DNA of 64,000 nt, taken from the NCBI RefSeq assembly GCF_900107455.1, contig NZ_FNQB01000003.1, forward strand, positions 744,001 to 808,000. Reading direction: 5' to 3'. The notes beneath the pieces were generated by a model. It was given only the letters and a program-made list of their open reading frames with translations, ran no database searches and was not told the DNA's origin. This document shows, piece by piece, positions 1 through 64,000 of the stretch. The first letter of the stretch is position 1. Each line of letters starts with the position of its first letter. Made by a program: the position numbers and the translations under genes. This DNA is from Asanoa ishikariensis (GTDB lineage Bacteria; Actinomycetota; Actinomycetes; Mycobacteriales; Micromonosporaceae).

Positions 1-1212
1 GCGACGTTGACCGTCCAGGTGTCGGTGGACGGCGCCCCCGAGCTGTCGGAGATGCTGACCGCCTTCGCCCTGATCGCGGTCTACCTGACGATCCTGCTGG
101 TCGGGGTGACGATGAACGCGGCGATCGCGCAACAAGCGCGGGACGTCGCGCTGCTGCGCGCGGTCGGCGCCACACCCGGGCGGATCCGGCGTGCGGTGGC
201 GGTGGAGGCGGCGGTGGTCGCGGTGCCCGCCGGGATCGCGGGCTACCTGCTCGGCCTGCTGGCCGGATGGGCCTGGCTGGGCACGTTGGTCGACCACGGC
301 CTCGCGCCCGCGGGTGCACGGTTCACGCCCGAACCGCTGCTGCTGGCGCCGATCCTCGGCATCCTCGTGGTCACCTCGACGGTCGGCGCGCTGATCGCGG
401 CCGTCCGCCCGGCACGGGCCAGGCCCGCGATCGCGCTCGCCGACGCCGCCACCCGGCGACCCCGGTTCACCGCCGTCCGGCTCGGCCTCGGGCTGCTGCT
501 GGTGGCCGGCGGCGTGACGCTCTCGGTGTCGATCGCGGACCTGGCCGCGGACGCGGCGGACGACGCGGCGTTGTTCGTCATGCTCGCGCTCTGCGTCGGC
601 GTCGGCTTGCTCGGCCCGTTCGTGCTGCGGTCCGCGATCGCGGTGGGCCGCCCGCTGCTCGCCCTCGCCGGTGGCACCGGGCGCCTGGCCGCCGACAATG
701 TCGCGGTGCTGTCCCGGGCGTTGTCCGGCGCGCTCGTGCCACTGGTGCTGGCAGTCGCGTTCGCCGCCGTGAAGGTCGCCGTGCACTCCACGACCACGCA
801 CGTCACCGGCCGGACCGGGCCAGCCGCGGAGGCCTGGCTGGACTACTCGGGCACCGCGGTCTACTGCCTGTTCGCGGCCGTCGCGGCGGTCAACACCTTG
901 GCCACGGTCGTGGTCGGCCGACGCCGCGACCTCGCCCTGCTGGGGCTGGCCGGCGCGACACGCGGGCGGGTGCTGGCGGTCGTGGTCTGCGAAGCTGGCA
1001 TCGTGACGGTCACCGGGCTGGTCCTCGCCGCCGGGGTGGCGGGCGTGACGCTGGTGCCGATGGTCCACACGGCGCTGGGAACGTGGACCCCGTACGTGCC
1101 ACCTTCGACGTTGGCCGCCGGCGTGCTGGCGACCGCCGCCGTGGTCGCCGCCGGCACCGTCCTGCCGGCCGCGCTGTTGACGCGGCGCCCGCCGATCGGG
1201 CAAGTCGGGTGA
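1..1212 (+). CDS. FtsX-type ABC transporter permease (3' part, cut by window edge)
   Basis: The reading frame is open from the first base, so the true start lies outside the window; about 403 codons are visible. The protein is a membrane permease of the FtsX/MacB kind, which work with an ATPase subunit that should lie upstream. Two FtsX-type segments can be seen: the first has a hydrophobic helix followed by ALLRAVGATPGRIRRAV, the second, near the C-terminus, has LALLGLAGATRGRVLAVV. Several other hydrophobic helices lie between them. Its stop overlaps the GTG start of the histidine kinase by 4 nt (GTGA), so transporter and two-component system are translationally coupled. This arrangement is common for exporters or antibiotic-sensing modules in actinomycetes; the substrate cannot be read from the sequence. 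Confidence 0.85.
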   Translation, partial: ATLTVQVSVDGAPELSEMLTAFALIAVYLTILLVGVTMNAAIAQQARDVALLRAVGATPGRIRRAVAVEAAVVAVPAGIAGYLLGLLAGWAWLGTLVDHGLAPAGARFTPEPLLLAPILGILVVTSTVGALIAAVRPARARPAIALADAATRRPRFTAVRLGLGLLLVAGGVTLSVSIADLAADAADDAALFVMLALCVGVGLLGPFVLRSAIAVGRPLLALAGGTGRLAADNVAVLSRALSGALVPLVLAVAFAAVKVAVHSTTTHVTGRTGPAAEAWLDYSGTAVYCLFAAVAAVNTLATVVVGRRRDLALLGLAGATRGRVLAVVVCEAGIVTVTGLVLAAGVAGVTLVPMVHTALGTWTPYVPPSTLAAGVLATAAVVAAGTVLPAALLTRRPPIGQVG

Positions 1213-2426
1213 GAGCGGTCCTGCTCGCCCCGTTCACGGCGCGCACGTGGCGCGAGATGGGCTACGCGCTGGCCAGCCTGCTGTTCGCGGCGCCGGCCGT
1301 GCTGGTGCCGGCGGCCCTGCTGGTCGCGGCCCCGGCCGCGCTCACCGTCGTCGGCCTGCCGCTCCTGGTCGGGGTGCTGCTGCTGGCCCGCCACCTGCCC
1401 GGCTGGTTCGGATTCGTGGCCCGGCCGCTGCTGGGGTGGGACCTGTCGGCGCCGCCGCCGCTGTCGGGTCGCACGGCGGTCGCCCGGGCGCGCGAGGTGC
1501 TGACCGACGGGCGGGCCTGGCGGGCGGCCGTGTACGCGTTCGCCAAGGCGCCGCTGGCGGCGGTCACCGCGTACATCACCCTGCTCGGCACGGTCTTCGG
1601 GGTTCTGCTGCTGACCTCGCCGCTGTGGTGGGAGGCCGGCATCAGGGATCTGGGCCTGCCGGGCGTCGACAGCCGGCCCGAGACCGGCTACGCGGCGGCG
1701 GTCGGCGCGGTCGCGCTGCTGCTGTGCCCGTGGCTGCTGCGGGGGCTGGTCGCGGTCGACCGGAACCTGGCGCTGCTGCTGCTCGGACCCGGCCCCGCCG
1801 AGCGGCGGATCGGCGAGCTGGTGACCAGCCGCGCGGCGCTGACCGCCGACGCCGCCACGACGCTGCGCCGGCTCGAACGCGACCTGCACGACGGCACCCA
1901 GGCCCGGCTCGTGGCGTTGGGCATGACGCTGTCCCGGATCGAGAAGCGGCTCGGACCGTCCGATGTGGATGAGCTGGTCGGCGAGGCCCGCGCCATGGTG
2001 GCCGAAGGGCTCGACGAGCTGCGCGAGATCGTCCGCGGCATCCACCCGCCGGCGCTGGACGCGGGGCTGCCGACCGCCCTCGGAACTCTCGCGGCGCGCA
2101 GCGGCCTGCCGGTGTCAGTCCTCGTGGACCTCGATCGGCCGCCAGCGCCAGCCGCCGCGACCACGCTCTACTTCAGCGCGGCGGAGTTGCTCAGCAACGC
2201 CGCGCGGCACTCGGGCGCGACCGCGGTGCGGCTGTCGCTCACCGGCGCCGACGGGTGGTTACGGTTGGCCGTGTCCGACGACGGCCGCGGTGGTGCGGCA
2301 CCTTCGCTTTCGGGTACGGGCCTGCGTGGGCTGGTCGCCCGAGCCCAGGCCCTCGACGGCCGGGTCGAGGTGGCCAGCCCCGACGGTGGACCGACCACCG
2401 TGACGATGAGCCTGCCGGCGGCCTGA
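1209..2426 (+). CDS. Sensor histidine kinase, HisKA_3 (NarL/DesK-like) type
   Basis: A 405-residue membrane kinase. The N-terminal half (about residues 15-190) holds four or so hydrophobic segments and looks like the actinobacterial 'putative sensor' region rather than an extracellular ligand domain. The dimerisation/phosphoacceptor helix follows, with RLERDLHDGTQARL; the phosphorylated histidine is H227. The ATPase domain shows an N box (AAELLSNAARHSGA) and G boxes (SDDGRGG and GTGLRGLVARA). The GTG start at 1209 overlaps the permease stop by 4 nt, and the first residues VRAVLLAPF fit a cytoplasmic start. Phosphate should pass to the response regulator that begins 2 nt after its stop. An in-frame opening much further upstream is only a shadow of the permease gene. 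Confidence 0.9.
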   Translation: MRAVLLAPFTARTWREMGYALASLLFAAPAVLVPAALLVAAPAALTVVGLPLLVGVLLLARHLPGWFGFVARPLLGWDLSAPPPLSGRTAVARAREVLTDGRAWRAAVYAFAKAPLAAVTAYITLLGTVFGVLLLTSPLWWEAGIRDLGLPGVDSRPETGYAAAVGAVALLLCPWLLRGLVAVDRNLALLLLGPGPAERRIGELVTSRAALTADAATTLRRLERDLHDGTQARLVALGMTLSRIEKRLGPSDVDELVGEARAMVAEGLDELREIVRGIHPPALDAGLPTALGTLAARSGLPVSVLVDLDRPPAPAAATTLYFSAAELLSNAARHSGATAVRLSLTGADGWLRLAVSDDGRGGAAPSLSGTGLRGLVARAQALDGRVEVASPDGGPTTVTMSLPAA

Positions 2427-2427
2427 G

Positions 2428-3069
2428 ATGCGGGTCGTCATCGCCGAGGACAACGCGCTGATGCGCGACGGCATCGCCGCGCTGCTGACCGACCACGACG
2501 TGACCGTGCTGGCCGCCGTCTCCGACGGCACCGCCCTGCTCGCCGCCGTCGCGGAACACCGCCCGGACGTGGCGATCGTCGACGTCCGGATGCCGCCGAC
2601 CTTCACGGACGAGGGCGTCCGCGCCGCGATCGCGATCAAGGCCGCCCACCCGGCGACCGGCGTGCTGGTGTTCTCGCAGTGGGTCGAGACGGTGTACGCC
2701 AACGCCCTGCTGCGCGACCACCCGGAACGGGTCGGCTACCTGCTCAAGGACCGGATCGTCAGCACGGCCGCGTTCCTGGACGCGCTGCGCCGGATCGCCG
2801 ACGGCGGCGTGGCCCTGGACCCGGAGGTGATCCGGCAGTTGTTCGCCGCGCCGGACGCCGGCCTGGCCCGGCTGACCGCGCGCGAGCGGGAGATCCTCGC
2901 GCTGGTCGCGGAGGGCCGCTCCAACCCGGCGATCGCCGCCGAGCTCCACCTGGCCGGCCGCAGCGTCGAGAAGCACGTGACGGCCATCTTCACCAAGCTC
3001 GACCTGCCGCCGTCCACCGAGGACCACCGCCGCGTCCGGGCCGTCCTCCGCTACCTGGAGGCCCGCTAG
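2428..3069 (+). CDS. LuxR/NarL-family response regulator
   Basis: 213 residues with an N-terminal receiver domain and a C-terminal LuxR-type helix-turn-helix. The phosphoacceptor is D52 in IVDVRMPP, with acidic residues E7/D8 near the N-terminus and the conserved lysine in YLLKDRI. The DNA-binding domain begins at about residue 150 (LTAREREILALVAEGRSNPAIA) and continues with the recognition region RSVEKHVTAIFTKL. It starts one base after the kinase stop, forming a cognate pair with it. The pair probably controls the upstream ABC transporter, judged only from gene order. Confidence 0.93.
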   Translation: MRVVIAEDNALMRDGIAALLTDHDVTVLAAVSDGTALLAAVAEHRPDVAIVDVRMPPTFTDEGVRAAIAIKAAHPATGVLVFSQWVETVYANALLRDHPERVGYLLKDRIVSTAAFLDALRRIADGGVALDPEVIRQLFAAPDAGLARLTAREREILALVAEGRSNPAIAAELHLAGRSVEKHVTAIFTKLDLPPSTEDHRRVRAVLRYLEAR

Positions 3070-3097
3070 CCGATTGCCCGGCCGTGCAGGACCCGCC

Positions 3098-4069
3098 CTA
3101 CGTCGGCTCCGCGAGGAGCAGGTCGCGCACCGCGCGCACTCCGACCGCACCGTCGGCGGGCGGCCCGGCGGCTCGGCCGTCGATCGCGGCCAGGACACGG
3201 TCGAGCTGTTCCGCGAACGGGTTCGTCGGCGTGAAGTCCAGCGGCTGTCCGTTGAGGACGATCGTGCCCCCGCCCTCGGGGCCGAGGGTGCCTTCGCAGA
3301 ACGCCGAGCCGCGGTCCCCGAAGAACTCGAGGCGGGTGTACTCCTCGAACTGGATCGAGGCGAGCACGTCGACGCTCGCACCGGACGCGAGTTGCGCGGC
3401 GATGACCGCCGACTCGTCGCGCCCGCCCCACCGGGTGGTGTTGAGGACCGACTCGAAGCGGGTCCAGTCGTCCATGTCGTCGCCGAACCACCGGGCCAGG
3501 TCGAGGCAGTGGGTGCCGGTGGCCGACAATGACCACCATCGCGCGACGTCGCTGCGTGCCCGCCAGTTGGCCTCGTCGATGGGAAACGACCAGGCCAACC
3601 GCATATAGCGGATCGCGCCGAGCGCGCCGTCGAGGATCCGCCGCCGGAGCAGCTCGTGGCCGGCATGACACCGCAGGTGGTAGCTGACCGCGAGCACCAG
3701 GCCGCGCTCGGCCGCCAGGTCGACGAGGGTCTGTGCGTCGGCGAGGCTCAAGGCCATCGGCTTCTCGACGATGACGTGCTTGCCGGCGCGCAGGCTCGCC
3801 TCGGCCTGCGGGAAGTGCAGCCCGTCCGGCGACGCCACGACGACCAGGCCGATGCCGGGGTCGGCGAGGAACGCGTCGAGGTCGTCGTACGGCGTGGCGG
3901 CGTCGACCTCCAATGTGGTCAGAAAGTCCCGCGCCGCGTCGAGGCGCCGGGACAGCACCCCCGCCAGGCGCGCCCCGGCCGCCGCGGTCACCACCGGCCC
4001 GTGACACGTGGCGGCGATGTAGCCGGTGCCGATGATGCCGACACCGATCTGATCCGTCGTTGGATTCAC
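3098..4069 (-). CDS. Gfo/Idh/MocA-family NAD(P)-dependent oxidoreductase
   Basis: 323 residues. The N-terminal Rossmann fold shows GIIGTGYIA (about residues 11-19), and the family's EKP motif lies at residues 102-104 (HVIVEKPMAL). The C-terminal part is the usual beta-sheet substrate/oligomer domain. Enzymes of this family oxidise or reduce sugars, inositols and related polyols with NAD(P); the substrate cannot be told here. I chose the GTG at 4069 because Rossmann homology starts a few residues later and a G-rich segment (GGGGGCTCGG) lies just upstream; longer forms would run into the Ku gene in another frame. It lies 23 nt downstream of ku on the same strand, but no functional link to end joining is evident. 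Confidence 0.9.
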   Translation of the reverse strand: MNPTTDQIGVGIIGTGYIAATCHGPVVTAAAGARLAGVLSRRLDAARDFLTTLEVDAATPYDDLDAFLADPGIGLVVVASPDGLHFPQAEASLRAGKHVIVEKPMALSLADAQTLVDLAAERGLVLAVSYHLRCHAGHELLRRRILDGALGAIRYMRLAWSFPIDEANWRARSDVARWWSLSATGTHCLDLARWFGDDMDDWTRFESVLNTTRWGGRDESAVIAAQLASGASVDVLASIQFEEYTRLEFFGDRGSAFCEGTLGPEGGGTIVLNGQPLDFTPTNPFAEQLDRVLAAIDGRAAGPPADGAVGVRAVRDLLLAEPT

Positions 4070-4092
4070 CCGAGCCCCCGCTGGTGAGTTGA

Positions 4093-5061
4093 TCAGGCCG
4101 CGCGGCCGGATTTCTTGGCCGTGGCCTTCCTGGCGGTCGTCTTCTTCGCGGCCGCCTTCTTCGTCGTCGTGCTCTTCTTGGCCGCGGTCTTCTTCGCCGG
4201 CGCCTTCTTCGCGGCCGTCTTCCTCGCGGGCGCCTTCTTCGCGGTGCTCTTCCTGGCCGGCGCCTTCTTCGCGCTGCCCCGACGGGAGCGCGCATCCTCG
4301 ACGCTGCGGCGCAGGACGTCCATCAGGTCGCTGACGCCGGTCGCCGCCGGGGCGGCCTCGGTCGCGGTGATCTCCTGGCCGGCGTGCTTGGCCTCGATGA
4401 GCTCGTTGACCCGATCCGTGTACGTGTCGCGGTACTCCTCGTGCTTCCAACCGCCGGTCATCGAGTCGATGAGCTGGCCGGCCATGCTGACCTCGGCCGG
4501 CTTGAGCTTGATCTTGCCCGGGATGTCGCCGATGTCGGCCGCGTCGCGCACCTCGTCCGCGAAGTACATGGTCTGGAGCACCAGCACGTCGCCCACGCCG
4601 CGGATGGCGGTCAGGTATTCCTTGCCGCGCATGACCAGCGTGCCGATCGCCGCGCGGCCGGCATCGGCCATCGCGTCACGGAGCAGCGCGTAGGTGCGGG
4701 CCGACTCCTCCCGACCGGGGCCGAGATAGTAGGCCTTCTGGTAGGAGATCGGGTCGATCTCCTCGAGGTCGACGAACGTGTGGATCTCCAGGCTGCGGGA
4801 CCGGCCGGGCGCGATGGAGTCGAGCTCGTCGGGGTCCAGGATCACGTAGTCGCCGCCGCCGACGTCCGCACCCTTGACGATGTCGGCGTACTCGACCTCT
4901 TTGCCGGTGCGTTCGTTGACCCGCTGGTAGCGGATGCGGTCGCTGGTGTCCTTCTCGAACTGGTGGAACGAGACCTCGTGCTCACGGGTGGCCGAGTACA
5001 TCCGCACCGGGACCGCCACCAGTCCGAAGCTGATCACCCCGCTCCAGATCGGACGTGCCAT
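4093..5061 (-). CDS. ku: Ku protein (non-homologous end joining)
   Basis: 322 residues beginning MARPIWSGVISFGLVAVPV, the typical bacterial Ku N-terminus. The protein forms a ring homodimer that threads on DNA double-strand ends and recruits ligase D. The core Ku domain runs to about residue 260 (motifs YYLGPG and LVMRGKEYL). It is followed by a roughly 60-residue lysine/alanine-rich tail made of KKAPARK/KKTAAKK-like repeats, which in other actinobacteria contributes extra DNA binding. No ligD is in the window. The start is the ATG at 5061, preceded by GGTGGTGGCG on the coding strand. Confidence 0.96.
   Translation of the reverse strand: MARPIWSGVISFGLVAVPVRMYSATREHEVSFHQFEKDTSDRIRYQRVNERTGKEVEYADIVKGADVGGGDYVILDPDELDSIAPGRSRSLEIHTFVDLEEIDPISYQKAYYLGPGREESARTYALLRDAMADAGRAAIGTLVMRGKEYLTAIRGVGDVLVLQTMYFADEVRDAADIGDIPGKIKLKPAEVSMAGQLIDSMTGGWKHEEYRDTYTDRVNELIEAKHAGQEITATEAAPAATGVSDLMDVLRRSVEDARSRRGSAKKAPARKSTAKKAPARKTAAKKAPAKKTAAKKSTTTKKAAAKKTTARKATAKKSGRAA
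4105..4275 (-). repeat. Imperfect tandem repeat encoding the Ku C-terminal Lys/Ala tail
   Basis: The 3' end of ku consists of degenerate units related to GGCGCCTTCTTCGC on the plus strand, which encode repeated KKAP/KKTA/RKTA steps. The copies differ at third and some first positions, so this is a low-complexity coding repeat that could change length by slippage, not a mobile element. Confidence 0.75.
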
Positions 5062-5138
5062 CGCCACCACCTCCAGCCGAATCGGTATACCCGTGAGCCT
5101 CGCACCGCAACCAGGGCAGCCGCTAACAAACAAGCGTC

Positions 5139-5168
5139 TTGCACACTTGTCTAAGACGTGCGTACCAT
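5139..5168 (+). promoter_or_regulatory. Putative promoter of the FAD monooxygenase with overlapping inverted repeats
   Basis: TTGCAC (5139-5144) and TACCAT (5163-5168) are separated by 18 nt. The -10 ends 7 nt before the ATG at 5176, so the transcript may be leaderless. Two inverted repeats overlap the promoter: CGTCTT/AAGACG, and ACAAG/CTTGT. They could be an operator, but no regulator gene adjoins. Confidence 0.5.
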
Positions 5169-5175
5169 CCTCGGT

Positions 5176-6354
5176 ATGACACGCATCGCGAACGCGAAGG
5201 TCCTGGTTTCGGGTGCCGGCATCGCTGGGACGGCGCTGGCCTGGTGGCTGGCCGAGCACGGCGCGCGGGTGACCGTAGTCGAGCGGGCGGACGCACCTCG
5301 CGACGGCGGCTACAAGGTCGACATCCGCGGCGCGGCGCTCACCGTGATCGAGCGGATGGGCCTGCTCGACGCGGTCCGCTCCCAGCGCACGGGCGTGCGC
5401 ACCGGGTCGGTGGTCGACGCGACCGGGCGGCGGGTGGCCAGCATGGACGCCGACACCTTCGGCGGGCGGGTGCACGACGACGCCGAGCTACTCCGCGGCG
5501 ACCTGGCCCGGTCGCTGCGCGAGGCCACCGGCGACCGGGTCGACTACCGGTTCGGCGACGCGATCACGGCTCTCGGGTCGGCGGTGACCTTCGAGAGCGG
5601 GCGGCAGGAGACCTACGACCTGGTGGTCGGGGCTGACGGGCTGCGCTCGCGGACCCGCGAGCTGGCTTTCGGCGAGGGCGGGGTGCACGACCTCGGCCAC
5701 TACGTCGCGATCTACTCGGTGCCCAACCACCTCGGGCTCGACCGCGAGGAGCTGACCTACGTCGGGCCGGGGCGCACCGCGCTGGTCTACAGCACCGCCG
5801 GCCAGACCGACGCCAAGGCGATGTTCCTGTTCACGGACCCGGGCGGCGCGCGTCCGCGCGGACGCGAGGAGCAGGAGGCCTTCCTGGCCGAGGCGTACGC
5901 CCACGAGGGCTGGGAGGTGCCGCGCCTGCTCGACGCTCTGGCCGGCGCCGACGACTTCTACTTCGACTCGATCAGCCAGGCCCGGCTCGACGGCTGGTCC
6001 CGGGGTCGGGTGACGCTCGTCGGTGACGCCGCCTACTGCGCCTCCCCCGCGTCCGGCCAGGGCACCAGCCTCGCGCTGGTCGGCGCCTACGTGCTGGCCG
6101 GGGAGCTCGCGACCGCCGGGTTGGACGACGGCCCACGCCGCTACGAGGAGCGGATGCGCCCGTTCGTCGAGCGCAACCAGCGGCTCGGGCCGGCCAACAT
6201 CAAGCGGATGGTGCTGCGCAGCCGCGGCCAGGTCCGGATGTCGATGGGCATGCTCGCCGTCCTGAACCGGCTGCCGGGCAAGGAGCGCCTGCTGGCCAAG
6301 GTCGTCGAGCCCATCCACCGGGCCGCGACGGCGATCACCCTGCCGGTCTACTGA
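5176..6354 (+). CDS. FAD-dependent monooxygenase (PHBH/TetX-like)
   Basis: 392 residues. The N-terminal dinucleotide-binding motif GAGIAG occupies residues 13-18 (KVLVSGAGIAGTALAWWLA), with an acidic residue ending the next strand (VVERAD). The second FAD motif, LVGDAAYCASPASGQGTSLA, is the GD region of group A flavin monooxygenases. These enzymes use NAD(P)H and O2 to hydroxylate aromatic compounds or inactivate drugs; the substrate is not predictable. I chose the ATG at 5176 over an upstream in-frame ATG at 5158 because the promoter -10 ends just before it and homology begins directly. Its 3' end overlaps the convergent dioxygenase gene by 20 bp. Confidence 0.9.
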   Translation: MTRIANAKVLVSGAGIAGTALAWWLAEHGARVTVVERADAPRDGGYKVDIRGAALTVIERMGLLDAVRSQRTGVRTGSVVDATGRRVASMDADTFGGRVHDDAELLRGDLARSLREATGDRVDYRFGDAITALGSAVTFESGRQETYDLVVGADGLRSRTRELAFGEGGVHDLGHYVAIYSVPNHLGLDREELTYVGPGRTALVYSTAGQTDAKAMFLFTDPGGARPRGREEQEAFLAEAYAHEGWEVPRLLDALAGADDFYFDSISQARLDGWSRGRVTLVGDAAYCASPASGQGTSLALVGAYVLAGELATAGLDDGPRRYEERMRPFVERNQRLGPANIKRMVLRSRGQVRMSMGMLAVLNRLPGKERLLAKVVEPIHRAATAITLPVY

Positions 6355-7261
6355 GCGTCGGGGACCAGGGTGAGAGGTCGAGGTTCGGGTAGCGCAGTGC
6401 CATGCCGGCCAGGGTCTCGGGCGTCCAGTAACGATGACCGGGCGGCGGGAAGCCGAGGGCCTGGAGTTGACGCGGCGTAGCTCGGCCGACGAAGTCGACC
6501 CACTCGCTCGTGTAGCTCTTCACCGCCCAGCCGACCCGATGTCCCCACTGCAGGCTGGACGGCCGGAAGCCCAGATGCATGCTGTAGCGGGCTCCCCGGG
6601 GTGCGGTGAGCTGCGTGCCACGGTGAAAGGTCCCGGGCTCGAAAGCGATGACGGTGCCCGCGGGTCCCGCTCCGGACACTTCCGCCGCGTAGAGTTCCGG
6701 ATCGGCCTGAGCCACGAAGCGGCCGGCACCCCCCTGGCCCGGCCGCAGCAGCCAGTTGGGCACGGCGGGCAGGTCGGCGGTGTGCTCGCGGGAGACCAGG
6801 TGCGGCGGTCCGAGGTCGTCGGGAACGTCGTTGAGGAAGACGAACATCTCGACCTGCTGGCAACCCGGCGTGGTGCTGGGAACCAGGACGGTGTGGTTGA
6901 GGTAGTCGCGGTGCAGATCCTGGTCGTAGTCGCAGGCGCCGGTGTATTTGGCCCAGGCCTCCGCACCGTAGAGGTGAACGTCGTCGTCCTCCAGCAGGGC
7001 CGCGGCCAACGCCAGGATGCGGTGGTGCACGGCCAGCAGGCTGATCTCCGTGCTGGCGAACGGGAAGGTGTCGATCCCGGCGAACTCGTCGCCGAGGAAA
7101 CGCTCACGACGCGGGTCGGTGCCGTCATGGAACTCGTCGGCAGAGGGGAACAGCAGGTTTAGCTCCTGCACCGCGGAGGTCAACTCCGCCGCGGGCAGGA
7201 AGCCCGGGAGGATCACGAAGCCGTCGCTCTTCCAGGTCCGCTCCGCGCCCGCGAGGTCCAT
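6335..7261 (-). CDS. Phytanoyl-CoA dioxygenase (PhyH)-like Fe(II)/2-oxoglutarate oxygenase
   Basis: 308 residues. The iron ligands of the double-stranded beta-helix can be placed: H117 and D119 in the HRD motif (QDLHRDYLNHT) and H213 in EPGTFHRGTQ, with R225 (PRGARYS) placed to bind the 2-oxoglutarate carboxylate. Proteins of this kind hydroxylate or halogenate small molecules in secondary metabolism and lipid breakdown; the substrate is not evident. The ATG at 7261 begins MDLAGAERTW just before the family N-terminus (DGFVILPGFL); an in-frame ATG 81 bases upstream would add an unlikely basic extension. It is convergent with the monooxygenase. Confidence 0.85.
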   Translation of the reverse strand: MDLAGAERTWKSDGFVILPGFLPAAELTSAVQELNLLFPSADEFHDGTDPRRERFLGDEFAGIDTFPFASTEISLLAVHHRILALAAALLEDDDVHLYGAEAWAKYTGACDYDQDLHRDYLNHTVLVPSTTPGCQQVEMFVFLNDVPDDLGPPHLVSREHTADLPAVPNWLLRPGQGGAGRFVAQADPELYAAEVSGAGPAGTVIAFEPGTFHRGTQLTAPRGARYSMHLGFRPSSLQWGHRVGWAVKSYTSEWVDFVGRATPRQLQALGFPPPGHRYWTPETLAGMALRYPNLDLSPWSPTLSRPAG

Positions 7262-7321
7262 CGGCCCAGGATCGGCGAGAAGAGATCGACGGGCAACCAG
7301 TTTTCGATGCCTCCCTTGCGC

Positions 7322-7353
7322 GTGGTGCCATCGTGGTGCCATAGTAGTGCCAT
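7322..7353 (+). repeat. Three direct repeats of GTGGTGCCAT with 11-bp period (putative RHH operator)
   Basis: GTGGTGCCAT occurs at 7322-7331 and 7333-7342, and GTAGTGCCAT at 7344-7353. The exact 11-bp step puts each copy on the same DNA face. The last copy runs into the ATG of the ribbon-helix-helix gene. Ribbon-helix-helix proteins often bind short tandem repeats cooperatively, so autoregulation is likely. Confidence 0.65.
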
Positions 7354-7864
7354 GGACCTGACGCCCTACGTCGACAAGCTCCGCGAGGAGCTGGCCGTCG
7401 CCGCCGAAGCCGGTGGCGACGACGCCCGCGCCCTCGCCGAGCGACTGACCGCCCCGCTGGACTCGGCCGTCCGCCTGGCCTTTCTCGAGGCGCTGTCGGC
7501 CGCGGCCGACGAGATCACCCGCGAGCTCGCGCCCGGCTCGGTCGACGTGCGGCTGCGCGGCCGCGACCCCCAGTTCGTGGTGTCAGTGGTGCCAGGTGGC
7601 ACCACGGAGGCACCACGCCCCGCCGCCACACCTGTTGACGATGCCGCTCTCACCGCCGGCGCCGCCTCCGCCCGGATCAACCTGCGCCTCCCCGACGAGC
7701 TGAAGTCCCGCGTCGAGGCGGCCGCCGGCCGGGCGCACGTCTCCGTCAACACGTGGCTGGTGCGCGCGGCCGCCACCGTCCTCGACGCCGACCAGCACCC
7801 GCGCACCGCCGCCACCCACCTCGGTGACGACGGCGGCCAGCGGTTCACCGGCTGGGTCCGCTGA
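7352..7864 (+). CDS. Ribbon-helix-helix (Arc/HicB-like) DNA-binding protein
   Basis: 170 residues. The C-terminal portion (about residues 107-146) reads ARINLRLPDELKSRVEAAAG followed by SVNTWLVRAAA: a short strand, two helices and the NTWL turn, which is the ribbon-helix-helix fold in HicB-like and Arc-like proteins. The N-terminal 100 residues are helical and acidic, with no domain I recognise. No HicA-like toxin is next to it. Downstream on the same strand are a DUF4097 protein and an ABC exporter, so it is probably their repressor. It starts directly after three 11-bp-spaced GTGGTGCCAT repeats, and the same motif occurs three more times inside the gene. Confidence 0.8.
   Translation: MDLTPYVDKLREELAVAAEAGGDDARALAERLTAPLDSAVRLAFLEALSAAADEITRELAPGSVDVRLRGRDPQFVVSVVPGGTTEAPRPAATPVDDAALTAGAASARINLRLPDELKSRVEAAAGRAHVSVNTWLVRAAATVLDADQHPRTAATHLGDDGGQRFTGWVR
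7586..7616 (+). repeat. Intragenic copies of GTGGTGCC: inverted pair plus one more
   Basis: GTGGTGCC at 7586-7593 and GGCACCAC at 7598-7605 form a perfect inverted repeat with a 4-nt centre; another GGCACCAC follows at 7609-7616, again 11 bp on. This is the core of the upstream putative operator, so the coding region may hold an auxiliary binding site. Confidence 0.6.
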
Positions 7865-7906
7865 CCTCTTCCCCACCCGACCAGACACCCACACGAGGGG
7901 ACCACC

Positions 7907-8749
7907 ATGCCTACCTTCACCACCCCCGGCCCGATCGACGTCAACCTCAGCCTGGTCGTCGCCCAGGTGCGGATCACCGCCGGCGACCGCGACACCACCG
8001 AGGTCGAGGTGCGGCCCGGCAGCTCGTCGGCCAGCTCGACCAAGATGGCCGAGGAGACCCAGGTCGAGTACGCCAACGGCCAGCTACGGGTCCGCACTCC
8101 CAAGAACCTGACCCGGTGGCTGGGCGCCAAGAGCGGCCGGATCGAGGTCGAGATCGCGCTGCCGGCGGGCTCCCGGCTCGACGGCGACAACGGCGCCGGT
8201 GACCTGGACGCCGAGGGTTCGCTGGGCGAGACCCGCTACAAGACCGGATTCGGGGCGATCCGGCTCGCCGAGACCGGCCGGCTGCGGGTCAACACCGGCG
8301 CGGGTGACATCACGGTGGCCCACGTGAACGGCGACGCCGAGGTCACCACCGGCACCGGCCGGCTGCACATCGGTGCCGTCGACGGCACCGCGACGGTCAA
8401 GAACTCCAGCGGCGAGACCTGGGTCGGCGAGGTCGGCGGGGCGCTGCGGGCCAACTCGGCCAACGGCGACATCGCGGTGGACCGCGCCCGGGGCGGCGCC
8501 GCGCTCAAGACCGCCAACGGCAGCCTCCGGGTGCTGGAAGCCGTGCGCGGCCGGGTCTCCCTCGAGACCGCGGCCGGGTCACTCGAGGTGGGCATCCCGA
8601 CCGGCACCGCCGCCTGGCTCGACCTGGACGTCAAGAACGGCGCCGTGCGCAACACGCTCGGCGGCTCGTCCGGCCCGGTCGAGGGCGACGAGACGGTCGA
8701 GGTGCGCGCCCGCACGTACTTCGGAGACATCATGATCCACCGGGCCTGA
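7907..8749 (+). CDS. DUF4097-family beta-repeat protein
   Basis: 280 residues, begun by ATG 7 nt after a GAGGGG ribosome site. The sequence is a series of short beta-strand repeats rich in Gly, Asn, Thr and Asp (for example NTGAGDITVAHVNGDAEVTT and ANSANGDIAVDRARGG), the DUF4097 pattern predicted to form a right-handed beta-helix. There is no signal peptide or membrane helix, so it appears cytoplasmic. Genes of this family often lie beside regulators and ABC transporters in actinomycetes, as here, but no biochemical role is established. It is probably co-transcribed with the RHH gene (42 nt gap). Confidence 0.85.
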   Translation: MPTFTTPGPIDVNLSLVVAQVRITAGDRDTTEVEVRPGSSSASSTKMAEETQVEYANGQLRVRTPKNLTRWLGAKSGRIEVEIALPAGSRLDGDNGAGDLDAEGSLGETRYKTGFGAIRLAETGRLRVNTGAGDITVAHVNGDAEVTTGTGRLHIGAVDGTATVKNSSGETWVGEVGGALRANSANGDIAVDRARGGAALKTANGSLRVLEAVRGRVSLETAAGSLEVGIPTGTAAWLDLDVKNGAVRNTLGGSSGPVEGDETVEVRARTYFGDIMIHRA

Positions 8750-8781
8750 CGCCCCTCCCGCTTTACCTACCGCCGAGCCGC

Positions 8782-8820
8782 GGCAGCGTTGCTGCCATGG
8801 CTACCAATGCTGCCCTGGTA
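8782..8820. promoter_or_regulatory. Two inverted repeats ahead of the ABC exporter
   Basis: GGCAGC/GCTGCC (8782-8787 and 8791-8796) and TACCA/TGGTA (8802-8806 and 8816-8820) lie in the 90-nt gap between the DUF4097 and ABC genes. They could be a regulatory site, or the first could be a weak attenuator. No clear promoter hexamers were found. Confidence 0.3.
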
Positions 8821-8839
8821 TCAAAGAAAGGAACACACC

Positions 8840-9787
8840 ATGAGCGCGATCGAGGTGTCCGGCCTGCGCAAGGCGTACGGCAAGCACACCGTCCTCGACG
8901 GCATCGACCTGCACGTCGCCGAGGGAACGGTCTACTCGCTGCTCGGCCCGAACGGCGCCGGCAAGACCACCACCGTCGAGATCCTGACCACCCTGCAGGC
9001 ACCGGACGCCGGCTCCGTCACCGTCGCCGGGCACGACCTGGCCACCGACCCCGAGGGCGTACGCCGCTCGATCGGTGTCACCGGCCAGTTCTCCGCCGTC
9101 GACAACCTGCTGACCGGCGCGGAGAACCTCCAGTTGATGGCCGACCTGCTGCACCTCGGCAAGCGCGCCGGGCGGGAACGGGTGGCCGAGCTGCTGGAAC
9201 GGTTCGACCTGGTCGACGCGGCGGGCCGGATCGCGACCACGTACTCCGGCGGTATGCGGCGCCGGCTCGACCTGGCCATGACGCTGGTCGGCCGGCCGCG
9301 GATCATCTTCCTCGACGAGCCGACCACCGGGCTCGACCCGCGCAGCCGGCACACCATGTGGCAGAGCGTCCGGGACCTGGTCGCCGCCGGCACCACGATC
9401 TTCCTCACCACGCAGTACCTGGACGAGGCCGACCAACTCGCCGACCGCATCGCCGTGCTCAACGGGGGCGTGCTGGTCGCCGAGGGCACACCGGCCGAGC
9501 TAAAGCGGCTGGTGCCGGGTGGCCACGTGCGGCTGCAGTTCAGCGACCCGGCCCGGCTCGAGCACGCGGCCGTGCGGTTCGCCGACGGCACCCGGGACGA
9601 CGAGGCGCTCACCCTCGACGTGCCCGGCGACGGCGGGGTGGGCACGCTGCGTACCCTGCTCGACCGCCTTTCCCACGAACGGGTCGAGCCGGACGGCCTC
9701 TCGGTGCACACCCCCGACCTCGACGACGTCTTCCTCGCCCTGACCGCCAAGTCCCCGACTCTGTACACGAAGGACGGTGTGCGATGA
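8840..9787 (+). CDS. ABC exporter ATP-binding protein, DrrA-like
   Basis: 315 residues. Walker A is GPNGAGKTT (about residues 37-45), the signature is TYSGGMRRRLDLA, and Walker B is IIFLDEPTTGLD; the switch histidine position shows Q (FLTTQYLDEAD), as in DrrA-type drug-exporter ATPases. The C-terminal 90 residues match the extra domain of the daunorubicin resistance family. A strong ribosome site GAAAGGA precedes the ATG at 8840. It is translationally coupled to its permease by an ATGA overlap. It probably exports a hydrophobic compound or lipid, perhaps induced through the RHH regulator. Confidence 0.93.
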   Translation: MSAIEVSGLRKAYGKHTVLDGIDLHVAEGTVYSLLGPNGAGKTTTVEILTTLQAPDAGSVTVAGHDLATDPEGVRRSIGVTGQFSAVDNLLTGAENLQLMADLLHLGKRAGRERVAELLERFDLVDAAGRIATTYSGGMRRRLDLAMTLVGRPRIIFLDEPTTGLDPRSRHTMWQSVRDLVAAGTTIFLTTQYLDEADQLADRIAVLNGGVLVAEGTPAELKRLVPGGHVRLQFSDPARLEHAAVRFADGTRDDEALTLDVPGDGGVGTLRTLLDRLSHERVEPDGLSVHTPDLDDVFLALTAKSPTLYTKDGVR

Positions 9788-10560
9788 CCACCACGATGAT
9801 CGACTCGGTGACGATGTTCCGCCGGGATCTCAAGCACGCCCTGCGGTACCCGGTGATGACCATCAGCGGCATCGGCACGGCGGTGCTCTTCCTGCTGCTG
9901 TTCGTCGGCGTCTTCGGCAACGCGCTCGGCGCCGACTTCCTGCCGGCCGGCGCCGGTCGCTACATCGACTACGTGGCGCCCGGGGTCATCCTGATGGCCG
10001 CCGGCACCGGCACGGCGGCGACCGCCATCAAAATCAACCAGGACATGCTCGAAGGCATCATCGCCCGGCTGCGCACGATGTCCATCGCCCGCATGTCGGT
10101 GCTCACCGGCCAGGTGATCGGCAGCCTCGTCCGTACCCTGCTCAGCGGCATCCTGGTCGTGCTCGTCGCCGTCGCCCTCGGCTTCCGCCCGTCGGCGACC
10201 CCGGTGGAATACCTGGCGGCGTTCGGTGTCTTCGCGATGCTGACGTTCGCGCTGACCTGGATGGCGGTGGCGTTCGGGCTGGCCACCAAGACGGTGGCGG
10301 GCGCCAACAGCCTCACCCTGATCCTCCAGTTCCTGCCGCTGATCTCCAGCGCCTTCCTCCCCACGGACTCGATGCCGGCCGGAGTGGCCTGGTTCGCCGA
10401 GCACCAGCCGTACACGCCGATCATCGAAACCCTGCGCGGCCTGCTGATGGGCTCGGGCATCGGCGACAGCGCCTGGTGGGCGTTGGCCTGGTGCGTGGTC
10501 CTGGCTGCGGGCGGCTTCTTCTGGTCACGCGCCCTCTACAACCGCCCCCGCGGCGCCTGA
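9784..10560 (+). CDS. ABC-2 type exporter permease, DrrB-like
   Basis: 258 residues with six predicted membrane helices of the ABC2_membrane fold. The N-terminus is cytoplasmic (MIDSVTMFRRDLKHALRYP) and is followed by TISGIGTAVLFLLLFVGVFG. The central region MLEGIIARLRTMSIARMSVL is the conserved coupling segment of DrrB-type permeases. The ATG overlaps the stop of the ATPase gene by 4 nt. It should pair with that ATPase to form the exporter. Confidence 0.92.
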   Translation: MTTTMIDSVTMFRRDLKHALRYPVMTISGIGTAVLFLLLFVGVFGNALGADFLPAGAGRYIDYVAPGVILMAAGTGTAATAIKINQDMLEGIIARLRTMSIARMSVLTGQVIGSLVRTLLSGILVVLVAVALGFRPSATPVEYLAAFGVFAMLTFALTWMAVAFGLATKTVAGANSLTLILQFLPLISSAFLPTDSMPAGVAWFAEHQPYTPIIETLRGLLMGSGIGDSAWWALAWCVVLAAGGFFWSRALYNRPRGA

Positions 10561-10570
10561 CGGCGCAAGC

Positions 10571-10612
10571 AAGGGTCCCTTGTTAACGGTTTCCGCAGCG
10601 CAAGGGACCCTT
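10571..10612. terminator. Paired self-complementary repeat AAGGGTCCCTT, likely bidirectional terminator
   Basis: AAGGGTCCCTTG (10571-10582) and CAAGGGACCCTT (10601-10612) form a perfect 12-bp inverted repeat around an 18-nt loop. Each arm is itself nearly palindromic, so several hairpins can form. It lies between the convergent permease and TetR genes, where a bidirectional terminator fits. The pattern resembles a dispersed repeat I recall from Micromonosporaceae genomes; the rest of 10561-10714 shows nothing else. Confidence 0.65.
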
Positions 10613-10714
10613 ACTAACTCGCCGGACCCGGCGTGGCCAACTGGCCCGCCGGGTCCGCCGCGCGCGGCGAGGCGGCCGCGCGGTCCCGCCACGTGGCAAG
10701 GCCGCGGCGCGAAG

Positions 10715-11293
10715 TCAGTCGTGGACGGTGAGAACGCCCGCCACGTCGACATCGGCGGAGGTGCCTGGGTAGCCGGACTCGGCTATCAGCCGTGCACCCA
10801 GCACGGCGCTCCAGAACGTGCGGGCCTCGACCTCCGGCGTGCGGTCGACGGACCAGCCACGCCGGTGCAGGATCGCGGTCAGGTAGTGCTCCGCCTGGCG
10901 GAACAGGACCGTCAGGTTCTGCTCCGCCAGCGTCCGCAGTTCCGGGCGTCGGCGGGTGATCGACATCGCCTCGACCACCGCGGGCAGCGAAGGCAGCGCG
11001 AGCGCCGTGCGGGACAGCGCCACCCGGAACGCCGCCGGGGTGCGCTGGCGGCGGCCGATCGGCTCCAGTCGCGCCGCGTCGCGCAAAAACATGAGGAACG
11101 CCGCGTGAACGAACAGGGCGTCCTTGGAGCCGAAGTAGTAGGTGATCTGGTTCGGGTGCGCACCCGCCGCGGCGGCGATCTGCGCGACGTTGACCTGGTC
11201 AAACCCGCGTTCGGCGAACAGGTCGACGGCCCGGTCGAGGATCAGCGCGCGCGTGCGCCGCCCCCGCGACCTGGGCGGCACGGCGGTAGACAT
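10715..11293 (-). CDS. TetR/AcrR-family transcriptional regulator
   Basis: 192 residues. The N-terminal helix-turn-helix lies at about residues 12-58 (ILDRAVDLFAERGFDQVNVA, then NQITYYFGSKDALF). The C-terminal ligand/dimer domain is not specific enough to name an inducer. Its ATG is 3 nt from one edge of a perfect 23-bp palindrome, whose other edge is 3 nt from the fabF-like gene's ATG. That makes it almost certainly the repressor of both genes. Transcript and protein probably start at the same base. Confidence 0.93.
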   Translation of the reverse strand: MSTAVPPRSRGRRTRALILDRAVDLFAERGFDQVNVAQIAAAAGAHPNQITYYFGSKDALFVHAAFLMFLRDAARLEPIGRRQRTPAAFRVALSRTALALPSLPAVVEAMSITRRRPELRTLAEQNLTVLFRQAEHYLTAILHRRGWSVDRTPEVEARTFWSAVLGARLIAESGYPGTSADVDVAGVLTVHD

Positions 11294-11329
11294 CTCTTAG
11301 TTGTATGCGATACAACTAACCCATGTCCA
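11287..11329. promoter_or_regulatory. Divergent mirror-image promoters built on a 23-bp TetR operator palindrome
   Basis: The palindrome is TTAGTTGTAT-GCG-ATACAACTAA at 11297-11319. Rightward: -35 TAGACA (11287-11292), 18-nt spacer, -10 TACAAC (11311-11316), start codon at 11323. Leftward, by symmetry: -35 TGGACA (11329-11324), 18 nt, -10 TACAAC (11305-11300), start codon at 11293. Each -35 overlaps the start region of the opposite gene and each -10 ends 7 nt before a start codon, so both mRNAs are probably leaderless and blocked by one bound repressor. Confidence 0.8.
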
Positions 11330-12564
11330 CCTCCTCAGTCGATGTCGTCGTCACCGGTTTGGGCGCGACGACCCCGCTCGGCGGCGACGTCGACGCCCTG
11401 TGGCAGGGCATGCTCGCCGGCCGGTCCGGTGTCCGCCGGATCGACGACCTGGTCGCCGGGTACGCCTTCGCCGACGACCTGCCGACGAAGATCGGCGCCC
11501 CGATGGCGGTCTCCCCCGCCGACGCGCTGACCCGCGTGCAGGCCCGCCGCATGGACCGCGCCGAGCAGGCGGCCTTCGTCGCCGCTCGCGAGGCCTGGAC
11601 CGCGGCCGGCACGCCCGAGGTCGAGCCCGAGCGCCTGGCGGTGGCGATGGGCACCGGGATCGGTGGCGTCACCACGCTGCTCGACCAGGACGACCTGATC
11701 GAGGAGCGCGGGCCGGGCAAGGTCTCGCCGCTGACCATCCCGATGATCATGCCCAACGGCCCGGCGGCCTGGATCAGCATCGAGTACGGCGCCCGCGCCG
11801 GCGTCTACACACCGGTGTCCGCATGTGCGTCCGGCGCCGAGGCGCTGGCGCTGGGCGCCCGGCTGATCCGTGACGGCGAGGCCGACGTGGTGATCGCCGG
11901 CGGCGCCGAGGCGGCCATCAAACCGCTGACCATCGCGGGCTTCGCACAGGCCCGCACGCTGAGCCGGCGCAACGACGACCCGGCCGCCGCCTCCCGGCCG
12001 TTCGACACCGGCCGCGACGGCTTCGTGCTCGGCGAGGGTGCCGGCGCGATGATCCTGGAGCGCGCCGACTTCGCCGCCGCGCGTGGCGCCCGCGTGCTGG
12101 GCCGACTGGTCGGCTTCGGCATCACCGCCGACGGCTACCACATCACCGGGCCCGACCCGACCGGTGCCGGCCAGATCCGGTCGATCCGCAAGTCCCTCGC
12201 CGACGCGGGCCTCGAGCCCGCCGACATCGTCCACGTCAACTGCCACGCCACGTCCACCGTCGTCGGCGACGTCGGCGAGTCGGCCGCCGTGTGCGCGGCG
12301 CTCGGCCCCGACGCGGTGCTGACCGCGCCCAAGTCGAGCATCGGCCACCTGGTCGGAGCGGCCGGAGCGGTCGAGGGCATCGTCGCACTGCTCTCGGCGG
12401 TCGAGGGCGTCATCCCGCGCACCCTCAACCTGGAGACCAAGGACGCCGAGGTCGCCCTGGACGTCGTGACGGGCCAGACCCGCACGGTCCGCCCTGGCCC
12501 GGTGCTGAGCAACTCCTTCGGCTTCGGAGGCCAGAACGTGTCCGTGATCTTCGCTCCGGTGTAA
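11323..12564 (+). CDS. fabF: Beta-ketoacyl-ACP synthase II-type condensing enzyme
   Basis: 413 residues, full length for KAS II. The nucleophile is C168 in VSACASGAEAL; the two active-site histidines are in VNCHATST and SSIGHLVGAAG, and the lysine in APKSSIGH. It should extend acyl-ACP with malonyl-ACP, in fatty acid or polyketide synthesis. It is not in a fab operon: no fabD, fabH or acpP is near, and it is controlled by its own TetR. It may be a second, inducible copy for altered fatty acids or resistance to a condensing-enzyme inhibitor; that is inference. Confidence 0.92.
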   Translation: MSTSSVDVVVTGLGATTPLGGDVDALWQGMLAGRSGVRRIDDLVAGYAFADDLPTKIGAPMAVSPADALTRVQARRMDRAEQAAFVAAREAWTAAGTPEVEPERLAVAMGTGIGGVTTLLDQDDLIEERGPGKVSPLTIPMIMPNGPAAWISIEYGARAGVYTPVSACASGAEALALGARLIRDGEADVVIAGGAEAAIKPLTIAGFAQARTLSRRNDDPAAASRPFDTGRDGFVLGEGAGAMILERADFAAARGARVLGRLVGFGITADGYHITGPDPTGAGQIRSIRKSLADAGLEPADIVHVNCHATSTVVGDVGESAAVCAALGPDAVLTAPKSSIGHLVGAAGAVEGIVALLSAVEGVIPRTLNLETKDAEVALDVVTGQTRTVRPGPVLSNSFGFGGQNVSVIFAPV

Positions 12565-12581
12565 AAGATAGGCTGCGACTG

Positions 12582-13049
12582 GTGAGACGACAGTGGAGTG
12601 CGCTGCCCGCCTCGGCGCGACCGATCGCGGACGCCGCCGACGACGCGGTGCTGGCGGTCGGGGCCCGCGACACGGAAGCGTTCGAGTCCGCGATCGCGCG
12701 CCTGTCCGCCGTCGACCCGGCGCAGGTGGGCCTGCTGCTCGGCACCGTCGTACGCCATGCACTCGAAGAAGGTCACCCGGACGGGCTGGACAGCTCCGAC
12801 GTGCGGGACACCCTGACCGCGATGGTGACCGGAGCCCGCGAATGGCAGGCGGAGGTCGACCCGCAGATCGTGCTGCTGCTGCTCGCCGGCGCCCTGGGCG
12901 TGCACGAACCCGACCCGGACGAGCCCGCGCTCAAGCCCGACGTCTCGGCGCGGCACGGCGTCCTGCTGGTGGCGCACCTCGTCGACCCCGGCACGTTCGC
13001 GGCGCGGCTGGAGCGGGCCGCCACCGAGTTGGCCCAGCACGCCGAATGA
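12582..13049 (+). CDS. Hypothetical protein, helical
   Basis: 155 residues from the GTG at 12582 (VRRQWSALPASARPIAD), 17 nt after the fabF-like stop and probably in the same transcript. The sequence is mostly alpha-helical with alternating hydrophobic runs (VLLLLLAGALGVHEPDPDEP) but has no signal peptide, no clear membrane helix and no motif I recognise. Codon use is like its neighbours, so it is a real gene. Function unknown; the link to the condensing enzyme rests only on spacing. Confidence 0.65.
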   Translation: MRRQWSALPASARPIADAADDAVLAVGARDTEAFESAIARLSAVDPAQVGLLLGTVVRHALEEGHPDGLDSSDVRDTLTAMVTGAREWQAEVDPQIVLLLLAGALGVHEPDPDEPALKPDVSARHGVLLVAHLVDPGTFAARLERAATELAQHAE

Positions 13050-13083
13050 CGGCGCGCTACGTTGACCTTGTGGGAGCGACACT

Positions 13084-13443
13084 GTGCTGAGGCGCCACCG
13101 TGGGGATCCTGACGACGAACGCCACGACAAGCCGTTGCGGCTGTTCCGGCAGCTCGCGCGGTCCGGGCAGTTGCCCGTCTACCAGCCCGAGCTGTGCGGG
13201 CACCTCAACGAGGCGCCGGCTCGGGACGTCGACCATCCGACGACCTGCGAGGACCACCTGCCGACCGACGAGCCGGTGGTGCACCTGCGGGTCTGCCTCA
13301 CCTGCGGCCATGTGGGCTGCTGCGACTCGTCCGTGCCGCGGCACGCCACCAAGCACGCGCACGCGACCAGCCATCCGGTGATCCAGTCGGCCGAGGTCGG
13401 CGAGTCGTGGCGCTGGTGCTATCCGGACGAGCTGCTCGGCTGA
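13084..13443 (+). CDS. UBP-type zinc finger protein
   Basis: 119 residues. The Cys/His pattern of the ZnF-UBP fold is clear: LCGHLNEA, TTCEDH, VCLTCGHVGCC, RHATKHAHATSHP and the ending SWRWCYPDE. In eukaryotes this finger binds the free C-terminus of ubiquitin. Small free-standing bacterial versions are common in actinomycetes and have no established role. The start is the GTG at 13084; the residues before the finger are basic and helical. Confidence 0.88.
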   Translation: MLRRHRGDPDDERHDKPLRLFRQLARSGQLPVYQPELCGHLNEAPARDVDHPTTCEDHLPTDEPVVHLRVCLTCGHVGCCDSSVPRHATKHAHATSHPVIQSAEVGESWRWCYPDELLG

Positions 13444-13528
13444 ACCGGCCACCGTCGCCCGCCGATCATGTAATCCTTTTGCGAGGTATGCCCGTATTTC
13501 CGACGCGGGCACCGAGCAGGAGCGGGCG

Positions 13529-16093
13529 ATGCAGACCACGACCCATCCCACTGAGCTGCGCTTGGCGCTCGTCTTCAACGGCGGCGTCAGCCTTGCCGTC
13601 TGGATGGCCGGCGTCACCCACGAGCTCGACCGCCTCCGCCGGGCCGAGGGACCGTGGCGCGACCTGTGCCGGGACGCAAACGCCACGGTCGTCGTCGACA
13701 TCATCGCGGGTACGAGCGCCGGCGGCCTCAACGGCACCCTGCTCGCCTGCGCCGTCGCCGCCGGCGAGCCGCTGCCGACCGAACTGCGCGACCTGTGGGT
13801 ACGGGACGCCGCGCTGACGACCGGCAAACTACTCGACGACACCGCCGAGACCCCGCAGAGTCTGCTCGACGGCGGCTACCTCACGAAGATGATCCGTTCC
13901 GTCGTCCGACCCCGGGCACAGCGTGTGGCGCAACGCGGCGGCCGGCCGCGCGAACCGGTCACGCTGTTCGTGACGGCGACCGCCACCGGCGGACCGCAAC
14001 CGCGCGGCACCGACGCGCTCGGCCAGCACTTCGGCTACGAGGACCACCGCCGGCTCTACCGGTTCGTCGCCGACGCCCAGCGCCAGGTGCACGACCCGGA
14101 GGTCGGCCCCCACCCGACCGTCCGCAACGACTTCACCGCGGACGAGGCCCTGGTCACCGCGGCCCGGGCGTCGGCGGGGTTCCCCGGCGCCTTCCCGCCC
14201 GTCAGCGAGGAGCCGCTGCTCGCCCTCCCCCAGTTGCGGGTACACCCGGACGTGCCGGACCTGCGCGACCTGCCGACGTTCCTCATGGACGGCGGCGTGC
14301 TGGACAACGCCCCGTTCGCGCCGGTGGTCGAGGAGATGGGCCAGCGCACGATCAACGGCCCGTACCGGCGCGTCCTGGCCTACGTGGTGCCGAGCTCGGG
14401 GGTCCGCGGCGCCGTGGTGCCCGCCCGTGACGTCGCACGGCTGCGCCCGCCGCTGCACGCGGTCGTCTCCGGCTCGCTCAACCTGCCGCGCGAGGTGGAC
14501 TTCCGCACCGACGTCGACGAGCTCGACAATCGCCTCGCGGCGGCCTCGGAGTCGCCCGTCGACCGGCTGTTCGACCGGCTTCCCGACGAGGGTCTGCTGG
14601 CCACCGCGGCCGAGCTGATCCAGGAGTACCGGCAGGCGCGTACCGTCGACGGGATCTGGAAGGCCCGCCGGTTGCTGCGGCGTCGCCCGCTCGCCACCGA
14701 CCTGAGCCGCCCGTCGCGCATCGACGCCGCCGGTCTCGACACCCTGTGGGTGCCGCCGGCCGGCACGCCGCTCGGCCACGCGCTCGACGGTCCCCTGTGG
14801 ACCTGGGGAGTCTCCGCGGCCCAGCAGGTCGTCACGACGCTGCTGCGCGAGGTGCGGCGGCACCTCAACGGCGACAAGTCGGCGCCGGCGTGCGCGGAAC
14901 CGCAGCAGTTGGCGCTGAGCCTGAGCGCGGCGCTCACGAAGATCCTGGCGATCGACGACGCGGTCCGTCGCGCGACCCTGTCCCGCGCCGCCCTGGAGGG
15001 GATCGGCCCTTCCGCGTCCGACGAGGAGATCGCCGGGCTGGTCAACGCGGTCTTCGCCGAGCAGCGGGTACGGGAGCACCTGCTGGTCGTGGTGCGGTCG
15101 GCGACCGCCGCGTACGCGGAGTCGGTCGGCACCTCCGCGGCCGCGGTCGTCGAGCGGGCGCTGGCGGCGGAGGTGCTGTCGCGGGCGTTCGCGGCGCCGT
15201 CGGTGCGCCCGCACACACCGCCGTTCGACTTCGTGCGGATCGGGCCGGACGTGGACAGCCCGCTGGTCGCGCTCGGCGACTACCGCGACGCCGGCGAACG
15301 CAAGCTGTTCGGGACGCGGGTCGGCCACTTCGGCGCGTTCGCGACCGAGGACGCGCGGGCGCACGACTGGTTGTGGGGCCGGCTGGACGCCGCGGCCCAC
15401 CTGGTCCGGCTCGTGTTGCACGACCAGCCCTCGGCCGCGGTCTCGCGGCGGGTCGCCGAGGTGCAGATGGCGATCCTGGACGACGAGGCCGGCCGGGCGG
15501 GTGCCGCCGATGGCGCCGCGCTCGTGGCCCGGCTGGCCGCGGCGCACCACCGGGTCACCGGGGACAACCGCGAGCTGGTGCGGTCCTTCCTGCGTACGGA
15601 CGCCGGGCGGGCCACCGCCACCGGGGTGGCGCGGTCGGCGACCCGGTTGCTCACCCACGGGTGTTTCGAAGCGGTCAACCCGGCCGCGCCGGCTGCCCCG
15701 ACGCGGGCCGCCTGGCAGCACACCGTGGAGGCGGTGGTGGCCGACGACCGCCCCGCCGAGCTGTCCTTGTCGAACCGCCTGGCGCGGGCATCCACCGGGC
15801 CACTGCGGTCCGGGCTGTGGAGCGCGCTGCGCGACGACCCGACCCGCGTCGCCACCCGCCTGCGGAACCGGCTGATCCTGCTGCTGCTCGGCGTCGCCGG
15901 CCTGGTGTTCACGCTCGGCGGCCTGGTCGGCGCGGCCGTGGCGCTGTACCACAGTGGCGACCAGGTGTTCCGGTGGACGGCGTTCGGGCTGGTGCTGGCG
16001 GTGCTGGTCGGCTTCCTGACGGCGGCGCTGCGGACGCTGGCCGCAGTGGACCCGCCGCCTGAGCCCGAGCGTCCGGCGACTGCGACGCTCTGA
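13529..16093 (+). CDS. Patatin-like phospholipase with C-terminal membrane anchor
   Basis: 854 residues. The N-terminal patatin fold has a glycine-rich oxyanion segment NGGVSLAVWMAG, the nucleophile S63 in GTSAGG, and the dyad aspartate D254 in MDGGVLDNAPF. The middle part belongs to the long actinobacterial patatin proteins (DUF3376-like region). Two membrane helices near the C-terminus (about residues 775-830: LILLLLGVAGLVFTL and FGLVLAVLVGFLTAAL) suggest anchoring at the cytoplasmic membrane. It should hydrolyse acyl esters of lipids. A ribosome site AGGAGCGGGCG precedes the ATG. The 85 nt before the gene shows no other feature. Confidence 0.88.
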   Translation: MQTTTHPTELRLALVFNGGVSLAVWMAGVTHELDRLRRAEGPWRDLCRDANATVVVDIIAGTSAGGLNGTLLACAVAAGEPLPTELRDLWVRDAALTTGKLLDDTAETPQSLLDGGYLTKMIRSVVRPRAQRVAQRGGRPREPVTLFVTATATGGPQPRGTDALGQHFGYEDHRRLYRFVADAQRQVHDPEVGPHPTVRNDFTADEALVTAARASAGFPGAFPPVSEEPLLALPQLRVHPDVPDLRDLPTFLMDGGVLDNAPFAPVVEEMGQRTINGPYRRVLAYVVPSSGVRGAVVPARDVARLRPPLHAVVSGSLNLPREVDFRTDVDELDNRLAAASESPVDRLFDRLPDEGLLATAAELIQEYRQARTVDGIWKARRLLRRRPLATDLSRPSRIDAAGLDTLWVPPAGTPLGHALDGPLWTWGVSAAQQVVTTLLREVRRHLNGDKSAPACAEPQQLALSLSAALTKILAIDDAVRRATLSRAALEGIGPSASDEEIAGLVNAVFAEQRVREHLLVVVRSATAAYAESVGTSAAAVVERALAAEVLSRAFAAPSVRPHTPPFDFVRIGPDVDSPLVALGDYRDAGERKLFGTRVGHFGAFATEDARAHDWLWGRLDAAAHLVRLVLHDQPSAAVSRRVAEVQMAILDDEAGRAGAADGAALVARLAAAHHRVTGDNRELVRSFLRTDAGRATATGVARSATRLLTHGCFEAVNPAAPAAPTRAAWQHTVEAVVADDRPAELSLSNRLARASTGPLRSGLWSALRDDPTRVATRLRNRLILLLLGVAGLVFTLGGLVGAAVALYHSGDQVFRWTAFGLVLAVLVGFLTAALRTLAAVDPPPEPERPATATL

Positions 16094-16162
16094 GTTTCGA
16101 GAGCAGTTTCGCTTTGCCGACCAGGGGTGTACGGTGCCGAGACAGGCCCTTGGATCGAAGGT

Positions 16163-16170
16163 TTTCGAAA
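16163..16170. promoter_or_regulatory. TTTCGAAA palindrome upstream of the LacI-type gene
   Basis: GTTTTCGAAAC surrounds a perfect 8-bp palindrome ending 4 nt before the ATG at 16174; TTTCGAGA and GTTTCGC lie about 65 nt further upstream. LacI-type repressors in actinobacteria often bind CGAAA/TTTCG-like palindromes, so this may be an autoregulatory operator. Confidence 0.4.
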
Positions 16171-16173
16171 CTT

Positions 16174-17193
16174 ATGGCAGCCACCGGCCGGCCCACCATG
16201 GCGGAGATCGCCAGGGAGGCCAATGTCGCGATCTCCACAGTGTCCAAAGTGCTCAACGGCCACACCGACGTGTCGGCGGCCACCCGCAGCCGGGTCGAAC
16301 GGCTGCTCACGGAGCGGGGCTACCGGCGCCCACGCGCCGTGCGCCGGGCCGGGCGGGGCAGCGACCTGATCGACCTGGTCATCAACGACCTGGAGAGCGT
16401 CTGGGGCCTGGAGATCCTCTCCGGGGTCGAGGAGGTCCTGGAAGCGGCGGGCCACGCGCTGGTCGTCTCCACCGTCCACAACCGGCAGTCGCTGACCCGG
16501 CGCTGGGTCGACTCGGCCCTGGCCCGCGGCTCACAGGGAGCGATCCTGGTCCTCTCGGAGCTCACCGGCCGGCAACAGGCGGACCTGGACCGGCGCGGCC
16601 TCCCGATCGTCGTCGTCGACGGCGTGAGCCAGCCACCACCGGAGGTGGCGTCGATCGGCGCCACCAACTTCGCCGGCGGGTACGCGGCCGCCGAGCACCT
16701 GATCAGTCTCGGTCACCGACGGATCGCGGCGATCGGTGGCCCCGAGCGCCTCCAATGCACCAGGGCCCGGATCGCCGGCTACCGGGCGGCGCTGGAGTCG
16801 GCCGGCCAACCCGCCGATCGGCAGTTGGTCCGCTACGGCAACTTCATGCACGAGGGCGGCCTGCGCGGCGCGGAGGCACTGCTCTCTCTCCCCGAGCCTC
16901 CGACGGCCATCTTCGCGGGCAGCGACCAACAGGCGACGGGCGTCTACGAGGCGGTCCGGCGGGCCGGCCTGACGATCCCCGGCGACATCAGCGTGGTCGG
17001 CTTCGACGACCTGAACTTCGCGGAGTGGACCGCTCCCCCGATGACCACGGTCCGGCAGCCGTTGCACGAGATGGGCGTGGCCGCCGCGCGCACGCTGCTG
17101 CGCATCGTCAACGGCGAGCGCCTGGAGTCGACGCGGATGGAGTTGGCCACTCATCTCGTCGTACGCGGCAGCACGGCCCCACCGGGCCGGTGA
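16174..17193 (+). CDS. LacI-family transcriptional regulator
   Basis: 339 residues. The N-terminal helix-turn-helix and hinge are clear (TMAEIAREANVAISTVSKVL, residues 8-27), followed by a sugar-binding periplasmic-protein-like domain: QGAILVLSELTG, GGYAAAEHLISLGHRRIAAI, and the effector region FAGSDQQATGVYEAVRRAGL with VVGFDD. The ATG at 16174 gives MAATGRPTMAE, the usual distance before the HTH; an in-frame start 60 nt upstream is less likely. The nearby ROK regulator and secreted GH27 glycosidase suggest that it responds to a sugar, possibly an alpha-galactoside. Confidence 0.92.
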   Translation: MAATGRPTMAEIAREANVAISTVSKVLNGHTDVSAATRSRVERLLTERGYRRPRAVRRAGRGSDLIDLVINDLESVWGLEILSGVEEVLEAAGHALVVSTVHNRQSLTRRWVDSALARGSQGAILVLSELTGRQQADLDRRGLPIVVVDGVSQPPPEVASIGATNFAGGYAAAEHLISLGHRRIAAIGGPERLQCTRARIAGYRAALESAGQPADRQLVRYGNFMHEGGLRGAEALLSLPEPPTAIFAGSDQQATGVYEAVRRAGLTIPGDISVVGFDDLNFAEWTAPPMTTVRQPLHEMGVAAARTLLRIVNGERLESTRMELATHLVVRGSTAPPGR

Positions 17194-17202
17194 CCGCGGC
17201 CG

Positions 17203-17263
17203 GCCTCAGGCGGCGACCAAGGCCTTGACCACGGCCCGCCTCAGGCGGCGACCAGGGCCTTGA
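17203..17263. repeat. 26-bp direct repeat duplicating the 3' end of the ROK gene
   Basis: 17203-17228 and 17238-17263 are 26 bp long with one difference, at a 35-bp period. The right copy encodes the last residues of the ROK protein (IKALVAA and stop); the left copy lies just past its stop and would encode VKALVAA plus stop. It is a local duplication, or the remnant of a second related gene end. Confidence 0.75.
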
Positions 17264-18386
17264 TGCTCACCGTGGCCGCCCCGCGCGCCCATTGCTCGAA
17301 CGACAGCGGCCGGATCGAGAGTGGACACTCGGATGCGGCGCCGAACGCCTGGCGTTGGAAGCTGACCCGGATGCGCGGTTCGAACAGGTCATAGGCGGAC
17401 AGGCCCTCGCCGGAGACGACGATCCGGGCGGGGCCGACCAGGTTCGCGACCGCGGCGATGCCCGCGCCGATCGCGTCCCCGGCCCGGTCGAAGACAGCGC
17501 CGATCGGGGCGTCGCCCGCGCGAGCCAGCGCCACGGCGTCCTGGAGGGTGAGCTCCGGCCGGCCGGCGGCCCTGCGGGCCTCCCGGACGATGGCGTCCGC
17601 ACCCGCGATCGCCTCCACGCACCCGCGGCCCCCGCAGTGGCAGTCGGGGCCGTTGGCGTCGATGCCGATGTGGCCGATCTCGCCGGCCACACCGTGGGCG
17701 CCGGAGACGAGCCGGCCGCCGACGACCAGGCCGCAACCGATGCCGGCGCCGACGGTCACGAGCGCGAACGACTCGACGCCCACCCCCTCGCCGAACCAGT
17801 GCTCGGCGGTGGTCAGCGCTTTCACGTCGTTCTCCACCGTGACCGTGAGGCCGGTGATCTTCTCGGCCCGCTCGCGCAGCCGCACGTCGCGCCACCGCAG
17901 GAACGGTGAGTACCGCACCAGCCCGGTGGAGTAGTCGACGTCGCCGGAGACGGCCAGCCCGAGCCGGTGCGTGCGAGCCCGATAGCCGCCGTCCAGCAGT
18001 TCGTCGACGAGCTCGCCGAGCGACGTGAGCACCTGGTCGACGTCGGTCGTGGGTAGCCGGCGGTGCGCCGAGGTCCGGATCTCGGCGCGGAGGTCGCAGA
18101 CCACGCCGATCAGCTCGTCGCCGGTGATCTTCACACCGACGAAGAACTCGCGGTCCGCGCGCACGGCGAGCGGGCTGGCAGGGCGGCCGGCGCCGGGTCC
18201 GGTCCGCTCGGTCGCGGCCAGCTCTTCCAGATAGCCCAGCTCGATCAGCGGCCGCGCCCCTTTGGTCACGGCGGCGGACGACAGGTCGAGGCGACGGGCG
18301 AGGGCGACGCGGCTGAGTGGACCCTCGGTCAACACGGCGGTGAACACCGCTGTCGCCGCGGGGGCCAGGTCAGCCTCGTGGAGCAT
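17241..18386 (-). CDS. ROK-family transcriptional regulator / sugar kinase homologue
   Basis: 381 residues. The N-terminal winged helix is of the MarR kind (LSRVALARRLDLSSAAVTKG). The ROK core follows, with an ATP-binding-like segment and GVAGEIGHIGIDANGPDCHC, then the zinc motif CHCGGRGCVEAI. Members with an HTH are usually sugar-responsive repressors (NagC/XylR/Mlc type). The ATG at 18386 is the first residue before homology, and a good promoter lies directly upstream. Divergent from the GH27 gene, so a likely local regulator of it. Its 3' end is duplicated just downstream. Confidence 0.9.
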   Translation of the reverse strand: MLHEADLAPAATAVFTAVLTEGPLSRVALARRLDLSSAAVTKGARPLIELGYLEELAATERTGPGAGRPASPLAVRADREFFVGVKITGDELIGVVCDLRAEIRTSAHRRLPTTDVDQVLTSLGELVDELLDGGYRARTHRLGLAVSGDVDYSTGLVRYSPFLRWRDVRLRERAEKITGLTVTVENDVKALTTAEHWFGEGVGVESFALVTVGAGIGCGLVVGGRLVSGAHGVAGEIGHIGIDANGPDCHCGGRGCVEAIAGADAIVREARRAAGRPELTLQDAVALARAGDAPIGAVFDRAGDAIGAGIAAVANLVGPARIVVSGEGLSAYDLFEPRIRVSFQRQAFGAASECPLSIRPLSFEQWARGAATVSIKALVAA

Positions 18387-18393
18387 GAGCCGA

Positions 18394-18431
18394 AATCTAG
18401 GGGTAATAATTTCCTTCGTCAAGTATTGATT
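18394..18431. promoter_or_regulatory. Divergent ROK/GH27 promoter region with TCAA-GTA-TTGA palindrome
   Basis: For the leftward ROK gene: TTGACG (18422-18417), 17 nt, TAGATT (18399-18394), ending 7 nt before the ATG, so probably leaderless. For the rightward GH27 gene: TTGATT (18426-18431) with a weak TACGCT 18 nt on. TCAAGTATTGA (18419-18429) overlaps both -35 hexamers and is a candidate operator. The stretch is clearly AT-rich compared with its surroundings. Confidence 0.6.
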
Positions 18432-18493
18432 TCGATGATCAGCCGGACCTACGCTCGCGCCGCCCTGTCTTCGTCCTAACAGGAGGTCCGACC

Positions 18494-20983
18494 GTGAGGT
18501 CACCGCTAGCTCATCCACGCCGGAGACGCACCCGTGCCGCCACTCTGGTCGCCGCGCTGCTCCTGTCCCTGGGCGCGGCCGCCGTGCCGGCGATGGCCGC
18601 TCCCGGACCCAAGCCGAGCCCCGCCGCCGGCGCCCCACCCGTCGTCGCGGCCCTGTCCGGCCCGTCGGCCGCGCCGGCCGACGGCCCGGGCGATCCCTGG
18701 GCGGTACGGCCGTACATGGGCTGGAGCAGCTACAGCATGCAGGTCTACTCCGGCAACGGTAAGTGGATCACCGCCGACCAACTCGTCACGCAGTCCGACG
18801 CGATGAAGGCGAAGCTCCAGAAGTACGGCTACACCCGCATCAACGTGGACGCCGGCTGGAACGACGGCGTCGACGCCAACGGCCGGCCGAAGCCCAGCGC
18901 CACGCTCTACCCGCAGGGTCTGCGGAAGGTCATCGACCACGTACACGCCAATGGCCAGAAGTTCGGCCTCTACATGATCCCGGGCGTCGGACCGGAGGTC
19001 TACAACGCGAGTCTGCCGATCGCGGGCGCGCCCGGCTGCACGACGCACGACATCGTCGCGCAACCGATCCGGCCCGCCGACTACTGGCACATCGGCTACA
19101 AGATGGACTTCGCGAACCCCTGCTCGCAGAAGTACATCGACTCGATCGTCGACCTCTTCGCCCAGTGGGGCGTCGACTTCGTCAAGTTCGACAGCGTCAC
19201 CCCCGGCTCCGGCGTGTCCGACCTCTCGCTCGACGCTCGCGACGACGTCGCCGCCTGGTCGTCGGCGCTCAAGCGGAACGAGATCTGGTTCGAGCTGTCC
19301 TGGGCCGTCGACCCGAAGTACGCCGACTTCTGGCGGTCGAAGGCCAACGGCTGGCGGATCGACTGGGACGTCGAGTGCTACTGCGGCGACGAGGCGCTCA
19401 CCCAGTGGCAGAACGTCGCCCGGCTCTTTCCGAACCTCGCGACCTGGTGGCGCTACGGCGGGAACGGCGGGTGGAACGACCTCGACTCGCTCAACATCGG
19501 CAACGGCACCATGGACGGCCTCACCAAGGACGAGCGGCGGACCGCGATGACGCTGTGGGCGATCTCCGCCGCGCCGCTCTATCTGGGCAACGACATGACC
19601 AAGCTGGACGCGTACGGGTTGAGCCTGCTCACAAACCCCGAGGTGATCGCGGTCGACCAGGCCGGCACCCCGGCGCGGCCGGTCAGCACGACGACGCAGC
19701 AACCGACCTGGTACACGCTCAACGCCGACGGCAGCTACACCGTCGCGCTGTTCAACCTCGGCCGCGCCGACAAGGACGTCACGGTGAACTGGTCGGACCT
19801 CGGCCTGACCGGCGCCGCCACCGTGCGCGACCTGTGGGACCGCAAGAACCTGGGCCGCTTCGCCAACAGCTTCACCGCTCCGGCGGTGCCGATCCACGGC
19901 GTACGCCTGCTCAAGGTGACACCCCAGCCGGGCGCCACCGTCGCCGTCAACGACGACGCGCTGCGGGTCGCCTACCAGGGAGAGTGGAGCCGCAACGGCG
20001 GGCGCGAGGTCGCTGCCACGGCGCAGCCGCTGACGGTGAACGTGACCGACACCGGCAACCCCACCCCGCCGTCGACGGCCGGACCGGTCCGCACGATCAC
20101 CCATGACGACACCGACCCCGCCATCGCGTACGTCGGTTCGTGGTCGCAGAGCACGGGCCGCGGGCTCGGTGACTTCAACGACGGCGTGCACTACACCGAA
20201 CGCAACGGCGACTCGTTCCAGTACACCTTCCAGGGAACAGGCGTCTCGTACCTCACCGAGCTCGACTCCTCCCAGGGCGACGTGGACATCTACCTCGACG
20301 GCACGTTTGTGAACACCGTGCACACAGGACGGGAAGAGGGCCAGCCGCGCCTGACGCAGCAGACCGTCTTCACGGTCAACGACCTGTCCGACGGGAGCCA
20401 CACCCTCACGGCCGTCAAGAAGTCCGGCGCCTTCATGCTCGTGGACCGGATCGACGTGCTCCAGCCGAGCCTGCTCGACCCACCGGCGGCGTCGTTCGAC
20501 CGCAAGGCGCCGTCGGACGTACAGGTGAAGCTCCAGCGGGACGGCACCGAGTTCATCGGCGTCGCCCGCGACGGCACCGCACTCGAGCGGGGCAGGGACT
20601 ACACCGTGTCGGGGTCAACGGTGACCCTGCGCTCGGCCTACCTGGCCGGCCTTCCGCTGGGCGCGGCGCGACTGGACTTCGCGTTCCGCGGCGACCAGTT
20701 GGACGACGTCCACGCCACGGCCCACAACGGCGACTCGGTCTCGTACACGTTCACCGGCACCGCCGTCGACTGGATCACCGCCACCGCACCGGACCAGGGG
20801 CTGGCCGACATCTACATCGACGGCAAGCTGACCGGACGCGTGGACCTCCACGGCGCGGCCCGCGCGACCCAGCAGAAGGCGTTCACCGTCTCGGGCCTGC
20901 CGAACAAGCAACACACCTTCAAGGCGGTCAAGGTGTCGGGCGACCTCATGCGCACCGACGTCATCCGCTACACCGTTCGCTGA
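18494..20983 (+). CDS. Secreted GH27 glycosidase (alpha-galactosidase-like) with C-terminal accessory domains
   Basis: 829 residues. A twin-arginine-like signal (RRRRTRAATLVAALLLSLGA, cleavage after AMA) shows secretion. The catalytic barrel begins PYMGWSSYS; the nucleophile is D233 (FVKFDSV) and the acid/base D292 (WRIDWD, four residues after the conserved Arg), both placed by alignment to GH27 enzymes. A beta-sandwich follows to about residue 480. Then come a beta-domain (core 565-655), an X2-like module (about 660-730, FDRKAPSDVQVKLQRDG) and a second copy of the beta-domain (736-829). A perfect AGGAGG lies 7 nt before the GTG start. The substrate is probably alpha-galactosides or a related pyranoside polymer. 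Confidence 0.9.
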   Translation: MRSPLAHPRRRRTRAATLVAALLLSLGAAAVPAMAAPGPKPSPAAGAPPVVAALSGPSAAPADGPGDPWAVRPYMGWSSYSMQVYSGNGKWITADQLVTQSDAMKAKLQKYGYTRINVDAGWNDGVDANGRPKPSATLYPQGLRKVIDHVHANGQKFGLYMIPGVGPEVYNASLPIAGAPGCTTHDIVAQPIRPADYWHIGYKMDFANPCSQKYIDSIVDLFAQWGVDFVKFDSVTPGSGVSDLSLDARDDVAAWSSALKRNEIWFELSWAVDPKYADFWRSKANGWRIDWDVECYCGDEALTQWQNVARLFPNLATWWRYGGNGGWNDLDSLNIGNGTMDGLTKDERRTAMTLWAISAAPLYLGNDMTKLDAYGLSLLTNPEVIAVDQAGTPARPVSTTTQQPTWYTLNADGSYTVALFNLGRADKDVTVNWSDLGLTGAATVRDLWDRKNLGRFANSFTAPAVPIHGVRLLKVTPQPGATVAVNDDALRVAYQGEWSRNGGREVAATAQPLTVNVTDTGNPTPPSTAGPVRTITHDDTDPAIAYVGSWSQSTGRGLGDFNDGVHYTERNGDSFQYTFQGTGVSYLTELDSSQGDVDIYLDGTFVNTVHTGREEGQPRLTQQTVFTVNDLSDGSHTLTAVKKSGAFMLVDRIDVLQPSLLDPPAASFDRKAPSDVQVKLQRDGTEFIGVARDGTALERGRDYTVSGSTVTLRSAYLAGLPLGAARLDFAFRGDQLDDVHATAHNGDSVSYTFTGTAVDWITATAPDQGLADIYIDGKLTGRVDLHGAARATQQKAFTVSGLPNKQHTFKAVKVSGDLMRTDVIRYTVR

Positions 20984-20990
20984 CGGGAGC

Positions 20991-21023
20991 ACCACGCCGC
21001 CCCGGCCGTCGGGGCGGCGTGGT
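20991..21023 (+). terminator. Strong hairpin terminator after the GH27 gene
   Basis: ACCACGCCGCCCC (20991-21003) and GGGGCGGCGTGGT (21011-21023) pair perfectly over 13 bp around a 7-nt loop, starting 8 nt after the stop codon. No T-run follows, which is usual for actinomycete terminators. Confidence 0.85.
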
Positions 21024-21114
21024 CGTCCGATAGCTCGAAAACGCGAAATGCGCGGGGGACGCGGCGTTAGCGTGGTTGCTTGCCCGACGACCCTGGTCCG
21101 AGGGGGCTGATCAC

Positions 21115-22749
21115 GTGACCACCAAGACCACCGTGCACAACGTCGCCTATGACCTGCTCCGGGAGCTGGGCCTCACGACGATCTTCGGCAATCCGGGCTC
21201 GACCGAGGAGACCTTCCTGTCGGACTTCCCGGACGACTTCACCTACGTCCTGGCGCTGCAGGAGGCGTCCGCGGTCGCCATGGCCGACGGGTTCGCCCAG
21301 GCCACCCGCCGGCCGACGCTGGTGAACCTGCACTCGCACGCCGGTCTGGGCAACGGCATGGGCAACATCGTCAACGCCAGTCAGGCCCACACCCCGCTGA
21401 TCGTGATGGTCGGCAACCAGCACCGCGAGATGATGATCGGCGACCCGTACCTGAGCAATCCGGATGCCCCGGTCACGCCACGCCCGTGGGTGAAGTGGGC
21501 TTACGAGCCTTACCGGGCCGAAGACGTACCCGCGGCGTTGATGCGGGCCTTCGTCACCGCCTCTCAACCTCCCGCCGGACCGGTGTTCCTGTCCGTCCCG
21601 CTCGACGACTGGAACCGTCCGCTGGAGGGCCCGGCCGTCCGCCGGCAGTCCAGCACGAGCTTCGCGCCCGAGACCGAGCGGCTGCGGCACTTCGCCGACC
21701 GGATCGCGGACAGCGACAACCCGGCCCTGGTCTTCGGCCCGGACGTGGACCGCGCCGAGGGCTGGGACGCGGCCGTCGCCCTCGCGGAGAAGACCAACGC
21801 CGGGGTGTACGGGACACCGCTGCCGGACCGGGTCTCGTTCCCCGAGGACCATCCGCTCTACCAGGGCCCGATCGGTGAGTCCCTCAAGTCGATCAGCACC
21901 ACCCTGGCCGGCCACGACCTGGTCGTCGTCATCGGCGCCCAGGTCTTCCGCTACTACGCCTTCGAGGAAGGCGACGTGCTGGAACCGGGCACCGACCTGC
22001 TGCACATCACGCACGATCCGCATGTGGCCGCCGCCGCGCGGGTCGGCGACAGCATCCTCGGCGAACTGCGCCAGTCGACCGAGCTGCTCACCGAGATGAT
22101 CTCCGCCAACGGCCGCAAGGCTCCGGCGCCGATGGACCGCACGCACACCAAGGTGCCGAAGGCGGAGAGCGGACCCCTGACACCCGACCAGGTGTACGCG
22201 GCCCTCGCCGACGTCCGGCCCGAGCACGCCGTGCTGGTCAACGAGTCCACCTCGACCATGCCCCAGCACCAGGAGTGGCTGCCCACCGTCGAGCCGGACT
22301 CCAACTACGCCACCCCGGCCGGCGGAATCGGCTGGGCCCTGCCGGCCTCGGTCGGCATCGCCCTGGGCAACCGCGACCGCGGCGACACCCGCCCGGTGAT
22401 CGGGCTGATCGGCGACGGCTCCTTCCAGTACTCGATCCAGTCGCTGTGGTCGGCCGCGCAGCACAAGCTGCCAAACGTGTACGTCGCGATGCGCAACGGC
22501 GAGTACGCGGTCCTCAAGGAGTTCGGCCAGATCGAGCACACGCCCGGCGTACCCGGCCTCGAACTGCCCGGTCTGGACATCGCGTCCATCGCGCGGGGCT
22601 TCGGTTGCGCCGCTGTGGACGTCAGCACCACCGAGGAGCTCAAGCGCGAGTTCACCGCGGCTCTCGACAAGACCTCGGGCGGACCCACCGTCATCGTGGT
22701 GACCACCCGACCGGACTACGGCAACCATGCCGCAGGACCCGGTGGGTGA
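21115..22749 (+). CDS. mdlC: Benzoylformate decarboxylase-like ThDP enzyme
   Basis: 544 residues. The N-terminal part is strikingly like Pseudomonas benzoylformate decarboxylase: FGNPGSTEETFL, LALQEASAVAMADG, NLHSHAG, RPWVKWAYEPY. The expected catalytic residues are present: S29 (S26), E50 (E47), H73 (H70) and the later histidine in AGHDLVVVIGAQVFRYY. The C-terminal ThDP site contains GDGSFQYSIQSLW. It should decarboxylate benzoylformate or another 2-oxo acid to an aldehyde. I chose the GTG at 21115 with AGGGGG 8 nt upstream. No mandelate dehydrogenase is adjacent, so the physiological substrate is unsure. Confidence 0.85.
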   Translation: MTTKTTVHNVAYDLLRELGLTTIFGNPGSTEETFLSDFPDDFTYVLALQEASAVAMADGFAQATRRPTLVNLHSHAGLGNGMGNIVNASQAHTPLIVMVGNQHREMMIGDPYLSNPDAPVTPRPWVKWAYEPYRAEDVPAALMRAFVTASQPPAGPVFLSVPLDDWNRPLEGPAVRRQSSTSFAPETERLRHFADRIADSDNPALVFGPDVDRAEGWDAAVALAEKTNAGVYGTPLPDRVSFPEDHPLYQGPIGESLKSISTTLAGHDLVVVIGAQVFRYYAFEEGDVLEPGTDLLHITHDPHVAAAARVGDSILGELRQSTELLTEMISANGRKAPAPMDRTHTKVPKAESGPLTPDQVYAALADVRPEHAVLVNESTSTMPQHQEWLPTVEPDSNYATPAGGIGWALPASVGIALGNRDRGDTRPVIGLIGDGSFQYSIQSLWSAAQHKLPNVYVAMRNGEYAVLKEFGQIEHTPGVPGLELPGLDIASIARGFGCAAVDVSTTEELKREFTAALDKTSGGPTVIVVTTRPDYGNHAAGPGG

Positions 22750-22758
22750 CCGACGGCC

Positions 22759-23337
22759 TCAGGCGTGCAGGGTGGGCCGGTAGATCAGCTCTTGGGTGCG
22801 ACCGTCGAGCGTACGGGTCTCGATCAGGTCCAGGTCGAAGTCGGCCGCGCCCTCGAAGATCGCGTCCGCCCCGGTCTGGCCCGTGACGACGGGGAACAGT
22901 GTCACCTGGACGCGGTCGACCAGGCCGGCGGCCAGCAACGCCCGGTTCATCGACAAGCTGCCGTGCGAGCGCAACGGCACCTCGGACTCCTCCTTGAGCC
23001 GCGCGACGACGTCGACCGCGTCGCCGCTGAGCACGGTCGCGTCGGGCCAGTCGAGCGGGCCGTGCAGCGTGTTCGAGACCACCGTTGCCGGCAGGCCGCG
23101 CATCCGGGTCACCCACGGGTCGCGGACCTCGGACTCCTCGGTGCTCGCGGCCAGCAACTGCGCGAACACCCGGTACGTGTTGGCCCCGAAGACCATCCGC
23201 TGCGGCTGGCTGTACAGGTCGAGGCGGTGCTCGAGCAGCTCGGGACCCTGCTTGCCCCAGTAGCCACCCCAGTCGCCCCCAGCGGCTCCGTAGCCGTCAA
23301 GACTGGAAAAGACGTCGAAGGTGTAGGTAGCGGTCAC
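22759..23337 (-). CDS. RibD C-terminal / dihydrofolate reductase-like protein
   Basis: 192 residues of the RibD_C superfamily: strand TYTFDVFSSLDGYGA, MVFGANTYRVFAQLL, then an NADPH-site segment LRSHGSLSMNRALLAAGLVDRVQVTLFPVV. Such small proteins are common in actinomycetes and are presumed NADPH-dependent reductases of unknown substrate. The GTG at 23337 has GAGGAG 8 nt upstream. It is convergent with the decarboxylase gene and divergent from the PEP-synthase-like cassette. Confidence 0.9.
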   Translation of the reverse strand: MTATYTFDVFSSLDGYGAAGGDWGGYWGKQGPELLEHRLDLYSQPQRMVFGANTYRVFAQLLAASTEESEVRDPWVTRMRGLPATVVSNTLHGPLDWPDATVLSGDAVDVVARLKEESEVPLRSHGSLSMNRALLAAGLVDRVQVTLFPVVTGQTGADAIFEGAADFDLDLIETRTLDGRTQELIYRPTLHA

Positions 23338-23418
23338 GATGATCTCCTCGGCAACGGTGGCTAGCTCTCGTTACTACTACGAACGACTCAGCCCCGATCC
23401 GACACCGGCGACTGCTTC

Positions 23419-23446
23419 AACAGTTTGTTGACAAACAGATTGTTGA
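23419..23446. promoter_or_regulatory. Two tandem AACAG-T/A-TTGTTGA repeats over a consensus -35
   Basis: AACAGTTTGTTGA (23419-23431) and AACAGATTGTTGA (23434-23446) are direct repeats 15 bp apart with one difference, each having AACA-N3-TGTT dyad symmetry. An outer dyad CTTCAACA/TGTTGAAG encloses both. A perfect TTGACA lies at 23428-23433; no good -10 follows at 17-18 nt (CACGCT at best), which fits a regulated promoter. If used, transcription would begin at or next to the GTG at 23464. Confidence 0.6.
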
Positions 23447-23463
23447 AGACCACGCTAGGCGCC

Positions 23464-23790
23464 GTGTACGAGGACGAACTGCCGCGGCTGCCGTGGCTCG
23501 CCGAGGGCCAACCGCATGACGCGTTCACCCTGATCCGCCAGGCACTGTGGCGGGCCAACACCGACCGCGCCGCGCTGGAGTTGCCCGACGACCTGCTGGC
23601 CGCGATCTCGCTGCTCGCGTCGGCCCGGGCCGAGCTCGACCAGCTCGAGGCGGGACTGCTGTTCGTCGCCCGCGCCGAGGGACTCACCTGGGCCCAGATC
23701 GCGCAGTCCTTGTCGCTGCGGACCGCCCAGGCGGCGCAGCAGCGGCACGAACGGGTCCTGGCCCGGCTCGACGAGGAAACCGGCACGTGA
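23464..23790 (+). CDS. Small helix-turn-helix protein, first gene of the PEP-synthase-like cassette
   Basis: 108 residues from GTG 23464 (VYEDELPRLPWLAEG). The protein is all helical; the C-terminal third, LTWAQIAQSLSLRTAQAAQQRHERVL, looks like a sigma-4 or MarR-like helix-turn-helix with recognition helix TAQAAQQRHERV. An alternative in-frame TTG at 23425 would place the putative operator inside the gene, so I rejected it. The stop overlaps the GTG of the next gene by 4 nt. It is probably the regulator of the cassette, acting at the tandem repeats upstream. I do not recognise a named family. Confidence 0.7.
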   Translation: MYEDELPRLPWLAEGQPHDAFTLIRQALWRANTDRAALELPDDLLAAISLLASARAELDQLEAGLLFVARAEGLTWAQIAQSLSLRTAQAAQQRHERVLARLDEETGT

Positions 23791-24914
23791 CCGTCGTTCC
23801 GTTGGCCGACGCCGGCCCCACGTGCGGCGGCAAGGCGCACGGGCTCGCCGTCCTGATGCGCGCGGGCCTACCCGTTCCGGACGGGTTCGTCGTCGTGGAC
23901 CCGGCCGACGATCCGGCCGAGATCGCGGCGCACCTCGGTCGGCTACGCGGCCCGGCCGTCGCGGTGCGCTCGTCGGGACTGGCCGAGGACTCCGCGGCGG
24001 CCTCCTTCGCCGGCCAGCTCGAGACGGTCCTCGGCGCGCGATCGCCCGCCGAGGTGCTGACCGCGATCCGGCGCTGCGCGGCCTCGGCCGGGTCCGACCG
24101 GGTGCGCGGCTACCGGAGCCGCCTCGGCCTCGACGACGAGGACGCCGTGTCGGTGATCGTCCAGGAGCTCGTCGCGGCCGACCGGGCGGGCGTGCTGTTC
24201 ACCCGCGACCCGCGCACCGGCGCCGACGCGGTGGTGATCAACGCGTCCTGGGGGCTGGGCGAGTCCGTGGTCTCCGGTGCGGTGGCGCCCGACGAAGCCG
24301 TCGTGACCGCGCCGGCGGACACCGTGCGGGTCGTCGTCGGGGCCAAACAGACCCGGCTCGACCTGACCGCGGACGGCCTCGCACGCACACCCGTACCCCC
24401 GACGGACCGGACCCGTCCCTGCCTGACGCCGGATGAGGTCCACCGGCTCGTCGCGCTCGGTCGACGATGCGCGGAGCTCGCGGGCCGTCCGCAGGACGTC
24501 GAGTGGGCCATCGACGGCGACCGGATCTGGCTGCTCCAGTCACGGCCGATCACGACCCTCGGAGGGCCGGTGGGCAGAGCTCTCGCGTCGCCATTGGTCA
24601 CCGGCGCGCCGGGTGGCTCCGGTCGAGCGACGGGACCCGCGCGCCTCGTGCGATCCGTCGACGACTTCGCCCGTGTCCAGCCCGGCGACGTCCTGGTGTG
24701 CCGGACGACCGATCCGGCCTGGACCCCGCTGTTCCGCCTCGCCGCCGCCGTCGTCACCGAAAGCGGCGGCGTCCTCAGCCACGCCGCCATCGTCGCCCGG
24801 GAGTTCGGCCTCCCCGCCGTCGTGGGCGCCGACCAGGCGATGGCCAAGCTGACCGACGGCACACCGATCACCGTCGACGGCTTTGCCGGCACCATCACCG
24901 AAGGATCACACTGA
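23787..24914 (+). CDS. Compact PEP-synthase-like protein: ATP-grasp plus phosphohistidine domain
   Basis: 375 residues, far shorter than PEP synthase or rifampin phosphotransferase (about 790-870). The N-terminal ATP-grasp domain (PPDK_N) is complete to the eye: GGKAHGLAVLMRAGLPVPDG, AVRSSGLAEDSAAASFAGQ, VIVQELVAADRAGVLFTRDP, SWGLGESVVSG and DVEWAIDGDRIWLLQSRPIT. It passes directly (about residues 265-285) to the swivelling domain with GGVLSHAAIVAREFGLPAVVG, where H332 is the residue phosphorylated in the family. The pyruvate/PEP barrel or antibiotic-binding domain that normally lies between or after these is missing. It is coupled to both neighbours by overlaps. It may phosphorylate itself and pass phosphate to an unknown partner. 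Confidence 0.82.
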   Translation: MTVVPLADAGPTCGGKAHGLAVLMRAGLPVPDGFVVVDPADDPAEIAAHLGRLRGPAVAVRSSGLAEDSAAASFAGQLETVLGARSPAEVLTAIRRCAASAGSDRVRGYRSRLGLDDEDAVSVIVQELVAADRAGVLFTRDPRTGADAVVINASWGLGESVVSGAVAPDEAVVTAPADTVRVVVGAKQTRLDLTADGLARTPVPPTDRTRPCLTPDEVHRLVALGRRCAELAGRPQDVEWAIDGDRIWLLQSRPITTLGGPVGRALASPLVTGAPGGSGRATGPARLVRSVDDFARVQPGDVLVCRTTDPAWTPLFRLAAAVVTESGGVLSHAAIVAREFGLPAVVGADQAMAKLTDGTPITVDGFAGTITEGSH

Positions 24915-25492
24915 TGGCCCACCTATCCCCGGTCGACCTGCTCGTGCTCCACGCGGTGCGGCTCAACGGGTTCGCCGGCACCGCCGCCGTCGCCGCCCGG
25001 TTCGACCTCGACGCCGACCAGACCCGCGAGGACCTCCTAGACGCTGAGGCGTACGGCCGGGTCAGCCGATCGGCGTTCACCGACCTCGGTGGATGGTCAC
25101 TCACCCAGGCCGGGTACCGGCACAACGAGGCGCAACTCCGCGACGAGCTCGACCACACCGGCGCCCGCGGGACCGTCACCGCCGCGCATGAGCAGTTCCT
25201 GCCACTCAACGCCCGAGCGTCCCAGGTCTTCACGACGTGGCAGTTGGACGCCGGCGATCCCGCTGACACCTTGCACCAGCTCGCCCGCCTCGCCGACCGA
25301 CTGCACCACCTCGAACGGCTCGTCGCCGCGCGGCTGAGCCGGTTCGCCGGCTATCACGCCCGGTTCACCGCGGCACTGGTCCAGGCCGTCGACGACCCAG
25401 CCTGGATCACCGGCGTCGAGGTCGACTCGTGCCACAAGGTCTGGTTCGAGCTCCACGAGGACCTCATCGCCACGCTCGGTATCAGCAGATAG
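24914..25492 (+). CDS. Winged-helix-like protein, third gene of the PEP-synthase-like cassette
   Basis: 192 residues, starting on the last base of the previous stop (TGATG). The N-terminal 75 residues resemble a MarR-like winged helix: SPVDLLVLHAVRLNGFAG, AVAARFDLDADQTREDLLDAEAYGRV, and a wing-like GGWSLTQAGYRHN. The remaining helical part has HLERLVAARLSRFAGYHARF and a conserved-looking VDSCHKVWFELHEDLIATLG. It could be a regulator or, through its histidines, the acceptor for the phosphohistidine protein. I recognise no named family. Confidence 0.75.
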   Translation: MAHLSPVDLLVLHAVRLNGFAGTAAVAARFDLDADQTREDLLDAEAYGRVSRSAFTDLGGWSLTQAGYRHNEAQLRDELDHTGARGTVTAAHEQFLPLNARASQVFTTWQLDAGDPADTLHQLARLADRLHHLERLVAARLSRFAGYHARFTAALVQAVDDPAWITGVEVDSCHKVWFELHEDLIATLGISR

Positions 25493-25501
25493 CAACGCGC
25501 C

Positions 25502-25530
25502 GGCGGCGGGAGCGCGGAACCGCCCCCGCC
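25502..25530. terminator. Possible hairpin between convergent genes
   Basis: GGCGGCGGG (25502-25510) can pair with GCCCCCGCC (25522-25530), five base pairs then one mismatch and two more. It lies in the 53-nt space between the winged-helix gene and the convergent secreted-protein gene. Confidence 0.4.
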
Positions 25531-25545
25531 ACCGTTACCGCCGAT

Positions 25546-25959
25546 CTACGTGTACACGAGCGGCGACGCGACGTGCACCGTGCTGCCGCTGACCGTGGTC
25601 TTCGCCGTGGTCATGTAGTACGAGTTCACGTACCGCACGCTGACGCAGTAGCGCTTGTAGGTCTGTCCGGCCCCGATCGTCGCCGAGTACGTGCCGCACG
25701 GGTAGTTGAGGCCCTTGACGTATTGGTAGATGCCATACGTCAGCGACTTGGAGGAGGTGGACCTGTTCTGGATCTGGATCTCGTGCCACATGTCGCCCTG
25801 CGGGGTGTCGTCGATGCAGGCCCGGAACTGGAACGAGCCGTTGACCTCCCACGAACCACATTGGAAGGCGATGGCCTGGGCCGCCGAGGGCACGGCGACA
25901 GCTCCCACGATCATCGTCATGACCATGGCGAGGCGGACAGCCAGCCGTCTTACTGACAT
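25546..25959 (-). CDS. Small secreted protein, unknown
   Basis: 137 residues. The signal peptide is clear: basic start MSVRRLAVRLAM, hydrophobic core VMTMIVGAVAVP and cleavage after SAAQA. The mature part has four cysteines (CGSWE, RACID, YPCGTY, RYCVS), likely two disulfides, and many Tyr, Ser and Thr in alternating strands, suggesting a small beta-sandwich. Codon use is less GC-rich than neighbouring genes, a hint of different selection or transfer. A GGAG lies 6 nt before the ATG. No family recognised. Confidence 0.8.
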   Translation of the reverse strand: MSVRRLAVRLAMVMTMIVGAVAVPSAAQAIAFQCGSWEVNGSFQFRACIDDTPQGDMWHEIQIQNRSTSSKSLTYGIYQYVKGLNYPCGTYSATIGAGQTYKRYCVSVRYVNSYYMTTAKTTVSGSTVHVASPLVYT

Positions 25960-26061
25960 GCAATCTCCAGGGCGTTCGGGGTGACAGAGGGTGGCTGCGT
26001 CCTTGCAGCGGCCATCAGTGTGAATATCTCGTGATCGTTAAGCAAGAGCAATTTTGCCAAA

Positions 26062-26102
26062 GAGCAAAGGTCTTGACGTTTGCTCGATCGCGAGCGTTCA
26101 AT
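26062..26102 (+). promoter_or_regulatory. Promoter of the threonine-synthase-like gene with dyad GAGCAAA-N10-TTTGCTC
   Basis: TTGACG (26073-26078), 18 nt, TTCAAT (26097-26102), ending 6 nt before the GTG at 26109: leaderless geometry. GAGCAAA (26062-26068) and TTTGCTC (26079-26085) flank the -35 exactly, a likely repressor site, perhaps for the GntR encoded two genes on. A second dyad GCTCG-ATCG-CGAGC follows at 26082-26095. Between this site and the secreted-protein gene I see only AT-rich sequence. Confidence 0.6.
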
Positions 26103-26108
26103 GGATCG

Positions 26109-27296
26109 GTGACCGATCTCCTCCCGGTCGGACTGCGGTGCGTGCTCTGCGCGCGACCGCATCCCTCCACAGTCGACGCTCACGTCTGCCCGGCGCACGA
26201 AGGGCTCGACGGCATCCTCGACGTCGTCGTCGAGAGCACGCGGCGCGGCGACGGCGACGACCCGCTCGACCTCTACCGGGCGCAGCTTCCGCTGCCGGCC
26301 GCGCCGCGGGCATTGCCCGCCGGCTACCTGCGTGCCACGCCGCTGCTGCCCGCCCCACGGCTCGCCGCCGCGCTCGGGGTCGGCGAACTGCTCATCAAGG
26401 ACGAGAGTCGCAACCCCACCGGGTCGCTCAAGGACCGGTCGTCAGCGCTGGCCGTCGAGCTCGCGGTGTACGGCGGGTTCACCGACGTCGCGTGCGCGTC
26501 GACCGGCAACGCGGCGTCCAGTCTGGCCGGCGCCTGTGCCGTGGCCGGACTGACGGCGCGCATCTTCGTGCCCGTGGGCACGCCGGCCGGCAAGCTCGCC
26601 CAACTCGCCGCGTTCGGTGCCCGGGTCATGCTCGTCCGCGGGAGCTATGACGACGCCTATTACCTGTGCGAGGACGCGGCGAAGGAGTTCGGGTGGTACG
26701 ACCGCAACTGCGCCGTCAACCCGTACCTCATGGAAGGCAAGAAGACCTGCGGGCTCGAGCTGGCCGACGAGCTCGGCGACGCGCCCGCCGACTGGGTGAG
26801 TGTTGCCGTCGGTGACGGCTGCACGGTGGCTGCGATCGGCAAGGGGCTCGCCGAAGGCGGGCATGGCACGACGACCAGGCTGCTTGCGGTGCAGCCGGCG
26901 GGCGCCGCGCCGATCGTCGACGCGTTCGCCGCCGGCCGCGAGCGGATCGAGCCCGTCCGGGCGCACACCGTGGCCGACTCGGTCTCGGTCGGGCGACCGC
27001 GCAACGCCGTCAAGGCGCTGCGGGCCGTGCGGGCCAGCGGCGGGGCCTTCCGTTCCGTTGATGACGCGGCGATCCTCGACGCGGTCCGGCTGCTCGGTGA
27101 GCACGCCGGCGTGTTCGCCGAGCCGGGCGCGGCGGCCGGCATCGCGGCGATCCGCCAGGCCCGTGCCGACGGGTTGATCGGGCCGCACGACCGCGTCGTG
27201 CATGTCGTCACCGGCAGCGGGCTGAAGACCGCCAGCGCCGCTCCGGCATACCCGGAGATCGAGCCGACCCTCGACGCAGTGCGCGCCGCCGCGTGA
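26109..27296 (+). CDS. Threonine synthase-like PLP enzyme
   Basis: 395 residues from GTG 26109 (VTDLLPVGLRCVLCARPH). A short N-terminal zinc-ribbon-like part (CVLC...CPAH) is followed by the fold-type II PLP domain: LLIKDESRNPTGSLKDRSSA contains the PLP lysine, STGNAASSLAGACA binds the phosphate, and VAVGDGCTVAAIGKGL and VVTGSGLKT complete the site. It is close to threonine synthase, but lies in an operon with a GntR regulator and an amidohydrolase rather than with thrB or hom. It may instead catalyse a related beta/gamma elimination or replacement in catabolism. An in-frame GTG at 26031 would place the promoter in the coding region. Confidence 0.85.
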   Translation: MTDLLPVGLRCVLCARPHPSTVDAHVCPAHEGLDGILDVVVESTRRGDGDDPLDLYRAQLPLPAAPRALPAGYLRATPLLPAPRLAAALGVGELLIKDESRNPTGSLKDRSSALAVELAVYGGFTDVACASTGNAASSLAGACAVAGLTARIFVPVGTPAGKLAQLAAFGARVMLVRGSYDDAYYLCEDAAKEFGWYDRNCAVNPYLMEGKKTCGLELADELGDAPADWVSVAVGDGCTVAAIGKGLAEGGHGTTTRLLAVQPAGAAPIVDAFAAGRERIEPVRAHTVADSVSVGRPRNAVKALRAVRASGGAFRSVDDAAILDAVRLLGEHAGVFAEPGAAAGIAAIRQARADGLIGPHDRVVHVVTGSGLKTASAAPAYPEIEPTLDAVRAAA

Positions 27297-27979
27297 CCGA
27301 GCAACCGTTCGTCCCGGTCCGCGGCGGGCGGCTCTACGAGGACGTCGTCGACCAGATCACGTACGCGATAAGGCGGGGTCGCTTCGTGGCTGGTGACCGC
27401 TTGCCGGGCATCGACGACCTGGCCACGATGCTGGGCACCAGCCGGCCCACCGTGCGCGAGGCGGTCGGCCTGCTCGCCGGCGCCGGCGTGCTGCGGGTGA
27501 CCCGCGGGCACACCGGCGGCATCGAGGTGGCCAGCTCGATCGTGCCGCCCGGCGTCCTGGCGTTGGGGCGTGCCGGGCAGCGGGCCACGCTCGCCGAGCT
27601 GACCGAGGCGCGCCGGCCGGTCGAGCAGGAGCTCGCCCGGCTCGCCGGGCAGCGGGCGACCGAGGAGAACTTCGCCGCGCTGGCCGCGGCGATCGACCTG
27701 CTGGCACCCGCGCGCGGCAAGCCCGCCGAGTGGGTGCACGCCAACGACCTGTTCCACTACGAGATCGCCCGGGCGGCGCACAGCCCGCGGCTCGCCCGCT
27801 ACTCCCACGAGCTCATGGAGGAGCTGGCGATCCTGCTGGACGGCTTCGACGAGCAGTACACCGACTACGCGCACACCGTGCACATCCACCAGGAGACGCT
27901 GCGCGCCCTGCGCGGCCGGGACCCCGGGCGGATCGCCGCGGTGATGGACGACCATCTCGGCGAGCTGGAGGACACATGA
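27293..27979 (+). CDS. GntR-family regulator, FadR/FCD type
   Basis: 228 residues. The winged helix spans about residues 12-75 (LYEDVVDQITYAIRRGRFVAG, GTSRPTVREAVGLLAGAGVL). The C-terminal FCD domain follows, with metal-ligand-like residues in HANDLFHYEIARAAHSPRL and HIHQETLRALRGRD. Start overlaps the threonine-synthase-like stop (GTGA) and its stop overlaps the next ATG (ATGA), so all three are one translation-coupled operon. It probably represses that operon through the GAGCAAA-N10-TTTGCTC dyad; the effector is likely a small carboxylate. Confidence 0.9.
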   Translation: MTEQPFVPVRGGRLYEDVVDQITYAIRRGRFVAGDRLPGIDDLATMLGTSRPTVREAVGLLAGAGVLRVTRGHTGGIEVASSIVPPGVLALGRAGQRATLAELTEARRPVEQELARLAGQRATEENFAALAAAIDLLAPARGKPAEWVHANDLFHYEIARAAHSPRLARYSHELMEELAILLDGFDEQYTDYAHTVHIHQETLRALRGRDPGRIAAVMDDHLGELEDT

Positions 27980-29148
27980 CCACGATCGTCGGCGCGCGCG
28001 TGTTCGACGCCGTCAGCGGCCGCACCGTCGAGACCACCGTGACGATCCACGATGGACTCGTGCACGCTCTCGGGCAGGAGCCGGACGACACCGTGCTCGA
28101 CGGCACGGGGGCGACGCTGTTGCCCGGCCTGATCGACTGCCACACCCACCTGTGCGCCACCGCGACGCCCGACATCATCGCCCAGATGACCGGCGACAGC
28201 CCGACCCGCGCGACCCTGCACGCGGCCCGCAACGCGCGCGCCCACCTTAATGCGGGCGTGACGACGGTACGCGACTGCGGCGCCCTGCACGGCATCGCCA
28301 TCGAGCTGGCCCGGGCGATCGACGACGGCCTGGTCGAGGGCGCGCGCGTGCAGGCGGCGGGTCTCGTCATCACGATGACCGGCGGCCACGGCCACTTCCT
28401 CGGCCGTGAGGTCGACGGTGTCGACGAGGTGCGCAAGGCGACCCGGCAGGCGGCCAAGGAGGGCGCGGGCTTCGTCAAGGTGATGTCGACCGGCGGCCTG
28501 CTCACACCCGGCGTCACCGCCGGACGCACCGCGTTCGCGCCCGACGAGCTGAAGGTGCTGGTCTACGAGGCGCACAACGCGGGCCTGCGGGTGGCGACGC
28601 ACGCGATCGGCAACGAAGGCATCAAGAACGCCCTGCGGGCCGGTGTCGACTCGGTCGAGCACGGCTTCTATCTCGACGACGAGGCCATCGAGCTGCTGCT
28701 CGCCCGCGACGACGTCTACCTCGTGCCGACGCTGGCGGGGGTGGAGTGCGCGCTCGCGCACGGCGACGAGCTCGCGCCGTGGCTGCGGGCCAAGTCCCGG
28801 GCCGTCGTCGAGGACCGGGCGGAGAGCTTCCGCCGCGCATACGAGGCCGGCGTCAAGTTCGCCGCGGGTACGGACGCGGGCACCCCGTTCAACCGGCACG
28901 GCGGCCTGCGCGAGGAGCTCGCGCTGATGGCGGACATCGGCCTCTCCCCCGGCGAGGCGCTCATCGCGGCCACCCGCCATGCCGCGGCCAACCTGGGCCT
29001 GACCGACCGGATCGGCACGATCGAGGTGGGCAAGGTCGCCGACCTGATCCTGGTCGAGGGCGACCCACTGACCGACCTGGGCGCGCTGCGCAAGGTGCGC
29101 CAGGTCATCCAGGCCGGTGTCCCACGACCCCCGGCAGTGCCCCGGTGA
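27976..29148 (+). CDS. Metal-dependent amidohydrolase (imidazolonepropionase/prolidase-like)
   Basis: 390 residues of the amidohydrolase superfamily. Metal ligands: HxH in LPGLIDCHTHL, a lysine in GFVKVMSTGGLL, histidines in VATHAIGNEG and DSVEHGFYL, and the aspartate in FAAGTDAGTP. The closing beta-sandwich reads GTIEVGKVADLILVEGDPL. Members hydrolyse Xaa-Pro dipeptides, cyclic amides or lactams. It is the last gene of the coupled operon that begins with the threonine-synthase-like enzyme. Its 3' end overlaps the convergent D-aminoacylase-like gene by 44 bp. Confidence 0.9.
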   Translation: MTTIVGARVFDAVSGRTVETTVTIHDGLVHALGQEPDDTVLDGTGATLLPGLIDCHTHLCATATPDIIAQMTGDSPTRATLHAARNARAHLNAGVTTVRDCGALHGIAIELARAIDDGLVEGARVQAAGLVITMTGGHGHFLGREVDGVDEVRKATRQAAKEGAGFVKVMSTGGLLTPGVTAGRTAFAPDELKVLVYEAHNAGLRVATHAIGNEGIKNALRAGVDSVEHGFYLDDEAIELLLARDDVYLVPTLAGVECALAHGDELAPWLRAKSRAVVEDRAESFRRAYEAGVKFAAGTDAGTPFNRHGGLREELALMADIGLSPGEALIAATRHAAANLGLTDRIGTIEVGKVADLILVEGDPLTDLGALRKVRQVIQAGVPRPPAVPR

Positions 29149-30697
29149 GCCGGCCGGCCGCCACCACGGCCGTGCCGTTGACCAGCACCTCGTCGATGCC
29201 GGACGGCACGGCGATCAGCGCGTCCTCGCGCACGGCCGTGCCGACCCGGGCCGGGTCGAACACCACGACGTCGGCGCGGTAGCCCGGGGCGAGGACACCG
29301 CGATCATCGAGCCCGATCTGGGCCGCGGGTTCCGCCGTCATCCGGGCGACCGCCTCGGCGAGCGGCACCAGGCCCTCGTCGCGGACGAAGCGGGCGAGCA
29401 TCTCCGGCACGTAGCCCCAGTCCGAGGCGCACATCGCGTGGCCGGCCAGCGGGCCGTCCAGCGCGCCGGTCAGGCCGTCGCCCATGATAAGGAAGTCCGG
29501 CTGCGTCAGGGCCCAGCGCAGGTCGTCGTCGGCGAAGACCGGCTCGACCACCACCGCGTCGTAGAAGTCGTCGCCGGCGCGGCGCAGGATGGCCAGGACC
29601 ACCTCGGGCAAGGACAGGTCCCATTCGACGGCGAGGTCGCCGAGCGTACGGCCGACCAGAGTGCCGTCGCCGCCGTCGGAGGCGATGTGGCAGGCCGCCG
29701 CCTCGCCGCCCGCCAGCGCGTCGACGAAACGCTGGTCGAGCGTCTCGAGCAGGCTGAAGTCGGCGAGCCGGCGGGCCACCTCGCGGCGCGGCGCGTCGCG
29801 CAGGGACATCGGCACCACGAAGGTCGGCAGGGGCGTCGGGCCGTGCGTGAACGGGAAGACGTCGAGGCGCGCCCGGGTGGGGCAGGCACGGACCAGGTCC
29901 ACGGCCTCGTAGTAAAACGAACGCTCGTTCATTGTGGGGCGTCGCACGAAGTGCGAAAGCTGCAACCGACACCCCGTCCGCGAGGCCACCGCCACCGCTT
30001 CAGCCGCGGCCGCCACGATCGCATCTGTCCGGTTGCGACAGTGCGACGCGTAAAGACCGCCGCGCTCACCGACTGGGCCGGCCACCGCGATCAGCTCCGC
30101 CGTGTCGGCCGCCAGACCGGGCGCGTACTCCAGCCCCGTCGACAGCCCGACCGCCCCTGCGTCCAGAGCCTCTCCGACCAGCCCGCGCAACCGGGAGAGC
30201 TCGGCCTCGGACAGCGGACGGGTCTCGAAGCCCGCCACCGCCAACCGCAGCGCGCCGTGCGCGACGAGCGGGAACACGTTGACCCCGACACCCTGGCTCC
30301 GCAGTGCGTCCAGGTATTCCGGGAACGTCCGCCAGCTCTGCGCCGAGTCCCAGGCGGCACGCCAACCCGGGATGTTCGTCGGCACCAACGCCGCGGACCG
30401 GTCGGTCACCGGCGCCACGCCGTGGCCGCAGTTGCCCGTCACCACCGTCGTGATGCCCTGCGCCACGCTGCTCTGCGCCCGGCCGTCCACGGCGAGCGTG
30501 AAGTCCGCATGCGAGTGGATGTCGACGAATCCCGGGCTGACCACCTTGCCCGAGACATCGAGCACCCGCTGCCCCGTCAGCGTTCCTGGCGCGCCTACGG
30601 CGTCGATCCGGCCGTCGGAGACAGTCACGTCGGCGGCCACCGGCGGACCGCCGCGACCGTCCACGACGGTGCCGCCGGCCAGCAGCAGCTCAGCCAC
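29105..30697 (-). CDS. N-acyl-D-amino-acid deacylase-like amidohydrolase
   Basis: 530 residues. The motifs are those of D-aminoacylases: VVSPGFVDIHSHADFTL (HxH metal site), QGITTVVTGNCGHGVAP, GAVGLSTGLEYAPG, LYASHCRNR, RLQLSHF, HIASDGG and AMCASDWG. Zn enzymes of this family release D-amino acids from N-acyl or carbamoyl forms. The GTG at 30697 lies inside the 3' end of the E1-like gene (8-nt overlap). It is the last gene of the leftward M20/E1/deacylase operon. Confidence 0.88.
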   Translation of the reverse strand: MAELLLAGGTVVDGRGGPPVAADVTVSDGRIDAVGAPGTLTGQRVLDVSGKVVSPGFVDIHSHADFTLAVDGRAQSSVAQGITTVVTGNCGHGVAPVTDRSAALVPTNIPGWRAAWDSAQSWRTFPEYLDALRSQGVGVNVFPLVAHGALRLAVAGFETRPLSEAELSRLRGLVGEALDAGAVGLSTGLEYAPGLAADTAELIAVAGPVGERGGLYASHCRNRTDAIVAAAAEAVAVASRTGCRLQLSHFVRRPTMNERSFYYEAVDLVRACPTRARLDVFPFTHGPTPLPTFVVPMSLRDAPRREVARRLADFSLLETLDQRFVDALAGGEAAACHIASDGGDGTLVGRTLGDLAVEWDLSLPEVVLAILRRAGDDFYDAVVVEPVFADDDLRWALTQPDFLIMGDGLTGALDGPLAGHAMCASDWGYVPEMLARFVRDEGLVPLAEAVARMTAEPAAQIGLDDRGVLAPGYRADVVVFDPARVGTAVREDALIAVPSGIDEVLVNGTAVVAAGRLTGALPGVVGHRPG

Positions 30698-32984
30698 GCA
30701 GCGCCACCGCCGACAGCGCGGCGTTGACGATCGCGCCCGGCTCCAGGTCGTGCAGCGCGTAGAGGTCGGCGACGCTGCCCGACTGGCCGAAGCCGTCCAC
30801 CCCGAGCGGCAGGCACGGCACGCCGATCGCCGAGCCCAGCCAGGCCATCGCGTGCGAGGCCGCGTCGTGCACGGTCACCAGCGGCACGCCGGGCGCGAAC
30901 GCGGTGCGCAGCGCGCCGGGCAGGGCGGGCACCCGCGCCGACCGGATGCCCGCGCGCACCGCGGCCTGCCAGTCCGCGTAGAGCCGGTCCAGCGAGGTCA
31001 CGTCGACGACGTGGGTGGCGACGCCCTCCTCGGCCAGTTCCTCCGCGGCCGCGAGCACCTCGGGCAGCACGGCCCCGCTGGCGGCGAGCTGGACCGCGGC
31101 CGGCCCGCCGGCGTCGCGCAGCCGGTAAGCACCGGCCAGCACCTGCCGCCGCAGCACCACGTCGCCCAGTCGCGCCCGGGCGGCCTCGAAGGGCGCCTGG
31201 TCGATCGGCCGGGTGGTGAGCCGGAAGTAGAAGGCGCCCCGGCCGGCGGCGACCTCGCCCAGCGCGGCGCAGAGTTGCCAGTCGAGCGCGGCGCCGTACG
31301 CGGGCTCCGCGAACGTCACCCCCGGCAGCTCCAACCCAACGGAGGCGGTCAGCGTCGACTGGTGCGCACCGCCCTCCGGCGCCAGCGTGACACCCGACGG
31401 CGTGCCGGCGACGACGAAGCTGGCACCGCTGTAGGTCGCGTAGATGAACGCGTCGAGCCCCCGCAGCACGAACGGGTCGTACACCGTGCCGACGGGCAGC
31501 AGCGGCTGGCCCGACAGGTCCCCGGCCAAGCCGAGCTGGCCGAGCAGCATGAACAGGTTCATCTCGGAGATGCCGAGCTCGATGTGCTGCCCCTGTGGGC
31601 CCTCCACCCAGCGCAGCACCGGGTCGGTGGACCACGTCGTACGCGCGTCCGGAGCGAAGATGCCCGTGCGGTTGATGAAGCCCGCGAGGTTGGTCGACGT
31701 GGCCACGTCGGGTGCCGTGGTGACCAGGTAGGGCGCCACCGCCGGGTCCCGGGCCAGGTCGCTCAGCACCCGCCCGAACGTCTCCTGTGTGGACGCCCGC
31801 GCGCCCACGCGAACGCCGGAGCGCGCGGGCACCACGGGCCGCTTCGGCGCGGGCTCAACCGACCTGGCGAGAGCAGCCCGCCGGGCTGACACCAGCGCGC
31901 CCGCGGGGGTCGCGGGGTCGATCAGGTCCCACTCGGTGTCGGCCGTCAGCCCGCTCGCGATCCGCAGCGTGTCGATCTGCTCGCCGGTCAGCAGCGCCGA
32001 GTGGTTCCGGGGATGGCCGGCGGCCGGCAGATGCCAACCCTTCACCGTGTACGCGAGCACGACGCTCGGCCGGTCCGTCACGCGGTCGCACTCTTCGAAT
32101 GCGGCCAGGAGCGCGGCGACGTCGTGGCCGCCCAGGTCCTGCAGCAGCGCGGCCAACTCGTCGTCCGGAACGTCCGCGACGGCCGCCACCACCGGCTCCG
32201 GCGCCCCATCGAGGAACTGTTTGCGCAGCGGCTCGCCGGTCAGGGCGAACAGCGACTGATAGTGCTCGTTGGGCATCCGGTCGAGCCAGTCCCGAAGCTG
32301 CGACCCGCCCGCGCGGTCGAACGCCGCCCGCAGCTTCGAGCCGTACTTGACCTCGACCACGTGCCACCCGGCCGCGGCGAACTGCCCCGCCCACTGCGCC
32401 ACCCGGATGCCCGGCACGACCCGGTCGAGCGACTGCCGGTTGAGGTCGACCACCCACATGACGTTGCCGAGGCCGGCGGTCGCGGGATCCGCCACCGCCT
32501 CCCAGACGCTGCCCTCGTCGAGCTCCGCGTCGCCCAGGACGGCCACGAACCGGCTGGCGTCGCGCGGTCCGAAGTGCGCGTCCACGTAGCGCCGGGTCGC
32601 GGCGGCGAACAGCGGTGCGGCGGCACCCAGCCCCACGGACCCGGTGGAGAAGTCGACACCGTCGGGATCCTTGGTGCGCGACGGGTACGCCTGCAGCCCG
32701 CCCTTGGCCCGCAACCGCGTCAGGTAGGACCGGTCCAGGTTGCCGAGCAGGTAGGTGATCGCGTGGAACACCGGCGCCGCGTGCGGCTTGACCGAGACCC
32801 GGTCACCGGCCCGCAGGTGCCCGAAGTAGAGGGCGGTCAGCACCGACACGAGCGACGCCGACGACGCCTGGTGGCCGCCGACCTTCACCCCGTCGCCGGT
32901 GTCGCGCTCGCGGTTGGCGGCGTCCACCATCCGCACCGCGAGCCAGAGCACCCGCCGTTCGATCTCCCGCAACTCTGCACTCAT
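30690..32984 (-). CDS. Transketolase-like / AceE-type E1 ThDP enzyme
   Basis: 764 residues. The N-terminal ThDP half shows KVGGHQASSASLVSVLTALY and the cofactor motif GDAELDEGSVWEAV with LNRQSLDRVVPG, as in homodimeric pyruvate dehydrogenase E1 (GD-x-E...Q-LD). The pyrimidine-binding half has QHIELGISEMNLFMLLGQLG, and the C-terminal transketolase-like domain ends the protein. Typical AceE is near 890 residues; this one is about 120 shorter. No E2 or E3 gene is in the window, so either it borrows a housekeeping E2/E3 or it acts alone, for example as a 2-oxo-acid decarboxylase or carboligase. ATG at 32984; ATGA overlap with the upstream peptidase gene. Confidence 0.85.
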   Translation of the reverse strand: MSAELREIERRVLWLAVRMVDAANRERDTGDGVKVGGHQASSASLVSVLTALYFGHLRAGDRVSVKPHAAPVFHAITYLLGNLDRSYLTRLRAKGGLQAYPSRTKDPDGVDFSTGSVGLGAAAPLFAAATRRYVDAHFGPRDASRFVAVLGDAELDEGSVWEAVADPATAGLGNVMWVVDLNRQSLDRVVPGIRVAQWAGQFAAAGWHVVEVKYGSKLRAAFDRAGGSQLRDWLDRMPNEHYQSLFALTGEPLRKQFLDGAPEPVVAAVADVPDDELAALLQDLGGHDVAALLAAFEECDRVTDRPSVVLAYTVKGWHLPAAGHPRNHSALLTGEQIDTLRIASGLTADTEWDLIDPATPAGALVSARRAALARSVEPAPKRPVVPARSGVRVGARASTQETFGRVLSDLARDPAVAPYLVTTAPDVATSTNLAGFINRTGIFAPDARTTWSTDPVLRWVEGPQGQHIELGISEMNLFMLLGQLGLAGDLSGQPLLPVGTVYDPFVLRGLDAFIYATYSGASFVVAGTPSGVTLAPEGGAHQSTLTASVGLELPGVTFAEPAYGAALDWQLCAALGEVAAGRGAFYFRLTTRPIDQAPFEAARARLGDVVLRRQVLAGAYRLRDAGGPAAVQLAASGAVLPEVLAAAEELAEEGVATHVVDVTSLDRLYADWQAAVRAGIRSARVPALPGALRTAFAPGVPLVTVHDAASHAMAWLGSAIGVPCLPLGVDGFGQSGSVADLYALHDLEPGAIVNAALSAVALRG

Positions 32985-34285
32985 GCCGGCCGCCCCGGCA
33001 GGAACGCCAGCGCGGCAGCGACCAGCGTCTCGACGCCGCGGCGTAGCGTGGGCAGCCGGTCCGGCGCGTAGAACGGCGTGTGCTGGCCCGGCATCCGGGC
33101 CATCCGCTCGCGCAGCTCGCCGGTCTCCGCGTCCCACAGGGCCGCCTCGGTGCTGCCGTAGAACCACATCGTGGCCGGGATCCGCCGCCCGCGATGGGAC
33201 GCGTAGTAGGCGAAGTCCTCGCTGCCCTTGTTGGCCTCGGGCAGGTCGATGACGTCAGCCGCACCGAACAGCTCGGCGTGGACGGCGCGGACGCGGGCCG
33301 TCACGGCCTCGTCGTTGTCGACCGCGATCGTGTGCTCGCACAGCTCGATCTCGGGCGGTCGAGGTGACCGGCCGGTCGCGGCCACGCCGTTCACGATCCG
33401 CTCCATGGCGGCCTGGAGCACGTCGATGACGGGCTCGCTGGTGGCCCGCAGCGTCACCTCGAGCACCGCCTCGGGCGGAATGATGTTGGGCCGGGTCCCG
33501 GCGTGCACCGAACCCACGGTCAGCACGGTCATCTCGTCAGGATCGACCTCGCGGGCCACGATGCCCTGGAGCAACACGATGGTCTGCGCGGCCAGCAGCA
33601 CCGGGTCGACCGACCAGTGGGGCGCCGCGCCGTGCGCGCCGCGCCCGTGGATGGTGATCCGGAAGTTCCGGCAGGCCGAGTAGGCGATCCCGGGCTTGTG
33701 GTGCACCATCCCGGTGCGGGTGATCGCGCAGTGCTGGGCCAGCACCACGTCCGGCCGCGGGAAGCGGTCGAAGAGCCCGTCGCCCAGCATCGCCTTGGCG
33801 CCCTGCATCGTCTCCTCGGCGGGCTGCGCGATCAGCAGCAGCGTGCCGCGCCACCGGTCGCGCTGCGCGACCAGCAGCCGGGCGGCGCCGACCAGGCTCG
33901 CCGTGTGCAGGTCGTGGCCACAGGCGTGCATGACCGGCACGGTCGTCCCGTCGGGTCGGATGCCGGTGGCGGTGCTCGCGTACGGCAGGCCGGTGTCCTC
34001 GGCGATCGGCAGCGCGTCGAAGTCGGCGCGGATCGCGACGACCGGCCCGGGGCCGTTGGCCAGCACGCCGACGACGCCGAGACCGCCGACGCCGGCCGTC
34101 ACCTCGAGACCGGCGGCGTCGTAGTGCGCGGCGATGACGCCGGCTGTGCGGACCTCGGCGCCGGACAGCTCGGGGTGGGTGTGCAGGTCCTGGTAGAGGG
34201 CGTCGACCTCGGGCAGCAGCCCGTCGAGGCCGGCGAGGACCGTCCGGGCCAGGCCGGCGGCCTCCTGTGCTGAGTCGGTGGCCAT
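32981..34285 (-). CDS. M20-family amidohydrolase / aminoacylase
   Basis: 434 residues of the AbgB/HipO-like M20D group. The motifs are HTHPELSGAEV, FDALPIAEDTGLPYAS, HACGHDLHTASLVGAARLL (metal ligands), PAEETMQGAKAML and HGRGAHGAAPHWSVDPV. Such enzymes hydrolyse N-acyl amino acids such as hippurate, indole-acetyl amino acids or aminobenzoyl-glutamate. First gene of the leftward three-gene operon: GGGGAGG lies 8 nt before the ATG and a promoter lies upstream. Together with the D-aminoacylase-like product it suggests an N-acylated amino acid as substrate. Confidence 0.92.
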   Translation of the reverse strand: MATDSAQEAAGLARTVLAGLDGLLPEVDALYQDLHTHPELSGAEVRTAGVIAAHYDAAGLEVTAGVGGLGVVGVLANGPGPVVAIRADFDALPIAEDTGLPYASTATGIRPDGTTVPVMHACGHDLHTASLVGAARLLVAQRDRWRGTLLLIAQPAEETMQGAKAMLGDGLFDRFPRPDVVLAQHCAITRTGMVHHKPGIAYSACRNFRITIHGRGAHGAAPHWSVDPVLLAAQTIVLLQGIVAREVDPDEMTVLTVGSVHAGTRPNIIPPEAVLEVTLRATSEPVIDVLQAAMERIVNGVAATGRSPRPPEIELCEHTIAVDNDEAVTARVRAVHAELFGAADVIDLPEANKGSEDFAYYASHRGRRIPATMWFYGSTEAALWDAETGELRERMARMPGQHTPFYAPDRLPTLRRGVETLVAAALAFLPGRPA

Positions 34286-34319
34286 CGGGTGCCTCCCCTG
34301 TGGAACGAGTTCGATCGAC

Positions 34320-34349
34320 AGCCTAGCTTTCGCTCTCGGGCGTACTCAA
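34320..34349 (-). promoter_or_regulatory. Putative promoter of the M20/E1/deacylase operon
   Basis: Reading leftward: TTGAGT (34349-34344), 18-nt spacer, TAGGCT (34325-34320). The expected start site is near 34313, giving a leader of about 28 nt with a good ribosome site. It lies 18 bp from the GTTCGA-N13-TTTCGAA element, so the same regulator may affect both directions. Confidence 0.5.
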
Positions 34350-34366
34350 GGAAATGATCGCTTATT

Positions 34367-34392
34367 TTCGAAACTCTATTGACTAGTCGAAC
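34367..34392. promoter_or_regulatory. Regulon element, site 1: GTTCGA-N13-TTTCGAA over the FAH-gene -35
   Basis: On the plus strand: TTCGAAA (34367-34373), three bases, TATTGAC (34377-34383), three bases, TCGAAC (34387-34392). The -35 TTGACT (34379-34384) is inside. The same arrangement, with identical spacing and the same central TATTGAC, occurs at the promoter of the nine-gene operon (46789-46814), and the outer halves again at 46997-47022. Likely operator for the GntR encoded at 47062. Confidence 0.7.
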
Positions 34393-34450
34393 ACCCGAGC
34401 CCGATGCTGAAGCGGGCCGGGTGGCCGGCCCGCGAAGCAAGGAGCGGCAC

Positions 34451-35305
34451 ATGCGGATTGCCAACGTCGCCGGCCGGTTGACCGTCCTCACGCCCGTCGG
34501 CGGCATCGACGTCGAGCGCGCGAGCGCCGGCCATTTCTCCGCGGATCCCGCCGCGGTCTACGAACGCTGGGCCGAGTTCACGGCGTGGGCGGACGGGCTC
34601 GACGCCGCGGCCGCGACACCGGTCGACGAGGACGCCCTCGGCGCTCCGTCGCCACGGCCGGCGCAGGTGTTCGCGATCGGCCTCAACTACGGCGCACACG
34701 CCCTCGAAGCGGGCTACGACATCCCGGAAGTGCCGATCACCTTCACGAAGTTCCCGACCTGCATCACCGGCCCGCACGGCGAGCTTCCGATTCCGGGAGA
34801 CACCGTCGACTGGGAGGTCGAGCTGGTCGCGGTCGTCGGCCGGCGGGCGAGCAACGTCGCCGTCGACGACGCCTGGTCCTACATCGCCGGACTCACGGTC
34901 GGGCAGGACTACTCGGAGCGGCGCGTGCAGACCCTCGGGCAGACACCGCAGTTCAGCCTCGGCAAGTCCTTCCCCGGCTTCGGCCCGACCGGCCCGTGGC
35001 TGGTCACCCTCGACGAGTTCGACGACGTCGACAACCTGCTGCTGGAGTGCACCGTCAACGGCGCGCTGATGCAGTCGGGCCGCACCCGCGACATGATCGT
35101 CTCGGTGCCGGGCCTCATCTCGCGCCTCTCGGCGGTGTGCCCGCTGCTGCCCGGCGACCTCATCTTCACGGGCACGCCCGAGGGCGTCGGCTCCGGCCGC
35201 ACGCCGCCGGTCTTCCTGCGCCCGGGCGACGAGGTGATCAGCACGATCGAGCGGATCGGCGCGATCCGCCAGCGGTGTGTGGCCGCCGCTCACGCGTTCG
35301 TCTGA
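34451..35305 (+). CDS. Fumarylacetoacetate hydrolase (FAH)-family protein
   Basis: 284 residues, starting at ATG 34451 with AAGGAG 6 nt upstream. The metal and catalytic segments are visible: FAIGLNYGAHALEAGYDIP, VDWEVELVAVVGR, GKSFPGFGPTGPWLV and LLPGDLIFTGTPEGVGSGR. FAH-family enzymes cleave C-C bonds of acylpyruvates or decarboxylate oxaloacetate and related acids; in sugar or amino-acid catabolism they act on 2,4-diketo acids. Transcribed alone, divergent from the M20 operon, with the shared regulatory element over its promoter. Its 3' end overlaps the S9 peptidase gene by 16 bp. Confidence 0.9.
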   Translation: MRIANVAGRLTVLTPVGGIDVERASAGHFSADPAAVYERWAEFTAWADGLDAAAATPVDEDALGAPSPRPAQVFAIGLNYGAHALEAGYDIPEVPITFTKFPTCITGPHGELPIPGDTVDWEVELVAVVGRRASNVAVDDAWSYIAGLTVGQDYSERRVQTLGQTPQFSLGKSFPGFGPTGPWLVTLDEFDDVDNLLLECTVNGALMQSGRTRDMIVSVPGLISRLSAVCPLLPGDLIFTGTPEGVGSGRTPPVFLRPGDEVISTIERIGAIRQRCVAAAHAFV

Positions 35306-37080
35306 GTCGGTGGCTTCAGGTGGCGGTCGAGGAACGCGTCGACCGCCGCCGCGCGGCGGGCCCGGTTGGAAGGGCGGCCGTGCAGGTTCATCAGGTGACC
35401 TTCCCCCGGGATCCGGACCAGCTCGACGTCGCGCCCGAGCCGGCGCAGCGCCGCGTGTAGTTGTTCGCTCTGTGCGACCGGGCAGACCTGGTCGTGCTCG
35501 GCGTGGACGAGCAGCAGCGGCGTGCGGATCCGGTCGGCGTGCACGAGCGGAGACCGGTCGACGTACCGCGGTGAGCTCCACGGCGCGCCGCCCATCGGCA
35601 GGTCCCAGAACGGCGAGCGCCAGGCGGCCATGAAGTCGCTGATGCCGTTCTCGCTGATCGCGCAGGCGAAGCGGCTCGTGTGCGCGATCGCCCACTGCGC
35701 CATGAAGCCGCCGTAGCTGACGCCCCAGATCGCCATCCGCTCCGGGTCGACGCCGGGCAGCGCGGCCGCCGCGTTCACCACCGCCGTGACGTCCTGCCAG
35801 TCCACGCCACCCCAGTCGCCGCGGATCGCGGTCGCGAACTCCTCGCCGTAGCCCTGGCTGCCGCGCGGGTTGAAGGTCAGCACCGCGTAGCCGCGCGCCG
35901 CGAGCCGCTGCACCTCGGCCGTGTGCCGCCAGCCGACGGCGCCGTGCGGTCCACCGTGCACGTTGACCAGCAACGGCCGAGGGCCGCCGTCGTGCGCGGT
36001 GAGCCAGGCGTCGACGGCCTCGACCGCGACCGGGGTCATCGGCGCCGCGGCACGCACCGCGGCCGGGTTCGCGTCCGTCACCGCCAGGGACCGGCCGGTC
36101 GGCTCGTCGGCCACGTGGACGTCGCCGGGGTTGAGCGCGTCGCTGCGGACGAACGCCACCCGCCCGCCGCCGACCGTGGGCGACAGGCACGTGTGCGGGC
36201 CGTCGAAGACCCGGCCGCTGCGGCCGGACGAGGGTGCGAACCAGGCCAGCGGCCCGCGCCCGCCGACGGCGACCTCCGTGTAGATCCGGTCGCTGGCCGC
36301 CGACCACACCACGGGCGCGTCGCCGGTGCCACGCGGGTCGTCGCCGCGGACCGGGTTGCCGAGCCCGTACGTCCAGTCCGCCGTCAGCTCCACGGCGGGA
36401 TCGGTCAGGAACAACCGCAGGTTCACGTCCGCGGCGTCGCCGTGCCGGTGTCCGAGGTAGGCCAGCCGGGCGCCGTCGGGGCTCCACGCGAAGCCGCGGA
36501 CGGGACCGGCGCCGTCGGTGACGCGGACGATCTGGTCAGGTCCGGTCGCGACGCACAGGTCGCCCCAGCCACCGAACCGGTCGGTGAGAAAGGCGAGCCG
36601 TTCCCCCGACCACTGTGGAGCGTGCGCGTCGCCGGGCAGCGTCCAGCGCGGACGCCCGTCCACGTCGACGACCTGGACGCGGCGGTGGTTTCGGTAGAGC
36701 CCGGGCAGCCCGTCGACCCGGACCCCGCCGAGCGAGTCGACCAGGGCGGAGCGGGCGATCGCCAGGAGCCGGCCGTCCGGGGACCAGGCCGCCTCCGTGA
36801 CCTGTCCCCCACCCTGCCGGGCCAGCTCCCGACCCGACCCGGTGGCGGCGTCGACCAACCAGAGCCCGTCGCCGCGGGACACCGCGAGCTGCCGGCCGTC
36901 CGGCGACCAGCGTGGCGCGGTGCCGGCGCCCAGCCAGAGCGTCGGCCCGCCGCCGGCCGGCACCACGCCGACGCGGGACACCACCGCGTCCGCGTCCGGG
37001 TCGAGCGCGCCCTCGACGTACGCGACCCGCGTGCCGTCCGGAGACAGCCGCGGGTCGGCGAGCCAGCGTAGGTCAGTCAC
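35290..37080 (-). CDS. S9-family prolyl oligopeptidase-like peptidase
   Basis: 596 residues. The N-terminal half is a beta-propeller (repeats of WSPDG...LAVSRG kind). The C-terminal alpha/beta hydrolase has the triad S455 (GVSYGGF), D530 (HAEHDQVCP) and H562 (GEGHLMN), with the HGGPHGAVGW oxyanion loop. No signal peptide, so it acts in the cytoplasm on imported short peptides or acyl-amino acids. It is the last gene of the nine-gene leftward operon; its GTG overlaps the alcohol dehydrogenase stop by 8 nt. Confidence 0.92.
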   Translation of the reverse strand: MTDLRWLADPRLSPDGTRVAYVEGALDPDADAVVSRVGVVPAGGGPTLWLGAGTAPRWSPDGRQLAVSRGDGLWLVDAATGSGRELARQGGGQVTEAAWSPDGRLLAIARSALVDSLGGVRVDGLPGLYRNHRRVQVVDVDGRPRWTLPGDAHAPQWSGERLAFLTDRFGGWGDLCVATGPDQIVRVTDGAGPVRGFAWSPDGARLAYLGHRHGDAADVNLRLFLTDPAVELTADWTYGLGNPVRGDDPRGTGDAPVVWSAASDRIYTEVAVGGRGPLAWFAPSSGRSGRVFDGPHTCLSPTVGGGRVAFVRSDALNPGDVHVADEPTGRSLAVTDANPAAVRAAAPMTPVAVEAVDAWLTAHDGGPRPLLVNVHGGPHGAVGWRHTAEVQRLAARGYAVLTFNPRGSQGYGEEFATAIRGDWGGVDWQDVTAVVNAAAALPGVDPERMAIWGVSYGGFMAQWAIAHTSRFACAISENGISDFMAAWRSPFWDLPMGGAPWSSPRYVDRSPLVHADRIRTPLLLVHAEHDQVCPVAQSEQLHAALRRLGRDVELVRIPGEGHLMNLHGRPSNRARRAAAVDAFLDRHLKPPTQTNA

Positions 37081-38185
37081 CGAAGTCGAGCACCGCGGTC
37101 AGCGGCGAGTCGTCGGCGAACAGTGCCCGGTAGGCCGTGGGCGCGTCCGCGAACGGCACCCGGACCGCCTTCATCACGTCGAGGTCGACGCGCCCCTCGG
37201 CGAGCAGGCGCACGAAGTGGCCCATGTTGCGGTTCTCGGTCCAGCGCACGACGCTGATCGGCAGGTCGACGTTGTTCTCCTCGTAGACCGGGTCGTAACG
37301 GCCCGGCCCGTACGCGATCGACGGCACGAACGTCGCCTGCGCGCCGAAGAACCGCGCCCGGTCGAGGTCCATCCCGAAGTCGCCGAGCGCGACCACCCGC
37401 CCGCCGGGCCGCAGCAGGTCGAACGCGAAGTTCACCAGCGTGCTGCCGGGGTCGGCGGCCGCCACGATGACGGCGTCGACGCCGAACCCGCCGGTCAGGC
37501 CGCGCACCCGGGAAAGCCCGCCCGCGCCGGTGTCGGTCAGCGTCGCGACGGCGCCGAGCTGGCTCGCCAGCTCGAGCCTGGCCGTGTTCGTGTCGAGTGC
37601 GACGACGTAGACGCCCGCCGACGCCGCGAGCTGGGCGATCAGCAGGCCGAGCATGCCGCTGCCGAAAGTCGCCACGGTCTCGCCGAACCGGCACTCGGTG
37701 CGGCGCAGGGCCTCGATCGAGACCGCGCCGAGCGTGACGTGCGCGGCCGCCGCCAGGTCGACGCCGGCCGGCACCGGAACGGTCAGGTTGCGGGGCACGG
37801 CGACGAGGTCGCAGTGGTACGCGCACTGGCTGCCGCTGCACGCGACCAGGTCGCCGGGGCGCAGGTCGAGCACGTCCGCACCGACCGCGACGACCGTGCC
37901 GGCCAGGCTGTAGCCCAGCGAGGCGGCGTCGTCGGGCGGCATGTGCGGCAGCCGGGTCTGACCCCGCACGGCGGAGGACCGGACGGTGCGCCAGGTGTAC
38001 GCGGCGTTCGGATACTCGTGCGCCTCCGCGACACTGGTCCGGGTGGCGCGCACGATCGAACGTTCGGTGCCCGGGCTGATCACCGAGTAGCGGGGCCGCA
38101 CGAGCACGTCGCCCGGCCCGAGCTCGGGATCGGGCACCTCGCGAAGGATGATCTCGCCGTCCTGGGCGAGCACCCGCCGCGCCAT
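37073..38185 (-). CDS. Zinc-type (MDR) alcohol dehydrogenase family protein
   Basis: 370 residues of the medium-chain dehydrogenase/reductase family. The GroES-like N-terminus has GDVLVRPRYSVISPGTERS and a VAVGADVLDLRPGDLVAC segment. The Rossmann motif is TVATFGSGMLGLLIAQLA. The usual catalytic zinc cysteine region is atypical (SVISPGTE in place of C-G-T-D), as in the family of bi-domain oxidoreductases beside Gfo/Idh genes, so it may act without zinc. Coupled to the 2-hydroxyacid dehydrogenase gene by a 1-nt overlap. Confidence 0.85.
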   Translation of the reverse strand: MARRVLAQDGEIILREVPDPELGPGDVLVRPRYSVISPGTERSIVRATRTSVAEAHEYPNAAYTWRTVRSSAVRGQTRLPHMPPDDAASLGYSLAGTVVAVGADVLDLRPGDLVACSGSQCAYHCDLVAVPRNLTVPVPAGVDLAAAAHVTLGAVSIEALRRTECRFGETVATFGSGMLGLLIAQLAASAGVYVVALDTNTARLELASQLGAVATLTDTGAGGLSRVRGLTGGFGVDAVIVAAADPGSTLVNFAFDLLRPGGRVVALGDFGMDLDRARFFGAQATFVPSIAYGPGRYDPVYEENNVDLPISVVRWTENRNMGHFVRLLAEGRVDLDVMKAVRVPFADAPTAYRALFADDSPLTAVLDFGD

Positions 38186-39165
38186 CAGCGGGCCGCCCTT
38201 GCGTGCGGGCGCACCTGCGGGTTGACGATCGAGTCGGTCCAACCCGTGCGCAGCCACTGCACGGTGGCGCCGTACACCGCGCGGCGCAGGTCCCGCCCGG
38301 ATTGCGGCGAGTTGGCGGCCTCGTGCGGAGTCAGGATGACGTTGTCGCGGCCGCGCAGGGGGTTCTCGGCCGGCAACGGCTCCTGCTCGAAGACGTCGAG
38401 GGCCGCCGCGCCGATCCGGCCGGCGTCGAGCGCCTCCACGAGCGCGGCCTGGCTGACCACCCCGCCTCGGCTGGTGTTGACCAGTGCGGCGTCCGGCCGC
38501 ATCAGGGACAGGGAGTCCGCGTCGAACAGGTGGTGTGTCTCGGGCGTGAGCGGCACGTGGACGCTGACGAAGTCGGACGCCGCCAGCAGCTCCTCGAAGC
38601 CGACCTGCCGCACCGCCGGGTCGTCGGAGCGGACGACCGGGTCGTAGCCGAGCACCGTGGCGCCGAACGCCGTCGCGACCCGCGCCACGTGGCGGCCGAT
38701 CCGGCCGAGGCCGACCACGCCGACCGTGCTGCCCGCCAGCCGCTTCTGCCGCGCCGGACCGTGCCGCCACAGGCCCTGCTGGCCCTGGCGGTCGCGGTAG
38801 ACCACCTGCCGGGAGACCGCGAGGAGCATGGCGAGGGCGTGCTCGGCGACGTCCTCGGTGCAGTACGCGGGCGCGTTGGCGACGGCGATGCCGAGCTCGG
38901 TGGCCGCGGCGACGTCGATCTGCTCGTAGCCGACGCCCCAGCGGATCGCGAGGCCCAGCCGGGGCAGCCGCTCCAGCACGTCGCGGGTGAGGTGCGGCGT
39001 CCACTCGACCCAGATCACGTCGGCGTCGGCGGCGGCTTCGACGAGGGCGTCGCCGTCGGCCGCGCGCACCACCTTCAGCGCGGCGCCGGCCTCGGCCAGC
39101 GCGGCCTCCTCCTCGTCGTAGGGCGCGAGGTCGCCGACGTACTCGAGCTGCACGACCGTGCTCAT
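38185..39165 (-). CDS. D-2-hydroxyacid dehydrogenase (CtBP/SerA-like)
   Basis: 326 residues. The NAD-binding motif is GVVGLGRIGRHVARVATAFG; the catalytic Arg is in NTSRGGVVSQ, the Glu in LDVFEQEPLP and the His in LTPHEAANS. The N-terminal domain IRWGVGYEQIDVAAATELGIAVANAP resembles the CtBP-like branch. It should interconvert a D-2-hydroxy acid and a 2-oxo acid with NAD(P). It sits between the aminotransferase and alcohol dehydrogenase genes and overlaps both. Confidence 0.92.
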   Translation of the reverse strand: MSTVVQLEYVGDLAPYDEEEAALAEAGAALKVVRAADGDALVEAAADADVIWVEWTPHLTRDVLERLPRLGLAIRWGVGYEQIDVAAATELGIAVANAPAYCTEDVAEHALAMLLAVSRQVVYRDRQGQQGLWRHGPARQKRLAGSTVGVVGLGRIGRHVARVATAFGATVLGYDPVVRSDDPAVRQVGFEELLAASDFVSVHVPLTPETHHLFDADSLSLMRPDAALVNTSRGGVVSQAALVEALDAGRIGAAALDVFEQEPLPAENPLRGRDNVILTPHEAANSPQSGRDLRRAVYGATVQWLRTGWTDSIVNPQVRPHARAAR

Positions 39166-40253
39166 CGGGTGCTCCCTCTTTCCAGGTGCGGCGCCAGCAC
39201 GTCCGCGACGAGCCGGGCCTGGGACAGGTCGTTGTAGAGGTGGAAGGACAGGCGGATCAGGGCGGCGGCGCCGGTGGGGGGCACCGACGTCACGATGTTC
39301 GCCGCACGCAATGCGGCCGGGGCACCTTCGGTCACGGGCACCGCCAGCACGGACGAGCCGGTCGGCGGGAGCCCGAGCAGCTTGGCCGCCTCGTCGGCGA
39401 GGCCCACGCACCAGTCGCGGCGCTCGCCGGCCGGCACGCCGGCCAGGAACTCCAGTGCGGGCACCGCACCGACCCAGGCGTGCCAGGCCAGCGACACGTC
39501 GTAACGGGCCGCCGTCGGCGCGAGGTCGGCGAGCGCCGGGCCGTAGTAGTGGGCGTACGCGTCGCCGGCCGAGCGCCACGACGCGACCAGGGCCGGCACC
39601 TGCTCCCAGCGTTCCCTGGCCACCCGCATAAACGCGACACCGCGCGGGCAGAGCAGGTGCTTGTACGCGGCGACCAGCACGTAGTCGAGTCCGAGCGCCT
39701 CCGCGTCGACGGGCAGCACACCGGCCGCGTGCGTGGCGTCGACCAGCACCGCCGCGCCGACCGCACGGGCCGCCGTCGCGACCGCAGCCAGGTCCTGCAC
39801 CCGCCCGTCGTTGGACCGCACCTGGCTGGTCGCCACGAGGGTCGTCGAGGGCCGGACCTCGTCGGCGAGCGTGTCGAACGGCACCTGCCGCACGTGGACG
39901 CCCCGGGCCCGCGCGACGACCAGGGCGGGCAGCAGCACCGAGGCGAACTCGCCCTCCGGCACCAGGATCTCCTCGCCCGCGGAGAGCGAGCCGAGCACCA
40001 CGCCCGCGCCGACGGACACGGCGGGCAGCAGCGCGATCTCGTCGACCGGCGCCCCGAGCAGCGGGCCGGCGGCGGCTCGGGCGCGTTCGGCCGGGGCGTC
40101 CCAGTCGCGTACCCAGTCGGCCGACCCGGCCTGCCACGCGGCGAGCGCGTCGGTCACCGCGGACACGGTGCGGTGGGTCGGCAGTCCGTAGCCGGCCGTG
40201 TTGAGGTAGGTGCGGTCGAGGGGCGCGAACTCGGCCCGCGCGGCGGGATGCAC
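39162..40253 (-). CDS. Class V aminotransferase (cysteine desulfurase-like fold)
   Basis: 363 residues from GTG 40253 (VHPAARAEFAPLDRTYLN) with GGAGGG 9 nt upstream. The PLP region shows GAAVLVDATHAAGVLPVD and the Schiff-base lysine in YVLVAAYKHLLCPRG. The desulfurase cysteine loop is not evident, so a transaminase, selenocysteine-lyase-like or kynureninase-like reaction is more likely. Starts 2 nt after the ABC ATPase stop and overlaps the dehydrogenase start (ATGA). Confidence 0.85.
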   Translation of the reverse strand: MHPAARAEFAPLDRTYLNTAGYGLPTHRTVSAVTDALAAWQAGSADWVRDWDAPAERARAAAGPLLGAPVDEIALLPAVSVGAGVVLGSLSAGEEILVPEGEFASVLLPALVVARARGVHVRQVPFDTLADEVRPSTTLVATSQVRSNDGRVQDLAAVATAARAVGAAVLVDATHAAGVLPVDAEALGLDYVLVAAYKHLLCPRGVAFMRVARERWEQVPALVASWRSAGDAYAHYYGPALADLAPTAARYDVSLAWHAWVGAVPALEFLAGVPAGERRDWCVGLADEAAKLLGLPPTGSSVLAVPVTEGAPAALRAANIVTSVPPTGAAALIRLSFHLYNDLSQARLVADVLAPHLERGSTR

Positions 40254-40255
40254 GG

Positions 40256-42112
40256 TCAGGACCCTCCACTCAGGAACTCGTTCGCCCGCTCCGGGTCCGG
40301 CACGGCCGCGATGAGCTCCTTCGTGTACGGATGGCTCGGCTCGCGCAGCAGCCGGGTGGTCGGCCCTTCCTCCCGGATCGCCCCGTTCTGCAGGATGATC
40401 GCCTCGTCGGCGACCGCCCGCAGCACGCCCAGGTCGTGGGTCACGAAGACCACCGTCAGGTCCCGCTCGGCCTGGAGCCCCACCAGCAGCTCCAGGATCG
40501 AGGCCTGCACGGACACGTCGAGCGCCGACGTGACCTCGTCGCAGAGCAGCACCTCGGGCTCGGCGAGCAGGGCCCGCGCGATCGCGACCCGCTGCCGCTG
40601 CCCGCCCGACAGGTTGCGCGGGTAGCGGTCGACCAGGTCCGGCGCGAGCCGCACCTGGCGCATCATCGCCGCCACCGCCTCTCGCCGTCCGCGCTTGGCG
40701 ATGTCGGGCCGGAACAGCTTGAGCGGCCGTTCCAGCGACTGGTAGACCGTGTGTCGCGGGTTGAGGGTGGCGTCCGGGTTCTGGAAGACGATCTGGATGG
40801 CCCGGCGCAGCGCGACCGGCCGCTCGCCGGCCGTGCCGGCCAGGGCCGCGCCGCGGTAGCTGATCGTGCCGGACGACGGGCGCACCAGGCCGGCGATCGA
40901 CCGCAGCAGCGTGGACTTGCCGCTGCCGCTCTCCCCCGCGATGCCCAGCGCCCGGCCCGCCGGCACGCGCACCGAGACGTCGTCGACGGCGACGAACGGC
41001 TCGCCGGAACCGGGCCGGGCGAACACGACGCCGACGTTGTCGACGGTGAGGATCGCGTCCAGCTCCTTGGCCGGCGCGGCGCGGTCCACGACCGTCGCGG
41101 GTGCGTGGTCGGCACCCGGGTCGAACGCCGGCAACTCCGCCAGCCGGACGCACCGGGCGGCGCGGTCCTCGGCCAGGGTGACCAGCGGGATGTCCGTGTC
41201 GCAGGCGTCCGTGCGGAACTTGCACCGCTCCGCGAACCCGCACGTGTGCACCGGCACGGACGGCCGCGGGATGCCCGGGATGCCGTGCAGCGGACGGTCC
41301 GACGCGATCGTCGGCACGGCACCGATCAACGCCGCCGTGTACGGGTGCCGCGGCGCCGCGTACACCGCGGACGCCACGCCCTGTTCGACGATCTGGCCGG
41401 CGTACATGATGGCCAGCTCGTCGCAGACCGTGGCCAGCAGCGCCAGGTTGTGGCTCACGTAGAGCGCGGCGATGCCGGCGTCCCGGGCCAGCGTGACGAT
41501 GAGCCGGTTCACGTGCGCCTGGGTGACGACGTCGAGCCCGGTCGTGGGCTCGTCGAGAATCAGCACCTCGGGATCGACCGAGAGGGCCAGCGCGAGCGCG
41601 ATCCGTTGCTGCTGCCCGCCGCTGAACTGGTGCGGGTACTTGTGCAGCGCGTTCTCCGGCTCCGGGATCTCCACCCGCGCCAGCCATTCGGCACTGCGGG
41701 CGAGCGCGGCGGCGTTGTCGAGGCCCCGGTGCCGGCGCAGCCCTTCGACGAAGTGGCGGCGGATGGTCAGCGCCGGGTTGAGCGAGGTCGCGGTGTCCTG
41801 CGGCAGGTAGGCGAGCCGCGCACCCCACACCTTGCGCAGCTCCTTGATGGACGCCCGGTCGAGGTCGCGGCCGTCGAACGCGACCCGGCCGGCCAGGATC
41901 TCCTGGCCGGACACCCGGTAGCCCAGCAGGGAGAGGGCGAGCGTGCTCTTGCCGGACCCGGACTCCCCGGCCAGCCCGAGGATCCGTCCGGAGTGGAGCT
42001 GGACGGACACGTCGGCCAGCACCTGGGTCAGCCCGGTCCGGGCCCGGTAGCCGACGGACAGGCCTTCGGCGGCCAGGTCGCCGTCCTGGCGGGTGGTCTG
42101 CGTCGTCGTCAT
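40256..42112 (-). CDS. Oligopeptide ABC importer, fused double ATPase (DppD-DppF)
   Basis: 618 residues holding two complete ABC domains. First: GESGSGKSTLALSLLG, signature FSGGQQQRIALALAL, Walker B LILDEPTTGLD. The DppD-type C-terminal tail contains cysteines in HTCGFAERCKFRTDACD. Second (from about residue 350): GESGSGKSTLLRSIAG, LSGGQRQRVAIARALL, LLCDEVTSALD. Together these power the two permeases upstream in the operon. Nickel/peptide/opine importers are all possible; gene context favours a peptide or acylated amino acid. Confidence 0.95.
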   Translation of the reverse strand: MTTTQTTRQDGDLAAEGLSVGYRARTGLTQVLADVSVQLHSGRILGLAGESGSGKSTLALSLLGYRVSGQEILAGRVAFDGRDLDRASIKELRKVWGARLAYLPQDTATSLNPALTIRRHFVEGLRRHRGLDNAAALARSAEWLARVEIPEPENALHKYPHQFSGGQQQRIALALALSVDPEVLILDEPTTGLDVVTQAHVNRLIVTLARDAGIAALYVSHNLALLATVCDELAIMYAGQIVEQGVASAVYAAPRHPYTAALIGAVPTIASDRPLHGIPGIPRPSVPVHTCGFAERCKFRTDACDTDIPLVTLAEDRAARCVRLAELPAFDPGADHAPATVVDRAAPAKELDAILTVDNVGVVFARPGSGEPFVAVDDVSVRVPAGRALGIAGESGSGKSTLLRSIAGLVRPSSGTISYRGAALAGTAGERPVALRRAIQIVFQNPDATLNPRHTVYQSLERPLKLFRPDIAKRGRREAVAAMMRQVRLAPDLVDRYPRNLSGGQRQRVAIARALLAEPEVLLCDEVTSALDVSVQASILELLVGLQAERDLTVVFVTHDLGVLRAVADEAIILQNGAIREEGPTTRLLREPSHPYTKELIAAVPDPERANEFLSGGS

Positions 42113-42999
42113 ACCATCAGCCGTTCGTGGATGCGGTCGCCGAAGAACTGGGTCAGCGCGTCGGCGATGAGGTTGACGGCGATCGCCAGCACGCCGATCA
42201 GCAGCGCGGGCACGAGCACGCCGACCGGGGACACCAGCAGCAGCGCCCGGTTCTGCGCCACCATCACGCCCCAGTTGGCGCTGGGCGGTTGGACGCCGAG
42301 GCCGAGGAAGCTCAGCGAGGCGATGAACATGATCGCGTACGTGAACCGCAGCGCGATCTCGACGAGCAGCGTCGGCCCGATGTTCGGCGTGATCTCGCGG
42401 AACAGGATCCAGCCGAGCGTCTCGCCGCGGGCGCGGGCGGCCAGCACGAACTCGCGGGGCGCGATCGCCTGCGTGGCCGACCGGATGACCCGCGTGATGT
42501 AGGGGGCGTAGACCACCGCGACCGCGGTGACCACCACCGCCCCGCCACCGCCGAAGGCCGCGACGACGACCAGCACGGCCAGGTACGACGGGATCGCCAG
42601 CGCGATGTTGATGGCCCAGGTGACCACCGAGTCGACCTTGCCGCCGAGGTAGCCGGAGACCAGGCCGACCAGCGTGGCCACCACCATCGCGGCGGAGACC
42701 GCGACCAGCGGCAGCAGGATCACCGACGCGCCGCCGTGCAGCACCCGGCTGAGGATGTCGCGGCCGTAGGAGTCGGTGCCCAGCCAGTGCTGTGCAGACG
42801 GGCCGAGGATCGGCTGGTCGCTGATCTCGTTGGGCGAGTCGGGCGCGATGAACGGCCCGATCACGACGAGCACCAGGAGCAGCAGCAACAGCCCAACCCC
42901 GAACCCGCCCTGCGGGATCGCGAGGAAGCCCCGCAGACTGCGCTGGCGCGGCACCGACACGTCCGCCGCCGTAACGGTGTTCAGCACATCCGCGCTCAT
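42109..42999 (-). CDS. Oligopeptide ABC importer permease, DppC-like
   Basis: 296 residues. Characteristic DppC features: GTDSYGRDILSRVLHGGASV, six membrane helices, the coupling (EAA) loop REFVLAARARGETLGWILFREITPN, and FLGLGVQPPSANWG. Start ATG 42999 overlaps the DppB-like stop by 4 nt, and its stop overlaps the ATPase start. Confidence 0.95.
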   Translation of the reverse strand: MSADVLNTVTAADVSVPRQRSLRGFLAIPQGGFGVGLLLLLLVLVVIGPFIAPDSPNEISDQPILGPSAQHWLGTDSYGRDILSRVLHGGASVILLPLVAVSAAMVVATLVGLVSGYLGGKVDSVVTWAINIALAIPSYLAVLVVVAAFGGGGAVVVTAVAVVYAPYITRVIRSATQAIAPREFVLAARARGETLGWILFREITPNIGPTLLVEIALRFTYAIMFIASLSFLGLGVQPPSANWGVMVAQNRALLLVSPVGVLVPALLIGVLAIAVNLIADALTQFFGDRIHERLMV

Positions 43000-43997
43000 C
43001 GGACCGTGTCCCGGAGCTTGGGGGTCACGTAGACCACGATCGCGTCGGCGGCCAGGTTGGCGACCACGAACAGTGCGCCGATCATCAGTGCCAGGGCCTC
43101 GACCACCGGTGCGTCCCGGGAGGCCGCCGACTGGGCGAGCAACTGGCCCATCCCGGGGAAGCCGAACAGGGTTTCCGCGACCACCACGCCTCCGATCAGA
43201 CCGGCGAACTGGAGGCCCAGCGCGGTGACCACCGGCGGGGCCGCGTTGGGCAGGATGTGCCGCAGCGACAGGGACGGCTCGGTGACACCGCGCAGCACCG
43301 CCGCCCGCACGTAGGTCTCCGACGCCACCTCGCGGGCGTTCGCCCGCATGAGCCGGATGATGTACGGGATCGTGCCGAGCGCGATCGTGATGGCTGGCAG
43401 CACGTACGCGGACGGGCTGTCGAACAGGCCGCCGTAGCTGACGGCGGTCGAGTCGACCGGGAGCCAGGCGAGCCAGACTCCGAGCAGGATCGCGAGCATC
43501 AGGCCGAGGACGAACTCCGGGAACGCCGCGACGATCAGCGTCACGAACGTCAGCGAGGCGTCGCGCTTGCCACGCAGGCGGACGCCCGACCAGAGCCCGA
43601 TCGGCACCGAGATGACGACGGTGAGCACCCAGGAGAGCAGCACCAGCACGACCGACGGGCCGAGTCGCGGCGAGATGACGTCCCAGACCGGGCCGTTCGA
43701 CTGGTACGAGGTGCCGAGGTCGCCGCGGAGCACGCCGCCGAGCCACTCCAGGTAACGCAGCACGACGGGCTGGTCGAGGTGGTGCAGGTGCTGGAACGCG
43801 ACCACCTGCTCGTCGGTGGCGTATTGGCCGAGGATGTCGCGGGCGGGGTCGCCGGCGATCGCGGTCAGCCCGAAGATCACGATGGTGATCGCGAAGAGCG
43901 TCACCAGCAGCGTGATGAGCTGCCGGACGAGGTAGGGCAGGCGGCGGGGCGCCCTCGTCGTGCGAGGACGCCCGGCCTGCTGTGCGGTGTCGGTCAT
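42996..43997 (-). CDS. Oligopeptide ABC importer permease, DppB-like
   Basis: 333 residues. The N-terminus (LVRQLITLLVTLFAITIVIFGL) is the usual first helix; the coupling loop reads SETYVRAAVLRGVTEPSLSLRHILPNA, and the end has GGVVVAETLFGFPGMGQLL. It pairs with the DppC-like protein to form the membrane channel. Its ATG shares one base with the stop of the binding-protein gene. Confidence 0.95.
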   Translation of the reverse strand: MTDTAQQAGRPRTTRAPRRLPYLVRQLITLLVTLFAITIVIFGLTAIAGDPARDILGQYATDEQVVAFQHLHHLDQPVVLRYLEWLGGVLRGDLGTSYQSNGPVWDVISPRLGPSVVLVLLSWVLTVVISVPIGLWSGVRLRGKRDASLTFVTLIVAAFPEFVLGLMLAILLGVWLAWLPVDSTAVSYGGLFDSPSAYVLPAITIALGTIPYIIRLMRANAREVASETYVRAAVLRGVTEPSLSLRHILPNAAPPVVTALGLQFAGLIGGVVVAETLFGFPGMGQLLAQSAASRDAPVVEALALMIGALFVVANLAADAIVVYVTPKLRDTVR

Positions 43998-45556
43998 TAG
44001 CTGAGGTGCGCGCCGGCCAGGTACATGTGCGCGCCGTTGGACGCGTCGAGCCCCTGGACACGCTTGTTCTTCCCGTACACCTGGCCCTCCCAGCCGGGGA
44101 TGACGTTGGCCGCGCCGTCGTTGACGAGCGTCAGCGCGTCGCTGAAGAGCTGCTTCTGCTTGGCCTCGTCGGCCGTCGCGGTCGCCTGTGAGACGAGCTC
44201 GTCGAACTGCGGGTTGCTGAAGTGGGTGATGTTGAGGTCACCACCCTTGCTGTAGAGCCGGGGCAGGGCCTGCGAGACGTGCAGGCGGGCCACGCTGATG
44301 CCGATCGCCGGCTTCTTCTTGAAGATGTCGGTGAAGAAGGTGGCGTGCGGCCAGGTGATCACGTTGGCGTTGATGCCGCCGGCCTCCGCGGTGCTCTTGA
44401 AGCTCACCGCGGTGTCGAGCTTGTCGCCCTCGTACGCGTAGACGTCGAAGGTGAAGTTGCCACTGACGCCCGCCTCCTTGAGCAGCGCCTTGGCCCGGTC
44501 GGGGTCGTAGGGGCGCGGCTGCATGCCGGACGGGAAGAACGGGTCCCCGGGCGGGATCGGGATGTCGGGCGAGATGATGTCGATGCCGGGCGCGACAACC
44601 GACATGATCTTCTTGCGGTCGGCGGCGTACTGCATCGCCTCGATGATCTTGCGGTTGTCGAACGGCGAGGTGTCACCGAACATGGTCAGCCCGACCCAGC
44701 CGCCGTGCTTGAGCATGTAGGGCTCGACGCTGCCCTTGAGCAGGAGCGTGTTGGCGCCGGTGATGTTGTCGACGACGTCCTGGCTGCCGGACGTGACCGC
44801 CTGCAGGCGGGTGGCGTCCTCGGCGATGACGACGATCTGGATCGCGTCGAGGTAGGGCTTGTTGTCCTGCCAGTAGCCGTCGAACCGGGCCAGCGAGGTG
44901 CGGGCGGCGGCGTCGAAGCCGGCCAGCGTGAACGGCCCGGTGCCGTTGCCCTTGCTGAAGTCGGTGGTGCCGTCCTTGACGATGCTGAAGCAGGCGTGCG
45001 ACACCATCACGGGGATGAACGCGTTGGCCTTGGTCAGCGTCAGTTTCACCGTGCTCTGGTCGGCGGCCGCGATCCCGGACGCCTGCAGGTAGGGCCCGAT
45101 CTGGGCGAGGCCGACCGCGGCCAGGGCCGGGTCGAGGATCCGCTTGAACGAGTAGACGACGTCCTGCGCGGTCAGCGGGCTGCCGTCGTGGAACTTGACG
45201 CCCGGCCGGAGCTTGAACGTCCACGTCAGAGCGTCCGGTGTGGACGACCACTCGGTGGCCAGGGCCGGCGTCAGAGTGTAGTTCTCGTCGGCCCGCACCA
45301 GCGTGTCGTAGCAGTTGGTGGCGATCAGCAGCGGCATCGTGCCGCCGGCCTTGGCCGGGTCGGGGACCTGCGTCGCGTTGCCCGCGGCCACGGCCCAGCG
45401 CAGCGTGCCGCCCTTCTTGGGCGACCCCGCCGCGCCGGCGGCGACCGGTGCCGACCCGCCGTCGTCGCCGCAGGCGGCGAGCCCGAGGAGCCCGACGCCG
45501 AGTGCCGCGCCAGCACCCGTCTTCAGCATCGTCCGTCGATTGATCACATTCGTCAT
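43997..45556 (-). CDS. Substrate-binding lipoprotein, SBP_bac_5 (DppA-like)
   Basis: 519 residues. The signal sequence begins with a twin-arginine-like NRRTMLK, continues with a hydrophobic core and ends in the lipobox LGLAAC, so C29 should carry the lipid. The mature part shows the family segments LTPALATEWSSTPDALTWTFKLRPGVKFHDGSPLTAQDVVYSF and NITGANTLLLKG. It captures the substrate outside the membrane for the DppBC-like channel. Forty nt after the enolase-superfamily gene. Confidence 0.95.
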   Translation of the reverse strand: MTNVINRRTMLKTGAGAALGVGLLGLAACGDDGGSAPVAAGAAGSPKKGGTLRWAVAAGNATQVPDPAKAGGTMPLLIATNCYDTLVRADENYTLTPALATEWSSTPDALTWTFKLRPGVKFHDGSPLTAQDVVYSFKRILDPALAAVGLAQIGPYLQASGIAAADQSTVKLTLTKANAFIPVMVSHACFSIVKDGTTDFSKGNGTGPFTLAGFDAAARTSLARFDGYWQDNKPYLDAIQIVVIAEDATRLQAVTSGSQDVVDNITGANTLLLKGSVEPYMLKHGGWVGLTMFGDTSPFDNRKIIEAMQYAADRKKIMSVVAPGIDIISPDIPIPPGDPFFPSGMQPRPYDPDRAKALLKEAGVSGNFTFDVYAYEGDKLDTAVSFKSTAEAGGINANVITWPHATFFTDIFKKKPAIGISVARLHVSQALPRLYSKGGDLNITHFSNPQFDELVSQATATADEAKQKQLFSDALTLVNDGAANVIPGWEGQVYGKNKRVQGLDASNGAHMYLAGAHLS

Positions 45557-45596
45557 GAGGGGGGTCTCCGATCGCGATCAGTACGTGCGTGGTGTG

Positions 45597-46715
45597 TCAG
45601 CCGGCGGCGGCGTGCCGAACGAAGTCCTCGTCGACGGTGATGCCGAGGCCGGGACCGTCCGGGATGGGCATCCGCCCGCCGGTGAGAGTGAGCGGCTCAT
45701 GTGCGAGCCGGGTGCGCATCGGGTTCTCGAACCGGTCCACCTCGAGCACGGGTGACTCCGGTCCGTTCAGTTCGGATGGTTCGGGCAGAAGGCTGATCGC
45801 CTGGAGAGTGGCGGCCAGCAGCACCGCGCCGCCCCAGGCGTGCGGAACGCACTGCCGGCCGCGCAGGGCGGCCAGCTCGGCGACGAACAACAGCTCGCCG
45901 ATGCCGCCGCAGATCGCCACGTCCGGCTGGACGATGTCGATCGGCGTGTGGTTCAGGTACGAGTCGAACGCGCCCCGGGTCTCCAGGCCCTCGTACGCCG
46001 CGATCGCGATGCCGAGGCCGCCGAGGTGCTCGTAGCCGGGGTAGGCCAGGCCGCCGCGGAACCGGATCAGCGGCTCCTCCAGCCAGCGGAAGTGCAGCTC
46101 CGCGAGGCCACGGGCGACCTCGCGGGCACGCGGCACGGTGTATGCGCCGTTGGCGTCGACCATCAGCTCCACGTCGGGGCCGACCTGGTCGCGGACCTTC
46201 GCGAGGACCGGCAGCTCGCGGGTCGGCGCGAACCGGCCGATCCGGATCTTGCAGGCGGTGAAGCCGTCGGCGACCGCGGCGGCGACCTCGGCGGGCCAGC
46301 TCTGCTCGGGGTCGACCCCGTCGATGTAGCCACCGCTGGACGCGTAACCGCGGACGCTGTCGCGCCGGCGACCGCCGTACAACGTGGAGACCGGCACGCC
46401 GAGGCGGCGGGCGCGCAGGTCGTCGAGTGCGATGGCGAGTGCGCTGATCGCGAGGCCGTCGCCGGTCGCGACGCGCAGCGTGTCGAGCAGCGGCCGGGCA
46501 TCGGCGGCGTCACGGCCGATCAGCAGCGCGCCGACCTCTTCGATGACCGCGGCGACACCGGCGCGGGCGTAGGTCTCGCCCCAGCCGTCGAGGCCGTCGC
46601 CGTCGCGGAGCCGGACGAGCACGCTGCGCCGTTCGCGGTAGGTGGCGCCGGACGGACCCGTGGGCGCGGAGATCGGCGATCTGAGCTGGAAAACCTCGAC
46701 TCGCTGGATCGCCAT
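45597..46715 (-). CDS. Enolase-superfamily (mandelate racemase/muconate lactonising) enzyme
   Basis: 372 residues. Aligning by eye to mandelate racemase gives the metal ligands D187, E213 and E242, the dyad D265/H292 (PHAWGG), and K156-I-R158 where mandelate racemase has K-x-K. The Arg in place of the second Lys removes the S-specific base, so this is probably an acid-sugar dehydratase or a one-base epimerase, not a mandelate racemase. First gene of the nine-gene operon; ATG 46715 with GAGGAG 8 nt upstream and a leader of about 50 nt. Confidence 0.88.
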   Translation of the reverse strand: MAIQRVEVFQLRSPISAPTGPSGATYRERRSVLVRLRDGDGLDGWGETYARAGVAAVIEEVGALLIGRDAADARPLLDTLRVATGDGLAISALAIALDDLRARRLGVPVSTLYGGRRRDSVRGYASSGGYIDGVDPEQSWPAEVAAAVADGFTACKIRIGRFAPTRELPVLAKVRDQVGPDVELMVDANGAYTVPRAREVARGLAELHFRWLEEPLIRFRGGLAYPGYEHLGGLGIAIAAYEGLETRGAFDSYLNHTPIDIVQPDVAICGGIGELLFVAELAALRGRQCVPHAWGGAVLLAATLQAISLLPEPSELNGPESPVLEVDRFENPMRTRLAHEPLTLTGGRMPIPDGPGLGITVDEDFVRHAAAG

Positions 46716-46772
46716 GGCCCACGCTCCTCGTCGGTCAAAGCCGCCCGTTCAACCGGGCCCCTTTGATCGCCG

Positions 46773-46802
46773 AGTATGTTCAGCCGACGTTCGAGGTGTC
46801 AA
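46773..46802 (-). promoter_or_regulatory. Promoter of the nine-gene leftward operon
   Basis: Reading leftward: perfect TTGACA (46802-46797), 18-nt spacer, CATACT (46778-46773). Expected start near 46766. The -35 is inside regulon element site 2, so bound regulator would block polymerase. Confidence 0.7.
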
Positions 46803-46814
46803 TACATTTTCGAA
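46789..46814. promoter_or_regulatory. Regulon element, site 2: GTTCGA-N13-TTTCGAA
   Basis: GTTCGA (46789-46794), three bases, GTCAATA (46798-46804), three bases, TTTCGAA (46808-46814). It matches site 1 (34367-34392) at all outer and central positions with the same spacing but opposite orientation relative to the window. TTCGA and TCGAA halves are 20 bp centre to centre, two helical turns. Confidence 0.72.
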
Positions 46815-46996
46815 TCCTCAAGGGGATCTGTTACTTCAACCGTCACCTTCACTGAAAGTGGGGTATCCGGTTTGCCGGTCTTGTGGCCACGAAAGGGTCA
46901 GATTGGCGACGCTCGGCGGGGGTCGTACGGCGCGTTCGGGCGGGTTTCGGCACACTGAACCGGGTCTGAGCACGGTTTATGCGGCCCGCGGCGAAG

Positions 46997-47022
46997 GTTC
47001 GACATCCGGCTCAGGTTTCGAG
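46997..47022. promoter_or_regulatory. Regulon element, site 3: GTTCGA-N13-TTTCGAG upstream of the GntR gene
   Basis: GTTCGA (46997-47002), 13 bases, TTTCGAG (47016-47022). Outer halves and spacing match sites 1 and 2; the central GTCAATA is not kept, probably because the other two include a -35. It lies just ahead of the GntR promoter and suggests autoregulation. Confidence 0.62.
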
Positions 47023-47061
47023 ATTGTGCCGATGTCTCAAATTTCTCCTACACTGTCAACC

Positions 47062-47754
47062 ATGCCACGTGGTGAGACCCGCGCGGAGCGCATCTACGCC
47101 AACCTCCGCGGCGACATCCTGACCGGCCGACTGCTCCCCGGTCAGCGGCTGCCGTTCGCCGACCTCGGCGCCCGCTACAGCACGAGCGTCGGCGTCCTCC
47201 GAGAGGCGCTGTCCCGGCTCGTCGAGCAGGGCCTCGTGCTCTCGGAGCCGCAGCTCGGCTTCCGGGTCACGCCGGTCTCCGAGGAAGACCTGCGCGACCT
47301 GACGAGCACGCGGATCGACATCGAGACGCTCTGCCTACGACACGCGATCAACCACGGCGACCTCGCGTGGGAGTCCCGCGTCGTCGCCGCATTCCACACG
47401 CTGGACCGCACGCCAGAACTGGCAGTGGTCCAGCCGCGCGCCGTCAACGAGGACTGGGCGACCGCACACGCCGCGTTCCACGCCGCGGTCCTCGAAGGCT
47501 GCCCCAGCCGGCGGCTCCGCGACATCGCGGCATCGCTGCGCGACGCCTCGGAGCTCTACCGGCGGTGGTCACGCCACCTGGGCAGCGAGGACACGCGGGA
47601 CATCCCCGGCGAGCACCGCGCGCTGCGCGACGCGGTGCTGGCCCGCGACGAGGAACAGGCGGTGGCGGCGCTGACCAAGCACATCTCCTACACGACCCGG
47701 GCCCTGCTCGACTCGGCACCGGCCGAGCTGATGGCGGAGACAGCCGACGCCTGA
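47062..47754 (+). CDS. GntR-family regulator (FCD type) of the catabolic island
   Basis: 230 residues. The winged helix is ETRAERIYANLRGDILTGRLLPGQRL then YSTSVGVLREALSRLVEQGLV; the C-terminal FCD domain has STRIDIETLCLRHAI, WATAHAAFHAAVLEGCPS and IPGEHRALRDAVLARD, with the usual Asp/His metal pattern. An in-frame ATG at 47032 would add ten residues but lies upstream of the -10. Three copies of GTTCGA-N13-TTTCGAR in the island, one upstream of this gene, mark its probable targets. It is convergent with the epoxide hydrolase, with one base between the stop codons. Confidence 0.92.
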   Translation: MPRGETRAERIYANLRGDILTGRLLPGQRLPFADLGARYSTSVGVLREALSRLVEQGLVLSEPQLGFRVTPVSEEDLRDLTSTRIDIETLCLRHAINHGDLAWESRVVAAFHTLDRTPELAVVQPRAVNEDWATAHAAFHAAVLEGCPSRRLRDIAASLRDASELYRRWSRHLGSEDTRDIPGEHRALRDAVLARDEEQAVAALTKHISYTTRALLDSAPAELMAETADA

Positions 47755-47755
47755 C

Positions 47756-48943
47756 TTATCGGAGGGACCGGAACGCGGCGCGCACCTCGCTCGCGAACAG
47801 CTCCGGCTCTTCCCAGGCGGCGAAGTGGCCGCCCCGGTCGGCCTCGTTGAAGTAGGTGAGGCTCGGGTAAGACTGCTCGACCCAGCTCCGTGGCGCGGCC
47901 CAGACCTCGCCGGGGAACGTGGTGAAGCCGACGGGCACCGAGACGTCCGGAGGAGCCTGGCCCGACTCGAGCGTCGCGGCCAGGACACGTCCGTCCTCCC
48001 AGTACGACCGGGCGGCGGAGTCGGCGGTGCCGGTCAGCCAGTACAGCGTGATGTTGTCGACGATGTGGTCCCGGGTCAGGTTGCCCGCCGGCTCGCCGTC
48101 GACGAACGCGCTGGAGATCTTGTAATAGCTGTCCGTGTCGTGGTCGAGCATCCACGCCGCCAGAGCCACGGGTGAGTCGACGAGGGCGTAGCCGATCGTC
48201 TGCGGCCGCGTGACCATCTCGAGGAAGTAGCCGGAGCCGTTCGCCCTGAACGTGTCGACCTGCGCCTGCGCGGCCCGTTCCGCCTTGGATTTCGTCGGCT
48301 GGGGTCCACTGAGCACGGTCAACAGCACGTTGATGTGGATGCCGAGCAGCCCGTCGGGGCCTTGGCGACCCATCGCGTCGGTGACGGCGGCCCCCACGTC
48401 GCCGCCTTGTGCGACGTAGCGGGTGTAGCCGAGGCGCCGCATCAGCTCCGCCCAGGCAAGCCCGACGCGGCCGGCGTTCCAGCCGAGGTCAGCGGGCTCG
48501 CCCGAGAAGCCGTAGCCGGGCATCGACGGCAGCACCAGGTCGAAGGCGTCCTCGGCGCGTCCGCCGTACGCGGTCGGATCGGTGAGTGGGCCGACCGTCT
48601 CGAGCAGCTCGATGACCGAGCCGGGCCAGCCATGCGTCATGATCAGCGGCAACGCGTTCGGGTGCGGCGACTTCACGTGGATGAAGTGCACATCGACCCC
48701 GTCGATCTCGGTCTTGAACTGCGGCAACGCGTTGAGTTTCGCCTCGCACCGTCGCCAGTCGTAGTCGCCCGCCCAATAGTCCGCAAGCTGGTGCATCGTC
48801 GCGGACTGCACTCCTTGCGAGCGGTCTTCGACGAGTTCCTCGTGCGGCCAGCGGGTCGCGGTGATGCGGTCGTGCAGGCGCACGAGCTCGGCATCAGAGG
48901 TCTCGACCACAAACGGCCGGATCCCCGCGGTCGTGACAGACAT
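47756..48943 (-). CDS. Epoxide hydrolase with N-terminal EHN domain
   Basis: 395 residues from ATG 48943, with AGGGGAG 6 nt upstream. The N-terminal EHN region (IRPFVVETSDAELVRLHDRI, then WPHEE) is followed by the alpha/beta hydrolase core with HGWPGSVIELLE, the nucleophile in AQGGDVGAAV, and a GYGFSGEP loop containing lid residues. The catalytic His is in DRGGHFAAWEEPE. It should open epoxides by water attack. The 172 nt between this gene and the divergent VOC gene contains no clear promoter. Confidence 0.9.
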   Translation of the reverse strand: MSVTTAGIRPFVVETSDAELVRLHDRITATRWPHEELVEDRSQGVQSATMHQLADYWAGDYDWRRCEAKLNALPQFKTEIDGVDVHFIHVKSPHPNALPLIMTHGWPGSVIELLETVGPLTDPTAYGGRAEDAFDLVLPSMPGYGFSGEPADLGWNAGRVGLAWAELMRRLGYTRYVAQGGDVGAAVTDAMGRQGPDGLLGIHINVLLTVLSGPQPTKSKAERAAQAQVDTFRANGSGYFLEMVTRPQTIGYALVDSPVALAAWMLDHDTDSYYKISSAFVDGEPAGNLTRDHIVDNITLYWLTGTADSAARSYWEDGRVLAATLESGQAPPDVSVPVGFTTFPGEVWAAPRSWVEQSYPSLTYFNEADRGGHFAAWEEPELFASEVRAAFRSLR

Positions 48944-49115
48944 GTCGCACTCCCCTCCATCGGGCGGGGGGCCAACGACCAACGATACACTCGTCGGCAG
49001 TCCTATGTGGATGGTGTAAGAACTTGCCCGTTGGGAAGGCAGCGTTCGTCGTTCACCAGCGCTGGAGAGGAACTACGCTGAGTTCGGTCCGCTTGACACG
49101 GACAGGAGACGAACG

Positions 49116-49565
49116 ATGAACGTGAATCTTGAGGTCGTCAGCATCCCGGTGTCGGACGTCGACAGAGCCGTGGAGTTCTATCGCGACCGACTCGGCTGGC
49201 GAGTCGACATCGAAATCAAGGACGAGAACTCCCACGTAGTGGAGATCACGCCGACCGGCGACGGCCACGCGTCGATCGTGTTCGGCCTGCCGATGCCCGC
49301 ACCGCCAGGTTCCATGCGCCACCTCGAACTGGCGACCCCGGACATCGTCGCGGCGCGCAACGAGATGGCCGAACGCGGCGTCGACATCACGGAGGTCTAC
49401 CACGGTGGTGCGGCTGCCGTGTTCCAGCCCGAGGCACGCATCCCGGGACCGGACCCCGAACGGAACAGCTACGAGTCGTACGCCTCGTTCGCCGACCCCG
49501 ACGGGAACGGCTGGACGCTCCAGGAAGTCACCAAGCGCCAGGCCGGCCGCGCGCCCGCCTCATAG
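49116..49565 (+). CDS. VOC-family (glyoxalase/dioxygenase-like) protein
   Basis: 149 residues with two beta-alpha-beta-beta-beta units: VVSIPVSDVDRAVEFYRDRLGWRVDIE and MRHLELATPDIVAARNEMAERGVDI, ending FADPDGNGWTLQE. Metal-ligand positions (H/E) are only partly present, so it may be a binding protein rather than an enzyme. AGGAG lies 8 nt before the ATG. It overlaps the convergent VOC gene by 6 bp. Confidence 0.88.
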   Translation: MNVNLEVVSIPVSDVDRAVEFYRDRLGWRVDIEIKDENSHVVEITPTGDGHASIVFGLPMPAPPGSMRHLELATPDIVAARNEMAERGVDITEVYHGGAAAVFQPEARIPGPDPERNSYESYASFADPDGNGWTLQEVTKRQAGRAPAS

Positions 49566-49958
49566 GTCGGCCTCGACAGCGAACGTGTTGCCGTCCGGGT
49601 CCTGGAACCACGCGATCCGGCCACCACCGGCCCGCGCGGTGATCCCCTTGGCGTCGTGGTCGAACTGCTCGTAGCGGGTGAGCTCGACCCCGGCCGACAC
49701 GAGCTCGTCGACGATCTGGTCGAGGTCGTCGACGTACCACGTCGCCAGGGTCGCCGCGGACTGCCCCGCGGTGGCCGACTGGTAGACGTTGAGCGCCGGC
49801 CCGCCACCTGCACCGTAGACGCGACCGCCGTCAGTGATCCTGGCGCTGGGTCCTGACCACAACGGCTGAAGTCCCAACTTGCCTTCGTAGAACGCGACCG
49901 CCTCCCCGATGTCGGAGACGGCGACCGAGGCTCGAAGGTGATGCGCGCTCAACGGCAT
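49560..49958 (-). CDS. VOC-family protein (glyoxalase/bleomycin resistance-like)
   Basis: 132 residues from ATG 49958 with GAGAGGG upstream. One VOC repeat pair: LRASVAVSDIGEAVAFYEGKLGLQ and ATWYVDDLDQIVDELVSAGVEL, ending AWFQDPDGNTFAVE. Members bind or modify small hydrophobic molecules. It follows the TetR gene on the same strand by 10 nt, so it is probably under that regulator. Confidence 0.87.
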   Translation of the reverse strand: MPLSAHHLRASVAVSDIGEAVAFYEGKLGLQPLWSGPSARITDGGRVYGAGGGPALNVYQSATAGQSAATLATWYVDDLDQIVDELVSAGVELTRYEQFDHDAKGITARAGGGRIAWFQDPDGNTFAVEADL

Positions 49959-49968
49959 GCACACCCTC

Positions 49969-50526
49969 TCACGGCGTCGACAACATTCCGGCGAGCAGGA
50001 CGTCGAGTGCCACGGCACGCTGCTCGGGGGTGTCGGTCACCTTCGCCATGCGGAGGAACGTCGCGACGTCGTCGACGGTGAGGCCCTCACGCAGCCCGCC
50101 GGCGGCGCGCAGGCGGGTCGTCGCCGGCGCCACGACGTTCTCGAGCAGGCTCAAGGCGTGTGTCACGGTGCGGCCGCTGGCGTACGCCAGTGCGTTGAAG
50201 GTGTTTCCCTCGGCCTCCGGCATCGTGCAGCTCTCCGTGAACATCGTGCGGAACGCCTCCCGTGGATCCGGGAGCAGCGCGGCCCGGTCGGCGGCCTCCT
50301 GGGCCGGGCGCATCATCTCGGTGAGCGCCGCCTCGATGAGGTCGTCCTTGCTCGGGAAGTGCCGGTAGAGGCTGCTCACCGCCATGCCGGCCCGGTGTGC
50401 CACCTCGTCGAGCTTGACGTCGGGGCCGCCGCGCTCCCGGAAGACCGCCACTGCCGCCTCGACCAGCCGTTGCCGGTTGCGCACCTGGTCCTTGCGCGGC
50501 GCCGAGGCCTGTGCGGCAGCTCTCAT
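49969..50526 (-). CDS. TetR-family regulator
   Basis: 185 residues. HTH: LVEAAVAVFRERGGPDVKLDEVAHRAGMAVSSLYRHFPSKDDLIEAAL in outline, at about residues 20-65. The C-terminal domain is of the common TetR_C kind with no known ligand. It is divergent from the SnoaL/hydrolase fusion gene and followed by a VOC gene. A -10-like TACCAT (50539-50534) ends 7 nt before its ATG, again a leaderless geometry. Confidence 0.9.
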   Translation of the reverse strand: MRAAAQASAPRKDQVRNRQRLVEAAVAVFRERGGPDVKLDEVAHRAGMAVSSLYRHFPSKDDLIEAALTEMMRPAQEAADRAALLPDPREAFRTMFTESCTMPEAEGNTFNALAYASGRTVTHALSLLENVVAPATTRLRAAGGLREGLTVDDVATFLRMAKVTDTPEQRAVALDVLLAGMLSTP

Positions 50527-50562
50527 GCACGAAATGGTAGCACGACTCCGACTTTGGCTATG

Positions 50563-50580
50563 GTGAAACGAGAGTTCCAC
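50563..50580. promoter_or_regulatory. Dyad GTGAAAC-GAGA-GTTCCAC between TetR and fusion gene
   Basis: GTGAAAC (50563-50569) and GTTCCAC (50574-50580) pair at six of seven positions around a 4-nt centre, in the 78-nt divergent region. Size and position fit a TetR operator for the 49969-50526 gene. Confidence 0.5.
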
Positions 50581-50604
50581 TCCCATATCGAAGGAGTCCG
50601 CACC

Positions 50605-51831
50605 ATGCCTACCGAAGACCTCATGCGCACCGCACTGCACAGCTATCTGGACGCGCTCAACAACCTGGATGTCGACGCGGCGCTCGCCCTGTTCGCGCAG
50701 GGCAGCACGCTGGAGGACCCCGTGGGCACGGGCGTCGCCGCCGCGCACGACCGCCTGCCCGTGATGTTCACGCAGATCCCGGCCGGCTCGACGTTCACAT
50801 TGGACACTCCGGTCCGCACGTCACACGGCTCCTCCGCGGCGATGGCCTTCTCCCTCCGGACGGTCGTCGACGGCGTACCTGTTCAGGTCCGGTCGCTCGA
50901 CGTCATGGACTTCGACGACGAGGGTCTGATCACCCACATGAACGCCTACACCGGCCCGTCCGACCAGGAGTTCGGCGCGAAGGCCGACCTCGACGGCTTC
51001 GAGCACGGCTACGCCGTGGCCAACGGGGTGCGACTGCACTACGAGATCGGTGGTGCCGGCGAGCCGCTCGTCCTGCTGGACGGCTTCCCCCGCACCACGC
51101 ACGCCCTCCACGGCATCATGTCCGAGCTCGTGAAGCGCTACCGCGTCATCGCCGTGGACTACCGGGGCCAGGGCGGATCGGACAAGCCCGCCGACGGGTA
51201 CGACAAGAAGACCATGGCGAAGGACGTCTACGAGCTGGTCCGCGCGCTGGGCTACGACAAGGTCAACATCGCCGGCGGTGACATGGGCGGGATGGTCGCG
51301 TACACGTTCGCCGCGAACCACCCATCGGCCACCGCGAAGCTGGCGCTCTGGGACAGCGGGCCGTTCGGCCCGTCCCACGCGACCATCCAGGCCTTCCCGC
51401 CGCCCGGCGCGGGGAACACCTGGTGGTATCCGCTCAGCCAGATCGACGGACTGCCGGCGAAGCTCCTCGCGGGGCGGTTCCGGCCGGTGATCGACTGGGC
51501 GGCCGACCACTTCGCGGTGCACCCCGAGAAGATCACCGAGCAGGACCGGGAGATCTATGCCCAGGCGTACGCGTCGCCCGAGGCGGTGACGGCGGCGTTC
51601 GCCACGTACGGCGCCTACCACCAGGACATCGCCGACAACGCGACCTACCGGCCGCTCACCATGCCGGTCCTGGTGCTGGGCAACAGCTTCACGCTCCCGT
51701 TCCTCAAGTCGGAGCTCGCGGCGCAGTTCCCCGACACCGCCCGCTACGTGACCATCGAGGACACCGGTCACTACATCGCGGAGGAACAGCCCGAGGCCCT
51801 CGCCGCCGAGCTGGCTGCGTTCTTTGGCTAG
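50605..51831 (+). CDS. SnoaL-like domain fused to an alpha/beta hydrolase
   Basis: 408 residues. Residues 1 to about 115 form an NTF2/SnoaL-like cone (TALHSYLDALNNLDVDAALALFAQG, TLEDPVGTG, VRSLDVMDFDDEGLI). From about 130 an alpha/beta hydrolase follows, with DYRGQGGSDKP, the nucleophile aspartate in AGGDMGGMVAY (epoxide hydrolase/dehalogenase type) and the catalytic His in DTGHYIAEEQPE. The usual HGFP oxyanion motif is LLDGFP here, so the first His is replaced. AAGGAG lies 8 nt before the ATG. The fusion may combine isomerisation or cyclisation with hydrolysis on one substrate. Confidence 0.88.
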   Translation: MPTEDLMRTALHSYLDALNNLDVDAALALFAQGSTLEDPVGTGVAAAHDRLPVMFTQIPAGSTFTLDTPVRTSHGSSAAMAFSLRTVVDGVPVQVRSLDVMDFDDEGLITHMNAYTGPSDQEFGAKADLDGFEHGYAVANGVRLHYEIGGAGEPLVLLDGFPRTTHALHGIMSELVKRYRVIAVDYRGQGGSDKPADGYDKKTMAKDVYELVRALGYDKVNIAGGDMGGMVAYTFAANHPSATAKLALWDSGPFGPSHATIQAFPPPGAGNTWWYPLSQIDGLPAKLLAGRFRPVIDWAADHFAVHPEKITEQDREIYAQAYASPEAVTAAFATYGAYHQDIADNATYRPLTMPVLVLGNSFTLPFLKSELAAQFPDTARYVTIEDTGHYIAEEQPEALAAELAAFFG

Positions 51832-52361
51832 CGGTTTGCCGACAGGGAGGCGAGTGCCTCGGTGAGGATGCGGTCGCTGAGCTCGGTGCCGGCGGTGGCC
51901 CGGGCGAGGAGCAGGGCGCCCACAGCCGTGCTCACAGCGGCCGTGTCACCGAGCTTGCCCGCGTAGTACGCGACTCCCTCGGCGTAGGCGGCGGCGACGT
52001 CGGGGTCGGCGGCGGGCATGTCGCGCGCGAAGCCGGCGAGCGGGCAGCCCTCGCCCGGGGAGTCGCGGTGTTCCGGCGAGAGGTAGTAGTCCAGGAAGCC
52101 GGCGCGGCTGCTCTCGTCGCCGGGCTCGCCGATGTTGTCCAGCCGCCTGCCGACCTCGGCCAGCCCCTGGTTCAACGCCTCGACGGCGAGGGCGTCCTTC
52201 GACGCGAAGTGCTTGTAGAAGCCGCCATGCGTCAGGCCCGCACCCGCCATCACGTCCGCGACGCTCACCTGGGCCACGCCGCGCTCACGGAACAGCCGTG
52301 TGGCCGTCTCGACGACCCGCCGGCGGTTCTCCTTCGCCTGTGCTTGCGACACCCGACTCAT
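51828..52361 (-). CDS. TetR-family regulator
   Basis: 177 residues. HTH: VVETATRLFRERGVAQVSVADVMAGAGLTHGGFYKHFASKDAL in outline (residues 16-58). The C-terminus has the cysteine-containing GEGCPLAGFARDMP found in the AcrR/NemR-like subgroup, where cysteines can sense electrophiles. It is divergent from the amidase gene, with a 26-bp dyad between them, and its stop overlaps the fusion gene's end by 4 bp. Confidence 0.9.
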   Translation of the reverse strand: MSRVSQAQAKENRRRVVETATRLFRERGVAQVSVADVMAGAGLTHGGFYKHFASKDALAVEALNQGLAEVGRRLDNIGEPGDESSRAGFLDYYLSPEHRDSPGEGCPLAGFARDMPAADPDVAAAYAEGVAYYAGKLGDTAAVSTAVGALLLARATAGTELSDRILTEALASLSANR

Positions 52362-52397
52362 AGCTTCCAGCTTAGATGACGATTTTCATATAAACGG

Positions 52398-52423
52398 TTG
52401 CGAGCCTCAGATGAGGAACGTAA
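52398..52423. promoter_or_regulatory. Amidase promoter with dyad centred on CCTCA-GA-TGAGG
   Basis: The perfect core CCTCA/TGAGG (52405-52416) extends imperfectly to TTGCG/CGTAA (52398-52423). It fills the 17-nt spacer between TTGCGA (52398-52403) and TAATCT (52421-52426), so a bound TetR would cover the promoter of the amidase gene. Confidence 0.5.
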
Positions 52424-52480
52424 TCTAAGAGTAACGGATCTTGTACGCAGCGTCACCACCGGCCCGAGAGGGGAATCACC

Positions 52481-53887
52481 ATGGCCACCGACCTCAACCA
52501 CTTCGACGCGACCGAGATCGCCGAGCTGATCCGCACCAGGAAGGTGTCCTCGGTCGAGGTGGTGCAGGCGCACCTGGACCGCATCCAGGCGGTCGACTCG
52601 AAGACCAATGCCGTCGTCACGCTCGCCGACGGTGCGCTGGATGCCGCGCGCGCAGCGGATTCCAAGCTCGCGACGGGCGCATCGGTGGGTCCCCTGCACG
52701 GCGTGCCCTTCACGTCCAAGGACTCGTTCGACACCGCCGGGGTGGCCACCCAACGCGGATCGCCGATCTTCGCGGGCCGGGTCCCGGACACCGACGCCAC
52801 TGCCGTGGCACGCATGAAGGACGCCGGCGCGATCCTGCTGGCGAAGACCAACCTGCCGGAGTTCTCGTACTGGATCGAGTCCGACAACCTCCTGACGGGC
52901 CGGACGAACAACCCCTGGGACCTCGACCGCTCCCCCGGCGGTTCCAGCGGCGGCGAGTCCGCGGCGATCGCGGCCGGGATGTCCCCGCTCGGCATCGGCA
53001 GCGACCTGTCCATCTCGCTGCGCGGGCCGGCGGCCGACACCGGCATCATGGCGCTCAAGGCGACCCACGGCCGTGTCCCGATGACGGGGATCTGGCCGCG
53101 CGAGCCGCGCCGTGACTGGCACGCCGGCCCGATGGCCCGCTCCATCCGCGACCTCAAACTGGCGTACTCCGTCCTGGCCGGTCCGGACGGTTTCGACGGC
53201 TACTCCGACTTCCCGCGCGAGTTCGACGCCGGCCTGGGCGAGACACCGGACCGCCCCGTCCGCGTCGGCTGGCTCGTCGACTCGGGACTCGGCCCGACCG
53301 ACCCGGAGGTTGCGGCAACGGTGCGGGCGGCCGCCGACGCGCTGCAGGCAGCGGGAGCCCAGGTCGACGCGGTGAGCATTCCGGCCCTCGAACGGGACAA
53401 CCCGCTCGACCTGTGGATGCGGGAGCACCGCATGGAGATGAAGCCTCCGGTGCGGGAGGTCACCGCGGGTCACGAGGACGAGATGTTCCTGTATTCCAAG
53501 ACCTTGATGGGCCTGCCCGATATTCCGGTGGCGGACTACGTGGACGCGGACGAGGGCCGCGAGCGGCTGCGGGACGGCTTCAGCGAATACTTCCAGGGGT
53601 ACGACCTGCTGCTGCTGCCGGTGACGACGTTCCCCGCGCACGAGCACGGGCTCACGAAGACGACCGTGGACGGCCAGACGGTAGACGCGTTCCACGTGAG
53701 CTCGACAACGGTCCCGTTCAACCTGACCGGCCTGCCGGCCCTGTCGATGCGCTTCGGCACGGCCAGCGACGGCATGCCCATCGGCGTGCAGCTGGTGGCC
53801 AACTGGCACGCGGAGTCGACGATCCTGCACATCGCCTCACTGCTGGAGTCGCTGAGCCCGGTCCGCGACCTGCACCCCGCAATCTGA
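52481..53887 (+). CDS. Amidase signature family enzyme
   Basis: 468 residues. The Ser-cisSer-Lys triad can be placed: K80 (TSKDSFD), the cis-Ser in SPGGSSGGE (155/156), and the nucleophile S179 in GSDLSISLRGPA. The oxyanion-loop GGS of most members is S-I-S here, although the nucleophile is kept. It hydrolyses a carboxamide or aryl amide; the substrate is not evident. AGGGGA lies 8 nt upstream. Probably controlled by the divergent TetR. Confidence 0.9.
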   Translation: MATDLNHFDATEIAELIRTRKVSSVEVVQAHLDRIQAVDSKTNAVVTLADGALDAARAADSKLATGASVGPLHGVPFTSKDSFDTAGVATQRGSPIFAGRVPDTDATAVARMKDAGAILLAKTNLPEFSYWIESDNLLTGRTNNPWDLDRSPGGSSGGESAAIAAGMSPLGIGSDLSISLRGPAADTGIMALKATHGRVPMTGIWPREPRRDWHAGPMARSIRDLKLAYSVLAGPDGFDGYSDFPREFDAGLGETPDRPVRVGWLVDSGLGPTDPEVAATVRAAADALQAAGAQVDAVSIPALERDNPLDLWMREHRMEMKPPVREVTAGHEDEMFLYSKTLMGLPDIPVADYVDADEGRERLRDGFSEYFQGYDLLLLPVTTFPAHEHGLTKTTVDGQTVDAFHVSSTTVPFNLTGLPALSMRFGTASDGMPIGVQLVANWHAESTILHIASLLESLSPVRDLHPAI

Positions 53888-53888
53888 C

Positions 53889-54632
53889 TCAGCGCTTCGC
53901 CTCGATCAGGGTGCGCGTGGAGTGGGCCACGAACGCACCCTGATCGCGGATGCGCGCGTCGAGTCGCTCGAGGCTCTCGGCGTAGCGGTCGACCGTGAAG
54001 TCCGGAACCCACCACACGCACTTACGCAGAAGGTAGACAACGGCACCGACGTCGAAGAACTCCATCCGACAACGCGCAGTCCGCAGGTCCACGATCCGCA
54101 GCCCGGCCGACCGGGCGGCCTCGGCCTCGCGCTCAGGATCGCGCCCTTCACGAGACAACGGGCCGAGGAACCACTCGATCAGCTCGTACGCGGATCCCGG
54201 CCCGACATGCTGCGCGAAGTACGTGCCGTCGTCGGCCAGGACGCGGGCGATCTCGTGCCAGTCCGGGCTCACCGGATGCCGGCTGCTCACCAACTCGAAG
54301 CTGCCGTCGGTGAACGGCAACGGCCGCCCCTGCTCGACGGAGACGACCTCGACGCCCCTGTGCGACAGCAGGCGACGGGCACGGTCGGCGTTGGGCGCCC
54401 AGCCCTCGGTAACAACCATCCGGGCGGGCAGTCTCGGCGCCTGAGCGATGAGCTCTCCGCCGCCGGTGTCGATGTCGAGGGCGGAGCCGACCCGGTCCAG
54501 GCGCTCGGCAAGGAGGCGCGAATAGCCCCACGAGGGCCGCTGTTCGGTCGCCCGCCCGTCGAGCCAGTCGAAGCTCCATCCGGACACGTCCACCGCGGCA
54601 GCCTCGTCGACAAGCTCACTGAACGCACGCAC
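53889..54632 (-). CDS. Class I SAM-dependent methyltransferase-like protein
   Basis: 247 residues from GTG 54632 (VRAFSELVDEAAAVDV). SAM-binding features: ALDIDTGGGELIAQAP, then acidic VVTEGWAPNADRARRLL and PFTDGSFELVSSRHPV. The first motif is D-T-G-G-G in place of the usual G-x-G-x-G order but keeps the glycine turn. Substrate unknown. It is convergent with the amidase gene, with one base between the stops. Confidence 0.85.
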   Translation of the reverse strand: MRAFSELVDEAAAVDVSGWSFDWLDGRATEQRPSWGYSRLLAERLDRVGSALDIDTGGGELIAQAPRLPARMVVTEGWAPNADRARRLLSHRGVEVVSVEQGRPLPFTDGSFELVSSRHPVSPDWHEIARVLADDGTYFAQHVGPGSAYELIEWFLGPLSREGRDPEREAEAARSAGLRIVDLRTARCRMEFFDVGAVVYLLRKCVWWVPDFTVDRYAESLERLDARIRDQGAFVAHSTRTLIEAKR

Positions 54633-54720
54633 ACAGACATCGTCCCGAGACCGTCAACCGGAAATGCCCTTAGCGCGTGGTCAGCGAGGGTCCGGGATAC
54701 CGAATTCGGGGTGGCAGAGG

Positions 54721-55503
54721 TTAGGCGCGGCCAAAGTCGGTGGGGAATTCGGCTGCCTTCGTCCTGAAAGCCCGGCCTATGGGGTCGATGCCGTGGTCCA
54801 CGGGTGCGAAGAAGGCGTCGCCGGGCGACTCGCCGTTCAGGGCTTCCTCCACGAAGCTCGCGGTCTCGGTCAGCCCGAAGTAGCGCAGCGCGTTGATCGC
54901 GCGCCGGACGTGAAACGGCTCGTTGACCTCCAGAGCGAAGCCCAGGCCGCCACTCATCGCGGAGTTGTAGACGCGGAGCAACGACGCCAGGTGCTCAATG
55001 CCCGGAGGGGTGCCTTCAGGCATTTCACCGTCGGCGCCGGAATCGGTGGCCTCGTTCCAGATGTGGTCAAGCTCGTCCAACCCGCCTCCGGCGAGCACCC
55101 GCGACAGTTCCGCGATCGTGTCGCGCGCCTCCGCGGCGTCCGTGTCGTCGACCCAACCCTGCTGCCATGGACCGGCGACGAACAGCAAGGCTTCGCGCGC
55201 GATGCTCGCCAACCTCGGCGCGGGTGCGCCCAGCCGGACGTCGGGGGCGAGGTCGTTCTCGGCCAACGATTCAAGGCGCTCGGAGAACTGTCGTCCGAAG
55301 GGCAGGGTCGCCGCGACGATCGCCGCGGCGGCCACGACCTCGTCCGGGAAGAACTCCCGCCCGAGCAGATCGGGCTGGTTCCTCACGAGCAGGAACAGGC
55401 GCTCCAGCTCCGCCGCCCGCCCATCGGGAGGCTGTTCGGCGAGCTCCTCCAGGAAGTCCATGGCGCCGTCGCTGGAGAACGGGTCCGTCCCGAACGTTCC
55501 CAT
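54721..55503 (-). CDS. DUF4259-domain protein
   Basis: 260 residues from ATG 55503 with GGGGAGG 8 nt upstream. The N-terminus MGTFGTDPFSSDGAMDFLEEL and the segment LLGREFFPDEVVAAAAIVAA match the DUF4259 pattern. The C-terminal half (DELDHIWNEATDSG, INALRYFGLTETASFVEEAL) resembles the DMP19-like family. Both occur widely in bacteria, often in toxin-immunity or unknown contexts. No partner toxin is visible. The 88 nt after the methyltransferase start hold nothing recognisable. Confidence 0.75.
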   Translation of the reverse strand: MGTFGTDPFSSDGAMDFLEELAEQPPDGRAAELERLFLLVRNQPDLLGREFFPDEVVAAAAIVAATLPFGRQFSERLESLAENDLAPDVRLGAPAPRLASIAREALLFVAGPWQQGWVDDTDAAEARDTIAELSRVLAGGGLDELDHIWNEATDSGADGEMPEGTPPGIEHLASLLRVYNSAMSGGLGFALEVNEPFHVRRAINALRYFGLTETASFVEEALNGESPGDAFFAPVDHGIDPIGRAFRTKAAEFPTDFGRA

Positions 55504-55635
55504 GTTCGCTGCCTCCCCAAGACGACGGTCGGCTAAAGCTACAAGATCCAGGACTGAGCGGGCCGACCTCCTGGCCGATGGCTTCGCGAGCGGCCAGCGT
55601 CGATGATGGTGCGAGCCGGCTGAGGGGTGGTTCGG

Positions 55636-56415
55636 GTGGTCTCGCGGGTAACGATGCGAAGGGCCTTCGCCGTCGGCGTGGGGATTGCGGCGGTGTCGGC
55701 AGGTTGGTTCGAGGCGACGTACTCCGATGGCCCCAGCTACTGGCGCGATTTCGCCGTCCGCATGGGGCCGTGGCTGTTGTACCTCCTGGCGATGGTCCTT
55801 TTCGCGGTCCGACAGCGACGCCTCTCGCGCACGGTCGCTTTCGATCTTGGCGAGAACGACCGGGCCTTCCGCACCCGTGTGAAACCTGAAGCCGTTTGGT
55901 ATCCCGCCGCCATGACAGTGGCGCTCACCGCCGCCTTCTGGGCCCTCGGACCGTCCACTTGGGAGGCCGGAGCCGATCCGGAGTGGCAGCTCACGGTCGT
56001 CGAGGTCGTGGCCACGGTCCCTCTGGGCCTGGCGACCGTGGCGCTCCTCGGATCCCAGCTCTACACACTCTGGGCAGGGCTGCCCGCCGTCGTGCTGACG
56101 GCGCACGGAGTGCGGCTGCGGTCCCCGTTCGGCTACCAGGTGGTGCCATGGAACGCGCTGCGAGCTGATTGCCCGCCCCGGCCGGACCCCGGAGACCGCT
56201 TCCTGCACCTGGCCGTCGAGCGAGGACTCGGCGCACGCCGGAGGGGCCTCGCCCTCATCCCGCTCCCTTGGCTCGACATCCACCCCTGGTTCCTGGCCGA
56301 CGCGATCAGGCACTACGCCGCCCACCCCGAACACCGGGCCGCGATCGGGACGCCCGAAGAGCACGAGCGACTTCGCCACCTGCTCCTCGCCGGAGCGGGA
56401 GCCGCCGCAGCATAG
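55636..56415 (+). CDS. Membrane protein, unknown, with PH-like C-terminal region
   Basis: 259 residues from GTG 55636, chosen because GAGGGG lies 8 nt upstream; GTG 55627 and ATG 55654 are alternatives. About three to four membrane helices (MRRAFAVGVGIAAVSAGWF, MGPWLLYLLAMVLFAV, YPAAMTVALTAAFWALG, VVEVVATVPLGLATVALLG) are followed by a soluble part with VVLTAHGVRLRSPFGYQVVPWNAL, like bacterial PH-domain membrane proteins. Function unknown. Confidence 0.7.
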   Translation: MVSRVTMRRAFAVGVGIAAVSAGWFEATYSDGPSYWRDFAVRMGPWLLYLLAMVLFAVRQRRLSRTVAFDLGENDRAFRTRVKPEAVWYPAAMTVALTAAFWALGPSTWEAGADPEWQLTVVEVVATVPLGLATVALLGSQLYTLWAGLPAVVLTAHGVRLRSPFGYQVVPWNALRADCPPRPDPGDRFLHLAVERGLGARRRGLALIPLPWLDIHPWFLADAIRHYAAHPEHRAAIGTPEEHERLRHLLLAGAGAAAA

Positions 56416-56426
56416 ATTGCGATCTG

Positions 56427-56454
56427 TTGACGGGCGTCACAGATGCATTAGAGT
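56427..56454 (+). promoter_or_regulatory. Promoter of the acyl-CoA dehydrogenase operon with TGACG-GG-CGTCA
   Basis: TTGACG (56427-56432), 16 nt, TAGAGT (56449-56454). A perfect dyad TGACG-GG-CGTCA (56428-56439) covers the -35. The aryl-CoA ligase promoter at 60494 has the same arrangement (TGAC-N4-GTCA at the -35 and a 16-nt spacer), so both are probably controlled by the PaaX-type regulator between them. Confidence 0.65.
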
Positions 56455-56491
56455 TAGCCGGGCCGTACGTGCCGACCCGGGAGGGACGCGG

Positions 56492-57640
56492 ATGGTCGAG
56501 TTTCGCCTGAGTGCCGAGCATCAGCGGTTCGTCGGCTGGGCGCGGGCGACGGCGGCCGAACAGCTTGTCCCGCTGGCCCGGCACGACGGCAGAGTCAACC
56601 GGCCGCTGCTGCGAGCCATGGGCGACCTCGGGCTCCTGCGCGCCGCGTTCGGTGGCACCGGCGACCAGCCGCGCGACGCCGCCGCCCTCCAGCTATGCCT
56701 GCTGCGCGAGACGATCGCCCAGGTCAGCGCCGAGGCCGAGACCGCGTTGGCACTGCAAGGGCTGGGCAGCTACCCCATCCTGCAGTCAGGCACCGCCGAG
56801 TGCGTGGCCCGCTGGATCCCGCAGGTCGTGTCGGGCCAGGCCGTCGCGGCGTTCGCCCTCTCCGAGCCCGACGCCGGCTCCGACGCGGCGGCGCTGAAGC
56901 TGCGGGCCGAGCGCGACGGTGCCGGATGGCGGCTGACCGGCGAGAAAATGTGGATCTCGAACGCGCCGGACGCCGACGTCTACTCGGTCTTCGCCCGCAC
57001 GACGCCGGACGCGCGCGGCAAGGGCGTCACCGCGTTCGCCGTGCCGGGCGATACCGACGGGCTGTCCGGCGAGCCGCTGGACATGCTGTCCCCGCACCCC
57101 ATCGGACGATTGGTCTTCGACGGCGTGTACGTCGGCCCGGACGCACTGCTCGGCGAGGTGGACGGCGGTTTCGCCGTCGCCATGCGGACCCTGGACCTGT
57201 TCCGGCCCAGCGTGGGCGGGTTCGCGGTCGGCATGGCCCAGTCCGCCCTGGACGCCACGGTGGCACACGTGCGGACCCGGCAGGTGCACGGCGGCCCCCT
57301 GGCACGGCAGCAGGCGGTCGCCCACCGGATCGCCGACCTGGCCACGCAGCTCGAAGCCGCCCGGCTGCTCGTCTACGCCGCCGCGGCCGCGTACGACGCC
57401 GGAGACCAACCGCGGGACCAGCGCCGCCGGTCGGCGATGGCCAAGCTGTTCGCCACCGAGGCCGCGCAGCAGATCGTCGACGGCTGCGTGCAACTCCACG
57501 GCGCGGTCGCCCTCCGCAGCGGCCACCTTCTCGAGCAGCTCTACCGGGATGTGCGGTCCCTGCGCATCTACGAAGGCGCCTCCGAGATCCAGCGCACCAT
57601 CATCGCCCGCGACCTGATCGACTTGGATGCCAGCAGATGA
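56492..57640 (+). CDS. Acyl-CoA dehydrogenase
   Basis: 382 residues from ATG 56492, with GGGAGGG 7 nt upstream. FAD/substrate segments: FALSEPDAGSDAAALKL, TGEKMWISNAPDAD, and YRDVRSLRIYEGASEIQRTII with the catalytic Glu at 361. It removes hydrogens from an acyl-CoA, handing electrons to ETF. In this cluster it should act on a ring-derived CoA thioester. First of four coupled genes (ATGA, 1-nt and GTGA overlaps). Confidence 0.93.
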   Translation: MVEFRLSAEHQRFVGWARATAAEQLVPLARHDGRVNRPLLRAMGDLGLLRAAFGGTGDQPRDAAALQLCLLRETIAQVSAEAETALALQGLGSYPILQSGTAECVARWIPQVVSGQAVAAFALSEPDAGSDAAALKLRAERDGAGWRLTGEKMWISNAPDADVYSVFARTTPDARGKGVTAFAVPGDTDGLSGEPLDMLSPHPIGRLVFDGVYVGPDALLGEVDGGFAVAMRTLDLFRPSVGGFAVGMAQSALDATVAHVRTRQVHGGPLARQQAVAHRIADLATQLEAARLLVYAAAAAYDAGDQPRDQRRRSAMAKLFATEAAQQIVDGCVQLHGAVALRSGHLLEQLYRDVRSLRIYEGASEIQRTIIARDLIDLDASR

Positions 57641-58473
57641 CCGAGCCGTACCGCTTCCACGCCTCGCCCCGGCTGACCACGTCGTGGGACAACTTCCGGT
57701 TCGCGAAGGCCGACGGTGTCGCCACCGTGACGCTGGACCGCCCGGACAAGCTCAACGCGCTCACCTTCGAGAGCTACGCCGACCTGCGCGACCTGCTCGC
57801 CGAACTGCCACACCACCAGGACGTACGCGCGTTGGTCATCCGCGGTGAGGGCAAGGGGTTCTGCGGCGGCGGCGACGTCAACGAGATCATCGGCGAGCTG
57901 GTCACGATGGAGCCGCGCGACCTGATGCGGTTCACCAAGATGACCGGCGACGTGATCCGGGCGATGCGCGAGTGCCCGATCCCGATCGTCACCGCGATCC
58001 ACGGCATCGCCGCGGGCGCCGGGGCCGTGGTCGCGCTGGCGTCGGACTTCCGGGTGGTCAGCACGTCCGGCCGGTTCGCGTTCCTGTTCACGAAGGTCGG
58101 GCTGTCCGGCGGCGACATGGGTGCCGCGTACCTGCTGCCGCGCGTGGTGGGCCTGGGCCGGGCGACGGAGCTGCTGATGCTCGGCGCCACGATCGACTCG
58201 GCGACCGCCGACCGGTACGGCCTGGTGTCCCGGCTCGTGTCCGACGACGAGCTCGACGCCTCGGTGGCCGACCTCGCCCGTACGCTCGCCGACGGTCCGA
58301 CGCTCGCCTTCGCCCAGACCAAGTCGCTGCTCACGCGGGAGCTGGACATGCCCATGTCGGCGGCGATGGAGCTCGACGCGATGACCCAGGCGCTGCTGAT
58401 GACCACGAAAGACCACGCGGAGTTCCATGCCGCCTTCACGCAACGGCGCCCTCCGCGCTGGCAGGGGCGCTGA
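57637..58473 (+). CDS. Enoyl-CoA hydratase/isomerase-family protein
   Basis: 278 residues of the crotonase fold: ATVTLDRPDKLNALTFESY, ALVIRGEGKGFCGGGDVNEI (oxyanion hole) and TAIHGIAAGAGAVVALASD. At the position of the first catalytic glutamate the protein has FLFTKVGLSGGDMGAAYLLPR, so that Glu is absent and an Asp follows nearby. It may act as a hydrolase or isomerase rather than a simple hydratase. Coupled to the acyl-CoA dehydrogenase by an ATGA overlap. Confidence 0.9.
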   Translation: MTEPYRFHASPRLTTSWDNFRFAKADGVATVTLDRPDKLNALTFESYADLRDLLAELPHHQDVRALVIRGEGKGFCGGGDVNEIIGELVTMEPRDLMRFTKMTGDVIRAMRECPIPIVTAIHGIAAGAGAVVALASDFRVVSTSGRFAFLFTKVGLSGGDMGAAYLLPRVVGLGRATELLMLGATIDSATADRYGLVSRLVSDDELDASVADLARTLADGPTLAFAQTKSLLTRELDMPMSAAMELDAMTQALLMTTKDHAEFHAAFTQRRPPRWQGR

Positions 58474-59225
58474 TGGACGGCCGCGTCGCGCTGGTCACCG
58501 GCGCCAGTCGCGGGATCGGTCAGGCGGTCGCCCACCGGCTGAGCGCCGAAGGTGCGCGGGTCGCCCTGGTCGCCCGCGACAAGGGAGCGCTGGACGAGGC
58601 CGCGGCCGGTTGCGCCGGGCCGGTGCTGGCCATCCCGGCCGACGTCACCGACCCCGAGCAGGTCGAGTCCGCGTACGCCACGGTCGAGCGCACCTGGGGA
58701 CCGGTGGAGATGCTCGTCGCCTGCGCCGGCGCGGGGCACTCCGCCCGGCTCGACCGCACGTCCGACGCCGACTGGCAGCGGATGCTGGACCTCAACCTGA
58801 CGGCACCCTTCCGGTGCATCCGGCGCTGCGTGCCGGCGATGCGCGCGGCGGGCTGGGGCCGGGTAGTCGTCATCGCGTCCTCGGCGGCTCACATCGGCGA
58901 GCCCTACATCGCCGCGTACACCGCCAGCAAGCACGGTGTTCTGGGTCTGGTCCGGTCCGCCGCCGCCGAGCTCGCCGGGACCGGCGTGACGGTCAACGCG
59001 GTCGCGCCGGGCTACGTCGACACCCCGATGACCGACGTCACCGTCGAGACGATCGCGGCGACCACCGGGCGCAGCCCGCAAGAGGCCCGGCGCCTGTTGG
59101 AGCGCAAGCAACCCATCGGCCGGCTGATCCGGCCGGACGAGGTCGCCGACGCGGTCTGGTTCTGCCTGGCCAACGGTGCGGTCACGGGCCAGGCCATCAA
59201 TGTGGACGGAGGCGCGGTGCAGTGA
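58473..59225 (+). CDS. Short-chain dehydrogenase (3-hydroxyacyl-CoA dehydrogenase-like)
   Basis: 250 residues. TGASRGIGQAVAHRL is the NAD(P) motif, NVAG-type segment is ACAGAGHSA, and the catalytic Ser (VVIASSAAHIG) and Tyr-x3-Lys (AAYTASKHG) are present. The end PIGRLIRPDEVADAVWFCL...GQAINVDGG is typical. In this operon it probably oxidises the 3-hydroxyacyl-CoA made from the ring compound. Confidence 0.93.
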   Translation: MDGRVALVTGASRGIGQAVAHRLSAEGARVALVARDKGALDEAAAGCAGPVLAIPADVTDPEQVESAYATVERTWGPVEMLVACAGAGHSARLDRTSDADWQRMLDLNLTAPFRCIRRCVPAMRAAGWGRVVVIASSAAHIGEPYIAAYTASKHGVLGLVRSAAAELAGTGVTVNAVAPGYVDTPMTDVTVETIAATTGRSPQEARRLLERKQPIGRLIRPDEVADAVWFCLANGAVTGQAINVDGGAVQ

Positions 59226-59614
59226 GCCTGGAACGGGTGAACCCACCATCGTTGGCTACACCGCGCGGGTTCTCCCACGCGGTGGTCGGGCGGGGCACGG
59301 TCGTCTTCCTGGCTGGGCAGACCGCGCTGGACCCCGAGGGGCGGATCGTCGGTGCGGACGTCGTCGCACAGTTCGAGCAGGCGCTGGCCAACCTGCTGAC
59401 CGCGCTGGCGGCCGCCGGCGGACGACCCGACCAACTCGCGAGCCTCACCGTGTACGCGACGGACCTGGCCGACTATCGCGCCCGCGCGTCAGAGATCGGC
59501 CGGGTCTGGCGGCGACTGGTCGGCACCGACTACCCGGCCATGGCCGGCATCGGCGTGTCCCGGCTGTGGGACGTCGAGGCGCTCGTCGAGGTGCAGGGCT
59601 TCGCGGTGGTCTAA
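59222..59614 (+). CDS. ridA: RidA/YjgF-family enamine/imine deaminase
   Basis: 130 residues from GTG 59222, overlapping the SDR stop (GTGA). RidA motifs: GRGTVVFLAGQTALDPEGRIVG, VAQFEQALANLLTALAAAGG and DVEALVEVQGFAVV. The usual ligand Arg position lies in IGVSRLWDVEALVEVQG. RidA proteins hydrolyse enamines and imines, which makes sense in a 2-aminobenzoyl-CoA pathway where an enamine has to lose ammonia. It is convergent with the PaaX-like gene (one base apart). Confidence 0.88.
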   Translation: MSLERVNPPSLATPRGFSHAVVGRGTVVFLAGQTALDPEGRIVGADVVAQFEQALANLLTALAAAGGRPDQLASLTVYATDLADYRARASEIGRVWRRLVGTDYPAMAGIGVSRLWDVEALVEVQGFAVV

Positions 59615-59615
59615 G

Positions 59616-60467
59616 TCAGCCCACGCGGACGTCGGCGCGGACCGAGTCGACGAACCGGTGCGCGGCCTCGCCGAGCCGCTCGTGCAGCGCGAAGAACACG
59701 TCCGCGGCCCGGACGCCGTTCCAGTCGGCCGGGAGGGTCTCCAGCGGCAGACCCGGTTCGAGGTACGGCAGGCGGCGCCAGTCCGTCAGCGCGTTGACGT
59801 AGTCCGCGAACGCCTGCGCGTCGTCGAGTCGGCCGCCCCGGTCGTACGCCTCCGCCATGGGTTCGTACCGGCGAAGGAAGTCGTCGTTCAGCTTGCGCAG
59901 CCGGGTCAGGTCCCACCACTGCGACACGCGTGCGGCGGTGTCCGCGAAGGCGAGGTGGTCGCCGCGGAACAACTCGACGTAGACGGCCAGGCCGTCGCGC
60001 TCCAGCGTCTCCCTCGCCTCGTCGTAGAGGTGCGCCGGCGCGATCCAGACGCCGGCGGACACCGTGCCGAAGCCGAGCCAAGCGAGCCGGGACCGCAGCA
60101 CGTGCCGCTGGTCGCGCTTGCTCTCCGGGACGCTGAACATGGCGAGCAGCCAGCCGTCGGCGGGTGTCGCGCGCCGCCGGGTGAAGATCCGCCGGTCCCC
60201 TTCGTGGAGGATCTCGCGGCCGTCGGCGGACAGCGCGTAGCCGGCGACGCCGTCGAGCTTGACCGCGTCGAGGAGGCCACGCCGCTTCAGGCGGAAGATC
60301 GCCGACCGGACGACCGGCTCGTCCACAGCGCACTGTCCCAGCAACCTGATGATCGAGGCGACGCTCATCCAGCCGTTGGTCTCGCGCGCGTACAGCCCGT
60401 ACACCGTAACGATCAGCGCTCGGGGCTTCTGGCCGCGACCGCCCGAATCGTCCGTCTCCACCACCAC
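59616..60467 (-). CDS. PaaX-family transcriptional repressor
   Basis: 283 residues. The N-terminal winged helix (PRALIVTVYGLYARETNGWMSVASIIRLLGQ, then VVRSAIFRLKRRGLLDA) and the PaaX C-domain (GDRRIFTRRRATPADGWLLAMFSVPESKRDQRHVLRSRLAWLGFG) are clear in outline. PaaX-type repressors respond to aryl-CoA thioesters such as phenylacetyl-CoA; here the effector is probably 2-aminobenzoyl-CoA or a similar compound made by the divergent ligase. Start GTG 60467; a second GTG follows at once. A -10-like TATGGT (60479-60474) ends 6 nt before the start. Confidence 0.92.
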   Translation of the reverse strand: MVVETDDSGGRGQKPRALIVTVYGLYARETNGWMSVASIIRLLGQCAVDEPVVRSAIFRLKRRGLLDAVKLDGVAGYALSADGREILHEGDRRIFTRRRATPADGWLLAMFSVPESKRDQRHVLRSRLAWLGFGTVSAGVWIAPAHLYDEARETLERDGLAVYVELFRGDHLAFADTAARVSQWWDLTRLRKLNDDFLRRYEPMAEAYDRGGRLDDAQAFADYVNALTDWRRLPYLEPGLPLETLPADWNGVRAADVFFALHERLGEAAHRFVDSVRADVRVG

Positions 60468-60493
60468 GGAGAAACCATATCTGATGCGTTCTC

Positions 60494-60521
60494 TTGACTG
60501 CCGTCACGGAATACGAATACT
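60494..60521 (+). promoter_or_regulatory. Aryl-CoA ligase promoter with TGAC-TGCC-GTCA at the -35
   Basis: TTGACT (60494-60499), 16 nt, AATACT (60516-60521), ending 6 nt before the ATG at 60528: probably leaderless. TGAC-N4-GTCA (60495-60506) covers the -35, as in the 56427 promoter. It is the only such dyad in the 60-bp space shared with the divergent PaaX gene, so it may also serve autoregulation. Confidence 0.65.
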
Positions 60522-60527
60522 TGGAGA

Positions 60528-62132
60528 ATGACGTGGGACTATGCGACCGCGCTCAGCCCGTCCGCACACGTGGACACGTTCTGCCGCGACCATCTCCCGC
60601 CCTTCACGCAGTGGCCCGAGATGCTCCTGGACCCGGCCTACCCCGACCGGCTCAACTGCGCCGTCGAGCTGCTGGCTGCCGCTCCCGACCGCCGCTGCCT
60701 GCTCACACCTTCCGGCGAGACGTGGACCTACGGCGACCTGGACCGCAGATCCAACCGGATCGCCACGGTGTTGACCCGCGACTTCGGCCTCGTGCCCGGC
60801 AACCGCGTGCTGCTGCGCGGGCCCAACAACCTCTGGCTCGCGGCGTGCTGGTTCGCCGTGCTCAAGGCCGGTGGCGTGGTGGTCACGACAATGCCGCTGC
60901 TGCGTCCCGCGGAGCTGACCGCCGTCGCCTCGATAGCCCAGGTGGATCTCGCCCTGTGTGACGCCCGGTTCGTCGACGACCTGCGGCTGGCCGAGCTCGG
61001 CGAAGCTCCCGTCGTGACGTACGACGACCTGGCCCTTGATGGCGGTGACGAGTTCACCGCCGTCGACACCTCCGCCGACGATGTCGCGCTGCTGGCCTTC
61101 ACCTCCGGCACGACCGGGCGCCCCAAGGCGACGATGCACTTCCACCGCGACGTCCTGGCGATCGCCGACACCTTCTCGCGGCACCTGGTGCGGCCGCGCC
61201 CCGACGACGTCTTCACCGGCACTCCCCCGCTGGCCTTCACCTTCGGGCTCGGTGGCTTGCTGGTCTTTCCGCTGCGGGCCGGCGCGGCGACCCTGCTGAT
61301 CGAGAAGGCGACCCCGGACCAGCTCGCCGACCTGATCGAGCGGCACGCGGCGACGATCTGCTTCACCGCGCCGACGGCATACCGGGCCATCCTGCGCGCC
61401 GGCCGGTTGGAACGGCTGCGCAGCCTGCGGCGCGCCGTGTCCGCCGGCGAGCACCTGCCAGCCGCCACCTGGCAGGACTTCTTCGACGCCACGGGTGTAC
61501 GGCTGATCGACGGCATCGGGTCCACCGAGCTCCTGCACGTGTTCATCTCCGCGGCCGACGACGCGATCCGGCCGGGCGCCACCGGTCTGGAGGTGCCCGG
61601 CTTCCATGCCGCCGTCCTCGATGAGGCGGGCGAGCCGGTCCCCCGCGGCACCCCGGGACGGCTGGCCGTCAAAGGTCCCACCGGATGCCGCTACCTGCGC
61701 GATCCACGGCAGACCGCGTACGTCCAGAATGGATGGAACTTCACCGGCGACACGTACGTGCAGGATGAGGACGGCTATTTCCACTACCTCGCGCGGCGGG
61801 ACGACATGATCGTGTCGTCGGGCTACAACATCGCCGGTCCCGAGGTCGAGGAGGCGCTGACGGGCCATCCGGCGGTCGACGAGTGCTGTGTCGTCGCGGC
61901 TCCCGACCCACAGCGCGGGCACATCGTCAAGGCCTACGTGGTGCTGCGCAATGGCTTCGAGGGCAGCCCTTCGCTGGTCGCGGAGCTCCAGGAGTTCACG
62001 AAGCGGCAGATCGCGCCGTACAAGTACCCGCGCGCCGTCGAGTTCATCGCCAGCCTGCCTCGGACCAGCACGGGCAAGGTCCAGCGGTACGTCCTGCGGC
62101 GGCAGGCCTCCGCCACCACGGATTCGGCATGA
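60528..62132 (+). CDS. Aryl-CoA ligase (benzoate/2-aminobenzoate-CoA ligase type)
   Basis: 534 residues. The adenylation motifs are in order: [21 protein letters not shown] (P-loop), [11 protein letters not shown] (A5), [34 protein letters not shown] in outline (A7-A8), and [14 protein letters not shown] with the A10 lysine. Overall it resembles benzoate- and 2-aminobenzoate-CoA ligases. With ATP and CoA it should activate an aromatic acid. Coupled to the monooxygenase/reductase gene by an ATGA overlap, which points to 2-aminobenzoate. Confidence 0.9.
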
Positions 62133-64000
62133 GGATCGCGGTGGTCGGGGGTGGTCCCGGTGGCCTCTACTTCGCGGCCCTCGTCCGGCAGCTCGGCGTG
62201 GCGGACGAGGTCACCGTCTGGGAGCGCAACGCCGCCGACGACACGTTCGGGTTCGGCGTGGTGTTCTCCGACGAGACGCTCGGCGGCATCGAGCACGCCG
62301 ACCCGCACATCTTCACGGAGATGGCCCGCTCGTTCGCGCGGTGGGACGACGTCGACGTCCACTTCCGCGGCCAGGTGCACACCAGCGGGGGCCACGGGTT
62401 CGCCGCCATGGGCCGTAAGCGGCTTCTGTCGGTTCTGCAGCAACGGTGCCGCGAGCTCGGCGTCGACCTCCGGTTCTCCACCGCGGCGCCGGACGTCGAG
62501 CTGTTGCGGGAGTCCTACGACCTGGTCGTGGCCAGCGACGGGGTCAACTCGACCGTGCGGACGCGCTACGCGGACGTGTTCCGGCCGTCGGTGGAGGCCA
62601 GACGGTGCCGCTACATGTGGCTCGGCACCGACAAGGTCTTCGACGCGTTCAAGTTCTACGTCAAGGAGACGCCGCACGGCGTCATGCAGTTACATGGCTA
62701 CCCGTACGACGCGCGGGCGAGCACCTTCATCGTCGAGATGAACGAGCAGGTGTGGCGCCGCGCCGGTTTCGCCGACCACTCCCTACTTCCGGGCGAGTCC
62801 GACGAGAAGTCGGTGGAGGTGGTGCGCGAGCTGTTCCAGGACGTCCTGGGCGACGCCGCCCTGCACGTCAACAACTCGCGGTGGCTCACGTTCGCGACGA
62901 TCCGCAACGAACGGTGGCGGCACGGCAACGTGGTCCTGCTGGGCGATGCGGCGCACACCGCGCACTTCTCCATCGGGTCGGGCACCAAGCTGGCCATGGA
63001 GGACGCCCTGGCGCTGGCGGCGTGCCTGCGCGAGCAGGTCGGGGTGTCCGCGGCTCTAATCGGTTACGAGGCGGAGCGGCGGCCCGTCGTGGTCTCGACC
63101 CAACGGGCGGCGCAGGCGAGTCTCGAGTGGTTCGAGAACCTGGGGCAGTACACCGACCAGGACCCGACGCAGTTCGCCTTCAACATCATGACGCGCAGCC
63201 GACGAGTCACCCACGAGAACCTGCGCGTACGCGACCCCGAGTTCGTGGCCCGGGTCGACGCCTGGTTCGCCGGCGACGGCGAGGTCCGGCCGCCGATGTT
63301 CCAGCCGTTCCGGCTGCGCGGAGTGGAACTGGTCAACCGCGTGGTGGTCTCGCCGATGGACATGTACTGCGCGGAAGAGGGCGTGCCCAACGACTTCCAC
63401 CTGGCCCACCTCGGCGGGAAGGCCCTGGGTGGTGCGGGCCTGGTGATGACGGAGATGGTGTGCGTCTCGCCTGGCGGCCGGATCACGCCTGGTTGCACCG
63501 GTCTCTACACAGACTCACAGGCGGCGGGCTGGCGACGCATCGTCTCGTTCGTGCACGAACACTCTGCCGCCAAGATCGGGGTCCAGTTAGGACACTCGGG
63601 TCGCAAGGGATCGACGCGGCTGATGTGGGAGGGGATGGACGAGCCGCTGCCGTCGGGCAACTGGGAGGTCGTCGCGCCGTCGGCGTTGCCGTACCGGCCG
63701 GGGGTCAACCAGACGCCGCGCTCGCTCTCGGTCGACGACCTGGGCCTCATCAGGGAACAGTTCGTGGCCGCCGCCCGCCGTGCCGTGATTGCCGGCTTCG
63801 ACCTGCTGGAGCTGCACTGCGCGCATGGCTATCTGCTGTCCTCGTTCATCTCGCCGCTGACGAACCACCGGACCGACAGTTATGGCGGCTCGCTGGCCAA
63901 CCGGCTGCGCTTTCCGCTGGAGGTCTTCGACGCGGTGCGTGCGGTGTGGCCGGCCGACCTGCCGACCAGCGTGCGAATCTCGGCGACGGACTGGTGCCCC
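62129..64000 (+). CDS. 2-aminobenzoyl-CoA (or salicylyl-CoA) monooxygenase/reductase fusion, 3' end cut
   Basis: 624 codons are visible and the frame is open at the window edge; family members are near 770, so about 150 residues are missing. The N-terminal flavin monooxygenase has GGGPGG at residues 7-12, [15 protein letters not shown], and the second FAD motif [21 protein letters not shown]. From about residue 391 an Old Yellow Enzyme barrel begins ([20 protein letters not shown]), with the substrate-binding pair H563/H566 in [17 protein letters not shown]. This fusion is known as 2-aminobenzoyl-CoA monooxygenase/reductase and as salicylyl-CoA 5-hydroxylase. RidA and beta-oxidation genes nearby favour the first. 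Confidence 0.9.

Follow-up and report, generated by a model that had tools for sequence, protein, structure and literature searches.

The window analysed here comprises 64,000 nucleotides of the Asanoa ishikariensis genome and contains a catabolic island with a putative regulator. Reading frames and domain matches are consistent with the nine-gene operon proposed in an earlier, sequence-only reading of this DNA (35290..46715, minus strand). It encodes an MR/MLE enolase-type protein (45597-46715), a family 5 substrate-binding protein (SBP; 43997-45556), two permeases (42996-43997 and 42109-42999), a double ATPase (40256-42112), a class-V aminotransferase-like protein (39162 to about 40259), a 2-hydroxyacid dehydrogenase (38185-39165), a zinc-type dehydrogenase (37073-38185) and an S9 peptidase (35290-37080), all on the minus strand. 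An FAH-family gene (PF01557, E 1.6e-60) is located at 34451..35305 on the plus strand. The minus strand further carries an M20-family amidohydrolase (32981..34285; TIGR01891 above cut-off), a pyruvate dehydrogenase E1/transketolase-like gene that overlaps its end (30690..32984) and an Amidohydro_3 amidohydrolase, previously called a deacylase, that overlaps the E1 end (29105..30697). The regulator, at 47062..47754 on the plus strand, is a CsiR/GlaR-like GntR protein with an N-terminal winged helix (PF00392, 57.2 bits, cut-off 27) and a C-terminal FCD domain (PF07729, 60 bits, cut-off 24.3). The CsiR/GlaR equivalog model NF008576 was its best NCBIfam match, although the score of 127.3 bits stayed below the cut-off of 218.

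Three copies of the element GTTCGA-N13-TTTCGAR were found upstream of the FAH gene (34367..34392, minus strand), the nine-gene operon (46789..46814, plus strand) and gntR (46997..47022, plus strand), each with 0 mismatches, with identical spacing and with the positions and orientations given by the sequence-only reading. That reading had proposed a genome scan. In the whole 9.09-Mb genome the exact pattern matched 3 times, always at these promoters and nowhere scattered; the reversed-pattern control gave 0 matches, and a first-order Markov model of the window predicted about 0.12 per genome. The statement that the window holds no other copy at this spacing did not survive, as copies of the same pattern with 2 mismatches are present at 34309-34334 and 32315-32340. 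A genome scan with at most 2 mismatches yielded 98 matches versus 45 for the control, with 5 of the 98 inside one tandem repeat. By this measure the copy at 34309 alone is not significant; it was taken further because it is conserved in relatives. A one-mismatch match at C3:694245 was rejected as a further site: it lacks a good palindrome and lies between two listed reading frames, and about 6 TTCGA-N14-TTCGA pairs are expected by chance. It adjoins a frame labelled TetR-like by eye.

The outer G and R of the pattern vary in relatives, leaving TTCGA-N14-TTCGA as the stable core. Each element consists of two TCGA-centred palindromes with a spacing of 19 bp, or of 19 or 20 bp in relatives; in the Asanoa operators the left one is poor on its right side. 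A single TTTCGAAA was discarded as a genome-wide predictor, since it occurred at 12 places versus 6 for a control word and a lone palindrome is therefore not specific.

At the FAH gene the TCGA cores (34368-34371 and 34387-34390) belong to an exact copy that is conserved in relatives. The predicted promoter (34379..34408, plus strand) consists of TTGACT (34379-34384) and GATGCT (34403-34408) separated by 18 bp, and TTGAC recurs in 8/8 aligned FAH upstream regions. The operon operator has TCGA at 46791 and 46810, and the operon promoter (46773..46802, minus strand) combines TTGACA (46802-46797) and CATACT (46778-46773), again with an 18-bp spacer; both hexamers were present in all six relatives listed. 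The proposal that TATTGAC inside these two copies forms the -35 of both promoters thus held. The gntR operator, with TCGA at 46999 and 47018, lacks TATTGAC. Downstream of it, a -10-like TACACT (47049..47054, plus strand) aligns with relatives and would leave a very short leader; no good -35 was found upstream of TACACT. A weak TCAA occurs at 47037, after the operator. A fixed DNA loop joining the operator of the operon to that of gntR is not favoured, as the distance between the two varies: 208 bp here and 199, 155, 231, 311 and 322 bp in five related loci (L080-L084). A GT-N4-AC in the operon site was dismissed as a signal, as it is missing from the FAH site.

The copy at 34309..34334 (plus strand; GTTCGA-N13-TTTCGCT, 2 mismatches) appears to be a fourth, degenerate operator over the M20 promoter. 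Its TCG positions, 34311 and 34330, share a 19-bp register with those at 34368 and 34387 in the FAH operator, and across eight aligned FAH upstream regions TTCGA was kept in 8/8 and TTTCG in 7/8. A -10-like TAGGCT (34320..34325, minus strand) falls inside it, 18 bp from a -35-like TTGAGT (34344..34349, minus strand); the TCAA of this block was kept in 8/8. Given its position over the M20 promoter and its conservation at an unchanged register, this fourth copy probably brings the M20-E1-deacylase genes into the GntR regulon, which strengthens what had been put forward as a "perhaps". The site is weak, and the block is also present at the second FAH gene of Dactylosporangium fulvum, where no M20 match was found.

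Conservation was assessed upstream of related gntR genes, an alignment that the sequence-only reading had called for. A palindrome of 10/12 or better was present in 34/80 GntR relatives from public genomes, compared with 0.38 per 80 in Markov shuffles, and in 17/25 of an order-wide gntR set (16/24 once the single locus common to both sets is left out). Not every relative has the motif: 22/80 had either no TCGA 12-mer in 170 bp (6) or a best score of only 6-7 (16); none of three Pseudomonas and four Variovorax loci had a palindrome of at least 10 upstream of gntR. Among 18 more distant GntR genes (30% identity), none reached 10 and one reached 9. Spacing was strongly restricted. In the 400 bp before gntR, palindrome pairs occurred 20 times at 19 bp and 13 times at 20 bp, with 0-2 at each other spacing from 10 to 31. 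Good pairs elsewhere in the 80 loci, only some of them at plausible targets, numbered 12 at 19 bp, 2 at 20 bp and 0-7 at other spacings. From -44 to +47 of 36 anchors, the only TCG offsets seen at least 3 times were -20, -19, 0, 19, 20, 37 and 38. In 18 genomes the core pattern gave 27 sites in 15 and none in 3, and the reversed control gave 0 in all 18. D. fulvum, with two systems of this type, had four sites; Asanoa iriomotensis, Micromonospora veneta and two Dactylosporangium genomes had two each. As in an auto-regulated regulon, relatives retain operators both at the promoter of the regulator and at structural genes; genome G002 is an exception in that the separate gntR operator is missing.

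In 52/80 loci the midpoints of gntR and an FAH homologue are no more than 5 kb apart, and FAH and gntR therefore look like an old pair; gene order thus backs the link of FAH to GntR. Asanoa, Dactylosporangium and Micromonospora genomes have FAH apart from gntR, yet with its own operator. Nine usable FAH genes in the 80 loci were more than 2.5 kb from gntR (3 with the pair, 2 with a palindrome of at least 10 and 5 with neither). FAH may have stayed in the regulon after moving kilobases from gntR in several lineages, though not always.

The element is very probably the operator of the FCD GntR at 47062-47754 (probability about 0.87), which would link the FAH gene to the importer operon 12 kb from it. 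Rarity in the genome and conservation near related gntR genes support this assignment, which the sequence-only reading had made; the form is changed to two phased TCGA-centred palindromes. With two palindromes of the TTTCGAAA type 19 bp apart, two GntR dimers could bind next to each other on almost the same side of the helix. GntR bound at the FAH gene or at the nine-gene operon would be expected to block RNA polymerase, since the two palindromes there lie on either side of the -35 hexamer. The pair at the gntR promoter would provide autoregulation, and the weaker pair over the M20 promoter would bring in M20-E1-deacylase. Release of GntR is expected from a metabolite of the pathway, probably a keto acid or a dicarboxylic acid.

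It is unlikely that GntR instead reads the central GTCAATA as a decayed GT-N4-AC box and that the TCGA words, some 9.5 bp away on either side, are accessory half-sites. GTCAATA is common to the FAH and operon sites and many related sites, and the TCGA distance fits the 7-12 nt from the site centre given for additional boxes of GntR sites in an excerpt of PMC4494728. However, GTCAAT is absent from the gntR site (46997-47022) and from the listed period-20 sites of Nocardia and Amycolatopsis, and it is accounted for as the -35 of the opposite promoter. Between the TCGAs, at offsets -15 to -5, no column exceeded 0.55 bits, compared with 0.9-2.0 in the palindrome columns, values inflated by the palindrome-based choice of anchors.

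Still less probable is a different regulator that binds the conserved word and happens to control gntR and FAH. Such a protein could be accommodated insofar as binding by GntR is deduced from sequence. The gntR gene is common to the loci by construction, whereas the flanking genes searched differ; the motif (10/12 or better) is missing from all 18 more distant GntR genes, and its class varies with the recognition helix, a comparison made post hoc. Arginine was found at the place of FadR Arg45 in 0/33 non-redundant recognition helices of GntR relatives, and the residue there varied with palindrome class (20, 1, 2, 6; Fisher p 4e-4, the grouping having been chosen after looking and common descent left uncorrected). 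A mere promoter element with TCGA pairs arising by chance is a negligible contender: the first two copies do hold the -35, but the third, at gntR, has no such -35, and the spacing and phasing of the TCGA pairs and their rarity in whole genomes argue against it.

With the GntR operator as the preferred reading, a two-promoter hunch becomes a testable regulon of 11 genes, probably 14. With the TTCGA-pair pattern, uncharacterised catabolic loci of the GntR/FAH type can be sought throughout Actinobacteria, and palindrome class set against recognition helix forms a natural series for studying DNA choice by FCD GntR proteins that lack Arg45. More tentatively, at somewhat less than even odds, the loci may represent a GntR subgroup that is widespread, so far undescribed and mainly actinobacterial. 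It would use TCGA palindromes without the usual arginine, line up its dimers in helical phase at intervals of 19-20 bp (registers -19, 0, +19, +38) and have kept moved FAH genes in several lineages.

CsiR/GlaR proteins (E. coli glaR; P. putida CsiR) are FCD GntR repressors of glutarate catabolism. E. coli GlaR has the same domain make-up as the Asanoa protein, is 33% identical and shares with it the same four His and Val at the FadR-Arg45 place. The Asanoa GntR differs in falling below the CsiR cut-off (218) and in the enzymes controlled. Within 330 bp upstream of E. coli glaH there is only one TCGA and no pair; GlaR sites are TTGT/ATGT-N5-TTTT boxes, and such strings are present there. For the following systems, excerpts of the cited papers were used. 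P. putida CsiR, a repressor, protects two regions and gives four gel-shift complexes (PMC6667623). NanR places several dimers on a repeated (GGTATA)3 operator (PMC8012715), as is proposed here; its six-bp repeats are closely packed and it has a 32-residue N-terminal extension, whereas here the palindromes are about two turns apart and there is no such extension. Atu1419, a tetrameric FCD GntR, likewise represses a catabolic cluster and its own gene through short palindromes and has an FCD metal site, but its operator is ATGTATACAT, in which Arg45 reads GT/AC, and its two looped sites are 190 bp apart (PMC7797058). FadR-type operators (TKGT/ACMA; NyGTNxACNy) also serve FCD GntR proteins and feature short palindromes, double sites in divergent promoters and extra boxes near sites (PMC4494728). 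Unlike these, the present consensus is TCGA-centred, without the conserved GT/AC and the Arg45 that are usual in FCD GntR proteins, though not required; further copies stand at 19-20 bp, not 7-12 nt, if the TCGA palindrome is the centre. Rhodococcus PenR was rejected as the same system, being a different GntR with a GT/AC palindrome (excerpt of PMC11998424). Among the matches listed from the open-access literature, no report of this GntR/FAH pair or of a TCGA-centred GntR operator was found. Promoter control of this kind is familiar; what looks unusual for the GntR family is the DNA word with its regular spacing.

The three copies of GTTCGA-N13-TTTCGAR reported by the sequence-only reading were recovered without mismatch at 34367–34392 (minus strand), 46789–46814 (plus) and 46997–47022 (plus). 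The first lies in the gap between the starts of the M20 amidohydrolase gene (34285, minus strand) and the FAH-family gene (34451, plus strand). Promoter-like sequences stand ahead of FAH (TTGACT-N18-GATGCT) and of the nine-gene operon (TTGACA-N18-CATACT), and at both the −35 sits between the two TCGA words, as had been claimed. The nine genes, from the MLE gene (46715) to the S9 peptidase gene (35290), are all encoded on the minus strand, and neighbours overlap or lie close together. The product of gntR (47062–47754) combines a helix-turn-helix of the GntR type with an FCD domain (Pfam) and is CsiR-like, scoring below the CsiR cut-off. In the whole assembly (9,085,759 bases, 11 contigs) the element was found nowhere outside the three sites, and the reversed control pattern had 0 copies; a first-order Markov estimate trained on the window gave 0.12 expected copies. 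Six genus genomes were scanned for the exact pattern: G001 had all three copies and G002 two, one at FAH and one between the operon and gntR; the counts for G003, G004 and G005 were 0, 1 and 0. In the last three genomes the best gntR match was weak (E 2e-13 to 2e-14) and no FAH match was as good as 1e-60. FAH and the S9 gene nearly touch in the window and G001, and are separated by ∼3.4 kb in G002 (L043 1044–4412). A second FCD-type GntR gene (27293–27979) is flanked by a PLP-dependent threonine-synthase-like gene and an amidohydrolase gene, a trio (26031–29148) also present in G001 and G002.

Conservation was assessed upstream of related gntR genes. Relatives were collected by profile search of genome contigs with an alignment of ten GntR proteins, and the best 80 of at least 382 confirmed places were kept (38–97% identical to the window's protein, some near duplicates). 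In 23 of these 80, TCGA-N15-TCGA occurred in the region from 400 bp upstream of gntR to 40 bp into the gene, and TCGA-N16-TCGA with a perfect ACTTTCGAAAGT was seen in many others, e.g. in Nocardia and Amycolatopsis. Each locus was then given the highest score that any TCGA-centred 12-mer in the 170 bp before gntR reached when compared with ACTTTCGAAAGT or ATAATCGATTAT. Six of the best 80 loci had no such word; scores of 6, 7, 8, 9, 10, 11 and 12 were reached by 3, 13, 9, 15, 15, 6 and 13 loci, respectively. Scores of at least 10 were thus found in 34/80, compared with 0.38 per 80 loci in Markov shuffles. Other locus sets matter here because both scoring words were picked after viewing the sequences of the 80 loci and five further loci. 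Among 25 further order-wide matches, 21 had a palindrome scoring at least 9, 17 one scoring at least 10, and 16 a pair; with removal of one locus shared with the 80 (L061 and L105), a palindrome of at least 10 was present in 16/24 and a pair in 15/24. For 18 GntR genes at ∼30% identity, none scored at least 10, one scored 9, and one had a pair.

Spacing was counted in the best 80 loci (1.50 Mb) for TCGA pairs with at least one palindrome scoring at least 9. Within 400 bp upstream of gntR there were 20 pairs at 19 bp and 13 at 20 bp, with 0–2 at each other spacing from 10 to 31 bp; the rest of the loci held 12 at 19 bp, 2 at 20 bp and 0–7 at other spacings (7 at 27, 5 at 30, 4 at 21). Around 36 anchors (of 49 before redundancy filtering; anchor columns were selected by score, flanking offsets were not), TCG occurred three or more times, between −44 and +47, at offsets −20, −19, 0, 19, 20, 37 and 38 only. 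From these spacings and offsets, the 26-bp word is best interpreted as a pair of palindromic sites lying on almost one face of the helix, in some cases followed by a third. The sequence-only reading was right in its finding and understated it on two points, the phased palindromes and a fourth site.

The link between FAH and gntR was examined in the same 80 relatives. A homologue of FAH (tblastn, E ≤ 1e-30; distance between midpoints) lay within 2.5 kb of gntR in 45/80 and within 5 kb in 52/80; a genome has few of these, each of 15 genomes giving 1–7 matches at E 1e-30. In five loci from Asanoa, Micromonospora veneta and Dactylosporangium (L080–L084), the nine-gene operon fills the usual place of FAH beside gntR, and FAH lies ∼12–16 kb away with its own site about 46–64 bp upstream of its start. 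A search of 18 genomes for TTCGA-N4-TCAA-N5-TTTCGAA, allowing one mismatch, gave 2 matches in the window's genome and in each of four genomes of this group, and 4 in D. fulvum; the genomes of L093, L104 and L105 had none, and the reversed control had none in 18/18. D. fulvum has a second compact FAH-gntR-importer set (L085 8994–16114) with pairs at its FAH, at its gntR and before its SBP importer operon, and this importer is much diverged (28–44% identity to the window's).

Remote FAH genes were defined by ≥45% identity over ≥180 amino acids and a midpoint >2.5 kb from gntR; of 10 rows, one L138 row at the locus edge was left out because its upstream region had been taken incorrectly. Among the nine usable genes, a TCGA pair lay within 250 bp upstream in three (L131, L138, L122), a palindrome of at least 10 in two (L131, L127), and neither in five (L110, L133, L139, L151, L099). 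A remote FAH gene with its own site is therefore recurrent, not a rule. Two of the nine, L127 and L133, have a second GntR relative as a neighbour. The Saccharopolyspora gene (L131) is separated from gntR by 7 kb and has a perfect-palindrome site ∼85 bp ahead of the FAH match. The Thermocatellispora FAH (L150), too short to pass the length threshold, is truncated by the locus end; it lies 10 kb from gntR, and a site precedes it by ∼100 bp. In L150, further pairs directly precede an NMT1-type binding protein gene and an amidohydrolase gene; in L089, L126 and L113, others lie close to VOC, P450, binding-protein and ring-hydroxylase genes.

The fourth site (34309–34334) emerged from alignment of eight FAH upstream regions, where TTCGA was kept in 8/8 and TTTCG in 7/8. 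A single 19-bp register holds the three forward TTCG of the M20-FAH gap (34311, 34330, 34368) as well as TCGA at 34387; CGAA at 34432 falls outside it. The site overlies TAGGCT of TTGAGT-N18-TAGGCT, the promoter-like stretch before M20, and M20 adjoins FAH in three Asanoa and three Dactylosporangium loci. No M20 match was found in M. veneta L193 or at the second FAH of D. fulvum, where the block is retained. By eye, M. veneta L193 (2346–2700) keeps the promoter block and a start like M20's first codons, followed by a short frame and then another gene in place of M20. Since the block occurs without M20, it may be a regulated promoter whose gene has been exchanged, a relic, or an element of FAH control.

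The GntR most likely acts as a repressor. With two dimers bound to each operator, it would sit over the −35 of both FAH and the importer operon, and it would autoregulate gntR. Non-phosphorylative sugar-acid breakdown proceeds by a dehydratase, a dehydrogenase and a diketo-acid hydrolase, roles that the MLE, zinc-type dehydrogenase and FAH products could fill by analogy. The best NCBIfam match of FAH was 2,4-didehydro-3-deoxy-L-rhamnonate hydrolase, at 192.6 bits against a cut-off of 500. TTTCGAAA also occurs at 16163–16170, four bases ahead of where a LacI-type regulator (frame 16114–17193, labeled by eye) appears to start (16174). It may be an operator of that regulator's own gene, which would help explain why a single palindrome is not specific.

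The predicted regulon is new, of a known kind, and its operator is unusual. In Atu1419 (PMC7797058), the residue at the place of FadR Arg45 reads the G of the palindrome. Among 33 non-redundant recognition helices from loci with a palindrome of at least 9, this place held Val, Met, Leu, Gln, Thr, Ile or Ala, and Arg in 0/33. TTCGAA was associated with Val/Met/Thr/Ile and ATCGAT with Leu/Gln (20, 1, 2, 6; Fisher p 4e-4, with post hoc grouping and descent uncorrected), the table leaving out one Ala row and three mixed-class rows. Four His of the FCD domain (residues 136, 140, 185 and 207) are invariant in the ten aligned proteins and E. coli GlaR, and possibly form a metal site of four His characteristic of CsiR-like proteins; Atu1419 has Asn137 where the window's protein has His. 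The FadR Arg45 place is likewise Val in E. coli GlaR. Upstream of E. coli glaH (L217, glaH at 486), TTGT and ATGT boxes lie at −97 and −78, 19 bp apart, and GlaR may use a similar box spacing there.
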